Shown piece by piece: positions 1-64,000 of a stretch of DNA of 64,000 nt. Every line of letters starts with the position of its first letter. Positions within the stretch are counted from its first letter, which is position 1. Under the pieces are notes generated by a model. It was given only the letters and a program-made list of their open reading frames with translations. It made no database searches and was not told the origin of the DNA. Position numbers and translations under genes: made by a program. The DNA is from Loxodes magnus (Eukaryota > Ciliophora > Karyorelictea > Loxodida > Loxodidae), in the NCBI GenBank assembly GCA_946699065.1, contig CAMPDV010000365.1:1-64000 (forward strand), read 5' to 3'.

Positions 1-348
1 GTGTTATTTAACCAGTTTCAAATTATGGATATTTTCTTTGTTATTTAGTAATTTAGTTTTTTCAAAGCACATAAAACTCTAATTTTGTCTTTCATTTTCT
101 ATTAATTATTATGGAAACTTTATTTAATTTCTATTACCTTTTTTTGCCTTATCTCACCTTAATGAAGATGAAAAAAATTGTCTTTTTATTTCGTTTTTAA
201 TACAAATTTTTGTAAAGATATTGAATCATTATCTAAGGAACTATCGCTTTTATAAATAGTTATTTGTTTCTCGCAAGCTTAATAAGAGCCTAATTATTTT
301 GAAAAAATAATTAAATCCCTTCTAAAGAAAAAACTAAACAATCTTAAC

Positions 349-738
349 ATGAATTAAGAAAGACAGATATAGTAATTTTTCTCGGGGAATCAAACCCATA
401 AATCTTAAGTTTTTCGATTAGAACGAAAAAATTAGAACTTTGCTATAAACCTCAGTGAAATTCAACAAGAGAGCAAATAAGTGAAATAAAAAATAACTCA
501 AGAAAACTCCAAACGAGTAAATGAAAAAAGAGTAGGAAAAAAGGGATAAAAATCTCAAAAATTTTAATTAAGAAAGAAGGAGGAAAATACTATGATAGAG
601 TAGAAGAAAAAGAACTTTTGAGATAATGAAAATGAAAAGCTCAAATCTAACGAAGAGAACAGCTAGGATAATAAGAAAATCTAAGTTAATTGAAGGAAAA
701 GATGTTTCAATATGAGAGAAAAATCCTTTTTAATTTAA
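349..738 (+). CDS. Lys/Gln-rich hypothetical protein (L, copy 1)
   Basis: I do not recognise this gene. With TAA/TAG read as Gln, a frame starting at ATG 349 gives about 125 residues rich in Lys, Glu, Gln and Asn, with two in-frame TGA codons that would be Trp. The strand is purine-rich, as in the well-supported genes here. No TGA closes the frame nearby; the coding look fades at about 735, where a TAA occurs, so the end is a guess. The frame stays open upstream to the window edge through hydrophobic codons, but a 1-base indel against copy 2 near base 172 makes that extension doubtful. Confidence 0.35.
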
Positions 739-1104
739 ATATTAAACATATAAAATGTTTAGTTTAATTTTTTATTATTTTAGTAAATCAATAAACAATT
801 AAAAACAATAAATAAAATTTACATTTTTAAATAAATGAATTAAAAATAAGTATTTAAAAAATATTTAAGTCTAACTAATTAAATTAAAAGAAATTATTAT
901 ATTTTAATTTATTTTTTAAGAATTGTATTTTTTAAGATTATTGCTCAATTAACTTTTAGTAAACGTTTTAAAAATGTAAAAATTTTAAATTTTAAGCTAT
1001 ATCTTTTTAATCTTTAAATATATTCGATTTTTAATAAAAATTTGAGTTTTATAGTTAATTTATTTGGTAACTCTTGGAATTTTCTCTTCTTTGAAAAAAA
1101 CTAA

Positions 1105-2694
1105 ATAGGAATCTTAACCCTTAATTCTTGTATTTTTTACTTCTCTAGAATCATCAAATTCATATCACTCTTCTCTGACTTTTGCCTTAGTATAGAAATG
1201 TGTTCCTCTTGTACTGTCAAGGTGGTAATTTACTGCATATAAATCATAAACTGTTTATTCTTTGGACAATTTTGGCAAAAATCCCCTAAGATCCATATTT
1301 AAAGGATAATCTACAGTAGTATTATCTTTTGGATCGATTAAGTATTTTGTTTGAATATTTTCAAATTAATTATAAAAATTTATAGAAATTTATACAGATT
1401 TAATTTCTTTTTTCCATTCACTTAAATTTTACATCTTTCCCAATAAAACTTCCTTTTAATTATTCGCCTTTTTATATATAATTAAAACTATCTTAGATGG
1501 TTGTTTATTATAATATATAAAATAGATATCGGCTGCGGTCAGGAGAACTAGTAGGTAATCTAGCGCAGTATATACTACATTTCGAGTAATCTGTCACTAG
1601 ATACCACCACCGAAAAGAATGGACAAACTCACAAGAGGTAAACTTAATTCTGCAAGAATTCTCGCTAGCAGAAAGAACATTTGATTAACGGGATGCTAAT
1701 GACTTAATTATTAATTCTTATTTGGATCTTATTCAAGAAGATAAGAGCATTTGGTTAAAGATAATAATCTTTAATAAGCAGATTCATCATTTGGAGAAAT
1801 ATGTAACTCATTGGACAGCTAGAATGACAACAAGAACAATGAGATATTTTTTTAATATAAATATTGAAAGAACTTCGCGTCAACGAAATACTTCGCATTT
1901 TTATAATAATCTTTATTTATTAATTTTTAATTTATTTATTTTCAATAATGATGATATGCTTCATAACTACTATTTTTAGGAATTTTTACACAGAGCATTT
2001 AAAAAGGATCGAAAGTTACTTAAGTTTACTAACATTCATCACAATTTAAAGTTTATTTTAATTATCCATGCATTAAGTCTACTTTGAAAGATTTATTTCT
2101 TCTTAAATGTTTATCCAACATTCTTATGAAACATCTTCGTCTTTTCTATCTCCGCTTGGATTTCCTTCTATATAAGGTTTATCTATTATTTCATTCAAAT
2201 CTTTGTGTATAGCATCAAATAAGAAGTTGATAAATTACTATGAATCATGCTGATTTCTAAAGTAAACTGAGGCAAATTATATTATTTTTATCTAAATTTC
2301 TTAGGATTGAAAATCTATTGAGGATTAGTTGAAGTTTATCTAGCAATTTAAGCGAATTCTTTAGTAATAACACTCCAGTTCCAAATTTAAGATTTTATTT
2401 TCAATCATCAGAAAGAAAATATTTAGTCTGAGGTATTGTGCACTAAACATTATAAATTGGAGTTCATTCAACAAGTATTTCCTATATTATTAACCTTATA
2501 AAATACTAGAGATTTTCATCTTTCTCAAGTTCTTTTTGGAAAATTTAATTTTCTTTATTATTTTAATTTTCTTCTTGCTCATTTGTTTGCTAATTTTTTC
2601 TATTTTCTTGATTTTATCTTTATGGTTTTTATACTTATTATTAGATAATTTCAAATTAGTCAATATCTCCTTTAAAGCAAACAATAAATCCCAT
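1105..2694 (-). pseudogene. USP-family deubiquitinase pseudogene, insertion-disrupted
   Basis: Read on the minus strand from ATG 2694, the N-terminus begins Met-Gly-Phe and continues with about 65 Gln/Asn/Glu-rich residues that align with the intact USP at 51118. A 1-base deletion just before the GNTC box shifts the frame. The GNTC, QQF, FDPF and YDLYAV blocks of the USP fold follow. The domain is cut between the IPK block and the second zinc-finger half by about 485 bases of retroelement sequence. TGA stands at three family Trp positions: after GNTC, in the SDDW block, and in the C-terminal EEWYEF block. The frameshift and insertion make it non-functional whichever code applies. It is head-to-head with gene M at about 4.1 kb. 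Confidence 0.85.
1492..1976 (+). mobile_element. Retroelement 3' fragment inside USP pseudogene (copy 1)
   Basis: This segment interrupts the minus-strand USP between two adjoining conserved blocks. It is closely related over about 400 bases to 24115-24540. In the reassigned code both share a plus-strand peptide with a DIxxGQxNQQVI block, a D[AT]TTEKxGQT block, and a C-terminal [AV]NE[VI]L motif. That last motif also ends the reverse-transcriptase-derived fragments elsewhere in the window. It is best read as a 5'-truncated tail of a non-LTR retrotransposon. No target-site duplication could be fixed by eye. Confidence 0.6.
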
Positions 2695-4085
2695 ATATTA
2701 AACTTAAACATAGATAGATCTTAAAGTTATTTTTTGCTGAAATAAACTAAAAATAAATTATAAAGTAACTTTTTGATTATAATTGTGAACATAATTTATG
2801 AAAAGTTTATTAGGGCAATTTAATTTTTATTTTACTTTATTCTTAGTTTTTTATCAATTAATTATCTTTCAAGTTTAAAGATGGATGAACTTGTAGTTTA
2901 AAAAGCTAATTTTATTTTCTCTTCATTTTTTCTAAACTTTAATGAAAATTTAAGCTTAAAAATCGCAAAAAATTCTGTTTAATTAACCCAGTTTTAAGTT
3001 TTAAACTATGATTTTATATCTGAAAGGTAAAATTAATAACTGAAGTGATAAGGTAATTCTTTTTTGTTGTTTGAACAGTTAAGTAAATCTTTTTCAATTA
3101 TTTTAAATATTATTTCATAAATTGATAAAACAAAACATATTTAGTTCATTTTTATGCCTCAACATTTTAAGTTCTTATTATTATACAACTTGCATTAACA
3201 GTATTTTTCAATTATACAGAATCAAGAAATCACTATTTTATAAGAATTTTCAGAAGAACAGAGAGATATATAATTATAATTTTGATTTCTTAGTACACTT
3301 AGAAACATCTTATCAGATAATCTGAAATTTCTTTTTTTCTTTTTCAATTACCAATAAAAAAATGTAAATATATATTCTATTTATCTAATATAAACTGAAA
3401 ATGTCTCTTTACAATTTAGTTAAATATATCTAATTCTAGCTATAGTTTTTAATATATTATTTTATTATTTTTTCTAGTATAACAATTATCAATATCTTTT
3501 ACTATTTTTCTATGTTAGATCACCTTTTATATTAATTATATTTCTTTTATATCTTTTACAGAAAATTAAAATATTTAGATTTTCTAAAAATAACTAAAAA
3601 TAAGTTAATCAATTTAATCAAATTTTGATTATCATTAATATAAATCTATTTTTATTTTTTTGATTCTCATAAATTAGAAAAAAGATCATTAGATTCTTAT
3701 AATGAACAAATCTTCAGTTATAAATAAAAATTATTTAGATAATCTATCATTAATTTTAGCGTTTAAGAAATGCTATATAACAAATCTAATTTAAGATTAA
3801 TATGACAAAATGTTTTCAATTATTTTCTTATTTTTACTGAAAGATATTTTAGTAAATTTTTGATTTTAATTAAATAAAATTTAAAATTATTACTTTTATA
3901 AAATTATTCTTTGTAAATAAAACTGGAAAAAATTAAATTAAGTTAATATTATTTTTAGTTTGCTTATTTTAAATAAATTATAATTTTTCTATCAGAAATT
4001 AAAACTATAAACAATTAGAAGAATTATATAATTCAAATTATTTTAAAATCAGAAGATAGAAAGCAGCTAGATTTTTAATTGTCTG
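2695..4085. other. Divergent intergenic region (USP / gene M)
   Basis: This is AT-rich sequence between the start of the minus-strand USP pseudogene and plus-strand gene M. It resembles, in inverted orientation, bases 49830-51117, which separate another gene M copy from the intact USP at 51118. Possible frames inside it are not conserved between the two locations, because 1-base indels break them. It is therefore treated as a shared bidirectional upstream region and not as a gene. Confidence 0.5.
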
Positions 4086-4089
4086 ATTA

Positions 4090-4375
4090 AAGCTCTAAAT
4101 TAGAGAGGCTACCTGGTTAGATTCAAGATCTTGAAGGGAAAATGTCTGAAAGATTATCCAGCTTTGGCGAAAACTTAAAGTCTAAGATTATGGAGCATGG
4201 GTTCATTACTCAAGATTGCCTCTGTTTAAAGAAAAAGATAAATAAATTATCTCTTTTGTCCATAAAAAAGCTGATTAGAGAAAGCAGCAATGCGAAAGCT
4301 TAATTGTCCTCAAGCATTCAAAGCAAATCGAAATAATTTAGATATTTTTAAAGAATTTATTTCTTAAATTTTTCT
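4090..4375 (+). pseudogene. Hypothetical protein M, frameshifted copy
   Basis: I do not recognise a function. Conserved blocks include SGQIQDLEGK, SFGENLKSKIMEHG and FITQD-CLCLKK. They recur at 35900-36180 (+) and, diverged but in the same frame, at 49560-49830 (-). Similarity begins upstream of the ATG at 4142, so that ATG may be internal. An extra base near 4308 shifts the frame relative to copy 2, so this copy is probably broken, or the run was misread. It is the divergent partner of a USP in both settings. Confidence 0.55.
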
Positions 4376-4561
4376 GACTAGTTTTTTAAGATCTCCTGAC
4401 TTTAATTAAAAATAGGATTAAAATAAAATTAAAAAATTGAATTTATAGCTAAAAGAAATGACTAATCATACTAATTTTTTATAAAAAAATCATGAAAAAA
4501 ATGCCAGGATTAAGACATCATACTCACGAAGAAATAGAAAAAAATTAATAACAATTAAAAG

Positions 4562-6240
4562 ATGAGACCTCCTAGTGTAAATCAGTCTTCGTCTGTTTTC
4601 TAGGCTTCTCCTCCGACATTGGAGTAAGCATATGAGTACTTTTCTGAGTCTGTTTCCGTTTTTCATAGTTCTATTATATTCCAGGTTTCTAAGATTATTA
4701 AGAAAAGGTTTAAGGTTAAGTGTAAGAAGACTGTCCGAGATTTGCTTCTAGTTTCCTCTTCTTCTTCGAGGAGGTGGTATAGAAACCCTTTTTTGAAGAC
4801 TTCCATTTTTTTTGTGTCTTGTGCTAATACATACACAGAATTTCTTTTTGAAAGTCTTTAATCTGATTTGCACTTTTTTAAATTCCATCTAAATTGATTT
4901 GCCGAATTATTAGGATTTTTGTTAAATCAGTTGCGGTAAAGCTGATTCTATTTTCTTCACTCTTGCTTTTTGATTTATTTTTTATTGTTTTATTAAATAT
5001 TTTCTCTTTGCTAATATATTACTCATAAATCGGATTTAGTTCTTTCATCTTAGTTTCATATTCTCATTGGAATTAAAAGGAATATGTATATTTACATCCT
5101 TAGTGTGAAAACTAATGTTATTTTGAAGTTATTCTAAATTATTTTTCAATTCCAAGACTGCTCAAATTCATCAAAACATTATTTTTAACCTCTGCTTCTA
5201 CTAATAATAATAATAATAAACTAAATTAAGTGTTTGCGATTTTGAGGAATCTCAACCTCATTTTCACTGCCAACCAATGATCGTTCCTTGAGGCTTAAAA
5301 TAAAATTTTGGGTCACCTAGTATTTTCGGAGTTCTGGAACTCGATTGGAAAATTCTCTTTCTGTAAATTCTTCCATCCATCGTCACAAAAATTCTTGTTA
5401 ATTCTCTTCATACCCTTCGTTGTTTCTCTTCATCTATTCCTTTGTATATCTTGCATCTCTTGTAATTATGGAAACTTGATTAGCACAGATAATATCTCTT
5501 GATAATCCTCCTAATATTAGTTGCTTCTATTTGCCTATCGTCTTCTACTTCCATTTTTATTTCTTAGATTAAAGATTCTGGTCTTTTTGTCCAAGTTGCT
5601 TTACTTTGATTTCTTATTTGACTAATTTTTGTTCAGTTTTTATCTTTTTTTCAAATAATTTTTTGTTTTCTTACCTTAATATTTTGACTTCTTCTTACAG
5701 AATTCGAAAAAATTTCAAAAGAGTTTCAATTAGTATTTATTCTTCATTTTTCTGTTTTAGCATTATCGGATTTCATATAGTTACTTAGTCTTGGTTTAGG
5801 AAGAAAGTCATTTTATTATTCGTTTTGTTCTGTTTCTGTTTATTTAAGTTCTTATTTTATTTAAGATTGTCTTTAGTTTTCTACTGTTGGAGGTTATTAA
5901 GATTAAGAAAATCATTATTTTACTAAAGAGATGTGGTGGATGAAGAATTAGAAGTTCCTGGTTTTTGCTCCTTTATCTATGGAGCCTACTAAAATCCCTT
6001 CTTGAGACCTTCTGCAATTTTTTATCCTGCTTCAACTAAAATTCAAGAATTTATTCTTTGATAAGATCACTTCAATCTCTGCTTTAATTAAAATTTTTTA
6101 TATTGATCTTTTCCTCCGAATTTTTTTGCTTTTTGGGAGGAATTCAATTTAAGTTATAGAAATTTTTATTTTTGGCTGACTTTCTGAGAGGAGAAGATGG
6201 AAGAGTTGGCTGGTTAATGTCCTGTCTTTTCTTTTACTTC
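4562..6240 (-). pseudogene. Gene-O family member R, copy 1
   Basis: The minus strand is purine-rich and codes in the reassigned code. Blocks such as NNISFHTKDVN and KKGFYTTSS align with gene O at 60204-61030, where they read HNIEFSTIDLN and KKSYFITSS. Family order is rearranged, because the KK[SG][FY] block follows the HNI block here. A 1-base deletion between NS and the YETKMK block breaks the frame in both duplicate copies. A related QEGILVGS block lies near 5990. No known domain was recognised. The plus strand also happens to be open for over 600 codons but has the Ser/Phe/Leu bias expected of an antisense reading. Confidence 0.5.
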
Positions 6241-6996
6241 ATTTAATATTGAATACAAAGATTGGGCTATTATAAATTAAAACTTAATATAAGGAAGAAA
6301 TATTTTGGTTTTCTTTCATGCTTTGGGGAAATAGTGTAAAAATCTTAATGAAACCTCCTTCCATTTTATTATTATTATAAAATATAAAAATTCTCTTAAA
6401 GCTATATAGATATTGATTAAATCTTAAACTTCTATAAGACTTAAAAGCTCTCTTATGCTCTATAAATCTGTGAATCATTCCATTCTGAGCAATAAATTTA
6501 ATTTAAATCCAAAATATTTACTTTAAATTCGAATAACCATATACATAAATATTTTCTTTGGTATTCTAATATTTCTATTTTTATTTCTTCTTTTATTGAT
6601 TCTACTATTTATTAATTTCTCTTAATTTATTTATAATTTATTTAGTTTAGAAAATAAAAAATCTTATTTATTCAATCTTACTGAGAAAAACTTATCTAAT
6701 ATCATCATCTAAAGATAATTTCCATATTAGCTACATTTTCCTATATTTTTACTTAATTACCAATTTAATTTTCCTTATTTACCTCTTTTCATCTTTCTAA
6801 CTAAAATTAAATTCAAAGCAGATACGATTATATAACTGTATCTTTTCCTTCTGAGATTTATAGATATTGATTGATTTATATTTAGAAAGCATTTACATAA
6901 TAAATTATTAAAGAATTTATGTTTCTCTTAATAATAATTTCTATTATATTATAAATCCTCTTTTAAATACTCAGTTTCGCTAGTCAAATATAAAAA
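6241..6996. other. AT-rich intergenic, no gene seen
   Basis: Between gene R and the membrane-anchored USP this stretch is AT-rich and low in complexity. No frame resembles another copy in the window and no known motif was found. The same sequence recurs at about 38045-38800 as part of the large duplication. Confidence 0.5.
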
Positions 6997-8493
6997 ATGT
7001 TTTGGTTTGAAAAACTTTTTTCTTAGAAAGAAGGAAAATTATTTTAATTTTTTGGGGACAATATTTGCTTTTATCTATTGATCGTACTAGCTTTCTTTAT
7101 AGTTTGCCTAGTATCAAATAAATCAATCTAATAAATTTTATAAGCGCTGTGAAAGGTAGGAAAATATATTAAACAGTAGATATTTAGACTTAATCCTTCT
7201 GATGATTTAGAATCATAAAAAAAAGATTAATCAAAACCTTAACCAAAAGATATCAATCACTAGTCTAAAAAAGACAAAAAGTTGTCTAAGTAAAAAAACT
7301 AAAAAAAACTAAAGGCATATTAAAAATAGTCTGAGTAGGATAAAACAAAAATAGAAAAACTAAATAATAAAGAAAATTCTAAACTTTCCTAATAATAATT
7401 ATTATTATAAGTTTAATAATCTTAAATTACAAACAAAAAAGCAACACAAGTGCCTTAAGTTGTTCATATATAATTAAGTCTTTAAGGAATGTAAAATCTA
7501 GGAAATACTTGTTGGATGAATTCTGGATTATAATGTCTATTACATACTACTCCTCTTGTAGGATACTTTAAGAATAATTAATGGAAAAATAATCTTAATA
7601 CAACCAATAAATTTGGAACTAGAGGTGTCATGACTAGAGAGTTCGCTAATATTGTTAACAATGCATCTTATAAAGCTCAAGGAGCTTATAACCCAAGAAG
7701 CTTTAGATAAACATTAATTCAATATGCTCCGTTATTTACTTCAGGAAATCAACATGATTCTCAACAGTTTATCAACTTCTTACTTGATGCTCTACACGAA
7801 GATCTAAATTAAATAAAAGAAAAACCTTATATTTAAGGAATACCTAGTGAAGGTAGATCAGATGAAATAGTTTCTTAAGAATGTTGGGATAAACATTTAA
7901 GAAGAAATAAATCTTTCATAGTAGATTTAATGCATGGATAATTAAAATAAACCATTAAATGTGATTAATGCTAGTAAGCATAAGTAACTTTCGATCCTTT
8001 CTAAATGTTCTGTGCAGAAATTCCCAAATCACAAGAAAGAAAAAATACTTCACAACAAGTAAATCTTGAAGATTGTTTCAGATTTTTATAGAAAGAAGAA
8101 TATTTAGAAGGAATGAACCAGTTTTATTGTGAGGTATGCAAAAAATAAGTAAATGGAACGAAAAGTATTAACTTATATAAGGTTCCTGAAATATTAATTG
8201 TTTATATAAAGAGATTCATATAAAATGGCTATAACGTCATAAAAAATAATATGAGTATTAATTATCCATTAGAATTGAATTTATAAGAATTTTTACCATC
8301 AAGTTACTCTTAATCTACTCAATATGATTTATATGCAGTGAATATTCATTCTGGATCAGTAGGAGGTGGACACTATTATGCCTACGCGAAAGTGGACGGA
8401 GAATGGTATGAGTTCAATGATTCACATGCAGGAAGATGTAATAATGCTAAATGTTCAAATGCTTATATGCTTTTCTATCAAAAGCATGGCTGA
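6997..8493 (+). CDS. Membrane-anchored ubiquitin-specific protease
   Basis: The likely product is a cysteine deubiquitinase of the USP/UCH (peptidase C19) family, 498 residues. Translation from ATG 6997 gives a hydrophobic helix at about residues 23-39, then a Lys/Gln/Ser-rich linker to about 165, then the catalytic domain. That domain has the GNTC box (Cys172), [18 protein letters not shown], two CxxC pairs of the zinc finger (KCDQC, YCEVC), [10 protein letters not shown] (His459) and EWYEFNDS (Asn474 in the Asp/Asn triad place). One in-frame TGA at 7150 falls just after the helix and would be Trp; all other Trp are TGG. It ends in TGA at 8491. A 39-base intron could also remove the TGA, but the straight reading is simpler. 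The membrane helix suggests an organelle- or membrane-bound deubiquitinase. Confidence 0.85.
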
Positions 8494-9212
8494 AGAGTAT
8501 ATCAAAATTAATAAGTTTATTACACATTAAATTTAAAATTAAAATTTCTAAACTGCAAAATAATTTGAACTAGTAAAATATCAAAAGCATATAAAAGTTT
8601 GATTATTTGATTATGTAAATTATCTTATCTATCTTATAAAAGATAAGTAGCAGCATGAAATAATACAAATTACATTGATAAGTCATTAATATTCTAAAAT
8701 GTTTAAGTGCTTTTAGATATAAAAATAAATTTTTTGCAAAATAAAAATGTTTGTAAGTAAAGTGTTAAAATTGAGTTTACTTAAAAATAAAAGAACAATA
8801 TTAAAAATATAATCTTATAAATCTTTTAAAGGAAATAAAAATGATAGATCTATTTATAAAATTAGATAATAGAGTAAAGATACTTTTGTTAGAAACTTTA
8901 ATTCTATTTCAGATATCTGATTTAAATAATTCTAAAGAAAATAAAGATAAATATTTAAAATTATACTGAAATAATTTTAAAAAGGAATATATCAAATTAT
9001 TTAATCTTTTATCAATTTAGCATAATAATTCAATCTTTAAATTTTCAATTCCAACATTTTACAATTGTTTTTCAAAATAATAATAAAATATTTCAGTTAT
9101 AGTTTATATATTTAGCTGAATTTTTATTATTTAATTTTTTAATTTTTAAGACTAAGAAAATGGTTTCATCTTATATTTATTTTCACTTTTAAATTTTTTA
9201 AATAAATAAGAT
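8494..9212. other. AT-rich intergenic, no gene seen
   Basis: This lies downstream of the membrane-anchored USP. I see AT-rich sequence with no conserved frame, no RNA gene and no repeat shared with other parts of the window. Confidence 0.5.
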
Positions 9213-9440
9213 TAGAGCACATAGAACCTCAATGGCGCTCAGCTATTTAATAAAGATTTTTTAAGTTAAAATTTTTTTGTTGAAGCCTTCCAAAGCGCTA
9301 GTATTCCTATATGAGTCTTGTCTTCTATAGGGCTATGATAGGAATGCTCCCTAAGAGACCTTAGTGTTTGGTTTCTTTCATTATTAGCATTACTTGATAT
9401 CTTTTCAGTCTTTTCTTCTCTTGGCACCTACTAATATTCT
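9213..9440 (-). mobile_element. 5'-truncated non-LTR element, C-terminal fragment
   Basis: On the minus strand this about 230-base segment matches 53740-53990 (+), including the block coding PYRR[QK][DN]S and a terminal peptide ending AIEVLCAL. The 53-kb copy is continuous with a reverse-transcriptase thumb-like segment, so this is the tail of the same element. Frames drift by indels and the copy is decayed. Only the 3' part is present, as expected of 5'-truncated LINE insertions. Confidence 0.55.
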
Positions 9441-10107
9441 TGTTCGGTTCTTTGTCCATGAGTACTTCCTGGTACCAAATCTTAAATGACTTTCAGTTGT
9501 AGGATTGCTTCTCCCTAATTATTTATATATATTTAATATTTTAGACAATTAATTTTGATATATTCTATTAATTTTATTCTTTTCAATCCTAAGCATAAAA
9601 TATATTAAGACTCTAATTTATAATTTTTATGCTATTTTTAAAAATAAAAACATATAATTTTTTTAATCTGATGATATAATTTTGGATTATTAACATCTAT
9701 TAGATTTTTATTAAAAACAGTAAATTTACAAAGAAAACTAGAAAATAATGTTTACATAAGTTAAGAAATTATAAAGTCCTAGAAAAAGAAATTAATATAA
9801 ATAAATAAAAAACTATTTTATTGTATAATGGTATAATTATGTTTTTAATAAACTTCCTAAATTTTACATTAAAATAGAAAGATTTCAGTAATAACAGAGT
9901 TATTAATTTCTAAAAATAATAATGAGAGACTAGTTAAATATATAAGTATATACTAATATAAAGTAGCAAATCTAGATTAATTAAAAATTAATTATCAAAC
10001 AAATACTACTATAAAACTTAAATCTTTCTAATAATATGCTAAGAATACCTTATTTTATAAATATTTCAATCAATTATTCCCTTTTTCAAAAATAAAAAAA
10101 GTTGATT
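9441..10107. other. AT-rich spacer, no gene seen
   Basis: This stretch separates two retroelement fragments. It is AT-rich, with no conserved frame or motif that I can support. Confidence 0.45.
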
Positions 10108-11430
10108 AACAAAAAACTAAATTTCTCTCATTAGCACAATTTTAAAATTATGGGATGAAACCCTCACAAAAGGTTATAAAATTTGATATATTAAAATTTA
10201 TTTCATTATAGTCAAGAGGGATTTTAAAAAGGAAGAGGACCAGCATCTAAACTTGGATTAAAAGTAAATAATAAATTTATTTCGAAACGAAAAGAGAGGA
10301 AAACTAAATTAATAGCAATAATGATAGACATAGAAAAAGTTTTCAATCTCATAGAGAAAAAATTACTTTTCGATTAACTTATGAGGTTAAAATACCTCTA
10401 GGTATTATAAAAGCTTTATAACCTATTTATATCACTTAAATTCATATTTTCTTATAGACAAAAAATAATAAAGTAGTTTCAGTGCAATAATGAAGTAATG
10501 TAAGGAATCTTATAGGAACCAATAATATCCTTATTGTACTTTGATATTGTGATTTGATATTTAGAAGAAATAACATAGTTATTTGAATATAAGAGCAATA
10601 ACTTTGATAGCAGTTTTGCATTAGAATATGAACAGATTATTTAATTCTACTATCTAAATTGAATAAAATCATGCACAATTTTAATAAACAAACATAGCTT
10701 TAAATGACCATGCTTAAAAGTAAATATTTCTAAACATTATTTATATAATTTTTGAAGAAAAAGAAGCTAAATTAAGTTTTTAAATTTAAAAGATAGAAAC
10801 CCTTTAAAAATAAGTCACATACCTTGGTGTATTATTGCATATAATACTTCATCAATCATCAAAGCAAATCAACAATATGAAGAATTTTTTAAATAACTGA
10901 AAAAAAGTTACTAATACTATAATAATGTGAAGATGATGTCTCAATTTTATAATATTGATTTAAGTAACAAAAATAAACAAAAATTTAATAAAATCTAAAT
11001 ACAAACTTGGCTTTATGGAAATTTAATTCAAAGAATAAATGGAATTACTACAACCAGATTCTATTAATTTCAAAATTGTCTTAGTTCCCAGAAATAATAT
11101 ATTCAAAACTTAATAAGCAATATGTAAGAGAAATTATTATCATATATAGAATGAGAACCAAATCTTAAAACTTTCGGAAGGAAATATAAGTCTGTTATTT
11201 ATTGACATTCTTAATTGAAATACGCAGAATATGATACATTTGACTGAATAATGATATCTAAGTATTATAAGCACTTAAGGGAAAGATTCAATAATAAGTT
11301 GGAAATGATTTAGGGATATTCAAGCTTTATGATTTATGGCAATTGATTCTAAGATAGTAATTGAAAAATTTAAACTTTTCGATTAAAAACTTTGATAAAA
11401 TGCTGCTTTCTTTTAGATTTTAATTCTTGT
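10108..11430 (+). pseudogene. Non-LTR retrotransposon reverse transcriptase, decayed
   Basis: In the reassigned code the plus strand reads as a LINE-type reverse transcriptase. It shows a QEGFQKGRG block, motif A as IAIMIDIEKVFN with the catalytic Asp, a KKLLFDQLMRLKIP block, a motif B-like QGILQEPIISLLYFD, and a later VTYLGV block typical of the non-LTR thumb boundary. The YxDD site reads LEYEQI, so the two catalytic Asp are lost. A frameshift lies between motifs A and B near 10480. The copy is therefore inactive. Several in-frame TGA codons occur and would be Trp. A gag-like ORF follows at 11598, and related fragments lie at 9.2, 13-14.6 and 53.3 kb. Confidence 0.75.
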
Positions 11431-11597
11431 ATGTTTAAAAGGAAATGAAGGAGCAGGAGAAAAGTTAAATAAATTGAAGATGAAAGAATGCTGATTTTTT
11501 TAAGACTCTAAGATATCTTGATTAAAAATAAATTTTTACAATAAAAGATGTTCATAAATTTTGAAAAGTAAAGTTAATTATTAAATATATATATAAA

Positions 11598-12440
11598 ATG
11601 GCTTCTAAGAAATAACAGAACTTTGAACAAAACATTTAAACAGGAAAATTCTCTAAAAAATAAAAAAACGAAATAATTACAATGAGTGAAAGTGAGAAAT
11701 ATGATTGATATGACGAACATTAACCACTTGGAAATCCAGAACTAAAAAAACTTCCGACACAAACTCAAATAGAAATATTATCTAAGTCATTAAAAGAGTT
11801 TATGTTTAAAAATAGATACCTCAGTGATAAAGTAGAAAAATTAGAAAACTAATAACGTCTTTACTTGAGAAACAATATTAATCATTATAAGAAATAGAAA
11901 ACAAACTGGAACAAAGAATTCTTTAAATTTAATAATAAATTCAGGTTACGCCATTTTCGTTTTAACAGAATTAATCAGATCCTATGGAAATAGAAAATGA
12001 AGCCTCAAATTAAAATAAACAGTAAACGTTTATTTAAAATAAATAGTAAATTTAAATTAAGTAAGTGTTACAGGAATAATAGTTTAAAAGAAGAATAAAA
12101 TGCTAAGTGTGCAATAAATAACACCAATGAAAATACTGCTACTAACTAAGCGAAATTTAAAGAAAGAATAAATAAGATATTTTTAGAAAACTATTAAGGA
12201 TATATCTAACATAAAGTGGAAAAATTTATAAAAAAATTCTTTAATTCAAATCTTAATCCTTGGATAAATAATTAGGAACACTAAGTGTAAGACCAAAATT
12301 ATTCAGAATATTAAAGGATAGTGCGCTAATGAAGTGCTACACCGCCTAACTAAGCCTAGTAGGAATTCAAGACAAACAATAGAGACAAGCTGATAGAATG
12401 GGTCAGATGGCTGACTACTAAGGCTTTAACAAAGCTTTTT
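11598..12440 (+). pseudogene. Gag-like ORF1 with zinc knuckle, frameshifted
   Basis: Starting at ATG 11598 (Met-Ala-Ser-Lys-Lys), the frame gives a charged, Gln-rich, coiled-coil-prone protein. A frameshift follows near 11855, and the continuation carries a CQVCNKQHQWKYC block, a CCHC-like zinc knuckle (C-x2-C-x3-H-x4-C) whose Trp is encoded by TGA. This resembles the ORF1 nucleic-acid-binding protein of non-LTR elements, and a fuller CCHC copy lies at 17826-18620. The part after about 12190 reads well in yet another frame, so it is decayed. Its position just after the reverse transcriptase suggests tandem or nested elements. Confidence 0.55.
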
Positions 12441-13014
12441 AACTTTAACTTAAATTTAATAACCAAAAATAAAATATTTTCATAGGATAAAATTTTAATG
12501 AAGTAGGACATGCTTAATATAGATATGAATTAGATGTAAAGCTTAATATTTTTCGAATTATTGTATTCTTTAGGTTTCCGCTTTTAAAGGTTTTAATATT
12601 GATCTTTAAATTTTAAACTTATGACTGCATTTTTTTTCGATTATGTTAAATATTTCTTTCGCTTAGATAAAATTTTATCTTTATTTTAAATTTCTTAAAA
12701 GATAAAATGAAAGATAATTATTTAAATGGTTCAAGATCAAAATATTAAAAGAATGTGTAACTAATGAAAAGTAAGAATAGTTAAATCTATAATTGTAGAA
12801 AGTTCATAGATTTAAGAAATTATGGATTAACTATTTATAAGATGAGATATTATAGCCATAGAGACTAAACGAAATCAAAAAGATTGATATATTTATGTCG
12901 AATAAGAATTATTACAAATTTTTGAAATTGAAAAATATAAAAATTAAAAGAAAAAACAATCATATAAAAATGAAAAATTACGTCATAAAATATTGGATTA
13001 AAGAGTACATAGCA
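12441..13014. other. Spacer, no gene supported
   Basis: AT-rich sequence between retroelement fragments. Short frames exist on both strands, but none matches another copy or a known family. Confidence 0.4.
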
Positions 13015-14600
13015 CCTCATTGGCATGCAACTATGCCAAATTTTTTATTATTAACATCTCTAAAGTTTATTTCTCTAAATGCAAAACAGGCTTGCAGTTT
13101 TAACCTTTTCTACAATTAGAATTCGTGAATTTTGTGAATCCTTTATTGAGAAATCTCTTACGATATTAGATTCTTCTACTAAAGTTAATCCTCAGCAGTG
13201 CTTTGTTCTTTTGCCTTGTTGTGCTTCCAAGAATCTCCCAAAGGAAAGAATCCGACATATATTTAAATTAAATTATATAATAATAATTACAATAGATTAA
13301 CGTGATTCTTTCTATAATAAGGCCATCTCGATTTTATTTAAATCTAGATGTATTATTGCTTAAAAACCTTTCAAGCTGCTTCTGAAATTGTTGGTAACTT
13401 TATTCCTATTCTTTCTCTTCAACTCTGTCCTCATCTCACTCTGCTAATCAATTTGCTCTTTTAAAATTATGCATACTGTAGATACTTTTGTCATTTTCCT
13501 AATTTTTATATTATTCACTTCTGTTATTTATTTATAATCCTGTCCTTAATTCTATTTTCTCTAGTAATATATTTGACTAGATTTCACTACATTTTTTGCT
13601 TTATTTTAAGTTTATTTGAACTATTACCAGTTTCGTATCAGGTGTCATTTTATCTTATCGTATCAGATCAGATCATAAAATTTTTATCTGCTTATTGGTG
13701 AAAACCGACTTTTACTTCTTCCCAATGCCATAGGTTATCCATTGCTTAAGTTTTATTAGACTACTGCTTAATTATATAAGATAATTTATTGAGTCTCTCT
13801 TCTATTTGTTTTAATTTGAAATTAATTAAGAGTTTTTACTTAAAAACAGTTTTACTTTCGATCTATTTTCGACGTGTTTTTTGTTCCGGTACGATATTCT
13901 TGATGTCAGTATATCGCTTTAAGACCAATCCTAGAATAAATCTTGCAGATAAACATATGCTCTTGGATCTTTTTTGTGCAAGCCTAAATCTGAGCACTTT
14001 ATAAAAATCCTTAAAACTTGGGTCACAGAATAACCTTTGCTAGTTGTAAAACCGTTATTTTTCCTATTGATTTTTTAGCCTTTTTTTCAGCTTAGCTCTA
14101 AAATCCGCCAATACTATCTCTGTTTTTACATGAATTTTTAACCATTTATTTAGAGATACCAACCACTTCCGCAGAAGTAACATAACTCGGATTAGCGGCA
14201 TTGTCTCTAGGGAAGGTAGTGATAACGGAGGGATCTCTTACTCTAGTTACTTAGAGTCCTAAATGACGAAATTTTTGTGATAAATCTCGTTTGCTCTTAG
14301 AGGATTTTTGTTTTGCCCGGCTATTCTATCGTGCTACTTTGTTCTTGAGGCATTCTATGAGATTTTTATGCTCCACTCGACCGTCGAACAGATTCTACTC
14401 AAGTTTTTTTCTAAATATTCAATTTGGTGCCAATTCTCATAAGAATATGGATTATTTACTTATGTTCTGTTACCTCAAGTCATATTTCAGCAACCTTTAT
14501 AGCCAATTCGACTGTTGAGGAATCAAAAAACTAAATGTAACTTTCTGTTAATTTAGGAAATCAGATTTGTTCGATTTTTTTGACCTCATTAAATTTTCCT
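13015..14600 (-). pseudogene. Retroelement-like coding remnant
   Basis: The minus strand is purine-rich and codes over long stretches, with blocks such as NPLRANEIYHKNFV, LFCDPSFKDFYKVLR and AMDNLWHWEEVKVGF. The frame changes several times. It ends near 13015 in a peptide ANEVLCTL that matches the C-terminal ANEVLCAL of the fragment at 24115-24540. By that link it is probably part of a non-LTR element upstream of or around its reverse transcriptase, in the opposite orientation to the 10.1-kb copy. The linker assignment is inference. Confidence 0.4.
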
Positions 14601-15095
14601 TTCTTTCTCTTGCTCAGATGACCTTGTTGTATAAAACCTTAATTTCAATCTGACATCTTTTTTTATTCTATTTTTTAGAGTAAATTAATCTCTTACATTC
14701 TGATCTGCTGCTATATTCCTTTTTTTAAAGTTACTATCTTGTTGTATCTTTACTGCAGTTTATAAAAGAATCTTAATTTTTCCATTTATTTCAGTGATTT
14801 AAGCTTTATTAGTTTTCTTAGTTTTATAATATTTTCAACAGAAGCAACTAGTACAATTTGATACCATTTTATATAGTTTAAACCTATAAACTATATTCAA
14901 ATATATTTATAAAATAAATTAAATTTTTATTAAATAAACCAGAAATACTTCCTTATAGCTTTAGACTATAATTTTAAGAATTTTTTCTCCTCAATAAGTT
15001 TTTATTTAAATTCTTTTAACTTTTAAGCAAATAGTCAATATCTTTAGTATTTTAATCTCTATTTTTTGTTCAATTCGTACTGTGGGTTCAATCTT

Positions 15096-15930
15096 TTTTG
15101 GAAATCATCCACTGAATTTAGTGATAGAAATTATCAGATTCATAGTTTATCTGATCTAAGTAGAAAAATTAAAAACGGACAGTCATCCCAAAAATATTTA
15201 ATGAAAAGGGTTTTCGATTATCAAAGAATAATTTGAGAAATTAAGGAAAAATTTGATAGCGAAGCAAAGGATTATCTAGTCTTTCAAAAGTTAGGGAAAG
15301 CTTCATATTAAAAAAATATAGCAATTCAAAAGATCGGAGAGCAAGCTAACGGTTGAAAATTAAAATTATTGAATGAGAAACTAAAAATAATTGCATTAGT
15401 TTAAGGAAGATATTTAGGATTAGAGTAGATACTCTAAAACCTCAAAGTAAGACTTATGCGCTATGAAAAAGATCTTCAAATTTATTGGTTTAATTGAATT
15501 GAATACTAGAATAAATTGAAATAAATAAAGGAAGAAACTTAATCTTAGTAATTAAAGCAAACTAAACATTCACGAAAAATTTAAAAAGAAATTACTATTA
15601 AAATTGATATTGAAAGAGAAGAAACAAATAATAAAATGAATATATGAAATGGATGGAGCTAAAAGTAAAATCAATGAAAAAAATTTCATCATTGCGTTTC
15701 GATTCCTTATTTAGTCAAATACTGAGTGATACTTAAAGATGGAAGAAGTAAAGATTAAAAATTATAAAGAAATCTATCAATATTCTATTATGATAATGAA
15801 TAATGACACAGAACATGTTTTTATCTCACAATGTATTTCACTATAAGCTAAACGGAAACTAATAAAAAACATTAAAGAGAAAAAATGTGAAACTGAAAAT
15901 CCATTTAGACCCTTTAATACATTTTTTTTG
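15096..15930 (+). pseudogene. Hypothetical protein K, degraded copy
   Basis: This is a diverged copy of gene K at 59275-60096. It shares the segments coding SLSDLSRKIK, KWIYEMDG and the block around INNNT. A base inserted near 15175 and other indels break the frame, and the start ATG of the intact copy is not preserved. TGA falls at the Trp of KWIYEMDG here as in the intact copy. It is followed by a convergent gene-O remnant and a USP remnant, the same order as at 59-62 kb. Confidence 0.65.
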
Positions 15931-15999
15931 AGTTAATTTATTATAATTTCTACAAGTATATAATAGACATTTTGATTCTCTCAAGTTTACAACCAGTTC

Positions 16000-16330
16000 A
16001 ATTCTAGACTTATGTTACTTCTTTTGATTAAGTTTTTATGTTCTTTTTCGTCACATGCTGATAAAAGGTAGTAAGGTCTTTCCAAATATTCTTATGGATC
16101 TTCTTATTTTATTTATAGTTTCTCCAAAGGTGTCGTGTGTTACTACAGATGTAGCTTTTTTCTTGAAATTTATTAATTTTGTTCAAACTCTTTCTTTTTT
16201 CGTTGGGATTACTGTTTATTCATTTAGGGCTATTATTATTCCATTTTATATAAGACTGCACTATTTTCTTGTATCTTTTTCCTCGGTCTAGGTTTATTTT
16301 GTTGCTAAAAATATTTATAATTAGAACAAA
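16000..16330 (-). pseudogene. Hypothetical protein O, C-terminal remnant
   Basis: The minus strand matches the last third of gene O (60204-60520), including the segment coding TTSVAHDIFGK in the 60-kb copy. Indels disturb the frame and the 5' part is missing. The terminal TAG-AAT-TGA context of the 60-kb copy is recognisable. It lies convergent to the K remnant. Confidence 0.6.
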
Positions 16331-16599
16331 AATTATAAAAAAGGAATAAAAATGATAAATAAATTAACTAAGAGTAGAATATTTAAAATAATGATTTTCA
16401 ATAATTTAATCTTCCATATCATTAAAAATAAAATAATATAGAACTATCAGAGATTTAAGATAAAGTTAGCTAATCAATTAAAAAAGAGAAATCTAATTTA
16501 ATTAATAAAAGTATTAAAAAAGCAAAATTTCTAATGTGTGGTTTTTTTAAAATAATAAACAGATCTAATAATAAAGTAGGCAAGACTAACTTATTATAT

Positions 16600-17150
16600 T
16601 TTCTTAACAATTAAGTCTTTAAGGAATGTAAATTTTAGGAAACACCTGTTGGATGAATTCTGGGTTATAATGTATGATACGCTCACATCTTCTAGTCAAA
16701 TGCTTCCTTTCCCAAAATTGAAATAAAATCTTAATACAAATAATAAATTTGGAACTGGATGTGTAATGAATGGAGAATACGTTAATATTGTAAGTGAAAT
16801 ATTGAACAATATCAGAAGATTTTTTAGTCCTTTAACTTTAAGATAAAAGTTAATATAATTCGCTCTTTAATTTACTTTAGGAAATAAAAAAGGTTCCTTA
16901 CAATTTATCAACTTCTTAATTGATGCTATACAAGAAGATTCGAATGAGATAGAAGAAAGGCATATATAAAAGGAAATCCAAGTAGAAATAGAAAAGATGA
17001 AGATGCTTCTTAAGTGAAAAAGAAGAAATATTTAAAAAGAAAAAATCTTATAAAGTAGATTTAATATGTAAGTAATTAAAATACAATTAGAAGCAATTTT
17101 GATATAGAATAAATAAATATTTTATATTAAAAGTTGCAAATTATCAAACA
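16600..17150 (+). pseudogene. USP-family N-terminal remnant
   Basis: Starting at the GNTCWMNSG box (16638), the first half of a USP domain can be followed to the segment matching [11 protein letters not shown], and then it degrades. The Trp after the catalytic Cys is TGG; the second family Trp is TGA (in ccc-caa-aat-tga). A frameshift follows at once. The zinc-finger and His boxes are absent. Upstream sequence resembles the linker before the USP domain at 45.3-45.7 kb and the remnant at 61.4 kb. Confidence 0.8.
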
Positions 17151-17770
17151 TAATAAATAAATTTCCAAAATTTTAGTTTAATTCTCTTTAAAGTAAATAA
17201 CTTTAACACCTTCACTATATGATTATACTCAAAATACTTAATATAAATATTTATTTTGTAATATCACTAATTTCTCTTCATTAGTTTCAATGTAATTTAT
17301 TATATAAAATGGTTTTATGTTGATACTTTTCTTTTATATTATAAAGCTTATAAAAAGGATTATTATAAACTTAAATATTTTTAAGTAATTTTTACAGATA
17401 AAATTAATATATTTTCAGTTTCTCTTCTTACTTTAAGTCTGTATGCTTTAATTAATTTTCCTATAAAAAAATTCCAAAATAATCAAAGAAAAGAGAATAA
17501 AAAAATGGTTTTAACGCTTTTCTTCAATAAAACTTATAAAATAAAAAATAATTTTTACTGAAAAAAGGATTATAATGCAAATTATTTTAAATGGTCTTTA
17601 GTTATCATTAAAATAAAAAGTTCAATAAAATTTATCTTTAAATACTAAAACATTTTGCCTATATAATCAAAATCAAATATTAATAAAAATCAAATACAAA
17701 CATGTTTCTGGTTTTCTCTCCTGGCCTAAGGAGGTGGTAAAAGGCCCTAGTTGAAGCCAATCTTTTGATA
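17080..17770. repeat. Post-USP noncoding repeat, diverged copy
   Basis: This sequence downstream of the USP remnant matches, with divergence, 52575-53130 and 62115-62650, which also follow USP genes. Shared landmarks are a gttgcaaattatcaaa block and an aatatttattttgtaatatc block. No frame is conserved. It was probably carried along with the USP duplications. Confidence 0.65.
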
Positions 17771-17825
17771 TTATAAACTAAAATATTTAATTAATTAATT
17801 AAGTACAAATAAAAAGTAAAAAAAA

Positions 17826-18620
17826 ATGGAATAGAACATTCATCTCTCTAAGAATTAAAAAAGAAAATAAAAAAATCAAAAGACTAACGAGAAGTTAAAA
17901 AAGACAGAATCGAGGGTCTAGCTCATCTTCAGAGAGTAAAGTAATTATTGGTCTGACCGAATAAGTTAATCACGGAATTTAAAATAACAAATTACTCTAA
18001 AATTAATTAAACTAATGAAAGCATAAATTTCAAAATAGGAAAAAACTTTCTTTAATCAAGGAGAGGAGCTAATGAATTGCATAGAAGATAAAAAACGATT
18101 TGTTAATTCTTAAAAGTAACAGATAAAAAATAGTTTATTAGCAGAAAATTAACTTTAAGAAATGTCTTAATCCAATTTCAAATAATCGGAAAGAATGATT
18201 ATAAAAGAAAATCTACTTTAGCAAGCATTAAGAAAAGTAAAGTTAAGAGCAAATTGATTCAAATCTTAGCAAAATAATTGAAGTATTAGAAAGAAATATT
18301 TATTCGAAAAGAAAGTAAAGAAACAATATTAAAATTGTTGATACTGTTAATCTAAATATCACTTACTAAGACATTGTAAAGAATGAAGGCTATCAAGCAA
18401 ATGAAGAGTAAAGAACCTGAAGAAATTAAATATACTATGAATAACTGAATGAGGAGTTTATAAATAAAAATTACTCATAAGAAACTAAGAGAATCGTTTG
18501 TGATAACAATTCATTTACAAAAAAGTCGTGGAATACAACCACGAAAAAATTTACCACTGATACCTGGTTGAAAGTTCAGGTACGGAAATCTTTTATTTTA
18601 AATTTAGTTAAATATTATTA
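17826..18620 (+). CDS. Gag-like protein with CCHC zinc knuckle
   Basis: From ATG 17826 a Gln/Lys-rich frame of about 190 codons leads to CWYCQSKYHLLRHC, an exact C-x2-C-x4-H-x4-C zinc knuckle as in retroelement ORF1/Gag nucleic-acid-binding proteins. The Trp inside the knuckle is TGA. After the knuckle the better frame is shifted by one base and continues to about 18620 with a Thr/Lys-rich end, so the copy may be broken. A related ORF lies at 11598-12440. Two short hairpins near 18516 and 18568 fall inside this reading. Confidence 0.55.
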
Positions 18621-19059
18621 ATTAAAGGCAAATAAAATTTTTCTTCATCTAGAAGTCTGAAGATTTTTGAAGTTTGTAGCGGTCTCCTTTTTCTAATATT
18701 ATTCAAACTCATTTCCATTTTTCTTGATTTTTCCATAAGATCTTTCCATTGTCTGATGAAAAAAAGTTGTTGCTTTGTGTTAGATCGATATAACTAAAAG
18801 ATCTTTTATTTTATTTAAAATTAAAACTTTATTTCTTTTTATGATTATTTAGAACTAAAAAATATATTATGTTTTAGTAAACATTTCTGTAAATAGCTCA
18901 AATACCATCACTCGGTAACAGAAAAAGATTGTCTGGTTATTCCATAAAAATACTTTCAGGAATAATTATTTATTCAGTCACCAAAGGAGAAACTCCATTA
19001 ATTAATAAATTTTAATAAAAGTTTGATGTTCAGAATATTTATATATTTCAGATTGACTT
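18621..19059. other. Weak minus-strand coding signal
   Basis: The minus strand is purine-rich over about 18640-18800 and codes a Lys/Trp-rich stretch, but there is no match elsewhere in the window and no motif. It may be a retroelement remnant. No gene is claimed. Confidence 0.25.
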
Positions 19060-19520
19060 TCTGATTTTTCTAGAAGGGATAAAGAAATTTTTGTTTTTGA
19101 TTAATGCATTCAGTTCATAGTTAGACCTCCTGCTGGTTTTATCGTTAATGTCAGTATTAATATTTTTTTATTTTTTAATATTTAATTAATTAATTACAAT
19201 ATTGATTTATTTTACTTCTCTATAAACTGTTAAGTCTTATTTATATATTTTTTACTCTTTTTCCTACATTTTTCAGTGATAAATTTTAAATTATGAATTA
19301 GAGTATAATGTTTAGATACATGCTTCAGTAAATTAGAAAAATGGAATCTTTTTTGTCTTTGGGAGTATCTTTTTCTGAATTTTAATTCCTCTTTTTGAAT
19401 TTTATTACTTCTATATCCTTATAAATCAATTAACGCTGTATTTTTTTGCTTCTTCTTTTCTATTTATTCTCTATTAAAATTTTCTTTTCTGAGCATAATT
19501 AAAAATGTATATGCTAAAGT
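19060..19520 (-). pseudogene. Hypothetical S, copy 1
   Basis: The minus-strand sequence, Lys/Gln/Glu-rich in the reassigned code, resembles 56210-56720 (-). In both places it lies about 0.6 kb downstream of a minus-strand USP (20069-21257 and 57329-59029). Similarity is patchy, with indels. No domain was recognised. It marks the outer end of a duplicated module. Confidence 0.4.
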
Positions 19521-20068
19521 CTTAATATAAATTATAAATTTTTATTAATAATAAAAAATTAAAATTAACGAATAGAATTTTAGTTTAAATACTATAAATC
19601 AAAAATGACAATATTTTACTATTTTTAAACTTATTTAAAAAAGATAGTGTAGAAATTTGTAAGCTTGGATATACGATTAAAGTTAGAAAAAAAATGATGT
19701 TAATAAAAGAAATCCATTATCAAATAATTCAATTTATTTCTAGTTTGTAATTCTTAACTTACATTTTTTAATTTATTCTATTTAATTTATATTTTTCTAT
19801 TTTTCTAAAATGAAATCTTAATTAAACAGATTTAATTCAGTTTAAAATAATCAATTTCCAAAACTATAATAAACTTACAATTAGGTTTTTTTTAATTTTA
19901 ATACTGAAATTTAAATATATTAAATATATTAAATAGATAAGATAATTTACTTAGTAAATATTCAAGCTATTTTAGAAGTATTAATGTGAAATATGATGCT
20001 AAATTAAATTGCTTTAATATATTATTTAATTTAATATTTTAATAAATTCTAAAATTTTGAAGAAGAAA

Positions 20069-21257
20069 TCAACCATGCTTTTGATAGAAAAGCATATAAG
20101 CATTTGAACATTTAGCATTATTACATCTTCCTGCATGTGAATCATTGAACTCATACCATTCTCCGTCCACTTTCGCGTAGGCATAATAGTGTCCACCTCC
20201 TACCGATCCAGAATGAATATTCACTGCATATAAATCATATTGAGTAGATTAAGAGTAACTTGATGGTAAAAATTCTTATAAATTCAATTCTAATGGATAA
20301 TTAATACTCATATTATTTTTTATGACGCTATAGCCATTTTATATGAATCTCTTTATATAAACAATGAATATTTCAGGAACCTTATATAAGTTAATACTTT
20401 TCGTTCCATTTACTTAATTTTTTGCATACCTCGCAATAAAACTGGTTCATTCCTTCTAAATATTCTTCTTTCTATAAAAATTTGAAACAATCTTCAAGAT
20501 TTACTTGTTGTGAAGTATTTTTTCTTTCTTGTTATTTGGGAATTTCGGCACAGAACATTTAGAAAGGATCGAAAGTTACTTATGTTTACTAGCATTAATC
20601 ACATTTAATGGTTTATTTTAATTATCCATGCATTAAATCTACTATGAAAGATTTATTTCTTCTTAAATGTTTACCCCAACATTCTTAAGAAACTATTTCA
20701 TCTGGTCTACCTTCACTAGGTATTCCTTAAATATAAGGTCTTTCTTTTATTTAATTTAGATCTTCGTGTAGAGCATCAAGTAAGAAGTTGATAAACTGTT
20801 GAGAATCATGTTGTCTTCCTGAAGTAAATAAAGGAGCGTATTGTATTAACTTTTATCTAAAAGTTGAAGGACTAAAAAATCCTTGTGTATTGTTCGATAT
20901 TTCGTTTAAAATGTTAGCGAATTCTCTTGTCATAACACCTCCAGTTCCAAATTTATTGGTTGTATTAAGATTATTTTTCCATTAATAATTCTTAAAGTAT
21001 CCTACAAGAGGAGTAGTATGTAATAGACATTACAATCCAGAATTCATCCAACAGGTATTTCCTAGGTTATTAAATCCAATTTTTCACATTGATATTTTAT
21101 CATTCGTTTTTTCTCTTAGTAGAGACTCGCTTTCTTTTTATTATTTAAAAATATTACTTTTCTTTTAAAGATTACTCTTGCTTCTTTCTTAAGCTTCATT
21201 AGCATTGTTCCTTTTATTAAAAATTCATCCGCAGCAATCAGATATTTTTGATCCCAT
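20069..21257 (-). pseudogene. Ubiquitin-specific protease, one frameshift
   Basis: From ATG 21257 the product starts MGSKISDCCGW, a Met-Gly start with two Cys that fits N-myristoylation plus palmitoylation; the Trp is TGA. A Lys/Ser/Gln linker follows, then the USP domain from GNTCW (Cys69) to [15 protein letters not shown] and a TGA stop at 20069. The last three quarters is nearly identical to the membrane-anchored USP at 6997, so the two differ mainly in how they would be attached to membranes. One extra base near 20415, in an A/T run before the second zinc-finger segment, shifts the frame. This is either a pseudogene or an assembly error. It is head-to-head with a K remnant at 21470. Confidence 0.75.
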
Positions 21258-21469
21258 TAATATAAAATTTTTTAAATCTTAAAAAGTATACCAAAATATT
21301 ATTCTATAAAATAATATTTTTTTATTAAAGCATAAATATCTTTTAACTGTTATTTTAGAATTTTTGCTTACTAATAATATTTTCATTTTACTTTAATTAT
21401 TTACAAATAGCCTTTTTATTTATATTATTAACCTTTATTTTTTTACTAGATAATCTTAGTTTATTTTAT

Positions 21470-22180
21470 GGAGATTTTATTTCTGAGAGTTATAAAATAC
21501 ATTTTTTTAAAATTCAATCTAAGATTGAAGAGCTACAAAAGAAATCTTTAAGCTTATGGATGATATCAGACTGAATTTTAGAAGCAATTGAAACTATTAA
21601 AGAAGGGAATTTTTAATCTCAGTAATTAAATAGCAGAATTAAGCTAAAAAAATGTAAAAAACAAAAAAAAAGGAAATTTTAAATTAAAATTTGGCATTTA
21701 AGAATTTGAAAAATAGTAATAAAATGAATCTACGAAATGGATGGAATAAAAAGAAAATAAATTGGATTTTTAAATATTATAGATTTATTGGAAGGGATGT
21801 CTTTAATTGGTTCGACTATGTATTTAGTCAAGAACTGTGAAATGCTCTTAAATTGAAGGGAAAAAATCAAGAATTATGAAGAACAGTATCAAGATTCTTT
21901 AATGAATAATGATATAGAAAATGTTTGTATCTCACTAGGCATTCTATTAATTGTTGTAATGAAAAGCAATAAAAACTATTTAGGAGCAGGTTATATATAA
22001 AAAGATGAGAGTAAGAGGTACATCAAGCATTCTTTGGCTTTGTTATCTTAATAGTCTTTTAACAATATTTTACTGCTTACTTAGATAAAACAGTTTACTT
22101 AAGTTTTTATTCTAAAAATGTTAAAAAAGAGAGAAGAAGAGAAGATTTTTACCAGTTTAAAACCCTTTGATAAAACTTTT
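21470..22180 (+). pseudogene. Hypothetical protein K, third copy
   Basis: The segment coding IK-W-IYEMDG and the following block FSQEL-- match gene K at 59275-60096. Flanking similarity is weak and indels break the frame. It lies divergent from a USP, as the intact K does from the USP at 57329-59029, which supports duplication as a block. Confidence 0.5.
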
Positions 22181-22555
22181 TTAAGTTATTTTATTATAAT
22201 TTCTACAAATAGATTATAGATTTTTGAAATGAATGTAGTTGATAATAAGATTAAATATGGTATCTTTAAATAAATATTTAATTTATTTTACTAATGCTTC
22301 AGAGCTTTTATTATTAGATATTATTAAATTCCTTTAAATTAATTCTAGAAGTTATGGGGAAATGGTTTAATAAATTTTTAAGCTTTAGCATATTTTCCAA
22401 ACCTCGAAATTAAAATTATTTTGCACCTTCTTTCCAGCGCTATAAATAATTAATATTTAGCATTTATAAATTAATCCTGATATTAACTAAAAAATATCTT
22501 AATTACTCATTTAAAAATACTTTATTATTTATCAGTAAACTAAATTTATTTACCT

Positions 22556-22890
22556 AAATAAAAAATTGATGGATAATTAAAAGATGGTGGGAGCTGAGAT
22601 TGACCTTCTGAATCATACTTTCTGGTTTTATGGGTAGGAACAAGTTCCTTTCCTGTCGCTGAGAAAGTCCCTGGTCAAAGTCAACCTTTGCAAGGGAACG
22701 CCTTCCTTTTGATTATCCACTCCTGGTAGGGGTTTGAAGCCTGGTTGCCCATAGCGATGGAGCTCCCTGCCAGCTGCTTTTCGAAAGCAACAGGATATCC
22801 CCGTTATCCCATGAAGGGAGTGTTGGGGTCGTTAAACTGCAAGAAGTTGCCGTCCAAAACTCTTTTAGTTGAAATTAATTAATAAAAAAT
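22556..22890 (-). CDS. GC-rich coding fragment of unknown origin
   Basis: About 280 bases have a base composition near 50% G+C in surroundings nearer 20%. The minus strand is open and codes blocks such as DGNFLQFNDPNTPFMGQ, GYPVAFEKQLAGSSIAMG and NPYQEWIIKRKAFPCKG, with C- or G-ending codons unlike the rest of the window. Two TGA codons would be Trp (GWLWPG). I do not recognise the family. It could be a transferred gene fragment or a conserved exon. The plus strand is also open but is Trp/Cys/Pro-rich, as an antisense reading would be. It contains several short inverted repeats, so a structured RNA is a less likely alternative. Confidence 0.4.
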
Positions 22891-24114
22891 TGATTGCTAT
22901 ATAAATATTCTATCAGATAAAAATTAAAATTATAGTTTTAAAAAGTATTTACAACATTCATTTTTGCTATTTTAAGTTTCTTGCTTTATATTAAAAAGAG
23001 TATTATACATTTTTTTATTAATAAAGAAATGGTTTTTTAAATTTAAAAATAGTTTTTTAATTTAAGTTATACTTGAAGTTTAATATAACCAATTTGATTA
23101 TATCTATTAATAACTTATTAAGATGTTAAAATATTTTAATTCTTTTTAAAAATTAAAAATATTATTATTTTAATTTCAACTATTACTTTTTTTTCTTCTT
23201 CTATTCAAATATTTTTTTAACTTCACTCGATTCATAAAATTCGCATTCTTTTTCTTTTAATCTTACTTTTGTTTAGGTATTTGAGGATATTTTATTTTGT
23301 AAATTAAAATTTGCTATCTCCCTCTCAAAAATGACATAGGTTATTATTTTATTTATTTTTATATTAAAAATTTTCATACTAATTGAAGTGAAATTCAAAT
23401 AAATATTTGGATTATTCAAAGAGCTGTAGAGTTTTTTTTACTAATGTTGAAAATAAATATAAAATATGAATATACTAATTTGCTCAAATTTAAGCTAAAT
23501 TTTTTAGTTTTTTTATTTTTTCGTATTGTAACTATTTTTGCTTCTTTTTTAAAAAATAAAAATAAATACTTTTTAAAATTATTTTTTATTACTCTATTAT
23601 TAATCTTAAATATTAAATTTTTCTATTAACTACATTTCTTAATTACTCTTACTTTAATTGCCTTAATCTAAATTTAATTTAATTTTTTAATTATATAAAA
23701 GCTAATATTTGTATTATTCCTAGATTATTTTAATATCAAAAGTTAAAGATAAATTAAGATATTAATTTTTTTATTTTACAGAAAATATTTATTTTGTAAA
23801 CAATTTAAAACATATTTTCATTAGAATTTTTTTATTTAGTAAAAAGAAAGCTGGGATATCTAAAATTTTATCTTTTTTTTCAAAGCATGTAAAAAGGATT
23901 ATTTAGCCTTTTCAAGGGGATATACTTTAATATATTAAGAGGTTATAAAAAGGAGAAGGTATAAAGTAGATTTTTTAATTTTATTAACTTTTGAGAAATA
24001 TTTAAATTTCCTTTTTTAATCATTTTCTTGTTTTCCTTTTCTCTTTTAGGTTTATAAATTAACTTAGTGTCATTTATCATCTTAACTTGTTTTCTCTTTT
24101 TTTATCATTTATAA
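22891..24114. other. AT-rich region, no gene supported
   Basis: Low-complexity A/T sequence with poly-T and poly-A runs. No conserved frame, tRNA or repeat match was found. Confidence 0.45.
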
Positions 24115-24540
24115 AATATATATAGTAAAATGGATATCTGCAATGGTCAGATGAATTAGTAGGTAATCTCATGCAGTACAAACTGGATTGCGAATAATCT
24201 CGTACTAGATGCCACAACAGAGAAGGGTGGACAAACTCGAAAGAGACAAATCTAACTTTTTTTGACTGAGGATTCTCGCTAGCAGTATGAAAATTTATCT
24301 GACGGGTCTACTAATGACTTAATTACTAAGTCTTATTGAATCTTATTCGAGAAAACTGAAGTATTTGGTTCAAGATTCGAGAATGAATTTTAATAAGCAG
24401 ATTCCCTATTAGGAGAAGCTGATGTGACTCATTTGACAGCTAGAAGAACAACAAGAAGTATGAGAACACTTTTTCTTAATATTAAATATTAATATTTAAA
24501 GAGCTGCGCCAACGAGGTACTATGCGCTCTATAATAATAT
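24115..24540 (+). mobile_element. Non-LTR element 3' fragment, best-preserved copy
   Basis: About 400 bases related to the inserts at 1492-1976 and 33301-33785. The plus strand codes a continuous peptide with NNLVLDATTEKGGQTRKRQ, THLTARRTTRSMRTLFLN and the C-terminal CANEVLCAL. One TGA would be Trp. The terminal motif also ends the fragments at 9213 and 13015. It stands alone here, consistent with a 5'-truncated retroelement copy. Enzymatic function cannot be assigned from this portion. Confidence 0.5.
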
Positions 24541-25196
24541 TTATTTAAATACTTTTTTCTAAATTTTCTGATTTTTAAATAACATTGAAATAACTTTATT
24601 TATACATTGCCTTTGAATAAATTAAAATAATAATATTTTAGTTGCTTATATATTCCAATGTATTTCTATTAATTCTATATATTCAATATATCATTTTAAT
24701 CTTGTTTTTAAATGCTCTTTATACTTTCTTTTTAGATCATTTTCTTTTTTTCCTTTTTTTTTCAACTTTTAAAATAAGTGAAAATAGCAATTACAAGATT
24801 TTTTTGGTATATAATGAAGACTCTCTAACTATGATATTTATATAAAGTAAAAGCTCTCTAATTAGTAAATTTGTCTTTCTTTGCTTAAGTAAATAACGTG
24901 GTAAGGAAACCTGGTATTTTATACTACTGTTTTAACTAATTTTATAAGTCAAGTATGGTTTCGTATTTCAATGATTTAGATTAATAAAAATTATTTCTAA
25001 TACTAAAGTCTGTTTTTGTCACCTTGTTAGAACTATCAAGATAATAATGGTTATTTAAAATTGAAGTTGCTTTAAATGTATTTAAGTTAGGACTCAGATC
25101 ATAAATAAGATACTCATAAAAGATGAATTAATATAAAAAAGATTAAGCTAGAAAAGCTATTTATATATAGATTGATTTAGTAGTTACTAAACAAAA
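24541..25196. other. AT-rich spacer before tRNA
   Basis: No supported gene. Short hydrophobic frames on the plus strand lack any match elsewhere in the window. Confidence 0.45.
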
Positions 25197-25268
25197 TGCC
25201 TCATGGTGTAACGGTTAGCACTTTGGACTTTAAATCCAGCAATCCGAGTTCGATTCTCGGTGAGGCAA
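25197..25268 (+). tRNA. tRNA-Gln (anticodon UUA)
   Basis: The 72-base cloverleaf has a 7-bp acceptor stem (TGCCTCA / TGAGGCA), an A-box region TGGTGTAACGGTTAGCA, a 5-bp anticodon stem TTGGA / TCCAG, a 7-base loop CTTTAAA with anticodon TTA at 25230-25232, and a B box AGTTCGATTCT. It is followed by a T6 run (25269-25274), a pol III terminator. The body closely resembles eukaryotic tRNA-Gln (CUG/UUG), so this is a glutamine tRNA that reads UAA. It is the kind of suppressor-like isoacceptor known from ciliates that translate UAA/UAG as Gln. No intron is seen. Confidence 0.95.
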
Positions 25269-25274
25269 TTTTTT

Positions 25275-26119
25275 AGCTTTTACATAAATTTTTTTAAATG
25301 AAAATTACAAAAAAGAATAGTAAGAGAATCTTTAGCCTTGATTTAATAGCTAGTTTTTACATAAACATTTAGAGGAATATTAATTAAGAAAAGTAGATTA
25401 GGAATGCTAAATAAAAATATACCACCACAGTAAAAATTATAAGCTTCAATTCCTTTCTAAGATATTTGCTCTTAGTAATAGATCAAATTATTTCACTCTT
25501 TAGAATATCTCCATAAAATGTTGATAGATTAAGATAAAAATGAGAAGGTAGTTTAAATAAAAGAATTTAGCCAACTATCCAAATTTAAAATAAACTAACT
25601 GTTGTAAAATACAATTTTTGATATTAAATGTGAAGCTCTAGATAGTAATAAACTTAGCTGATTCACATAAAGATAGGATTAAATTTCTTAATTTAAATTG
25701 CTTACAGCTTTATATTAGAAAAATTACACATCAAATGTAATAAACAACAATAGCAAGCTAATGATAGCTTCACAGCAAGAAAGTGTAATAATTTAATCTT
25801 AATCTATCTAAACTAAAATATACAGTTTTGAGTTAGTTTATCTTTATTATAAGAGCTAGCATTAATAATTATTATGAGGCCTGCACATCTTAAAATAAGT
25901 GTCTTTATTGTTTTACTCTATACATTAGGACATCACTCCTCAACTTAAGATAAAGAATTGTCTTAGATTATTGCTTTATATCTTAACTTTGATTTTAGAA
26001 TAAAACTATTTTATAAAGTAAATGATAATTTCATATATAGGATATTCTTAGTTATCATAACTTAGAATCATTAAAAAGAATAGCAAGTAAAAATAAAAAA
26101 ACAGCCAATATAAATCAAT
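25275..26119. other. AT-rich spacer after tRNA
   Basis: No conserved frame, RNA gene or repeat was seen here. Confidence 0.4.
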
Positions 26120-26860
26120 TAAGCTTCTTTATTAATCATAATGAAGAACTTAGCAATTCTTATTTCATATAGTACTGAAAAAAATCTGTTATGGCTGCAT
26201 AAATTTTCATTTAAGTTAATCAATCTAAAATTTGATAATATCCAGAATTAAATGAGAAGTAAGAATCCTGAAGATTATTAAAGTTTAATCTTTTAAGAGT
26301 ATTAGATTAAAATTCAAAAGCCAAAGGTTGAAAGAGAAGAAGTTAAATTGTTTGGCTGAATTATGGAAGTATCCAAAATAAAAAATTAGTAGTTTTGGTT
26401 TAAAAAACTTTAAGAAGACTGAAATCTAAATAAACAAAATAAGTAGATGATTAGAAACTTAAATTGAAACAGCATCAAAAAGGCTAAAAAGAGTCAAAAA
26501 CCATCATACTTAGAAAATAGCAAGAATTTTCTTCATAAAGACGGTTTAAAAATCAAAAAAGCTGCTCAATAAAAACTTAAAATATTCTTCATCTCAATTT
26601 TATAAAAATTATATACAAAATTCAGTTATTAGTAAAGATAAGCCTTTTATGAAAAACTTGCTAAATAAAAACAAAAAATATTATCATCGATAAAAAAACC
26701 AAATTCTGAAAAAAATCTTATGAGCTAATATGATTTTCTCTTGAAAAATATTAGTTAAAAAATACTTAAAACTAACAAATAATTATGATATAAAGTCTAA
26801 TTTCAGAAAGCATAATACATAAAATAAAATTTAAGAAAATAAAATAATAACTACAAAACT
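26120..26860 (+). CDS. Coding-like stretch, unassigned
   Basis: The plus strand is purine-rich and reads as a basic Lys/Gln/Asn-rich protein, for example SSFGLKNFKKTEIQINKI and SKDKPFMKNLLNKNKKYYH. Another frame from the ATG near 26193 is also plausible. There is no paralogue in the window and no recognised domain, so start, end and frame are uncertain. Confidence 0.25.
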
Positions 26861-27048
26861 AACTTATAATTATATGCATAAATAATTTATATTATAATGA
26901 AAACTTTATTTTATCTTTTTGATATTTCTGAATTTAATTACAATATAAAAGTTTTTATTTTATAATATCGTTATAAAACTAATATAATTTATGATTTCTA
27001 CTTACTTTTTCGACTATTTATTCTCGTCATCTAAATTTCATAATAAAA

Positions 27049-27435
27049 ATGGTAGAAACAAACGCAAGATTGGAATTGAACAAGATGATGTAAACATGTG
27101 GAACTAAGTAAATAGGAAATGTACAAAACGTTCCATAATGAAGATTATGCCCTAAGTGCTAAACACTTATTTTACATGAAAAAAACTGTAAGCACATTAC
27201 CTGTTTGAATTGCAAAATAGCCTTTTGCTTTGTGTGCTTAAGCATAAAATAAGAAGAAAAATGGAAATGTGGAAATCCAAGTGATGTATGTGTAAATAGC
27301 TGCAAGACAACAAATATGAATTTAAAAATATATTTAAATAAATTAATTTTATAATAAGTTTATTAATCTAATTATGTTTAATTAAATTTTACTATTAATA
27401 CTCTTATTTACTCTAAAAGAGATCCTTCTTTATGA
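27049..27435 (+). CDS. RBR-type (IBR/RING2-like) zinc-finger protein
   Basis: The product probably carries a RING-between-RING family zinc-binding module, as in RBR E3 ubiquitin ligases. From ATG 27049 the frame reads an N-terminal 40 residues, then LCPKC, a CKHITCLNC block, FCFVCL, WKCG and a final Cys-rich tail. That is the Cys/His spacing of an IBR/RING2 half. A TGA just before LCPKC would be Trp, a common residue there. The RBR families usually have RING1, IBR and RING2 over 200 or more residues, so this is a single-module protein or a fragment. The frame is open to TGA at 27433, but conserved-looking sequence ends near 27322 and TAA codons follow, so the true end may be earlier. Confidence 0.6.
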
Positions 27436-29279
27436 ATAAATGCTCCTACATTTCTTTTTCGTCTCGCTAATTATAATGTAAGCATAGTGTCTGCAAGGAG
27501 AAATTAGAATAATTTATTTATTTCTAAAGTATTTAAAGTTTTTTATTCTTAAAGAAGCAGTTCTGCCAATTAGATATGCCAACAAATATTTGAGACTTAT
27601 GCTTAAATTAAAGTATTATTACAAAATATAGCCCTAAGAACTGCAAGAGCACGATTTTTAAGATGACTGAGATTACCTCAAAACATTTTAGATGCTTCTT
27701 ATTATTCTCAAGATATAGAAGATAACCTGGACTATTGCTGACCTTGAAGCAGGCATAAAATGTATGATTATGTAGTTTAATTTTCATGCATGATAATACC
27801 AATTTGCAGAAACTTCCCCAGAATATCGCTTCTTTATCCATAGAGTCTGTTCATAGTAAGCTGCAGATCAAAACTATATATCCCATATCATTAAAGTTAA
27901 AAATTAATAATTAAAGCATATGATTAGTTGCAAATATAAGATAGTTAACTATTAAAAAATTACTTTTAGAAGTAATCAACTTTATATAGTTCTTATAACT
28001 AAAAATTAATAGAAAATTAAATTAAATTTACTTAGATAATTATTATTATTTAAAGAGAGAAAGCTTTTCCTCTTTTATTTCATTTTTTGACATTAAGGAA
28101 ATTTTTCAAAATATTTTTAGCTGTTTTTAATTTTTGGTAATTGAGCTGCCAGAAATACTTATACATAAATAAAATGTTCTAGTCCCCTACTAGGTTGGAT
28201 AATGGCAGGATAAGTACATAAGGTATTATGTTTTCCATAATGTTTCTATAAATTTTTTATATTTCTAAAATTGAAAAAATTGATTACAAATATCAACGTT
28301 TAAATATCAGCAACAATGAATAAATTTACAATTAAAATATAATATTTTATAAATATTCGATATATAAAAATTATAAAAAGAAACATTTTGATAGAATATT
28401 TTTACATTGAAAATTATGAGACTTTTTAATCAAATTTCAATAAAAAATTGATTACACTATAAAATTTTAATATTTTGGTAAGAATTTTCAAAATAAAAAA
28501 ATAGAAAATATAGAGATTAAAATTATTTTTCTAATTTATAGATGAAATAATTTAGATGCTTAAGAGTATACATTTTTAATTATTTTTCTTTATTTTTTAT
28601 TAAGATTTATTTCATAGAAAAGTTAACAAAGATAGGTTATGAAATCAGTAAAAAAATAATTGGAACTTTGTCATCAATCAAACAGTTGCAAGGAACTTTT
28701 CTTATTTTCAATGAATGAAATGAAAAAAATCCTAATATGTTTTTTGAATAAATGTACTACAAAATAAATAATAACATTTTGGCATCTTTTAAAGATAAAC
28801 AATAATAAATAATTTCTTTAAGGTAAAAATAATTAATGTCGATATTATTAATGGAATTATTCTAGCCATTAAAATATATAATATCTTTTATAATATTTAA
28901 TTTACTTCCATATTTCATTTTTATTTTAAGAGAATTAAATTAATTATGTTCAAATTTTTGGAAATGGATATAGAACTAAATTAGTTTAAAAATATAAAAA
29001 ATGTATATTAATATTAGAAATTTTGTTTAGTCTTATTTTAAAAATTTTTGGCAAAATAACATTTTTTAATTAGAATTGGAGTATTTTTCCTATATTAGTT
29101 GCTTCGATGTATCTTATAATATTTTTTCAGTCTATAGCTAGTAAATCTCAATCAATCTATCATATGTTAGTTAGTTAACTTAAGGTGAGCTGCTTTTTAT
29201 GTGCCCTTTTTAATAACTTATTATAATTTAAGATAAGATTAGATAAAAATTAAGTGATATCATCATTATTAGGTCTATT
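27436..29279. other. Mostly AT-rich, ambiguous frames near 27.6-27.9 kb
   Basis: Between about 27600 and 27890 both strands can be read as protein-like sequence (for example a minus-strand frame from ATG 27841), and nothing in the window settles which. The rest, to 29279, is AT-rich with no supported feature. Confidence 0.3.
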
Positions 29280-30060
29280 ACTGAAAGATTTATAAGTTGT
29301 TTTATGAGATGAAGATTGCTTCATACGATTTAGGATTATTCCAATCTTCTTCAGAACTCGCTTCTTCTATTATGTAAAGGCTTGCGCAAATTTAATCTTT
29401 CTTGACCACAGAAATCTTGCTCCGTTCTAACTTTGTCCATACATTTTATTTTCTTCTTTATTGAGCATTTACTATATCTAAAGTAATCAATCTTCACTGT
29501 ATAGCTTTTTCTTGTAGATATTTCCTTCTGGAGATCAATATAATTAATTCATGCTATTTCATATCTTTTAGGTATTTAGTTCTTGTTTCTTCTTAAAATA
29601 CCAGCCTCTTCAAAAATATGTCCAATATTCTAACAATAGAAGCATCTTTTTTACTATTCTTTGAGACATTACCTATTTTTAGAAATTTTCTGATTCGAAA
29701 GAGTTTTTTAATTCTGTTTTTAAATTATCATAGAATCATTATTAGGATTGTGATGGAAAAGGAGTTATACAGAATTGTTCGGCTTAATAATTTCTTCTAG
29801 TTTTTAGTCCATTTTTCAAGTTCTTATTTAACTTGCGTCATTGAACCTTAATATTAATTTAAGTTTTAAATAATTGGTTTTTATTTTATAGCTTGCTGTA
29901 TAGTACAGGTTAGAAAATTGATTAGATAATTTAAGTTTTAGAATTATTGCTAAAGTTTTTATTTTGTTGCTTCAAGGAAGTAAATTTCAATGCGCGTTTT
30001 TATTTTTCGATATCCTGTTAGTTCTTCTTAGGAGCCATTTGATTATATTTTTGAATAACA
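29280..30060 (-). CDS. Coding-like stretch, unassigned
   Basis: The minus strand is purine-rich and reads, in the reassigned code, as a basic protein segment (for example EISTRKSYTVKIDYFRYSK and CGQERLNLRKPLHNRRSEF). No start, stop or domain can be fixed and no paralogue is present. Plus-strand frames here are hydrophobic and look like antisense readings. Confidence 0.3.
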
Positions 30061-30280
30061 TATTATAATAAAGAAGCACGTATAAGTTTCTAGAATTTCC
30101 TAGCTAAATAATTTATAAAACAAAGTTAATAGAAAGTAAAATAATAATTTATTACAGTAACAATAATAGTGTAAATTATTTTCGTGAATGTAAAATTAAA
30201 AATTATTATATCATTTTATCTTTCCTTCAATTTATAACCAAATTAGGTATAATAATCTAACAAGCTAAAAATTATTAAAT

Positions 30281-31350
30281 ATGGGATCATCTTTAAACTT
30301 ATGAAAATATTATTAGAATGAAAATTATTCTAAACATCAAATAAAATTAAAAAACCTAGGAAATACTTGTTGGATGAACGCTGGATTACAATGTCTCTTA
30401 CATACTACTCCTCTTGTAGAATACTTTAAGAGCTATTCATGGAAAAATAATCTTAATACAACCAACAAATTTGGAACTGGAGGAGCAATAACTTAAGAAT
30501 TCGTAAATGTTTTATAAGAAACATCAAATAAGAATAATGGAGCTTATAGCCCTAGTAGCTTTAGATAAAAATTAATATAATGTGCTCCTCAGTTTACTTT
30601 AGGAAATCAACATGACTCTCAACAGTTTATCAACTTCTTACTCGATGCTCTACACGAAGATCTAAATTAAATAAAAGAAAATCCTTATATTTAAGGAATA
30701 CCTAGCAGTGATAGACCAGATGAAATAGTTTCTTAAGAATGTTGGAATAAACATTTAAGAAGAAATAAATCTTTCATAGTAGATTTAATGCATGGATAAT
30801 TAAAATAAACTTTAAAATGTGAGGAATGAAAGTAAACATAAGTAACTTTCGATCCTTTCTAAATGTTCTGTGCAGAAATTCCCAAATAACAAGAAAGAAA
30901 AAATACTTCACAACAAGTAAATCTTGAAGATTGTTTCAAATTTTTATAGGAAGAAGAACATTTAGAAGGATAAAACCAATTTTTTGTGAAGCATGCAAAA
31001 AACATGTAAATGGAACGAAAAGTATTAGTCTGAATAAGGTTCCTGAAATATTCATTGTTTATATAAAGAGATTCATTTAAAATGGTGAAAATATAGAAAA
31101 AAATTATGTGAATGCTAATTATCCATTAGAATTGAACATGTAAGAATTTTTACAAGCAAACTAGAAATAAATTACAAAGTATGATCTATATGCAGTGAAT
31201 ATTCAAGCTGAAACAGTAGAAGACGGTCATTTTTACGCTTATGCGAAGGTAGACGAAGAATTGTATAAATTCAATGATTCCCACGTAGGAAAATGTAAAA
31301 ATGTTAAAAGTCCAAATGGTTATGTGCTTTTTTATCAAAAACATAGTTGA
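30281..31350 (+). pseudogene. Ubiquitin-specific protease with short Met-Gly N-terminus
   Basis: ATG 30281 opens MGSSLNLW, a possible N-myristoylation start with Trp encoded by TGA (30302). Only about 26 residues precede the GNTCWMNAG box (Cys30), the shortest N-terminus in the family. The USP blocks run to DGHFYAYAKVDEE and a TGA at 31348. Two flaws are seen. The second Cys of the first CxxC pair is TGA (KCEE-TGA), and one base is missing near 30985 (caattttttgtg against the family cagttttattgtg), which shifts the frame. The WYEF Trp is Leu here. It is probably a recent pseudogene, possibly an assembly slip in a T run. Confidence 0.75.
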
Positions 31351-32155
31351 TACTTTTATCAAATTTACTTATTTCATTAAATTATTAAATAAATAATAAA
31401 TTTAATCATTTCAAAATAGTGTGACTTTATACAATAAAATTTTAGCATTTCTCTATATTATCAAAAATATTGTAAGGATTTAATTTAATTATATAGCAGC
31501 ATGTAAAATTTTTAAGATTAAGATAAAAATTTGATTTGCTAAAAGAGCTCTGAATTTTGTACTTCCATAACTCATCACCGAACCAAATTTATACCAACCC
31601 GAGTGGAGAGATATTCAAAATCAAGAAAAAAACGATAAAAACAACTTATATTAAATTGGTTTTTCATTAAATTTAAAAAAAAGAACAGGGAGCATGAATT
31701 ACTGTGCTCTGGAAGGGTTGAAGATTCTCATATGGAAAACTTTAATTAATAGTATAAAGTTTATATATACATTTCATTATCTTATCTGGATAAGCTTTTA
31801 AGAAGTTTGTGTTATTTAACCAGTTTCAAATTATGGATATTTTCTTTGTTATTTAGTAATTTAGTTTTTTCAAAGCACATAAAACTCTAATTTTGTCTTT
31901 CATTTTCTATTAATTATTATGGAAACTTTATTTAATTTCTATTACCTTTTTTTGCCTTATCTCACCTTAATCAAGATGAAAAAATTGTCTTTTTATTTCG
32001 TTTTTAATACAAATTTTTGTAAAGATATTGAATCATTATCTAAGGAACTATCGCTTTTATAAATAGTTATTTGTTTCTCGCAAGCTTAATAAGAGCCTAA
32101 TTATTTTGAAAAAATAATTAAATCCCTTCTAAAGAAAAAACTAAACAATCTTAAC
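31351..32155. other. Spacer containing left edge of the duplication
   Basis: The first 450 bases are unique, and the duplicated block begins at 31809. A frame upstream of gene L stays open here through hydrophobic codons, with two TGA, but is not in phase with copy 1 because of a 1-base indel. No gene is claimed. Confidence 0.35.
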
Positions 32156-32546
32156 ATGAATTAAGAAAGACAGATATAGTAATTTTTCTCGGGGAATCAA
32201 ACCCATAAATCTTAAGTTTTTCGATTAGAACGAAAAAATTAGAACTTTGCTATAAACCTCAGTGAAATTCAACAAGAGAGCAAATAAGTGAAATAAAAAA
32301 TAACTCAAGAAAACTCCAAACGAGTAAATGAAAAAAGAGTAGGAAAAAAGGGATAAAAATCTCAAAAATTTTAATTAAGAAAGAAGGAGGAAAATACTAT
32401 GATAGAGTAGAAGAAAAAGAACTTTTGAGATAATGAAAATGAAAAGCTCAAATCTAACGAAGAGAACAGCTAGGATAATAAGAAAATCTAAGTTAATTGA
32501 AGGAAAAGATGTTTCAATATGAGAGAAAAATCCTTTTTAATTTAAA
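32156..32546 (+). CDS. Lys/Gln-rich hypothetical protein (L, copy 2)
   Basis: This is the copy of the frame at 349-738, with ATG at 32156, essentially identical in sequence. The same caveats hold: no recognised domain and no clear TGA stop. Confidence 0.35.
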
Positions 32547-32913
32547 TATTAAACATATAAAATGTTTAGTTTAATTTTTTATTATTTTAGTAAATCAATA
32601 AGCAATTAAAAACAATAAATAAAATTTACATTTTTAAATAAATGAATTAAAAATAAGTATTTAAAAAAATATTTAAGTCTAACTAATTAAATTAAAAGAA
32701 ATTATTATATTTTAATTTATTTTTTAAGAATTGTATTTTTTAAGATTATTGCTCAATTAACTTTTAGTAAACGTTTTAAAAATGTAAAAATTTTTAAATT
32801 TTAAGCTATATCTTTTTAATCTTTAAATATATTCGATTTTTAATAAAAATTTGAGTTTTATAGTTAATTTATTTGGTAACTCTTGGAATTTTCTCTTCTT
32901 TGAAAAAAACTAA

Positions 32914-34504
32914 ATAGGAATCTTAACCCTTAATTCTTGTATTTTTTACTTCTCTAGAATCATCAAATTCATATCACTCTTCTCTGACTTTTGCCTTAGT
33001 ATAGAAATGTGTTCCTCTTGTACTGTCAAGGTGGTAATTTACTGCATATAAATCATAAACTGTTTATTCTTTGGACAATTTTGGCAAAAATCCCCTAAGA
33101 TCCATATTTAAAGGATAATCTACAGTAGTATTATCTTTTGGATCGATTAAGTATTTTGTTTGAATATTTTCAAATTAATTATAAAAATTTATAGAAATTT
33201 ATACAGATTTAATTTCTTTTTTCCATTCACTTAAATTTTACATCTTTCGCAATAAAGCTTCCTTTTAATTATTCGCCTTTTTATATATAATTAAAACTAT
33301 CTTAGATGGTTGTTTATTATAATATATAAAATAGATATCGGCTGCGGTCAGGAGAACTAGTAGGTAATCTAGCGCAGTATATACTACATTTCGAGTAATC
33401 TGTCACTAGATACCACCACCGAAAAGAATGGACAAACTCACAAGAGGTAAACTTAATTCTACAATAATTCTCGCTAGCAGAAAGAACATTTGATTAACGG
33501 GATGCTAATGACTTAATTATTAATTCTTATTTGGATCTTATTCAAGAAGATAAGAGCATTTGGTTAAAGATAATAATCTTTAATAAGCAGATTCATCATT
33601 TGGAGAAATATGTAACTCATTGGACAGCTAGAATGACAACAAGAACAATGAGATATTTTTTTAATATAAATATTGAAAGAACTTCGCGTCAACGAAATAC
33701 TTCGCATTTTTATAATAATCTTTATTTATTAATTTTTAATTTATTTATTTTCAATAATGATGATATGCTTCATAACTACTATTTTTAGGAATTTTTACAC
33801 AGAGCATTTAAAAAGGATCGAAAGTTACTTATGTTTACTAACATTCATCACAATTTAAAGTTTATTTTAATTATCCATGCATTAAGTCTACTTTGAAAGA
33901 TTTATTTCTTCTTAAATGTTTATCCAACATTCTTATGAAACATCTTCGTCTTTTCTATCTCCGCTTGGATTTCCTTCTATATAAGGTTTATCTATTATTT
34001 CATTCAAATCTTTGTGTATAGCATCAAATAAGAAGTTGATAAATTACTATGAATCATGCTGATTTCTAAAGTAAACTGAGGCAAATTATATTAATTTTTA
34101 TCTAAATTTCTTAGGATTGAAAATCTATTGAGGATTAGTTGAAGTTTATCTAGCAATTTAAGCGAATTCTTTAGTAATAACACTCCAGTTCCAAATTTAA
34201 GATTTTATTTTCAATCATCAGAAAGAAAATATTTAGTCTGAGGTATTGTGCACTAAACATTATAAATTGGAGTTCATTCAACAAGTATTTCCTATATTAT
34301 TAACCTTATAAAATACTAGAGATTTTCATCTTTCTCAAGTTCTTTTTGGAAAATTTAATTTTCTTTATTATTTTAATTTTCTTCTTGCTCATTTGTTTGC
34401 TAATTTTTTCTATTTTCTTGATTTTATCTTTATGGTTTTTATACTTATTATTAGATAATTTCAAATTAGTCAATATCTCCTTTAAAGCAAACAATAAATC
34501 CCAT
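32914..34504 (-). pseudogene. USP pseudogene, duplicate of 1105-2694
   Basis: This is the duplicated copy of the insertion-disrupted USP. It starts with ATG at 34504 and retains the same 1-base deletion before the GNTC box and the same retroelement insertion. Both lesions therefore predate the 8-kb duplication. Confidence 0.85.
33301..33785 (+). mobile_element. Retroelement 3' fragment inside USP pseudogene (copy 2)
   Basis: This is identical in position and nearly in sequence to the insert at 1492-1976, so it is a passenger of the duplication and not an independent insertion. Confidence 0.6.
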
Positions 34505-35899
34505 ATATTAAACTTAAACATAGATAGATCTTAAAGTTATTTTTTGCTGAAATAAACTAAAAATAAATTATAAAGTAACTTTTTGATTATAATTGTGAAC
34601 ATAATTTATGAAAAGTTTATTAGGGCAATTTAATTTTTATTTTACTTTATTCTTAGTTTTTTATCAATTAATTATCTTTCAAGTTTAAAGATGGATGAAC
34701 TTGTAGTTTAAAAAGCTAATTTTATTTTCTCTTCATTTTTTCTAAACTTTAATGAAAATTTAAGCTTAAAAATCGCAAAAAATTCTGTTTAATTAACCCA
34801 GTTTTAAGTTTTAAACTATGATTTTATATCTGAAAGGTAAAATTAATAACTGAAGTGATAAGGTAATTCTTTTTTGTTGTTTGAACAGTTAAGTAAATCT
34901 TTTTCAATTATTTTAAATATTATTTCATAAATTGATAAAACAAAACATATTTAGTTCATTTTTATGCCTCAACATTTTAAGTTCTTATTATTATACAACT
35001 TGCATTAACAGTATTTTTCAATTATACAGAATCAAGAAATCACTATTTTATAAGAATTTTCAGAAGAACAGAGAGATATATAATTATAATTTTGATTTCT
35101 TAGTACACTTAGAAACATGTTATCAGATAATCTGAAACTTCTTTTTTTTCTTTTTCAATTACCAATAAAAAAATGTAAATATATATTCTATTTATCTAAT
35201 ATAAACTGAAAATGTCTCTTTACAATTTAGTTAAATATATCTAATTCTAGCTATAGTTTTTAATATATTATTTTATTATTTTTCTAGTATAACAATTATC
35301 AATATCTTTTACTATTTTTCTATGTTAGATCACCTTTTATATTAATTATATTTCTTTTATATCTTTTACAGAAAATTAAAATATTTAGATTTTCTAAAAA
35401 TAACTAAAAATAAGTTAATCAATTTAATCAAATTTTGATTATCATTAATATAAATCTATTTTTATTTTTTTGATTCTCATAAATTAGAAAAAAGATCATT
35501 AGATTCTTATAATGAACAAATCTTCAGTTATAAATAAAAATTATTTAGATAATCTATCATTAATTTTAGCGTTTAAGAAATGCTATATAACAAATCTAAT
35601 TTAAGATTAATATGACAAAATGTTTTCAATTATTTTCTTATTTTTACTGAAAGATATTTTAGTAAATTTTTGATTTTAATTAAATAAAATTTAAAATTAT
35701 TACTTTTATAAAATTATTCTTTGTAAATAAAACTGGAAAAAATTAAATTAAGTTAATATTATTTTTAGTTTGCTTATTTTAAATAAATTATAATTTTTCT
35801 ATCAGAAATTAAAACTATAAACAATTAGAAGAATTATATAATTCAAATTATTTTAAAATCAGAAGATAGAAAGCAGCTAGATTTTTAATTGTCTGATTA
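34505..35899. other. Divergent intergenic region, copy 2
   Basis: Duplicate of 2695-4085. Small indels between the copies (near 35145 and 35280) argue against a coding role for the frame near 34.9-35.1 kb. Confidence 0.5.
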
Positions 35900-36180
35900 A
35901 AGCTCTAAATTAGAGAGCTATCTGGTTAGATTCAAGATCTTGAAGGGAAAATGTCTGAAAGATTATCCAGCTTTGGCGAAAACTTAAAGTCTAAGATTAT
36001 GGAGCATGGGTTCATTACTCAAGATTGTCTCTGTTTAAAGAAAAAGATAAATAAATTATCTCTTTTGTCCATAAAGAAGTTGATTAGAGAAAGCAGCAAT
36101 GCGAGACTTAATTGTCCTCAAGCATTCAAAGCAAATCGAAATAATTTAGATATTTTTAAAGAATTTATTTCTTAAATTTT
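35900..36180 (+). CDS. Hypothetical protein M, intact copy
   Basis: The frame is continuous across the conserved blocks SGQIQDLEGK, SFGENLKSKIMEHG and FITQDCLCLKKKI and on through SNARLNCPQAFKANRNN, without the extra base seen in copy 1. An ATG at 35951 lies inside the conserved part, so the real start is probably upstream. The TAA at 36173 would be Gln in this code; no TGA is close, so the end is uncertain. It is divergent from the USP pseudogene. Function unknown. Confidence 0.5.
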
Positions 36181-36369
36181 TCTGACTATTTTTTTAAAAT
36201 CTCCTGACTTTAATTAAAAATAGGATTAAAATAAAATTAAAAAAATTGAATTTATAGCTAAAAGAAATGACTAATCATACTAATTTTTTATAAAAAAATC
36301 ATGAAAAAAATGCCAGGATTAAGACATCATACTCACGAAGAAATAGAAAAAAATTAATAAAAATTAAAA

Positions 36370-38045
36370 GATGAGACCTCCTAGTGTAAATCAGTCTTCG
36401 TCTGTTTTCTAGGCTTCTCCTCCGACATTGGAGTAAGCATATGAGTGCTTTTCTGAGTCTGTTTCTTTTTTTCATAGTTCTATTATATTCCAGGTTTCTA
36501 AGATTATTAAGAAAAGGTTTAAGGTTAAGTGTAAGAAGACTGTCCGAGATTTGCTTCTAGTTTCCTCTTCTTCTTCGAGGAGGTGGTATAGAAACCCTTT
36601 TTTGAAGACTTCCATTTTTTTTGTGTCTTGTGCTAATACATACGCAGAATTTCTTTTTGAAAGTCTTTAATCTGATTTGCACTTTTTTAAATTCCATCTA
36701 AATTGATTTGCCAAATTATTAGGATTTTTGTTAAATCAGTTGCGGTAAAGCTGATTCTATTTTCTTCACTCTTGCTTTTTGATTTATTTTTTATTGTTTT
36801 ATTAAATATTTTCTCTTTGCTAATATATTACTCATAAATCTTGATCTAGTTCTTTCATCTTAGTTTCATATTCTAATTGGAATTAAAAGGAATATGTATA
36901 TTTACATCCTTAGTGTGAAAGCTAATGTTATTTTGAAGTTATTCTAAATTATTTTTCAAATCCAAGACTGCTCTAATTCATCAAAACATTATTTTGAAAT
37001 TCTGCTTCTACTAATAATAATAAACTAAATTAAGTGTTTGCGATTTTGAGGAATCTCAACCTCATTTTCACTGCCAGCCAATGATCGCTCCTTGAGGCTT
37101 AAAATAAAAGTTTGGGTCACCTGTTTTTTTGGAGTTCTGGAACGCGATTGGAAAATTCTCTTTCTGTAAATTCTTCCATCCATCGTCACAAAAATTCTTG
37201 TTAATTCTCTTCATACCCTTCGCTGTTTCTCTTCATCTATTCCTTTGTATATCTTGCATCTCTTGTAATTATGGAAACTTGATTAGCACAGATAATATCT
37301 CTTGATAATCCTTCTAATATTAGTTGCTTCTATTTGCCTATCGTCTTCTACTTCCATTTTTATTTCTTAGATTAAAGATTCTGGTCTTTTTTGTCCAAGT
37401 TGCTTTACTTTGATTTCTTATTTGACTAATTTTTCTTCAGTTTTTATCTTTTTTTCAAATAATTTTTTGTTTTCTTACCTTAATATTTTGACTTCTTCTT
37501 ACAGAATTCGAAAAAATTTCAAAAGAGTTTCAATTAGTATTTATTCTTCATTTTTCTGTTTTAGCATTATCGGATTTCATATAGTTACTTAATCTTGGTT
37601 TAGGAAGAAAGTCATTTTATTATTCGTTTTGTTCTGTTTCTGTTTATTTAAGTTCTTATTTTATTTAAGATTGTCTTTAGTTTTCTACTGTTGGAGGTTA
37701 TTAAGATTAAGAAAATCATTATTTTACTAAAGAGATGTGGTGGATGAAGAATTAGAAGTTCCTGGTTTTTGCTCCTTTATCTATGGAGCCTACTAAAATC
37801 CCTTCTTGAGACCTTCTGCAATTTTTTATCCTGCTTCAACTAAAATTCAAGAATTTATTCTTTGATAAGACCACTTCAATCTCTGCTTTAATTAAAATTT
37901 TTTATATTGATCTTTTCCTCCGAATTTTTTTGCTTTTTGGGAGGAATTCAATTTAAGTTATAGAAATTTTTATTTTTGGCTGACTTTCTGAGAGGAGAAG
38001 ATGGAAGAGTTGGCTGGTTAATGTCCTGTCTTTTCTTTTACTTCA
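36370..38045 (-). pseudogene. Gene-O family member R, copy 2
   Basis: Duplicate of 4562-6240. It shares the 1-base deletion before the YETKMK block, has a 6-base shorter TAA microsatellite near 37018 and an extra T near 37388. The shared deletion shows it was already damaged before duplication. Confidence 0.5.
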
Positions 38046-38800
38046 TTTAATATTGAATACAAAGATTGGGCTATTATAAATTAAAACTTAATATAAGGAA
38101 GAAATATTTTGGTTTTCTTTCATGCTTTGGGGAAATAGTGTAAAAATCTTAATGAAACCTCCTTCCATTTTATTATTATTATAAAATATAAAAATTCTCT
38201 TAAAGCTATATAGATATTGATTAAATCTTAAACTTCTATAAGACTTAAAAGCTCTCTTATGCTCTATAAATCTGTGAATCATTCCATTCTGAGCAATAAA
38301 TTTAATTTAAATCCAAAATATTTACTTTATATTCGAATAACCATATACATAAATATTTTCTTTGGTATTCTAATATTTCTATTTTTATTTCTTCTTTTAT
38401 TGATTCTACTATTTATTAATTTCTCTTAATTTATTTATAATTTATTTAGTTTAGAAAATAAAAAATCTTATTTATTCAATCTTACTGAGAAAAACTTATC
38501 TAATATCATCATCTAAAGATAATTTCCATATTAGCTACATTTTCCTATATTTTTACTTAATTACGAATTTAATTTTCCTTATTTACCTCTTTTCATCTTT
38601 CTAACTAAAATTAGATTCAAAGCAGATACGATTATATAACTGTATCTTTTCCTTCTGAGATTTATAAAAATTTATTGATTTATATTTAGAAAGCATTTAC
38701 ATAATAAATTATTAAAGAATTTATGTTTCTCTTAATAATAATTTCTATTATATTATAAATCCTCTTTTAAATACTCAGTTTCGCTAGTCAAATATAAAAA

Positions 38801-40551
38801 ATGTTTTGGTTTGAAAAACTTTTTTCTTAGAAAGAAGGAAAATTATTTTAATTTTTTGGGGACAATATTTGCTTTTATCTATTGATCGTACTAGCTTTCT
38901 TTATAGTTTGCCTAGTATCAAATAAATCAATCTAATAAATTTTATAAGCGCTGTGAAAGGTAGGAAAATATATTAAACAGTAGATATTTAGACTTAATCC
39001 TTCTGATGATTTAGAATCATAAAAAAAAGATTAATCAAAACCTTAACCAAAAGATATCAATCACTAGTCTAAAAAAGACAAAAAGTTGTCTAAGTAACAA
39101 AACTAAAAAAAACTAAAGGCATATTAAAAATAGTCTGAGTAGGATAAAACAAAAATAGAAAAACTAAATAATAAAGAAAATTCTAAACTTTCCTAATAAT
39201 AATTATTATTATAAGTTTAATAATCTTAAATTACAAACAAAAAAGCAACACAAGTGCCTTAAGTTGTTCATATATAATTAAGTCTTTAAGGAATGTAAAA
39301 TCTAGGAAATACTTGTTGGATGAATTCTGGATTATAATGTCTATTACATACTACTCCTCTTGTAGGATACTTTAAGAATAATTAATGGAAAAATAATCTT
39401 AATACAACCAATAAATTTGGAACTAGAGGTGTCATGACTAGAGAGTTCGCTAATATTGTTAACAATGCATCTTATAAAGCTCAAGGAGCTTATAACCCAA
39501 GAAGCTTTAGATAAACATTAATTCAATATGCTCCGTTATTTACTTCAGGAAGACAACATGATTCTCAACAGTTTATTAACTTCTTACTTGATGCTCTACA
39601 CGAAGATCTAAATTAAATAAAAGAAAGACCTTATATTTAAGGAATACCTAGTGAAGGTAGACCAGATGAAATAGTTTCTTAAGAATGTTGGGATAAACAT
39701 TTAAGAAGAAATAAATCTTTCATAGTAGATTTAATGCATGGATAATTAAAATAAACCATTAAATGTGATTAATGCTAGTAAGCATAAGTAACTTTTGATC
39801 CTTTCTAAATGTTCTGTGCCGAAATTCCCAAATAACAAGAAAGAAAAAATACTTCACAACAAGTAAATCTTGAAGATTGTTTCAAATTTTTATAAGAAGA
39901 AGAAAATCAGATGAAATAGTTTCAAACGAAAGTTGGGAAAAATATTTAAAAAGAAATGATTCTTTCATAGTAGATTTAATGCATGGATAACTTAAAATTA
40001 ATCTAACCTGCAAGTAATGTGATAAAAGCTAAGCTAGCTTTGATCCTTTCTAAATATTTCAAGTCGAAATTCCTAAAAAAAATGAAACTGAAATAGATTC
40101 TTATAATTAATCAAATATAATAACTCTTTATGATTGTTTCAAGTTAGTAGAAAAAGAATAAACCTTAAAAGGATAGAATCAATTCTTTTGTACAAAATGC
40201 TAAACTCTTGTGGATGGAATTTAAAAAGTTAGTCTGTTTAAATTGCCTGAAATTTTAATAGTTTATTTAAAAAGATTCAAGCAAAATAACTATTATGTTG
40301 AAAAAAGAAATATTAGTGTGGAGTATCCACTAGAGCTAGATTTAAAATAATTTTTGCCAGAAAACTATAAAGAATCAGCTTTGTATAAGCTTTATGCAGT
40401 GAATTTGCATTCAGGAGGTACAGGAGGAGGACATTACTATGCTTATGCAAAAGTGGGAGAAAATTGGTACTAATTCAATGATTCTTGGGTAAGTGACTAA
40501 AAGGTTATTCAAAGTTCAAATGCATATGCTCTTTATTATCAAAAAATCTGA
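38801..40551 (+). pseudogene. Chimeric USP created at the duplication breakpoint
   Basis: Residues from ATG 38801 to about 39903 repeat the membrane-anchored USP (same helix, same early TGA, GNTCW at 39305). At about 39904 the sequence jumps to the DEIVS block of a different, more diverged USP. That half then runs on its own to [21 protein letters not shown] and TGA at 40549. The DEIVS-to-FDPFQ section is thus present twice. The two halves are in different frames, so no single protein spans the junction. The first half lacks the catalytic His box; the second lacks the Cys box. Confidence 0.85.
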
Positions 40552-42780
40552 AAGACAAGTATTATTATTTTAAAACTTTTATTTATATAAAAAATTAAAT
40601 CTAAAATAATTAATTAAAACCTAAGAAGCTTTATGTATGTTTTTAAATGATATTTCTAATCTTTTACTTTAAAATAACAGTATAATTAAAATTAGAAAAG
40701 GAATCAACATTTATTAAGTTCAGGAAATAGATTGATAAATTTAAGTTTCCTTTCAAGACTTAAAAACTAATAAGCTTTATGATAGATGAGTATCTTTTGA
40801 TATAAGATTGTATAAAGACTCATTCTTATCATTTATTTAGAAAGTTGAAAACAAGAAACTTTAAATAATCTGGGTTGTATTTTTCAATTATCATGATTTA
40901 TTTTATTAATTAAGTCTTTATCAATTAAATTCATAAAAATTAACAAACTAAAGTGTTATAATCTATTTCAAACTTTATATCCATCGTTTTCTAAAAACGA
41001 AAGAAAATTTATCACAAGATTTTGAGCTTTGAAATTTAATATTTGGAACTAATGAAATTTAATAATTTTCAAGTTGCTTCTATTATCAAAATTAACTAAT
41101 GTACTAATTATGATAAAATTAGATTAAATATGAGACTATATTCCCTTTCATGCTTTGCTTATATTTTATTTTATGCAATTAGTAAAATCTTAACTTTTCA
41201 TTTTAGTCTAAATTTAGTAATTTGGATTTCTTACATTTCATGCTAGCTTTCCAGTCACATTTTTGACTAGATTTATCATTTTCTTCTTTTTGTTTTTAAA
41301 CAAATATTTAGCTAAAAAAATGTAACCTTCAACTATATAAAACTTAAGATTGTAATAGCATACAAGCAGCTTAGATAAATTTATGCGTTTTTAATTTACT
41401 AAATCAGTCTCTTATATAAAAGGATTTTCCTAAATTTAAGAGAATTTGGAAAAAAGATCTACCGAAACTTCCTTAAATTAAAATCATTTTTTCATTTTTT
41501 ATCTATTAAACTTCTCAATTTTGAGATAATGGTATTTTCTCCAGTAGATTAAAAATTATTATTTATAAAGCTGAAATAGAACTAAAGGAGTAAATTTGAA
41601 TCAAAAATAGTTTTCTTGGACTAGATAAATGAGAATTAGTTAAGATAAGTCTAAAAGTTTATCAAAATTGATAAATTGTATCTTTTTATTTTCGATAACG
41701 AGAAATAATTTAAAAAAGTTACTAAGAAAAGCCAATTAAAAAGCTCTGAAACATTTTCTGCGCTTTAATGAATAATTAAAGGATATGCAGCAAATTTTTT
41801 TGGGATTTATACTAAAATATAAGGAAATTTTTTAGAAATGATTTCAATTTATCAAGAGAGTTAAGATAAAAAAAGTTTTTCTGTTGATTAAGAATTTCCA
41901 AATAAGTTACTAAATAAAAACTTTCGAAATAATCATTTAAAAGTTAGGGAAATGTTAAAAATTTAGCAAAGTGCTGATAATGAAAAAAGTTAGACAGTAA
42001 AAGGTTAAAAATTAAAACCAGATTTTTATTATTTTTCAATTTTGGGTGAAGAAGTTGAAATAATTATTAGCATATCTTTAGTTCTAATATATACACATAA
42101 ATTTAAAATAAAGAAAATAGAAAAATTGAATAGTTATAAAGGTAGAAATTAAAAAACAAATAGATACATCATAATTTATCAAGGATTTATTTACCCATTT
42201 ATTTAAAATCTTATAGTCTTATAGTTAACCATGTAAAATTAATAAAAGTTGGAATCGTGAAATTATAGATAAATTTTATTTTATAATATATTTTAAATTA
42301 AAGTTTAAGAGATTCTTAGCTAAAATGAGCTTATAATTAGTTCATACTTATCAAATTTATTTTTATTTTTGTTGCCTTCATAATTAATTTAAGAAACATT
42401 AAGATTATATAACGAGTTTGCTGATTCTTTTTTCTATATTTTTTGTTTTCATATGCCAAGAGTAACTGGGCAGAATTAGCTTTAATGGATTTTTTTTTTT
42501 TTTTTTTCCTTAGTTAGAAATTATTAGCTCTGATCAAATATTCTTCAAATTTAAAGAGCTAATTTATCTTAATTTCAATTGATTTATTTACCCAACTTCA
42601 TGTTAATAATGTAATAAGATCATTCTAGTAATCACTAAAAGGCATTTTCTTTCTTCTTGTTAATCACAGTATTCCAATTTCAATTAGTTGTCTTTTATCT
42701 TAAGTAAAATATTTATCCTTCTTAATTTCTAATTTCTATTGAAAATGTTCTCTTTATAAAAGAGAAAAATCTCTTTTTCT
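40552..42780. other. Intergenic, weak coding signal near 41.6-42.1 kb
   Basis: Mostly AT-rich. Around 41560-42080 the plus strand can be read as a Lys/Trp-containing protein with many TGA, but there is no paralogue or motif. A run of 17 or more T lies at about 42489. No gene is claimed. Confidence 0.35.
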
Positions 42781-42789
42781 AAGCAAATA

Positions 42790-43450
42790 AAGATTATCGA
42801 AAAATTTAAATTTAATCTGAATCAAAAATAGGAAAAAATTGGCTAATAAGAGGTGAATTATTTTAGATGAGCTAAATTAGAGAATCGAAAAGGCAATAAG
42901 TTATGCAAATTATCTGAAATTTCAAGAATTGAAACTGGGCGCTAGATTATAATCAATAAGGAAGTCACCTAATTTATGAGACTAATAATTAAGTTAGATA
43001 AGCAAATGTTCTTAAAATAATAATGAAGAACATATAAAACTAAGTTTAGGATATGATTACATAAAATAAACTGAGTTTTAAATTTGTAAATCAATTAACT
43101 AAAAAATCAATAGAGTGATAATCTTTTAATAAGATTACTAAAAGAAATTTAAATTGAAGAATTCAGAGAAAAATAGTAGAAACAATAAAAACCAAAAATA
43201 AAAAGATAAGATATACATTACTTATAGAAATTATAATAGAACTCTATTTGAAGTTAAACATTTTGATTATCACCAGTTTAAGGCATAAACCATTTAAAGT
43301 TTTACGAATATGAAAGACAAATGGATCAGTCAAACTATTTTAGATTGAAAAATGATTTTTTTCAGAATAAAATTGTTCCTAAGTTAGCAGAAAAAGGAAA
43401 AATTTAAATTCTTTAAAAGCTTAGATTTTTTCAACACACATATAAGTTAA
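42790..43450 (+). CDS. Hypothetical protein U
   Basis: The plus strand reads in one frame for about 210 codons: KKLANKRWIILDELNQRI, then SYANYLKFQELKLGARLQS, a Gln/Asn/Lys-rich middle, and IYITYRNYNRTLFEVKHFD followed by MKDKWISQTILDWKM. Two or three TGA would be Trp. Composition and frame continuity look coding. No start codon, stop or family could be fixed. It lies upstream of the repeat-bearing USP on the same strand. Confidence 0.4.
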
Positions 43451-44086
43451 AAGAAAGCTATATTTATTTTATAATTTTTTATTAGCTAAACTAAAGTAAC
43501 TTTAAAATGTGAAAAAATTAATATAATGCTAATGAAACACTAAGCTTTAATTTTATTTCATTTATGTCAAAAATCATTATGGTTTTAAAGCAACCTTCAC
43601 ATTTCGAACTATACGTTTCAAAATGTATATTTTCATGCTAAATTATTCTTAATTTTTCCTTATAAATAAAAGATAAAATTAAAGAAAACGCCTTCTTTTT
43701 TTATAAGTTCAGAGTTTATTCTTCAAACATAAACAAATAATCACTATTGATTTATTTTATAAATCTATCATAAAATTTTTATTTTGTTATTTTTTATATC
43801 CATTTCTATATTGACAGTTAAAACCATCGTTATAACATGAAAATAAAAATAAAAAAAAAGAAGATATTTCTACTTAAATTTTAACGTTATTATCAGCTTT
43901 AATTTATTAAAAGAAAAGAAAGTATTATACTTATTTCAACTGAAATTTATAAAGTAACATCATTTTTTATAAGATAAATTATTGTGTAAATAGTTATCAT
44001 TTATATATTTTCTCGTCAATTTTTAAATTATTAGGGAATTATTATATAATTTGGTTTAAAATAAACTTTAGAAAAAAAATAATAAA
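43451..44086. other. AT-rich intergenic
   Basis: Upstream region of the 856-residue USP. No element could be recognised. Confidence 0.5.
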
Positions 44087-46657
44087 ATGAAGAATAATAA
44101 AATTAAATTTAGAACCAGTTTGAAAACTAGTACATAGAATGAGTAATAAATAAGGTAAAGATAGTAATCTTAAAAGCCAGAAATAAGAATAAGTTAGTAG
44201 TAACTAAATTAAGGAAGATTTTAAAGCATTAGAGGATAATAGAATACGGGTAATTTGCAAAATAGGAATCGTGGATAAAGTACTAACTACCGAAGTAAAG
44301 AGGAGAACACACATAACTAAATTTAATAATTAAATGAATAAAAAAGTCAGCCTAATTAATAAATTTAGATACGGGATTAGAAATAAAATGATATAAAAGT
44401 ATTATTAGAAATGCAAGAAAAAAGCGGAAATCAAAGATTAAACGATGTAAAAAATCAAATTGCATTATATGGAAGAAATTAGTAATGAAAAACTATAGAA
44501 AATGATATAGTAAATCTAATAAAGGAATAAAAAGAAAATATAAATACCATTTAATAATAAATTTAAAATTATGTATAGAGTATTTAATTTGAAGAATAAA
44601 AATAAACAACATAAAAACATTCTAAATCATAATTTAAATTTATTCAAAGCAATTAGTATAAACTCAATTAAGTGAATAGTATTCAGAGATATTATAATAC
44701 ATATAATTAAACAAATCCTATCTAAAAGTCAGAAGATTATGAAAAAAATGTATAATAAATGCTAACAAAAGAGAAAACAAGTTAAGATGATAAATGAAAA
44801 CAAATTGATTTATAAATCTAGAAAGAAAAAGAAAAATAAGAAAGAGAAAAATAGGAAAGAGAAAGATAAGAAAAACAAGAATAATAAGAAAGAGAAAAAT
44901 AAAAAAGAGAAAAATAGGAAAGAGAAAGATAAGAAAAACAAGAATAATAAGTAAGAGAAAAATAAAAAAGAGAAAAATAGGAAAGAGAAAGATAAGAAAA
45001 ACAAGAATAATAAGAAAGAGAAAAATAAAAAAGAGAAAAATAGGAAAGAGAAAGATAAGAAAAACAAGAATAATAAGTAAGAGAAAAATAAAAAAGAGAA
45101 AAATAGGAAAGAGAAAGATAAGAAAAACAAGAATAATAAGAAAGAGAAAAATAAAAAAGAGAAAAATAGGAAAGAGAAAGATAAGAAAAACAAGAATAAT
45201 AAGAAAGAGAAAAATAAGAAAGGGAAAAATAAGTAAAAACTTAAAAATAGTCGTAGCAATAAGAAATATCTAGCAAGTCAAACGAAAAAATAAATTTAAA
45301 ATAAAACACGGGTTAATAGCAAATTTTAGATAATAAGCTCTCGAATAGCACAGATCAGAAGTAAAATTTATAATAAGAATAAAAATAAATTAAAAAATCT
45401 AACTAAGTGTAGAAATAATAAAATAACGATTTTCAATAATCTAAAAATGCTTAAATAATTGAAAATTAAAAGTAAAAAAATGCAGAAATGGCAGAATCTT
45501 AAAAACAAAGTTTATTAACCAATAATACCATAGTAATTTAATTAAGTTCATAAAAATCAGAAAAATAGCACTAAATCTAAAGAGAAGATTTATAAAATAA
45601 TTAGCAGAACTAAAGAAATAATAGGCAAGATTAATAAACTTTTTCTTTTTCTTTATAATTAAGCTTATAAGGAATATAAAATTTAGGAAATACTTGTTGA
45701 ATGAATGCTGGATTACAATGTCTATTGCATACATCTCCTCTAGTCAAACAATTTCTTTCTTAAGATTGATAATATAATCTTAATATAACCAACAAATTTG
45801 GAACTGGAGGTGTTATGACTAGAGAGTTCGCTAATATAGTTAACTTTACATCGAAAAAGGCTTAAGGAACTTTTAATCCTTACACTTTTAGATAAAAGTT
45901 AACTCAATTCGCTCCTAATTTTACTTTAGGAAATCAACATGATTCTTAATAATTTATCAACTTCTTGCTTGATGCTATACACGAAGATTTGAATGAAATA
46001 AAAGAAAAACCTTATATATAAGGAATACCTAGTGCAGGTAGACCAGATATAACAGTTTCTTAAGAATGCTGGGATAAACATTAAAGAAGAAATAAATCTT
46101 TCATAGTAGATCTAATGCATGGACAATTAAAATAAACTTTAAAATGTGATTAATGCTAGAAAACCTAAGTAATTTTTGATCCTTTTTAAATGTTCTGTGT
46201 TGAAATTCCTAAGTAACAGCAAGCAAAATTATATGATTGTTTTAAGTTTTTATAGAGAGAGGAGCATTTAGAAGGATAAAACCAATTTTATTGTGAGGTA
46301 TGCAAAAATCTCGTAAATGGAACGAAAAGTATTAGTCTATATAAGACTCCATAAATATTCATTGTTTATTTGAAGAGATTCATTTAAAATGGATATAACG
46401 TCATAAAAAATGATACGAATATTAATTATCCATTAGTTTTGAATTTATAGGAATTTTTACCAACAAATTACAATTAGTCTACTCAATATGATCTATATGC
46501 AGTGGATATTCATTCTGGAACAGTAGGAGGAGGACATTATTATGCTTATGCGAAAGTAGAAGGAGAATGGTATGAATTCAATGATTCACGCGTAGGAAGA
46601 TGTAGTAATGTACAAACTTCAAATGCTTATGTGCTTTTCTACCAAAAACATAGTTGA
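44087..46657 (+). CDS. Ubiquitin-specific protease with coiled-coil repeat domain
   Basis: One frame runs from ATG 44087 to TGA 46655, 856 residues, without an indel. The N-terminal 240 residues are Gln/Asn/Ser-rich. Residues about 246-383 are a 21-residue tandem repeat built from Lys, Glu, Gln and Arg (predicted coiled coil). A Gln-rich linker follows, then the USP domain: GNTC (Cys537), [17 protein letters not shown], both CxxC pairs, [15 protein letters not shown] and EFNDSRV. Four in-frame TGA occur at 44486, 44795, 45698 and 45767. The last two sit exactly where paralogues have TGG (after the catalytic Cys, and in the following SxDW block). None lies in the final 890 bases. A cytosolic deubiquitinase with an assembly or targeting repeat is the likely product. 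Confidence 0.82.
44820..45235 (+). repeat. 63-bp tandem repeat encoding 21-residue units
   Basis: About 6.5 units of 63 bases lie in frame within the USP gene, each coding a QEKQEQQEREKQ-type heptad-like stretch. The unit length is a multiple of three, so copy-number change would keep the frame. Units differ by a few bases, including an alternating aag/gtaa difference. The opposite strand is open as a Phe/Leu/Ser repeat, which is only its complement. Confidence 0.9.
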
Positions 46658-47904
46658 AGCTTATTTCAAACTTAATAAATTCATTAAATATTAAAGTTTA
46701 ATTTAAAAGTATAATTAAGAATATAAAACATAATTTTTTCAATAAAAATTTCATAATTATTATTTATCTCTATAATTAAGCATATCTTATTAGAATGATT
46801 CCATTAAAATCTTAACATGAGCCGAAAAATCTTTTGAAATTATAGAAAATTTAATTATTTAATTATTTAATTATTTTAAAAAGCTTTAATTAAAAAAATT
46901 AAATGAAACTAAATTTGATTTAAAATTAAATATTACCAAGCTGATAAAAGTAAAAAAATCATATTCTAAAACTTTAAAAAAATTAAAAAAAAAGAATTTT
47001 AAAATTTAACTTCGATATCTATAAAATTCATAATAATATTAAATAACAAAAATATGAAATTAAAATAGTATAAATTTAATTAAATTAGGATTATAAATAA
47101 TAACGAGTTTTTTTTAATATTTTCTTAAATTTTTTATAAATAATGAAATATAAAATATGTAGTTTAAAATATAATTAATTTAGATAGATATTAAAGGTGA
47201 AATAAAAATAAAGCATATTTAAATTTTTAAATTTAAAAAATAATAAAAATTTGATTCATTTAACTTATTATTAAAAAGCATTGTAACTTTTATTTAAAAA
47301 ATGATAAAAATAAAATAAAATTTTAAAATATTCTTTTAAATACAAAACAGATTAATATTATTTAAAGTCTTTTTCTTTTATTATCTGAAAATTTACAAAA
47401 AAAAACGATTAACGAAGCAAATGTTTTTAAAAAGTTTAAAAGATACTAATTTATCAAGATGAGGTATCATTACTATTTTATATATTAAAAGTATAAAAAG
47501 TTAATCCATCCTTAAATTAGGTAATCTGATCGAGTGAAAACTAGTAAATTAATTTTTTATTTATCATATTTGATTATACTCTATCGAAATGTGATTAAAT
47601 TTATTCAGGTTCTTTATTATTAATTAATAAATAAAAGTATAAATAACTATTTCTTTCATGATTCAAATTCGATTTAGAAATATTTTAAGTATCAAAATTC
47701 TCTCACAATTCCACAAAAAATGTTTAAATATTATTTAAATTTCATTTTAATTAGTATTAATATTCTAAATAAGATTATGCATGGTAGTAGATTCGCTTTT
47801 TATTTATTTATAAAGAAAATTCGTTAATTTTTATTATTAAATTAATAAATTAAAATATTTAATTACAATAAGATCAAAAGAAAAAGATTATATATTTCTA
47901 TGAA
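46658..47904. other. AT-rich intergenic, no gene seen
   Basis: Over 1.2 kb of very AT-rich sequence after the repeat-bearing USP. No frame, RNA gene or repeat was supported. Confidence 0.5.
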
Positions 47905-48065
47905 TACCCAACCAGGAATGGAGAAATTTATAAGAAGAAAACAAGCTATATGAAGAGACAACCATTCCGAAAACTTGACAGTGAAGGGAGGAGAAGACTA
48001 CCTAGAGATTAAGTCCCTATTGGTTGGATAGGGAAGGAGGAAGCTTTTAAGTAGACGATACTTCT
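47905..48065 (+). other. GC-richer island, related to 49000-49140
   Basis: About 150 bases are clearly less AT-rich than the surroundings. One plus-strand frame reads MKRQPFRKLDSEGRRRLPRD, similar to RPFGKLGSELGWRHRRVRD at the 49.0-kb island. The nucleotide match centres on accattc-gaaa-ct-g-agtgaa. It could be a small coding exon family or a short repeat; its nature is not resolved. Confidence 0.3.
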
Positions 48066-48404
48066 TTAAGACTTTAATTTAAATTTATATTTTTATGAAT
48101 CATTAAAGAGATAAAAAATTAAAACTGTTTAAAGTTGAGTCAGAAAAAGAAAGCTTTAGTTAAAAGTATATTTATCAAATTTTTTTAATTTAATAAAGAG
48201 AAAAATATTTTTCAAATTAAAGCTTAATAAAAAATAAAGGTAAATTTTTATTAAATATTTATAACTTAAATTAAATTTTGTTCATTATTATTGTGCATAT
48301 TTATTGAAACAAAATTTTTTATGATAATAGAAAAAGATATTGCTTATGATAGATTTTAATTGATAGATTTTATTATTTTAAAATAAATATAAATATTTTA
48401 TTAA

Positions 48405-48960
48405 TTAAGTTCTTCTTGATTTTCTTTAGTTTCTCGTTCATTAATTCTATTTTATCTTTTAGAGTTTTATTTTCTAATTTTTTTTTTCTATTTCTTCTTT
48501 TATTTTCAATATTAGATTCTGACAGCTCTGTTGCACTTAAGATAAATTGCTCCTAAAAATTTTGTTAGAATAGCGGTAAAGCTTGTTGGATTTCAGTAGG
48601 TCTTTAATGTGTTTAATCAGAATTAATTTATATTTGCTGCATTAATATTATAAATGACCAGGTCTGTTGTAACATCAGCACAATTTTATATTTTTTTGAG
48701 AAGCAACTGTTGCTCAATTTCCATATATATCGGCTCTTCTATCTACTTAAACTTAATTAATTAAATTACTTTGAAAGTTTTTTCTGTATCTTTTTCTTTA
48801 TTCATCAGCAGTTGTTCATTTTTTTGAATTAGTCCTTATTTTCTTTCTTGTAAAGTTTTCATTTCATCTTTATCTTTTAGTAGTTATGATTCTAACCATA
48901 ATGTTATATATGCGGCAGTTTATTCCACTTATGAAAAAAGTGTAGGAGGAATTGGTAAAT
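48405..48960 (-). pseudogene. Gag-like remnant with imperfect zinc knuckle
   Basis: The minus strand codes a Lys/Glu-rich coiled-coil-type protein. It contains a block reading CWCYNRPGHLQYQC, close to a retroelement zinc knuckle (PGH plus terminal Cys) but one residue off in the first spacing, probably after an indel. The Trp is TGA. A frame change occurs around the knuckle. It belongs with the gag-like ORFs at 11.6 and 17.8 kb. Confidence 0.4.
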
Positions 48961-48999
48961 AAGAAAAAAAATTTGGAAAGAACTTACAAATTTTTATTT

Positions 49000-49140
49000 T
49001 CCTCGGATGGTTAACTTTGAAGAAAAAAGATCTCTCCAAGACCATTCGGAAAGCTCGGAAGTGAACTTGGGTGGAGACACCGGCGAGTCCGAGACCCCGT
49101 AAAAGGTAATGCAGGGGTTATGAATCTATTAAGGAAACAT
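49000..49140 (+). other. GC-richer island, related to 47905-48065
   Basis: This is a second short island of higher G+C content. It shares a protein-level and nucleotide-level motif with 47905-48065, which lies 1.1 kb away on the same strand. It shows a faint likeness to the central part of 5S rRNA, but no 5S fold could be completed. Confidence 0.3.
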
Positions 49141-49559
49141 TCCATTATCCATAAAATTTTTAATTTAATTTAATGATTCTAACCATTATAAGAATACATC
49201 TCTATCAGGAATTTTTTATTTTTTTAATCTTATTCCAGAATGCATATCTTCATTCTAGAGTTTGATTGGGCTTTTGTTCAGCACTTGGTGAAATGAAAGA
49301 AGAAGATTCCTTTTTCTTTTACTCTCTCTATTCCTTATTTAATTTTATCTTCTTTTTCTTTTAGAGAATATTGTCTTAATCCTGTCATTTTTTTTTATAA
49401 AAGATTAGCTTAATTATTCATATTTTTTAGTTATAAGTTTGAATTATTTTTATTTATTTTAATCCTCTTTTTATTAAAGTCATGAAACCTTAACAAATAA
49501 TCAGAAAAAATTTGAAATATAAATTCCTTTAAAAAATTTCAATTGAAATAATTATTTTC

Positions 49560-49830
49560 TTTAAATTTTTGAGGACAGCAAAGCTCTAGCATTGCTGCTT
49601 TCTCATATCAGCTTATTTATGGACATAACAGAGATGATCTACTTATCAATTTTTGTAAACAAAGATGGTCAGGAGTAATAAATTCATATTCCATAATCAT
49701 AGACTTTAAATCTTTGCCAAAGATAGATATACTTTCAGATACTTTTACTTCAAGTTCTTGAATCTAACTAGGTATATTTCTAAATTAGAGTTATAATCAG
49801 AAATTTCAAAATCTTTTTTCTTTCTTTCTT
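49560..49830 (-). CDS. Hypothetical protein M, third copy (inverted)
   Basis: On the minus strand, blocks SQIQELEVKVSES, SIFGKDLKSMIMEYEFIT and HLCLQKLIS align residue by residue with the M copies at 4.1 and 35.9 kb, in a frame open across all of them. Amino-acid conservation exceeds that of the flanking DNA, which supports a real protein. Start and stop are not fixed. It is divergent from the intact USP at 51118, as in the other settings. Confidence 0.5.
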
Positions 49831-51117
49831 CTGATTTTTAAATAATTTTAATTTATTCTATATAATTCTTCTAAACATTTATAATTTAAATCTTTTTTTA
49901 TAAAGTCAACATTTTAAATTTTATTTCATTAATATTAAAAAAGCTCAAAAATATTTTTCTGCAAAAAGAAAAAAAAAATTGAAAAAGACATTCAGATCTA
50001 AAATTAGAGTTATTGGATAATAGTTCTAAGCACTAAAATTAAAAAAAAGATAAGCTAAATAATTTTGATTGATAACTGAAAACTTTTAAGTTATAGGAAT
50101 CAATTTTCTTTTTAAAATTTATGAGAATCAAAATAATGGAGGATTTATATTAATGATAATCAAAATTCGATTCCACTATTTAACTTATTTTTATTTTTTC
50201 AAAAAAATCTAAATATTTTAATTATTAAAAAAGATATTAAAGAAAAATAATTTTTATAAAATGCAATCTAAATTAGAAAAATAGTAAAAGATATTGATTA
50301 TTGTTATACTAGAAAAATAATAAAATAAGATATTAAATATTACAACTAGCAACTATTAAAATTAGATAAATTTAACTAAATTGTATAGAGACATTTTTAG
50401 ATTATATTAAATTAATGAAATTTATATTGAAACTTTTTTTGGTAGTTGCAAAAAGAATAAAAAAAGTTTTAGATTATCTAATAAAATATTTCTAAAAGTA
50501 TTAAGAAATCAAAATTATAATTATAATCTCTCTGTTCATCTGAAAATTTTCAAACTTTTTTTATAAAATAGTAATAATTAGATTCTGAATAATTGAAAAT
50601 ACCATAAATACAAAGTTACATAATAATATAAACTTAAAATTGCTAAATAAAAATGAACTAAATAAGCTTATTTATGCAAATTTATTAAATAAGATTTTAA
50701 ATAACTTTATAGAGAATTACTTAATTGCTCAAACAACAAAAAGAATGACCTTATTACTTCAGTTTCTAGTATTACCTTACGAATATAAAGGCATATCTTT
50801 AGAACTAAAAACCGGGTTAATTTAACAGAATTTTTTGCGATTTTTAAACTTAAATTTTCTTTTAAGATCAGAAAAACTAGGAGAATATTAAAATCAGCTT
50901 TTATTCTACAAGTTCATGCAATTTAAAATTTTAAAGATAATTAATTTATAAAATAACTAAGAATCAGCTAAAATAAAAATTAAATTGCTTTTATAAAATT
51001 TTCATAAATTACGTTCACAATATAAATGAAAAAAGGTTATTTTATAATTTAGTTTTTCACGTTCATTTATGTAAAAAATAACTTTAAGATCTATTTTCGT
51101 TTAAGTTTAATAAAAAT
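49831..51117. other. Divergent intergenic region, inverted relative
   Basis: Resembles the reverse complement of 2695-4085. Small frames here are not conserved between locations, so it is treated as noncoding upstream sequence shared by gene M and the USP. Confidence 0.5.
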
Positions 51118-52326
51118 ATGGGATGTAAAGTTTGCTTTAAAGAAAATATTGACTAATTTGAAATTGTCTAATAACAAGTATAAAAATCATAAAGATAAAG
51201 TCATGAAAATAGAAAAAATTAGTAAAAAAATGAGCAAGAAGAAAATTAAAAAAATAAAGAAAATTAAATTTTGCAAAAAGAACACGAAAAAGATGAAAAT
51301 CTTTAGTACTTTATAGAGTTAAAAAATATAGGAAATACTTGTTGAATGAACTCTGCCTTATAATGTTTATTGCACACAACACCTCTGACTAAATATTTTC
51401 TTTCTGATGATTGAAAATAAAATCTTAATACAGACAATAAATATGGGACTGGAGGTGTTATAACTAAAGAGTTTGCTAAAATCGTTAAATGAGCATAAAC
51501 TAATCCTCAAAATGTTTTAAGTCCTTCAACTTTTAGATAAAAATTAATACAATTCGCTCCTAATTTTACTTTAGGAAATCAACATGATTCTCAATAATTT
51601 ATCAACTTCTTGCTTGATGCTATACACGAAGATTTGAATGAAATAAAAGAAAAACCTTATATATAAGGAATACCTAGTGCAGGTAGACCAGATGAAATAG
51701 TTTCTTAGGAATGTTGGACTAGACATTAAAGAAGAAATAAATCTTTTATAGTAGATCTAATGCATGGACAATTAAAATAAACTTTAAAATGTGATTAATT
51801 TAAGTAAACTTAAGTAACTTTCGATCCTTTTTAAATGTTCTGTGTTGAAATTCCTAAAAAATAAAATTTAAGTTCAGAGAGGAAATTTCTTTCTATTTAC
51901 GATTGTTTAAGTAATTTTGAACAAGAAGAATATTTAGAAGATTAATAGCAGTTTATTTGTGAGAATAATTAGACTAAAGTAAATGGAATTAAGTAAGTAA
52001 AGCTATATAAAACCCCTGAAATTTTAATAATATACTTAAAAAGATTTAAATAACATGGATATTCAATTAAAAAAAATTAGACATATGTTGAATATCCCTT
52101 ATAGTTAGATTTAATCAATTTTTTGCCTGAATATTAAAATCAATCAACAGTATATGATTTGTATGCAATTAATGCACATTCAGGAAGTGTGGAATTAGGA
52201 CATTATTATGCTTATGCAAAAGAAGGAGATTAATGGCTCAAATTTAATGACTCTCATGTAACCAAGATGAAAGATGTTTAAAATTCAAATGCGTATGCCC
52301 TTTTTTATAGAAGAAAATAGAATTGA
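51118..52326 (+). CDS. Ubiquitin-specific protease, Met-Gly-Cys N-terminus
   Basis: A single frame from ATG 51118 to TGA 52324 gives 402 residues. The start MGCKVCF fits N-myristoylation at Gly2 with palmitoylation of Cys3/Cys6. Then come about 65 Gln/Asn/Glu-rich residues, then the USP domain: GNTC (Cys75), [17 protein letters not shown], Cxx[15 protein letters not shown] and FNDSHV. Three internal TGA occur: 51343 (after the catalytic Cys, TGG in paralogues), 51412 (second family Trp) and 51490. None lies in the last 830 bases, and there is no indel over 1.2 kb. The second Cys of the first CxxC is Phe, and one zinc position in the second pair is Asn, so the zinc finger may not bind metal. 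Confidence 0.85.
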
Positions 52327-52574
52327 AAATACTTTTATTTACTAAATTTATAAATTTTAATCTTAATATTTTATTATGCTTTATGAAATTAAAAAAATCA
52401 ACATTGACTATGTGCGAATAAATATTCTTAATATCTTAAGCCAATAAAGAAATGCTATTATAAAAAATAACTTTATAACTTAATGAACATTTATTCATAT
52501 GATTCTACCTTTTATCTAATAGTTCTTGTTCTTTTAAAGTTTTAAATTTGATGAAAAAAATTGTAATTAGCAAC

Positions 52575-53130
52575 ATTCTTGATATTGCATAAATAAATTT
52601 CTTTTGTGTTAAGTTGCAAATTATCAAAACTTAACAAAACAATTTCCCAAAATTTAGCTTAATTCTCTTTTAAAATCAATTACCTCGAATCTCAGTCAAA
52701 AGATGATCAACACTAGTTTCCTCATTTCTTAATTATTAGCAACTCCAAGTATCCCTTTTTAAATCTATATTCTACAGATAAAATTTAATAAATCAATTCT
52801 ATATTTTTCCATTAGGTATATTACTCCTAGATTTATAAGAAACTAAAATGTTTAAAGATAAAGAAATAAAATAAATCAGTTTACTTAAAGAAAAAAAATT
52901 AAACAAAATTTAAATTTTATTCTCTTCAACTATATTTAAAACCATCACTATCTAATTATGTCTAACATAAATATTTATTTTGTAATATCTCTCATTTCTC
53001 TTCATTAGTTTTAATATAATTTATTATATAAAATAATTTTATTTTGATACTTTTTCTTTTATATTTTAAATCTATAAAATGGATTATAATTAAATAGCTT
53101 CTATTTAGGTTAGTTTTCGAGAGTTATAAA
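52575..53130. repeat. Post-USP noncoding repeat, copy A
   Basis: Nearly identical over about 500 bases to 62116-62650 and related to 17080-17770. All three follow a USP gene or remnant. No frame is conserved. The high identity indicates recent duplication or conversion between the 52-kb and 62-kb loci. Confidence 0.9.
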
Positions 53131-53319
53131 TTTTGATATTTTTTAGTAAAATTTAAAGATAAAAGTATTATATTCTCACTTTCTCTATTTACTTTAAGTC
53201 TGTTTGGTTTTATTAGATTAATCTTTTAGTTTTTATTAGATTTTTCTGTAAATAAACACTAGTAAATGTGAAACAATCAAATTTGTTTAAATATAAGAGC
53301 TTAAAAAATTGAATTTAAT

Positions 53320-53995
53320 TTAAAACTGGAAGGTTAGCATTTCAAAAAGAAAAGCCAAGTGACTTACCTTGGAGTCATAATGCAAGAAATTAGATATTTG
53401 ATTAGCCACTGTAAATAAAGGGCTTAAAATTATTTGGGACCGGTAAAGAAATGCATTTACACTCTCAATTGATAATCTAATGTAAACATCTGACAATTCA
53501 AAATGCTCTATCAAATGTTTACACTGCTTCCAGCTGAACACTGTGGGAAACGTTCTTTGAACTGTAAGGAGAAGCTCATAGAGTATGAAAGAGAAGATAA
53601 ACAAAAGTATGAGTATAATGGAGAGGAAAACTATAAAGTCGCATATTACTGTCTTTAATGAGGCTTGTTACATAGACATTAACTGACTACCATTTAGGCA
53701 TATAATGGCTAAAAACTTTTTCCAATTCTACTTTAAAATATGGAAAAAGCTTGTTCTTATCCAGAATCTTGACGAGAGCCAAGAGAAGACAAGATCAAAG
53801 AAGCATCAAATAGCGTTAATATTGAAAGATGCCAGATACTAAGTTCTCTTAGGGTAGCATTCTGATCACGGCCCTATAGAAGAAAAAACTCGCAAGAATA
53901 TGCTAGCACTGTAAAAGTTTTCAGAAGAATATTTTTGGCTTTAAAAAATTTTTATTAAAGAGTTACGCGCATCGAGATTCTACATTCTCTATAGT
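53320..53995 (+). pseudogene. 5'-truncated non-LTR reverse transcriptase tail
   Basis: The plus strand reads KKSQVTYLGVIMQEIRYL, matching the VTYLGV block of the reverse transcriptase at 10.1-11.4 kb. It then runs through LLPAEHCGKRSL and PESWREPREDKIKEASN to SRPYRRKNSQEYASTV and a terminal TRIEILHSL. The last part matches the fragment at 9213-9440. Four TGA would be Trp. It contains only the region after the catalytic core, as in 5'-truncated LINE insertions. The minus strand also has an open frame of 94 codons, which I take as antisense. Confidence 0.6.
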
Positions 53996-54147
53996 CTTAG
54001 TTTTTTCTATAAAACTTATAAAATAAATCCTAAATTATACTGAAAAAAGATTATAAAATAATTTCTTTTGGAAGGTCTTTAGTTATTATAAAATAAAAAA
54101 GCTAAATAAAAATTCTTTTAAGCGTTAAATAAGTCAATTATAATAAA

Positions 54148-56142
54148 ATGTATTAATTCTAGAAAAAAAGTAAAGGGACAATTTAGAACTCTTAAAATAG
54201 GTAGAACAGTGAGCTTTAAGAAATTAAATAATTTTAAAACTATCAAACTACATATTAAAGCTAATTTTGTGCTATTAGAAATGAAAATCAAGGTACCTAA
54301 AGTAAATGATAATAAGAACCTAATTATTTAAGGGTTAATCAGTAATAAGATTAGACAAAGTATTGTTAGAATAATCAATAAAATAAAAATGATTAATCTT
54401 AAGAATTTTAACCTTAAGATAAGAGATAAATGGAATAACAACTAATTAAAAAAAATGAAATAGATTAAAGAAACCCTTAAACTTCCCCATAGACTAAAGC
54501 CATATTATAGAGATAATCAAGATAGGAAATTTAAAATGAAAAATTAAATAGAAATGTTGCACCTAACAATCATCATAAATAAGTATAAATATAAAACAGT
54601 AGTATCTAAAAACTTAATAGCGTTTAGTAATAAAAAATCATAGAAAGTTAACAATGGGATTAAAAGCAAATCCTTTAAAAGTAAATCAAACATTAAGATT
54701 AAATTATTTAACCTTGGTAACAAGAAGAATAGTATAATTTTTTGATTAATGAAGAAAAATAACAGATTGAGCAGCGTTCTTTAAAACAGAAATAGTATTA
54801 ATCTGAATATTTATCAGAAAATACAATCACGTACATACAATTGATTGAAAAATATAGAAAAAATCCTATATAATTAAGTAAAGCTGGACTTTATAATTTA
54901 GGAAACACATGTTGAATGAATTCTGCTTTGTAGTGTCTATTACACACATCTATTCTGGTTTAATATTTTCTTAATGAAGATTGATAATATCATCTTAATA
55001 TAACCAATAAATATGGAACTGGAGGTGTTATAACTAGAGAATTCTCTTAAATCGTTTAATAAACTCTAAAAAGTCAATCATTACTTTATCCTATTGAGTT
55101 TAGAGAAATAATTTAAAGTTTTGCTTCATAGTTTACTATAGGAAGCAAACAAGATTCTCATTAGTTTATTAACTTCTTACTTGATGCTATACATGAAGAT
55201 TTGAATGAAGTAGTAGAAAAACCTTATATTAAAGGAATACCTAGTGAAGGTAGACCAGATGAAATAGTTTCTTAGGAATGTTGGAATAAGCATTTATGAA
55301 GAAATAAATCTTTTATAGTAGATCTAATGCATGGACAATTAAAATAAACTTTAAAATGTGATTAATGCTAGAAAACTTAAGTAACTTTCGATCCCTTTCA
55401 AATACTCAGTGTAGAAATTCCTAAATATAATAGTTAAGAAACTCACTATCATCATCAAAAAAAATAAATAACCCTCTAGGACTGTTTTAGTTATATATAA
55501 TAAACTGAATAATTAAAAGGATAAAATTAATTTTATTGTGAAAAATGTAAAAGGAAAGTGGATGGAAAAAAGAAATTAAATCTGTATAAAGTTCCAGAAA
55601 TTTTTATAGTCAACTTGAAAAGATTCAAACTAAATGGTTATTCAATCGAAAAAGACAATACTCCTGTAGATTATCCTTTAGAGTTGGATCTCAAAGAATT
55701 TCTACCAGATTTGTACAAAGAATCAACAGTTTATGATTTATATGCAGTAAATAATCACCTTGGTAGTACAAGAGGAGGACATTACTATACTAATGCAAAA
55801 GTCGGAGAAGAATGGTATGAATTTGATGATTCTAGAGTAGGAAAAAGTACAAGAATAAAGAGTTAAGATGCTTATTTACTATTTTATCAAAGAAGGAGCA
55901 AAAATTCCAAGATTCGCCAAATAAATTAACAATAAATCTCAAATTTTTACTTAAAATTGAATAAATCTAAAATTAAAAGATTTATTTAAAAAAATAGATT
56001 AAAAATTAAAATTTTTTGTTATCAATGCTTAAAGTTAATTAAACAATATTCTTTAAAAATAATTATTTTTATTTTAATAATTAATTAATTAAATAATTTA
56101 ACTAAAAAAGTCTAAAATCGAAGTTTTTTTATTTTAAATTGA
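54148..56142 (+). CDS. Ubiquitin-specific protease with Gln-rich N-terminus
   Basis: From ATG 54148 one frame stays open for 664 residues. Residues 1-250 are extremely Gln/Asn-rich, and the USP domain follows: GNTC (Cys255), [22 protein letters not shown] and CEKC pairs, RGGHYYTNAKVGEEWYEFDDS with Asp in the triad place. TGA occurs at 54307, after the catalytic Cys (54913), at the second Trp (about 54982), and at 55297 in place of Arg. The usual TGA stop after the YLLFYQ block is missing; the next TGA is at 56140, and the tail between looks AT-rich. Either the protein is extended or TAA near 55925 ends it. The paralogue at 62828 shares the N-terminal Gln-rich region. Confidence 0.8.
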
Positions 56143-56209
56143 ATTAAATTATTTATTATTTCATTTAAATTAAGGATTTATTCTTTTTTATTATCTTTAA
56201 ATAAAAAAG

Positions 56210-56720
56210 AGGGGAATGTAGATTGATTTATGTTTGATGCTTTCAGAATAATTTAAAAAAGATTCAATGATTTTCTATTTTTTCTGAGGTTTAATAAAGA
56301 TTTGAACTGTATTTGATTAATAGATTTGTTTCTTATTTAAATAGCTTGTTGATTAAGTCATTTCATTAATATCAGCATTAATATGTTTTAATCCTTTAAT
56401 CTCTAACTAGTTCATTATGGTATTAATTTCTTTTATTCCTCTATAAATTTATTAAATCTTATTTCTTTAATTCTTTGCTGCTTTATTTATATTTTTCAGT
56501 AGCAATTTTAAATTATGAATTTTGACATTTTTAGATAATGCTTTAGTAAATTAAAAGACTAGCTTCTTTTTATTTGAGTATACTTTTTCATTTCTCTTTT
56601 CGTATCTATCTGCCTCTATATCTTGCACGTCGATTATTTTTTACTTTTTTCTGTTTTTTATATTAATTCTTTATTATATCTTTCTTTTCTCATTATAGTT
56701 AAAAATATTTCTAAAACTTA
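56210..56720 (-). pseudogene. Hypothetical S, copy 2
   Basis: Minus-strand Lys/Gln/Glu-rich sequence resembling 19060-19520, also downstream of a minus-strand USP. No start, stop or domain is recognised. It marks the edge of the module duplicated between 19-22 kb and 56-61 kb. Confidence 0.4.
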
Positions 56721-57328
56721 AATTTAAAGCCTAGTTATATGTTTTAAGTTAGAATAAGATGATATTAATTTGAAGAAGTCCTTTATAAAATAATCTGACT
56801 ATATTAGTTTCTATTTCTTATTTATATTTTTTAGATTAATTCTATTTAATTTCTATTTTCTCAAGGTTAAATATATTTAAATAGAATCTTTTTATACTTT
56901 AGAGTTAATTATCTCAAATATGAATTTAACAAACTTAATTTTCCAGCCTTTGTAATTTAAATTTAATAAAAGGTCCTTCATTTTTTACTTTTATTTTCGT
57001 AATAATCATACTAAAGGCAATTTTAGTATGTCTCTATAAATTTAATATTAGTATTAAAAAAACATCTATAATAAAAAAAGGATTTAATTAATTTTATTTA
57101 GTATCACTAAAATATTTAAATTGCATATAATATTAAATGCCTTACAATTTAATTTATTTTAATATTTAATAAATAATTTAAATTTAATAAGGTAGATAAG
57201 ATGATTTACTTATATAAGATAAACTAGCTTTTTTAAAGTTCTAATGTGAAATACTATGCTAAATTAAAATTTATTTAATGTGATATTTAGATTAATGTTT
57301 AATGAATTCTAAAATTTTTATCGATAAA

Positions 57329-59029
57329 TCACCTACGCTTTTGATAGAAAAGCACATAAGCATTTGAAGTTTGAGCACTACCACATCTTCCTACGCGTGA
57401 ATCATTGAACTCATACCATTCTTCGTCTACTTTCGCGTAAGCATAATAATGTCCACCTCCTACTGATCCAGAATGAATATTCACTGCATATAAATCATAA
57501 ACTGATGATTCTTAGTACTATTCTGGTAAAAATTCCTACAGATTCAATTCTAATGGATAACTAACACTCATATTATTTTTTATGATGTTATAGCCATTTT
57601 AAATGAATCTTTTTAAATAAACAATGAATATTTCAGGAACCTTATATAAGTTAATACTTTTCGTTCCATTTACGTGATTTTTGCATTTTTCACAATAAAA
57701 CTGGTTCATTCCTTCTAAATGTTCTTCTCTCTATAAAGATCTGAAGGAATTCTCAAGATTTACTTACTAACTATATTGCTAATTTCATCTTTCTATTTGT
57801 TATTTAGGAATCTCAACACAGAACATTTAAAAAGGATCAAAAGTTACTTAAGTTTACTAGCATTAATCACATTTAATGGTTTATTTTAATTATCCATGCA
57901 TTAGATCTACTATGAAAGATTTATTTCTTCTTTAATGTCTATCCCAACATTCCTAAGAAACTATTTCATCTGGTCTACCTTCACTAGGTATTCCTCCTAT
58001 ATAAGGTTTTTCTATTACTTCATTCAAATCTTCGTGTATAGCATCAAGTAAGAAGTTAATAAATTATTGAGAATCATGTTGATTTCCAAAAGTAAAATTA
58101 GGAGCGAATTGAGTTAATATTTATCTAAAAGTTGAAGGACTAAAAACTCCTTGAGTATTGTTAGATATGTTTATAGCAATATTAGCGAATTCTCTAGTCA
58201 TTACACCTCCAGTTCCAAATTTATTATTTTTATTAAGTTTTGTAATTCAATCTTAAGACAGAAAGTGCTTGACTAGAGGAGTAGTATGTAAGAGACATTG
58301 TAATCCAGCATTCATTCAGCAGGTATTTCCTAGGTTACTAAATCCAATTTTTTACAAAGAATGATTATTTTTCTAAATTTGACATGGCAGAGGCTCGCTA
58401 CTTTCATCATTTTAATAATTATTATTTGATTTATAAATATGCCTATTGTCACTTTCTTTCATTTTTTTGCTACTATTACTTGCATTTTAAAATTAATTCT
58501 CGCCCCTTTTTTTGTTTTTTTTATCACTTTTGCTTTCTTGCTAAGGATCCCTATTGTCATTTTTTTAATTGTTTTATTTAATAACGCTTTATTTTTAAAG
58601 TATGTCCATGCTACTATCTTTTTCGTTTTAATTAATCTAACTTGATTCCTTTTAATTATTATTATAACTTTCTTTTTTATTTTAAGCCCTATTACTTGCA
58701 TTTTAAAATTAATTCTCGCCCCTTTTTTTGTTATTTTAACCCTTTTTGCTTTCTTGCTAAGGATCCCTATTGTCATTTTTTTAATTGTTTTATTTAAGAA
58801 TACTTTATTTTTAAAGTATGTCCATGATGCCATCTTTTTCGTTTTAATTACTCTTACTTGATTCCTTTTAATTATTACTATCACTTTTTTTTTTTTTTTA
58901 ATCCCTATTATTTACGCCCCTTTTTTTGTTTTTTTAACCACTTTTACATTCTTATTAAAGATTACTTTCGCTATCTTCTTAAACTTTATTATTTTTTCAT
59001 CATCTACAACAAAAACAATTTTATCCCAT
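57329..59029 (-). CDS. Ubiquitin-specific protease with 72-residue tandem repeats
   Basis: From ATG 59029 to TGA 57329 the frame is intact, 566 residues. The start MGQNCFCCRWW combines a myristoylation-type Gly2 with three Cys for palmitoylation; the two Trp are consecutive TGA. Residues about 60-205 hold two tandem copies of a 72-residue Lys/Asn/Gln-rich unit (MDILQKQS, NNQKNDNRDPQQE). The USP domain follows: GNTC (Cys237), [22 protein letters not shown] and [25 protein letters not shown]. Further TGA stand after the catalytic Cys, at the second family Trp, and at 57785 in a variable loop. It is divergent from gene K 245 bases away. A membrane-tethered deubiquitinase is likely. Confidence 0.85.
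58455..58890 (-). repeat. 216-bp tandem repeat inside USP gene
   Basis: Two adjoining units of 216 bases (72 codons) are nearly identical; a partial, more diverged third lies at 58900-59000. The length keeps all frames in register, so the alternate minus frame is also open, but only the frame continuous with the USP domain has Gln/Asn-type composition. The repeat is recent. Confidence 0.85.
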
Positions 59030-59274
59030 TTTATAAAAAGTTTTAAACTTATCAAATTAAATTCAAATATTATTTTATAAAGTGAATAGAATTTTATTAG
59101 GTAAACTTACATTCTAACATTCTAACTATAATTTTCTGAATTTTTCTCGTCGATTTTTTCATTTTAATTCTTTTAACTTTTAAGCAAGTAATCTATATCG
59201 TTAGTATTTTGTTCTCTGTTTGTTTGTTTAATACGTATTTACTTTTTTTTGGGTTTAGCCATTTTCATTAAGCT
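59030..59274. promoter_or_regulatory. Divergent promoter region between USP and gene K
   Basis: The 245-base AT-rich gap between two oppositely oriented start codons probably holds both promoters. A segment (attcttttaacttttaagca) is also found upstream of the K remnant at 15 kb. No specific element can be named. Confidence 0.4.
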
Positions 59275-60096
59275 ATGAAAAATTTTCCCGAATTTAATCA
59301 TATAAATGATAAGATCCATAGTTTATCTGATCTAAGTAGAAAAATTAAAAAATGGACAGTCATCCGAAAATATTTAATGAAAAAGGGCTTTCGATTATCA
59401 AAGAATAATTTGAGAAATTAAGTAAAATTTGATAGTGAAGCAAAGGATTATCTAATCTTTTAAAAGTAAGGGAAGGCTTCTTATTAACAAAAATGTAGCA
59501 ATTCAAAAGATTGGAGAACAAGTTAACGTTTGAGAATTAAAATTATTGAATGCGAAACTAAAAATAATTGCATAAATTAAGGAAGATATTTAGGATTAGA
59601 GTAGATACTCTAAAGCCTCAAAGTAAGACTTATATGCTATGAAAAAGATCTACGTTGTTTTTTGGTTTAATCGAATTGAATACAAGAATAAATTGAAATC
59701 AGTAAAAGAAGAAACTTAATCTTAGTAATTAAAGCAAGCAAATCATGCATAAAAAAAATATAAAAAGAAAATTGCAATTAAAGATGATATCGAAAGATCA
59801 GAAAAATAATAATGAAATGAATATATGAAATGGATGGATTAAAAAGCAAAATAAATGAAATTTATATACTAAAAATTAATGAAATAAATTTCAACACTGC
59901 GATTCAATTAATATTTAGTCAAGAACTGATTGATACTTAAAAATAGAAGAAATAAAGATTATAAATTATAAAGAGCTATATCAATATTCTATTATGATAA
60001 TTAATAATAACACAAAACACGTTTTATCTTACAGTGTATTATACTGTAAGCTAAACGGAAAACTAGTAAAAATCATTAAAGAGAAAAAAGATGTGA
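59275..60096 (+). CDS. Hypothetical protein K
   Basis: From ATG 59275 a frame of 273 residues reads MKNFPEFNHINDKIHSLS, DLSRKIKKWTVIRKYLMKK, a basic middle, KWIYEMDGLKSKINE and a Lys-rich end, closing at TGA 60094. Internal TGA fall as Trp, one of them conserved in all three copies (K-W-IYEMDG). Remnants lie at 15096-15930 and 21470-22180. A hydrophobic frame continues upstream of the ATG, so a longer membrane protein is possible. The YLMKKGF region faintly resembles ion-channel C-linkers, but I do not assign that. It is divergent from a USP and convergent with gene O. Confidence 0.55.
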
Positions 60097-60203
60097 AGCT
60101 GAAAATCTATTAAGACTCTTTAATAAATTTTTTTTGAGTTAATTTATTATAATTTCTACAAGTAGGTAACAGACATTTTGATTCTCAAGAGTTTAAAACC
60201 AGT

Positions 60204-61030
60204 TCAATTCTAGGCTTATGCTTCGTCTTCTGATTTAGTTTCTTCCTTTGATTTTCGTCACATGCGAAGTAAAAGATAGCAAAGTCTTTCTAAAAATTCT
60301 TGTTGATTTTCTTATTTTTTTATAATTTTTCCAAAGATGTCGTGTGCTACAGATGTAGTATCTTTTCTTGAAAGTTTTTACTTTTGCTAAAGCTCTTTCT
60401 TTATCCTTTGAATTCTGCTTTAATCTTTTAGGGTTGTTATTATTCAATTTTATGTAAGACTGCTTCTATTTTATTGTTTCTTGTTCCTCGGCCTAGGTTG
60501 ATCTTTTCTTGCTTCATAAAGTTTTTCACTTAGAAGCTTCTTATTGATCTTGGTCTAACTCTTCATCTTAGTTTCATACTACTTCTTGGAATTATAACAG
60601 GTTGTATGAAAATTTAAGTCTATGGTACTAAATTCGATGTTATGTTGGAATAATTCCAACTCTCTTTCCAGTTCTATGACAATTTTAGTTAGTCGAAATT
60701 GTCTTTTTATGTCTACTTCAAATCCATTCTAAAGACTTATTCTTTGGTTACTCCAATCATCACCTGTAGTAAATTTTATTACATTAATCCCTTCTTCCGT
60801 TATTTTTATTTTTTTCACGTATTTTAGTTTTAGTTATAGAGAATTGTTAATGTTCTTCGTATCGTCTTGAAGGATTGGATAGAAGTATTGCTTGCTTAAT
60901 ATATTTTCAGTTCCATTTATATTCCTTTTGTACCAATCAAGAAGGTTAGACTGATTGAAACTAAGAAGTGAGCTAAAGAAGAGATGTTCCTTACTCTCTC
61001 TTCTAATCTGAGGAGGTGATAAAATAACTC
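60204..61030 (-). CDS. Hypothetical protein O
   Basis: On the minus strand a purine-rich frame reads YFITSSDQKRESKEHLFF, DWYKRNINGTENILSK, TTGDDWSNQRISLQNGFEV, a charged region with HNIEFSTIDLN and YETKMK, and DTTSVAHDIFGKIIKK, ending AQAQN then TGA at 60204. Relatives at 16000-16330 and, rearranged, at 4562-6240 and 36370-38045 show conserved residues in this frame. The start is not fixed. A hydrophobic frame at 60917-61216 overlaps in another phase and is probably not the gene. No known domain was recognised. It is convergent with gene K. Confidence 0.5.
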
Positions 61031-61639
61031 TTCTTGAAGATTTGTCATAAAAATTAAGCTCAGAAGGATAAAAACGTGCAAAGTTAAGCTATCGTTATAG
61101 AAAAGGATTATAATAAACAAAATAAAGCTAATTATATTCAAGAGAGTCAGAATAAACATAATTGAGAGAATGTTATTAGAAACATGAAAACTATAGAAAA
61201 AATCTAAAAATGCCAAAAATAGTAGATAAAAGAAAAGATGAAAGATGATGATAAGTTTATTTATAAATATAAAAAGAAAAAGAAAAATAGTATATGTCTA
61301 AGTAATTAAATGAATAAAAGATTTAAAAATAAAAAAAAGGATAGCAATAAGATTTAGATTATCTATGATAAAACATTTAGAATTAAAGAGAAAAAAATTA
61401 ACTAAGCGTAGAAAATATAAAATAGCGATTTTCAATAATTTAATAACTTTCATATCATTAAAAAATATATATATATAACTGTAAGAGATTTAAGATTAAA
61501 GTTAGCTAATCAATTAAAAAAAGAAATTTGGTTAGATTTATAAAAGACCGAAAAGAAGCGAAGATATCTGAAGTCCAGTTTATAAAATAATAAGCAGATA
61601 TAATAATATAATAGGAAAGGTAAATATGTCTTCACATTT
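61031..61639. other. Degraded linker before USP remnant
   Basis: Contains sequence resembling the region just before the USP domains at 16.3-16.6 kb and 45.3-45.7 kb, with indels. No intact frame. Confidence 0.45.
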
Positions 61640-62115
61640 TCTTTTAATTAAGTCTTTAAGGAATGTAAAATTTAGGAAATACCTATGATTACATCTAGAT
61701 TATAATATCTATTACACATATATCTTCTAGTTTAGTATTTTCTTTCCCAAGATTGAAATCTAAATCTAAACACAGATAATAAATTTGGAACGGAGGTATA
61801 ATGGCTAGAAAATACTCTAAGATTGCTAAAAAAACATTTTACAAAGCTTAAGAAGTTTTTAGTCCTTTAAATTTTAGATAAAAATTAATATAATTCGCTC
61901 CTTAATTTTCTTTAGGAAATAAAAAAGATTCTACACCAATGATCAACTAATTATCTGATACTATACATGAAGATTTAAATGAAATAGAAGAAAAACATTA
62001 TATAAAAGGAAATCCAAGCGAATATAGAAAAGATGAAGACGTTTCTTAAGAAACAAGAAAAAAATAAATCTTTTAAAGTAGATTTAATACATAGGTAATT
62101 TAAATACATTCAATA
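61640..62115 (+). pseudogene. USP-family N-terminal remnant, catalytic Cys lost
   Basis: The USP domain starts at about 61674, but the GNTCWMNS box is damaged: after GNT the sequence reads acc-tat-gat-tac, so the catalytic Cys is gone. Later blocks ([25 protein letters not shown]) are recognisable with frameshifts, and the domain stops before the zinc finger. It is the sister of the remnant at 16600-17150. Confidence 0.8.
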
Positions 62116-62650
62116 GCAACCTTGATATTGCATAAATAATTTTTATGTGTTAAGTTGCAAATTACAAAACTTAATAAAACAATTTCCCAGAATCTCAGTC
62201 AAAAGATGATCAACACCAGTTTCCTCATTTCTTAATTATTAGCAACTTCAAGTATCCCTTTTTAAATCTATATTCTACAGATAAAATTTAATAAATCAAT
62301 TCTATATTTTTCCATTAGGTATATTACTCCTAGATTTATAAGAAACTAAAATGTTTAAAGATAAAGAAATAAAATAAATCAGTTTACTTAAAGAAAAAAA
62401 ATTAAACAAAATTTAAATTTTATTCTCTTCAACTATATTTAAAACCATCACTATCTAATTATGTCTAACATAAATATTTATTTTGTAATATCTCTCATTT
62501 CTCTTCATTAGTTTCAATATAATTTATTATATAAAATAATTTTATTTTGATACTTTTTCTTTTATATTTTAAATCTATAAAATGGATTATAATTAAATAG
62601 CTTCTATTTAGGTTAGTTTTTGAGAGTTATAAAATAATCAAAAAGAGAGA
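62116..62650. repeat. Post-USP noncoding repeat, copy B
   Basis: Nearly identical to 52575-53130 over about 500 bases. It lies between the USP remnant and the partial USP at 62828. Confidence 0.9.
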
Positions 62651-62827
62651 AATAAAAAACGCTTTTTATCGTTTTTTTCTTAAATAAAACTTATAAAATA
62701 AATAATAAATTTACACTGAAAAAAGAATTATAATGCAAATTATTTTGGATGGTCTTTAGTTACAAAATAAAATAAAAAAGTTTAATTTTCTTTTTAAATA
62801 CTAAATCATTTAGTCAGTATAATAGAA

Positions 62828-64000
62828 ATGAGACATTACTAAAAAGCAAATATAGATGCAAATTACTATTCTTAAAATGGATTTAATAGTTAAAGTAGAG
62901 GGAGGATATCCGTCTAAAATTAGTAATCAACATATGGAAGTTAGAATCTTGCATATAGGAATGCAAGTCATAATTCTAATATTAAATTCGACTAATAAAA
63001 TCAAGATTTCAAGAGCATTTAGAAATAAGAATAGATAAAGCATTTTATAAATAATCAATAAAATAAAAATTATGAAGCATGATCTTAAGATAAGAGATAA
63101 ATGGATTAACAGCTTATTGAAAAAAACAAATAAGAATAATAAAATACTTAAAATATCCCATAGTCTAAAACTATGGTATAGAGATAAGCTAGATAGGAAT
63201 TTGGAAATTAAAAATAGAAAATTGATATATATGACAATTATTATAAATAAGAATAAAGGTAAAATAATTGAAATTATCAGTTTAATAATGTTTAGTAGTT
63301 TGATTACCTAAAACTAACTGAAAAATTTGAACAGGAAAAAAAGTAAAATTAGTAATAATTTGATAAATATGCTGATTAAAAATATTAAGTTTAGTAGTAA
63401 GTTAAATAGAATTAATTTTAAACAAGTTAATATGGATTCAAGGGAATACAAAATAACTAATTGAACTTATAAGAAAACAAAAATTAATAAAGCAAAGAAA
63501 TATATCAGCAAAATACTAAATAACAGTATCCATAACAAGAAAAGTGTGGCGTTTTTGAAAAATTATATTCAAGCAAATAAAAAATATAGGATTAGTAAAA
63601 CAACAAAAACTTTTAAATTGAAGAAGAAAAGCTGAAATAAGCTCAGAATATTTAAAAAAATAAATACCTCTAATCTGAATAGTTATTATGAATAGAAAAA
63701 AAATAAACAGAAATGGATGTAAGATTTAGAAAAGATTCTATATTAATGAGTAAAGTAGGATTTTAAAATTTAGGAAATACCTGTTGGATGAATTCTGGAT
63801 TGTAATGTCTTTTACACACATATCCTCTAATTATATACTTCCTTTCTGAAGATTGAAAATATGATCTTAATAAAAGCAATAAATTTGGAAATAGAGGTGT
63901 TATGACTAGAGAATTTGCTAATATTGCTATAAACATATCTAACAATACTCAAGGAGTTTTTAGTCCTTCAACTTTTAGATAAATATTAACTCAATTCGCT
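62828..64000 (+). CDS. Ubiquitin-specific protease, 3' end outside window
   Basis: ATG 62828 starts a frame open to the window end (391 codons). The first 315 residues are Gln/Asn/Lys-rich and align with the N-terminus of the USP at 54148 (shared NNQQNKN and QDKRQM[ED]QQLI blocks). The domain starts at GNTCWMNSG (Cys319) and reaches STFRQILTQFA, where the window ends. Trp after the catalytic Cys is TGG; the second family Trp is TGA (63857). Other TGA occur in the N-terminal region. No indel is seen. Both loci are followed or preceded by the same noncoding repeat, so they are recent duplicates. Confidence 0.8.

Follow-up and report, generated by a model that had tools for sequence, protein, structure and literature searches.

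Can a single codon, UGA, be read as tryptophan inside genes that themselves stop at UGA? The question is raised by a window of 64,000 nucleotides (contig CAMPDV010000365.1, positions 1 to 64,000), the whole stretch analysed here, which is most probably Loxodes magnus nuclear DNA, from a karyorelict ciliate with an ambiguous genetic code. Under table 11, the window holds only four stop-to-stop frames of at least 150 amino acids, and its USP genes open once UAA and UAG are treated as sense codons. With stop-like codons excluded from the vote, glutamine is the commonest residue both in alignment columns that hold TAA (238 of 724 cells, followed by serine with 147, lysine with 104 and glutamate with 94) and in those that hold TAG (66 of 170 cells). 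Sequence comparison supports UGA as tryptophan within the genes of the window and as a stop near their ends, and makes it very probable that this genome as a whole reads UAA and UAG as glutamine, internal UGA as tryptophan and UGA close to the 3′ end as a stop. This is the reading (NCBI table 27) at which an earlier note on this DNA had arrived, and we retain it because it fits the USP columns, a kinase-like motif, an actin, the C termini of actins and histone H4 and the tRNA genes, and agrees with what has been published. The dual role of UGA is not new: the sections of PMC11441545 cited here already give UGA as stop or tryptophan in L. magnus, under table 27, and the word ‘ubiquitin’ is absent from the main text of that paper. 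The sole part of our analysis that may exceed established knowledge is UAA as a second stop.

A scan of the window for GNTC-x-MN, allowing up to three mismatches, returned 18 matches; the 12 exact ones are USP copies (7501, 16638, 30359, 39305, 45686, 51331, 54901 and 63773 on the forward strand; 58330, 34292, 21062 and 2482 on the reverse) and the six with three mismatches were excluded. At the first of two tryptophan sites, these copies have six TGG and six TGA codons; at the second, 23 codons downstream, they have four TGG and six TGA, with two copies out of register (2482 and 34292, frameshifted copies within a 99% duplication, 1-8103 / 31809-39907). The motif scan thereby reproduces the 10 TGG and 12 TGA codons counted earlier; two mixed copies (16638 and 63773) were also recovered, whereas TGA stands at both sites in register in four copies rather than five. 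In the five full-length, single-frame copies of the window, 8 of 11 in-frame TGA codons lie within 20 tryptophan cells, among 1694 codons (hypergeometric P ~1e-14, with related copies treated as independent). Searches with Pfam (E ≤ 1e-3) of the six frames of 44001-64000 and 1-29999 identified UCH, plus a single sub-threshold IBR_1 match at 27148-27240.

Table 1. USP copies and a tRNA gene in the window, with the codons at the two tryptophan sites and the gene ends
Feature	Position	Strand	Tryptophan sites	End	Remarks
USP gene	44087..46657	+	TGA 45698-45700; TGA 45767-45769	TGA 46655-46657	Single frame with TAA/TAG as Gln; UCH E 8.5e-60; two more in-frame TGA (44486, 44795) in unconserved N-terminal part
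USP gene	51118..52326	+	TGA 51343-51345; TGA 51412-51414	TGA 52324-52326	UCH E 1.1e-60; TGA also in one variable column
USP gene	54148..55929	+	TGA 54913-54915; TGA 54982-54984	Proposed stop TAA 55927-55929	No TGA for 83 codons past domain-end motif; TGA also in an Arg column and N-terminal part
USP domain	57329..58360	-	TGA 58318-58316; TGA 58249-58247	TGA 57331-57329	UCH E 4.4e-61; TGA also in a Lys column; coordinates are of the domain, not the gene start
USP gene	62828..64000	+	TGG 63785-63787; TGA 63854-63856		Extends beyond window
USP domain	7474..8487	+	TGG at all four Trp columns		Zero in-frame TGA; internal control
Degraded USP copy	30347..31347	+	TGG; TGG		Frame break; TGA at a zinc-ribbon Cys column
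USP copy	39278..40545	+	TGG; TGG		Two overlapping USP pieces
USP copy	20075..21077	-	TGG; TGG		Broken frame
Frameshifted USP copy	1756..2494	-	TGA at GNTC site		Duplicate 33565-34304
Partial USP copy	16611..16960	+	TGG; TGA		Frameshifted
tRNA gene, anticodon UUA	25197..25268	+			Fits UAA as Gln

Aligned across the USP copies of the genome, as the earlier note had suggested, TGA codons are concentrated at conserved tryptophan columns in both the short and the long sets. The short set comprises 43 distinct, full-length, single-frame copies (45 found, two identical removed, near-identical retained), in which 49 of 76 in-frame TGA codons fall in four tryptophan columns, against an expectation of 0.9; TGA thus fills 49 of 172 cells there compared with 27 of the 14,368 remaining cells. 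Column 17 has 28 TGG and 15 TGA codons; column 40 has 13 TGG, 28 TGA, one CAA and one CAG; column 141 has 42 TGG, no TGA and one CGG; and column 319 has 37 TGG and six TGA. On the USP tree, the codon changed at least five times at column 17, at least eight times at column 40 and at least three times at column 319. In 28 long copies, TGA occupies 46 of 112 tryptophan-column cells compared with 63 of 16,172 others, many of the latter at Tyr or Phe sites (thinly filled columns, which hold seven more TGA, were omitted). In human USP15, the two sites singled out in the earlier note are Phe and Tyr, so the tryptophan reading at these sites rests on the TGG paralogues; a third site, column 319, is Trp outside this genome too. 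What these arrays add is a natural collection of dozens of USP paralogues that differ in whether a given fixed site holds TGG or TGA, the two codons apparently being near-synonyms under purifying selection.

The TGA-bearing copies might instead be pseudogenes in which AT-biased decay has turned TGG into TGA, with UGA being only a stop. The array is repetitive, window copies 2482, 16638, 30359 and 34292 are frameshifted, and 27 of the 76 in-frame TGA codons of the short set lie off the tryptophan columns. Some of these 27 occupy Arg, Gly, Cys or Lys sites, which points either to decay of some copies or to tolerance of tryptophan at such positions. However, in-frame TGA makes up 76 of 14,540 codons in the short set, compared with 221 and 555 of 14,497 in the two other frames, and TGA appears in only 9 of 3192 cells of columns dominated by AGA, GGA, TTA, TCA, TAA, TGT or TGC, compared with the 49 of 172 cells in TGG columns. 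Median dN/dS, with TGA counted as Trp, is 0.31 in the 32 copies with TGA at a tryptophan column, similar to the 0.34 in the 11 copies without. A similar signal recurs in the long USPs, the kinase-like motif and an actin, and we regard general decay as very improbable.

Outside the USP genes, 100 listed matches (of 257) to the kinase-like motif, whose kinase identity is putative, have 19 TGA, 13 TGG and one TAA at the site in question, whereas the seven remaining codons that are one base from TGA do not occur; Phe or Tyr codons occur in 61 of these 100. The actin-like L121 has TGA at a tryptophan position that is conserved in solved actins. In Euplotes UGA encodes Cys, and in selenoproteins it encodes Sec, precedents for recoding to a residue other than tryptophan; a further route would be RNA editing of UGA to UGG. 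In the USP copies, however, TGA exchanges with TGG first and with Tyr or Phe codons next, and Cys columns have TGA in 1 of 430 cells; editing would be unnecessary given the open-stem tRNA-Trp arrays described below. Recoding to Cys or Sec, or editing, seems even less probable than decay.

UGA also marks the ends of these genes. Among 70 anchored USP copies, TGA follows the end of the domain in 50, and the other 20 have TAA in reach. In 32 of the 40 short copies that were scored, the first in-frame TGA lies 2-4 codons past the domain-end motif; when the other frames are used as a control, TGA comes within four codons in 5 of 80 cases (L042-L044 have no anchor in the 40-copy count and are included in the 70-copy count, in which L003 has none). 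The claim that the TGA-bearing genes of the window also end with TGA holds for three of the five genes named (44087, 51118 and the reverse-strand gene at 57329) and not for 54148 and 62828; the end of the latter, read past the window edge in L016, has TAA and lacks TGA for 71 codons. TGA also terminates all four actins and both intact H4 genes that were read, and 9 of 10 sequences matching the C terminus of H4. The last 20 codons of the 50 TGA-ended USP genes contain no TGA and also no TGG, so that tryptophan is simply absent there.

The genome encodes plausible decoders. In tandem arrays of tRNA-Trp(CCA) genes, the top pair of the anticodon stem (27:43) is open in all five copies read on C148 and C67, as U.C in three of three on C148 and A.C in two of two on C67 (stem check on all five; cmscan on two of them). 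These two arrays, in the same genome as the USP arrays, are a second addition of this analysis. The earlier note had proposed a search for tRNA-Trp(UCA); the tRNA-Trp loop pattern, for which a reversed-pattern control gave no match, yielded CCA in all 100 listed of 127 matches, and no UCA form was present among these or the two matches (of two) to another pattern, which a divergent tRNA could escape. The likely decoder, in place of a tRNA-Trp(UCA), is tRNA-Trp(CCA) with an open top pair, a form for which Loxodes is named in the part of PMC13092985 used here. Genes for tRNA-Trp(CCA) on C110 have a complete five-pair stem, with 27:43 paired in the copies read; they count against the open-stem mechanism, which they seemed to refute before the arrays on C148 and C67 were identified. 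The tRNA with anticodon UUA (Table 1) presumably has a Gln-like body. An RF00005 search of the genome gave output dominated by repeated tRNAs.

A search with Pfam eRF1_1 identified two matches on C196 as eRF1; the first match of the search, L101, was not taken as eRF1 and resembles what we take to be a Pelota-like protein. One eRF1, L102, differs around NIKS from a solved eRF1, in line with the suggestion that changes in this factor be sought. Direct observations comprise the preference of TGA for particular columns, the maintenance of reading frames, the positions of stops, the tRNA genes and the divergent eRF1. We infer that the open-stem tRNA-Trp(CCA) genes do the decoding of internal UGA, with loss of the top stem pair most likely allowing a C:A wobble to be accepted; close to the poly-A tail, eRF1 would win and translation would terminate. 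Following the published model, the distance to the mRNA 3′ end would be the switch between tryptophan and stop. For L. magnus, PMC11441545 puts the median length of the 3′-UTR at 41 bases. That termination at an ambiguous codon can hinge on mRNA position, and not on the codon alone, was established earlier.

A third addition is a testable hint of UAA as a second stop. We consider it an even proposition that, in addition to the known code, some of the USP genes use UAA as a stop that depends on context; a single gene such as 54148 would then combine UGA for Trp with UAA for both Gln and stop. We put slightly short of even the stronger claim that such UAA stops are in regular use and end over a quarter of the USP genes examined (20 of 70), 54148 and 62828 among them, while UAA and UGA further upstream in those mRNAs are still read as Gln and Trp. 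All 20 anchored copies that lack TGA in the 12 codons past the domain-end motif have TAA there, and TAA precedes TGA in only three of the 50 TGA-ended copies. That TAA merely occurs close to the gene end was dropped as evidence, the control being equally high: tails are AT-rich, and 43 of the 50 TGA-ended copies also have TAA within 12 codons past their TGA. In L038, TAA sits exactly at the TGA position of its relatives. Frame-breaking gaps occur past the TAA in six of seven pairs within groups A, B and C, with none in the 240 bases before it in any pair compared; however, the two L038 pairs lack a gap past the TAA, and the gap test excluded L035, L047 and the long copies. TAG lies ahead of TAA in L001 and L064, L054 may have a genuine C-terminal extension, and the counts are not independent, the USP copies being related. 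The first description of the karyorelict code, a 2022 paper in Peer Community J., is said to mention a ‘small minority of stop-UAA’.

In the 50 genes strictly scored as TGA-ended, the last 20 codons contain 6 TAA, 61 CAA, 8 TAG and 4 CAG, compared with 444 TAA, 162 CAA, 152 TAG and 48 CAG at codons -21 to -200; UAA, and not UAG, is therefore avoided close to the stop. The same depletion of UAA in L. magnus is described in the sections of PMC11441545 cited here. Other gene families weigh against a UAA stop, as TGA is the terminal codon of the actins and of the intact H4 genes examined. The single H4 match with TAA comes from a broken copy, and the sole H3 pattern match is not a histone; neither lends support. 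Of 85 pattern matches in a search for UAA-ended actins, 20 were examined (13 with TAA, one with TAG, two with TGG and four with TGA): the 16 without TGA are not actins by eye, and all four with TGA are.

Compared with the karyorelict table 27 code of Parduczia sp. and Loxodes, in which UAA and UAG are likewise Gln, internal UGA is Trp and terminal UGA is stop, nothing essential differs, except that 20 of 70 USP copies here apparently have UAA in place of a UGA stop. The code of Condylostoma magnum is table 28. There, UAG and the two other stop codons are all inferred to terminate, whereas here UGA dominates, UAA is possible (20 of 70 USP copies) and only L001 and L064, which are ambiguous, have UAG ahead of UAA. 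The two codes share a possible sense meaning for all 64 codons and termination tied to the transcript end, as stated in the part of PMC4967479 cited here. Blastocrithidia shares the tRNA-Trp(CCA) with an open top pair and a four-pair anticodon stem (PMC13092985, in part), and its UAA doubles as sense and stop, as UAA may do here; in contrast, its UAR codons are Glu and UAA, not UGA, is the codon that doubles as terminator (both from the sections of PMC12153298 used here).

The ubiquitin-specific protease (USP) genes of the window belong to the UCH family (PF00443), with E values of 1e-55 to 1e-61 for the full-length window copies; several window copies are frameshifted. An earlier note had reported UGA codons in several of these genes at sites where Trp is conserved, and this was borne out by a motif scan, which recovered 12 exact GNTC-x-MN copies with 10 TGG and 12 TGA codons at the two sites concerned (directly after the GNTC Cys and 23 codons further on). 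The same places were recovered by tblastn with TGA scored as a penalised stop, that is, with Trp not presupposed. The window copies are not all independent, as some lie within a long repeat (table). We extended the analysis to the genome (705,730,643 bases in 7843 contigs; the L. magnus macronuclear assembly is put at 706 Mbp in PMC11441545), which holds at least 111 UCH matches. From 111 of these we fetched 60 further stretches, 40 of a short and 20 of a long subfamily, and 8 more long copies came from the search itself.

The short set comprised 45 full-length single-frame copies (43 distinct), aligned with TGA masked. Four columns whose usual codon besides TGA is TGG held 49 of the 76 in-frame TGA codons, compared with 0.9 expected. 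Tallied by the usual codon of each column with at least 30 letters, TGA filled 49 of 172 cells in TGG columns, 2 of 375 in AGA, 4 of 731 in GGA, 0 of 724 in TTA, 0 of 204 in TCA, 2 of 728 in TAA, 1 of 387 in TGT, 0 of 43 in TGC and 16 of 11,039 in all other columns; one Tyr column held 7 of the 27 stray TGA codons. On a tree built with the Trp columns left out, the codon changed at least 5 times at column 17, at least 8 times at column 40 and at least 3 times at column 319. The 28 long copies had TGA in 46 and TGG in 48 of 112 cells in four Trp columns, and TGA in 63 of 16,172 cells elsewhere. Median dN/dS stood at 0.31 among short copies in which a Trp column carries TGA and at 0.34 among the remainder. 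The human USP15 chains compared have Phe and Tyr at the two sites of the motif scan and Trp at the third Trp column (319).

The TGA share of TGR codons was 0.39 in short copies (other A-ending partners, 0.81–0.97) and 0.57 in long copies (0.67–0.79); TGA is thus used but held back, more so in the short family. Judged from these shares, such restraint might be what an ambiguous codon shows. Beyond the USP genes, a pattern for a kinase-like motif in which the Trp codon was unconstrained matched 257 times (reversed control, 71), and the first 100 matches listed had TGA in 19, TGG in 13 and Phe or Tyr codons in 61. At a site that is Trp in solved actins, the actin-like locus L121, a divergent paralog, carries TGA; the comparison was made with TGA read as Trp.

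TGA also marks gene ends. It lay exactly three codons past the domain-end motif in 29 of 40 scored short copies and two to four codons past it in 32, and within four codons in 5 of 80 other frames of the same copies; over both subfamilies, 50 of 70 anchored copies had TGA within 12 codons. The claim that the same genes end in UGA held for three of the five named genes and failed for two, 54148 and 62828. The 20 copies with no near TGA have TAA instead, and UAA is possibly their stop: the reading frame is lost behind TAA in 6 of 7 pairs drawn from three groups of USP copies (A–C), the copy L038 has TAA exactly where its relatives have TGA, and the 50 genes ending in TGA avoid UAA, but not UAG, over their final 20 codons. 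PMC11441545 describes coding UGA and UAA, not UAG, as depleted ahead of stops in L. magnus. However, TAA could fall in these tails by chance, two L038 pairs are gap-free behind it and TAG precedes it in two copies. A further point against UAA is that actin and H4 end in TGA: of 85 matches to a C-terminal actin pattern, 20 were fetched, and the four true actins among them all do so, as do 9 of 10 H4 matches (two of those read are intact), the TAA-ended match being a broken copy. The USP genes may regularly use UAA as a second stop, and this is the part worth following up.

Genes for tRNA-Trp(CCA) form tandem arrays on two contigs, with a spacing of about 241 on C148 and about 187 on C67. A tRNA-Trp loop pattern matched 127 times in the genome (reversed control, 0), and the 100 matches listed (49 on C67, 49 on C148, 2 on C110) all had CCA. 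The top anticodon-stem pair is open in all five array copies read, as A.C on C67 and U.C on C148, as though it were the mismatch that is retained; according to PMC13092985, the open-pair form has been reported for Loxodes. All three C110 tRNA-Trp copies read have five anticodon-stem pairs, and in L105, a relative on C7736, a single inner pair is mismatched. Of two eRF1 genes on C196, L102 keeps the NIKS motif, has GRAQNIKSRAVQKA in place of GTASNIKSRVNRLS of the solved eRF1 4d5n, and has Phe instead of Tyr in the YxCxxxF stretch. Most likely, UGA inside genes would be read by the tRNA-Trp with the loosened stem and UGA near the transcript end taken by eRF1. A 3′-end switch is the published model (PMC4967479, PMC11441545); 3′-end proximity may separate stop from sense here. 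The karyorelict code (NCBI table 27) proposed in the earlier note, which karyorelicts including Loxodes use according to PMC11441545, is well supported and real, and UGA as both Trp and stop is already described for Loxodes magnus.

The C110 tRNA genes L099, L100, L104, L106 and L109 are of Trp, Met and Arg types with bodies much alike, most with an extra T-arm base; they are possibly tRNA-derived repeats. Besides the window's contig (C365), large USP arrays occur on C1431, C1234, C3033, C3243, C4067, C5109 and C1716, and nearly identical array segments are found on several contigs. The weak IBR_1 match is perhaps the RBR module of the earlier note. GC content per 2-kb step in the window is 19–28%.

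Features of the window and array tRNA-Trp(CCA) copies read
Feature	Contig	Position	Remark
Large USP array	C365	1756-64000	
8.1-kb repeat	C365	1-8103; 31809-39907	99% identity, USP copies included; recent duplication or assembly effect
tRNA, anticodon UUA	C365	25197-25268	Gln-like
Weak IBR_1 match	C365	27148-27240	22.9 bits, below Pfam cut-off of 27
63-base repeat, 6.5 copies	C365	44823-45231	In frame within USP gene 44087; codes for charged low-complexity stretch
216-base repeat, 2 copies	C365	58473-58910	Upstream of USP domain of minus-strand gene
tRNA-Trp(CCA)	C67		L134, L135
tRNA-Trp(CCA)	C148		L107, L108, L136
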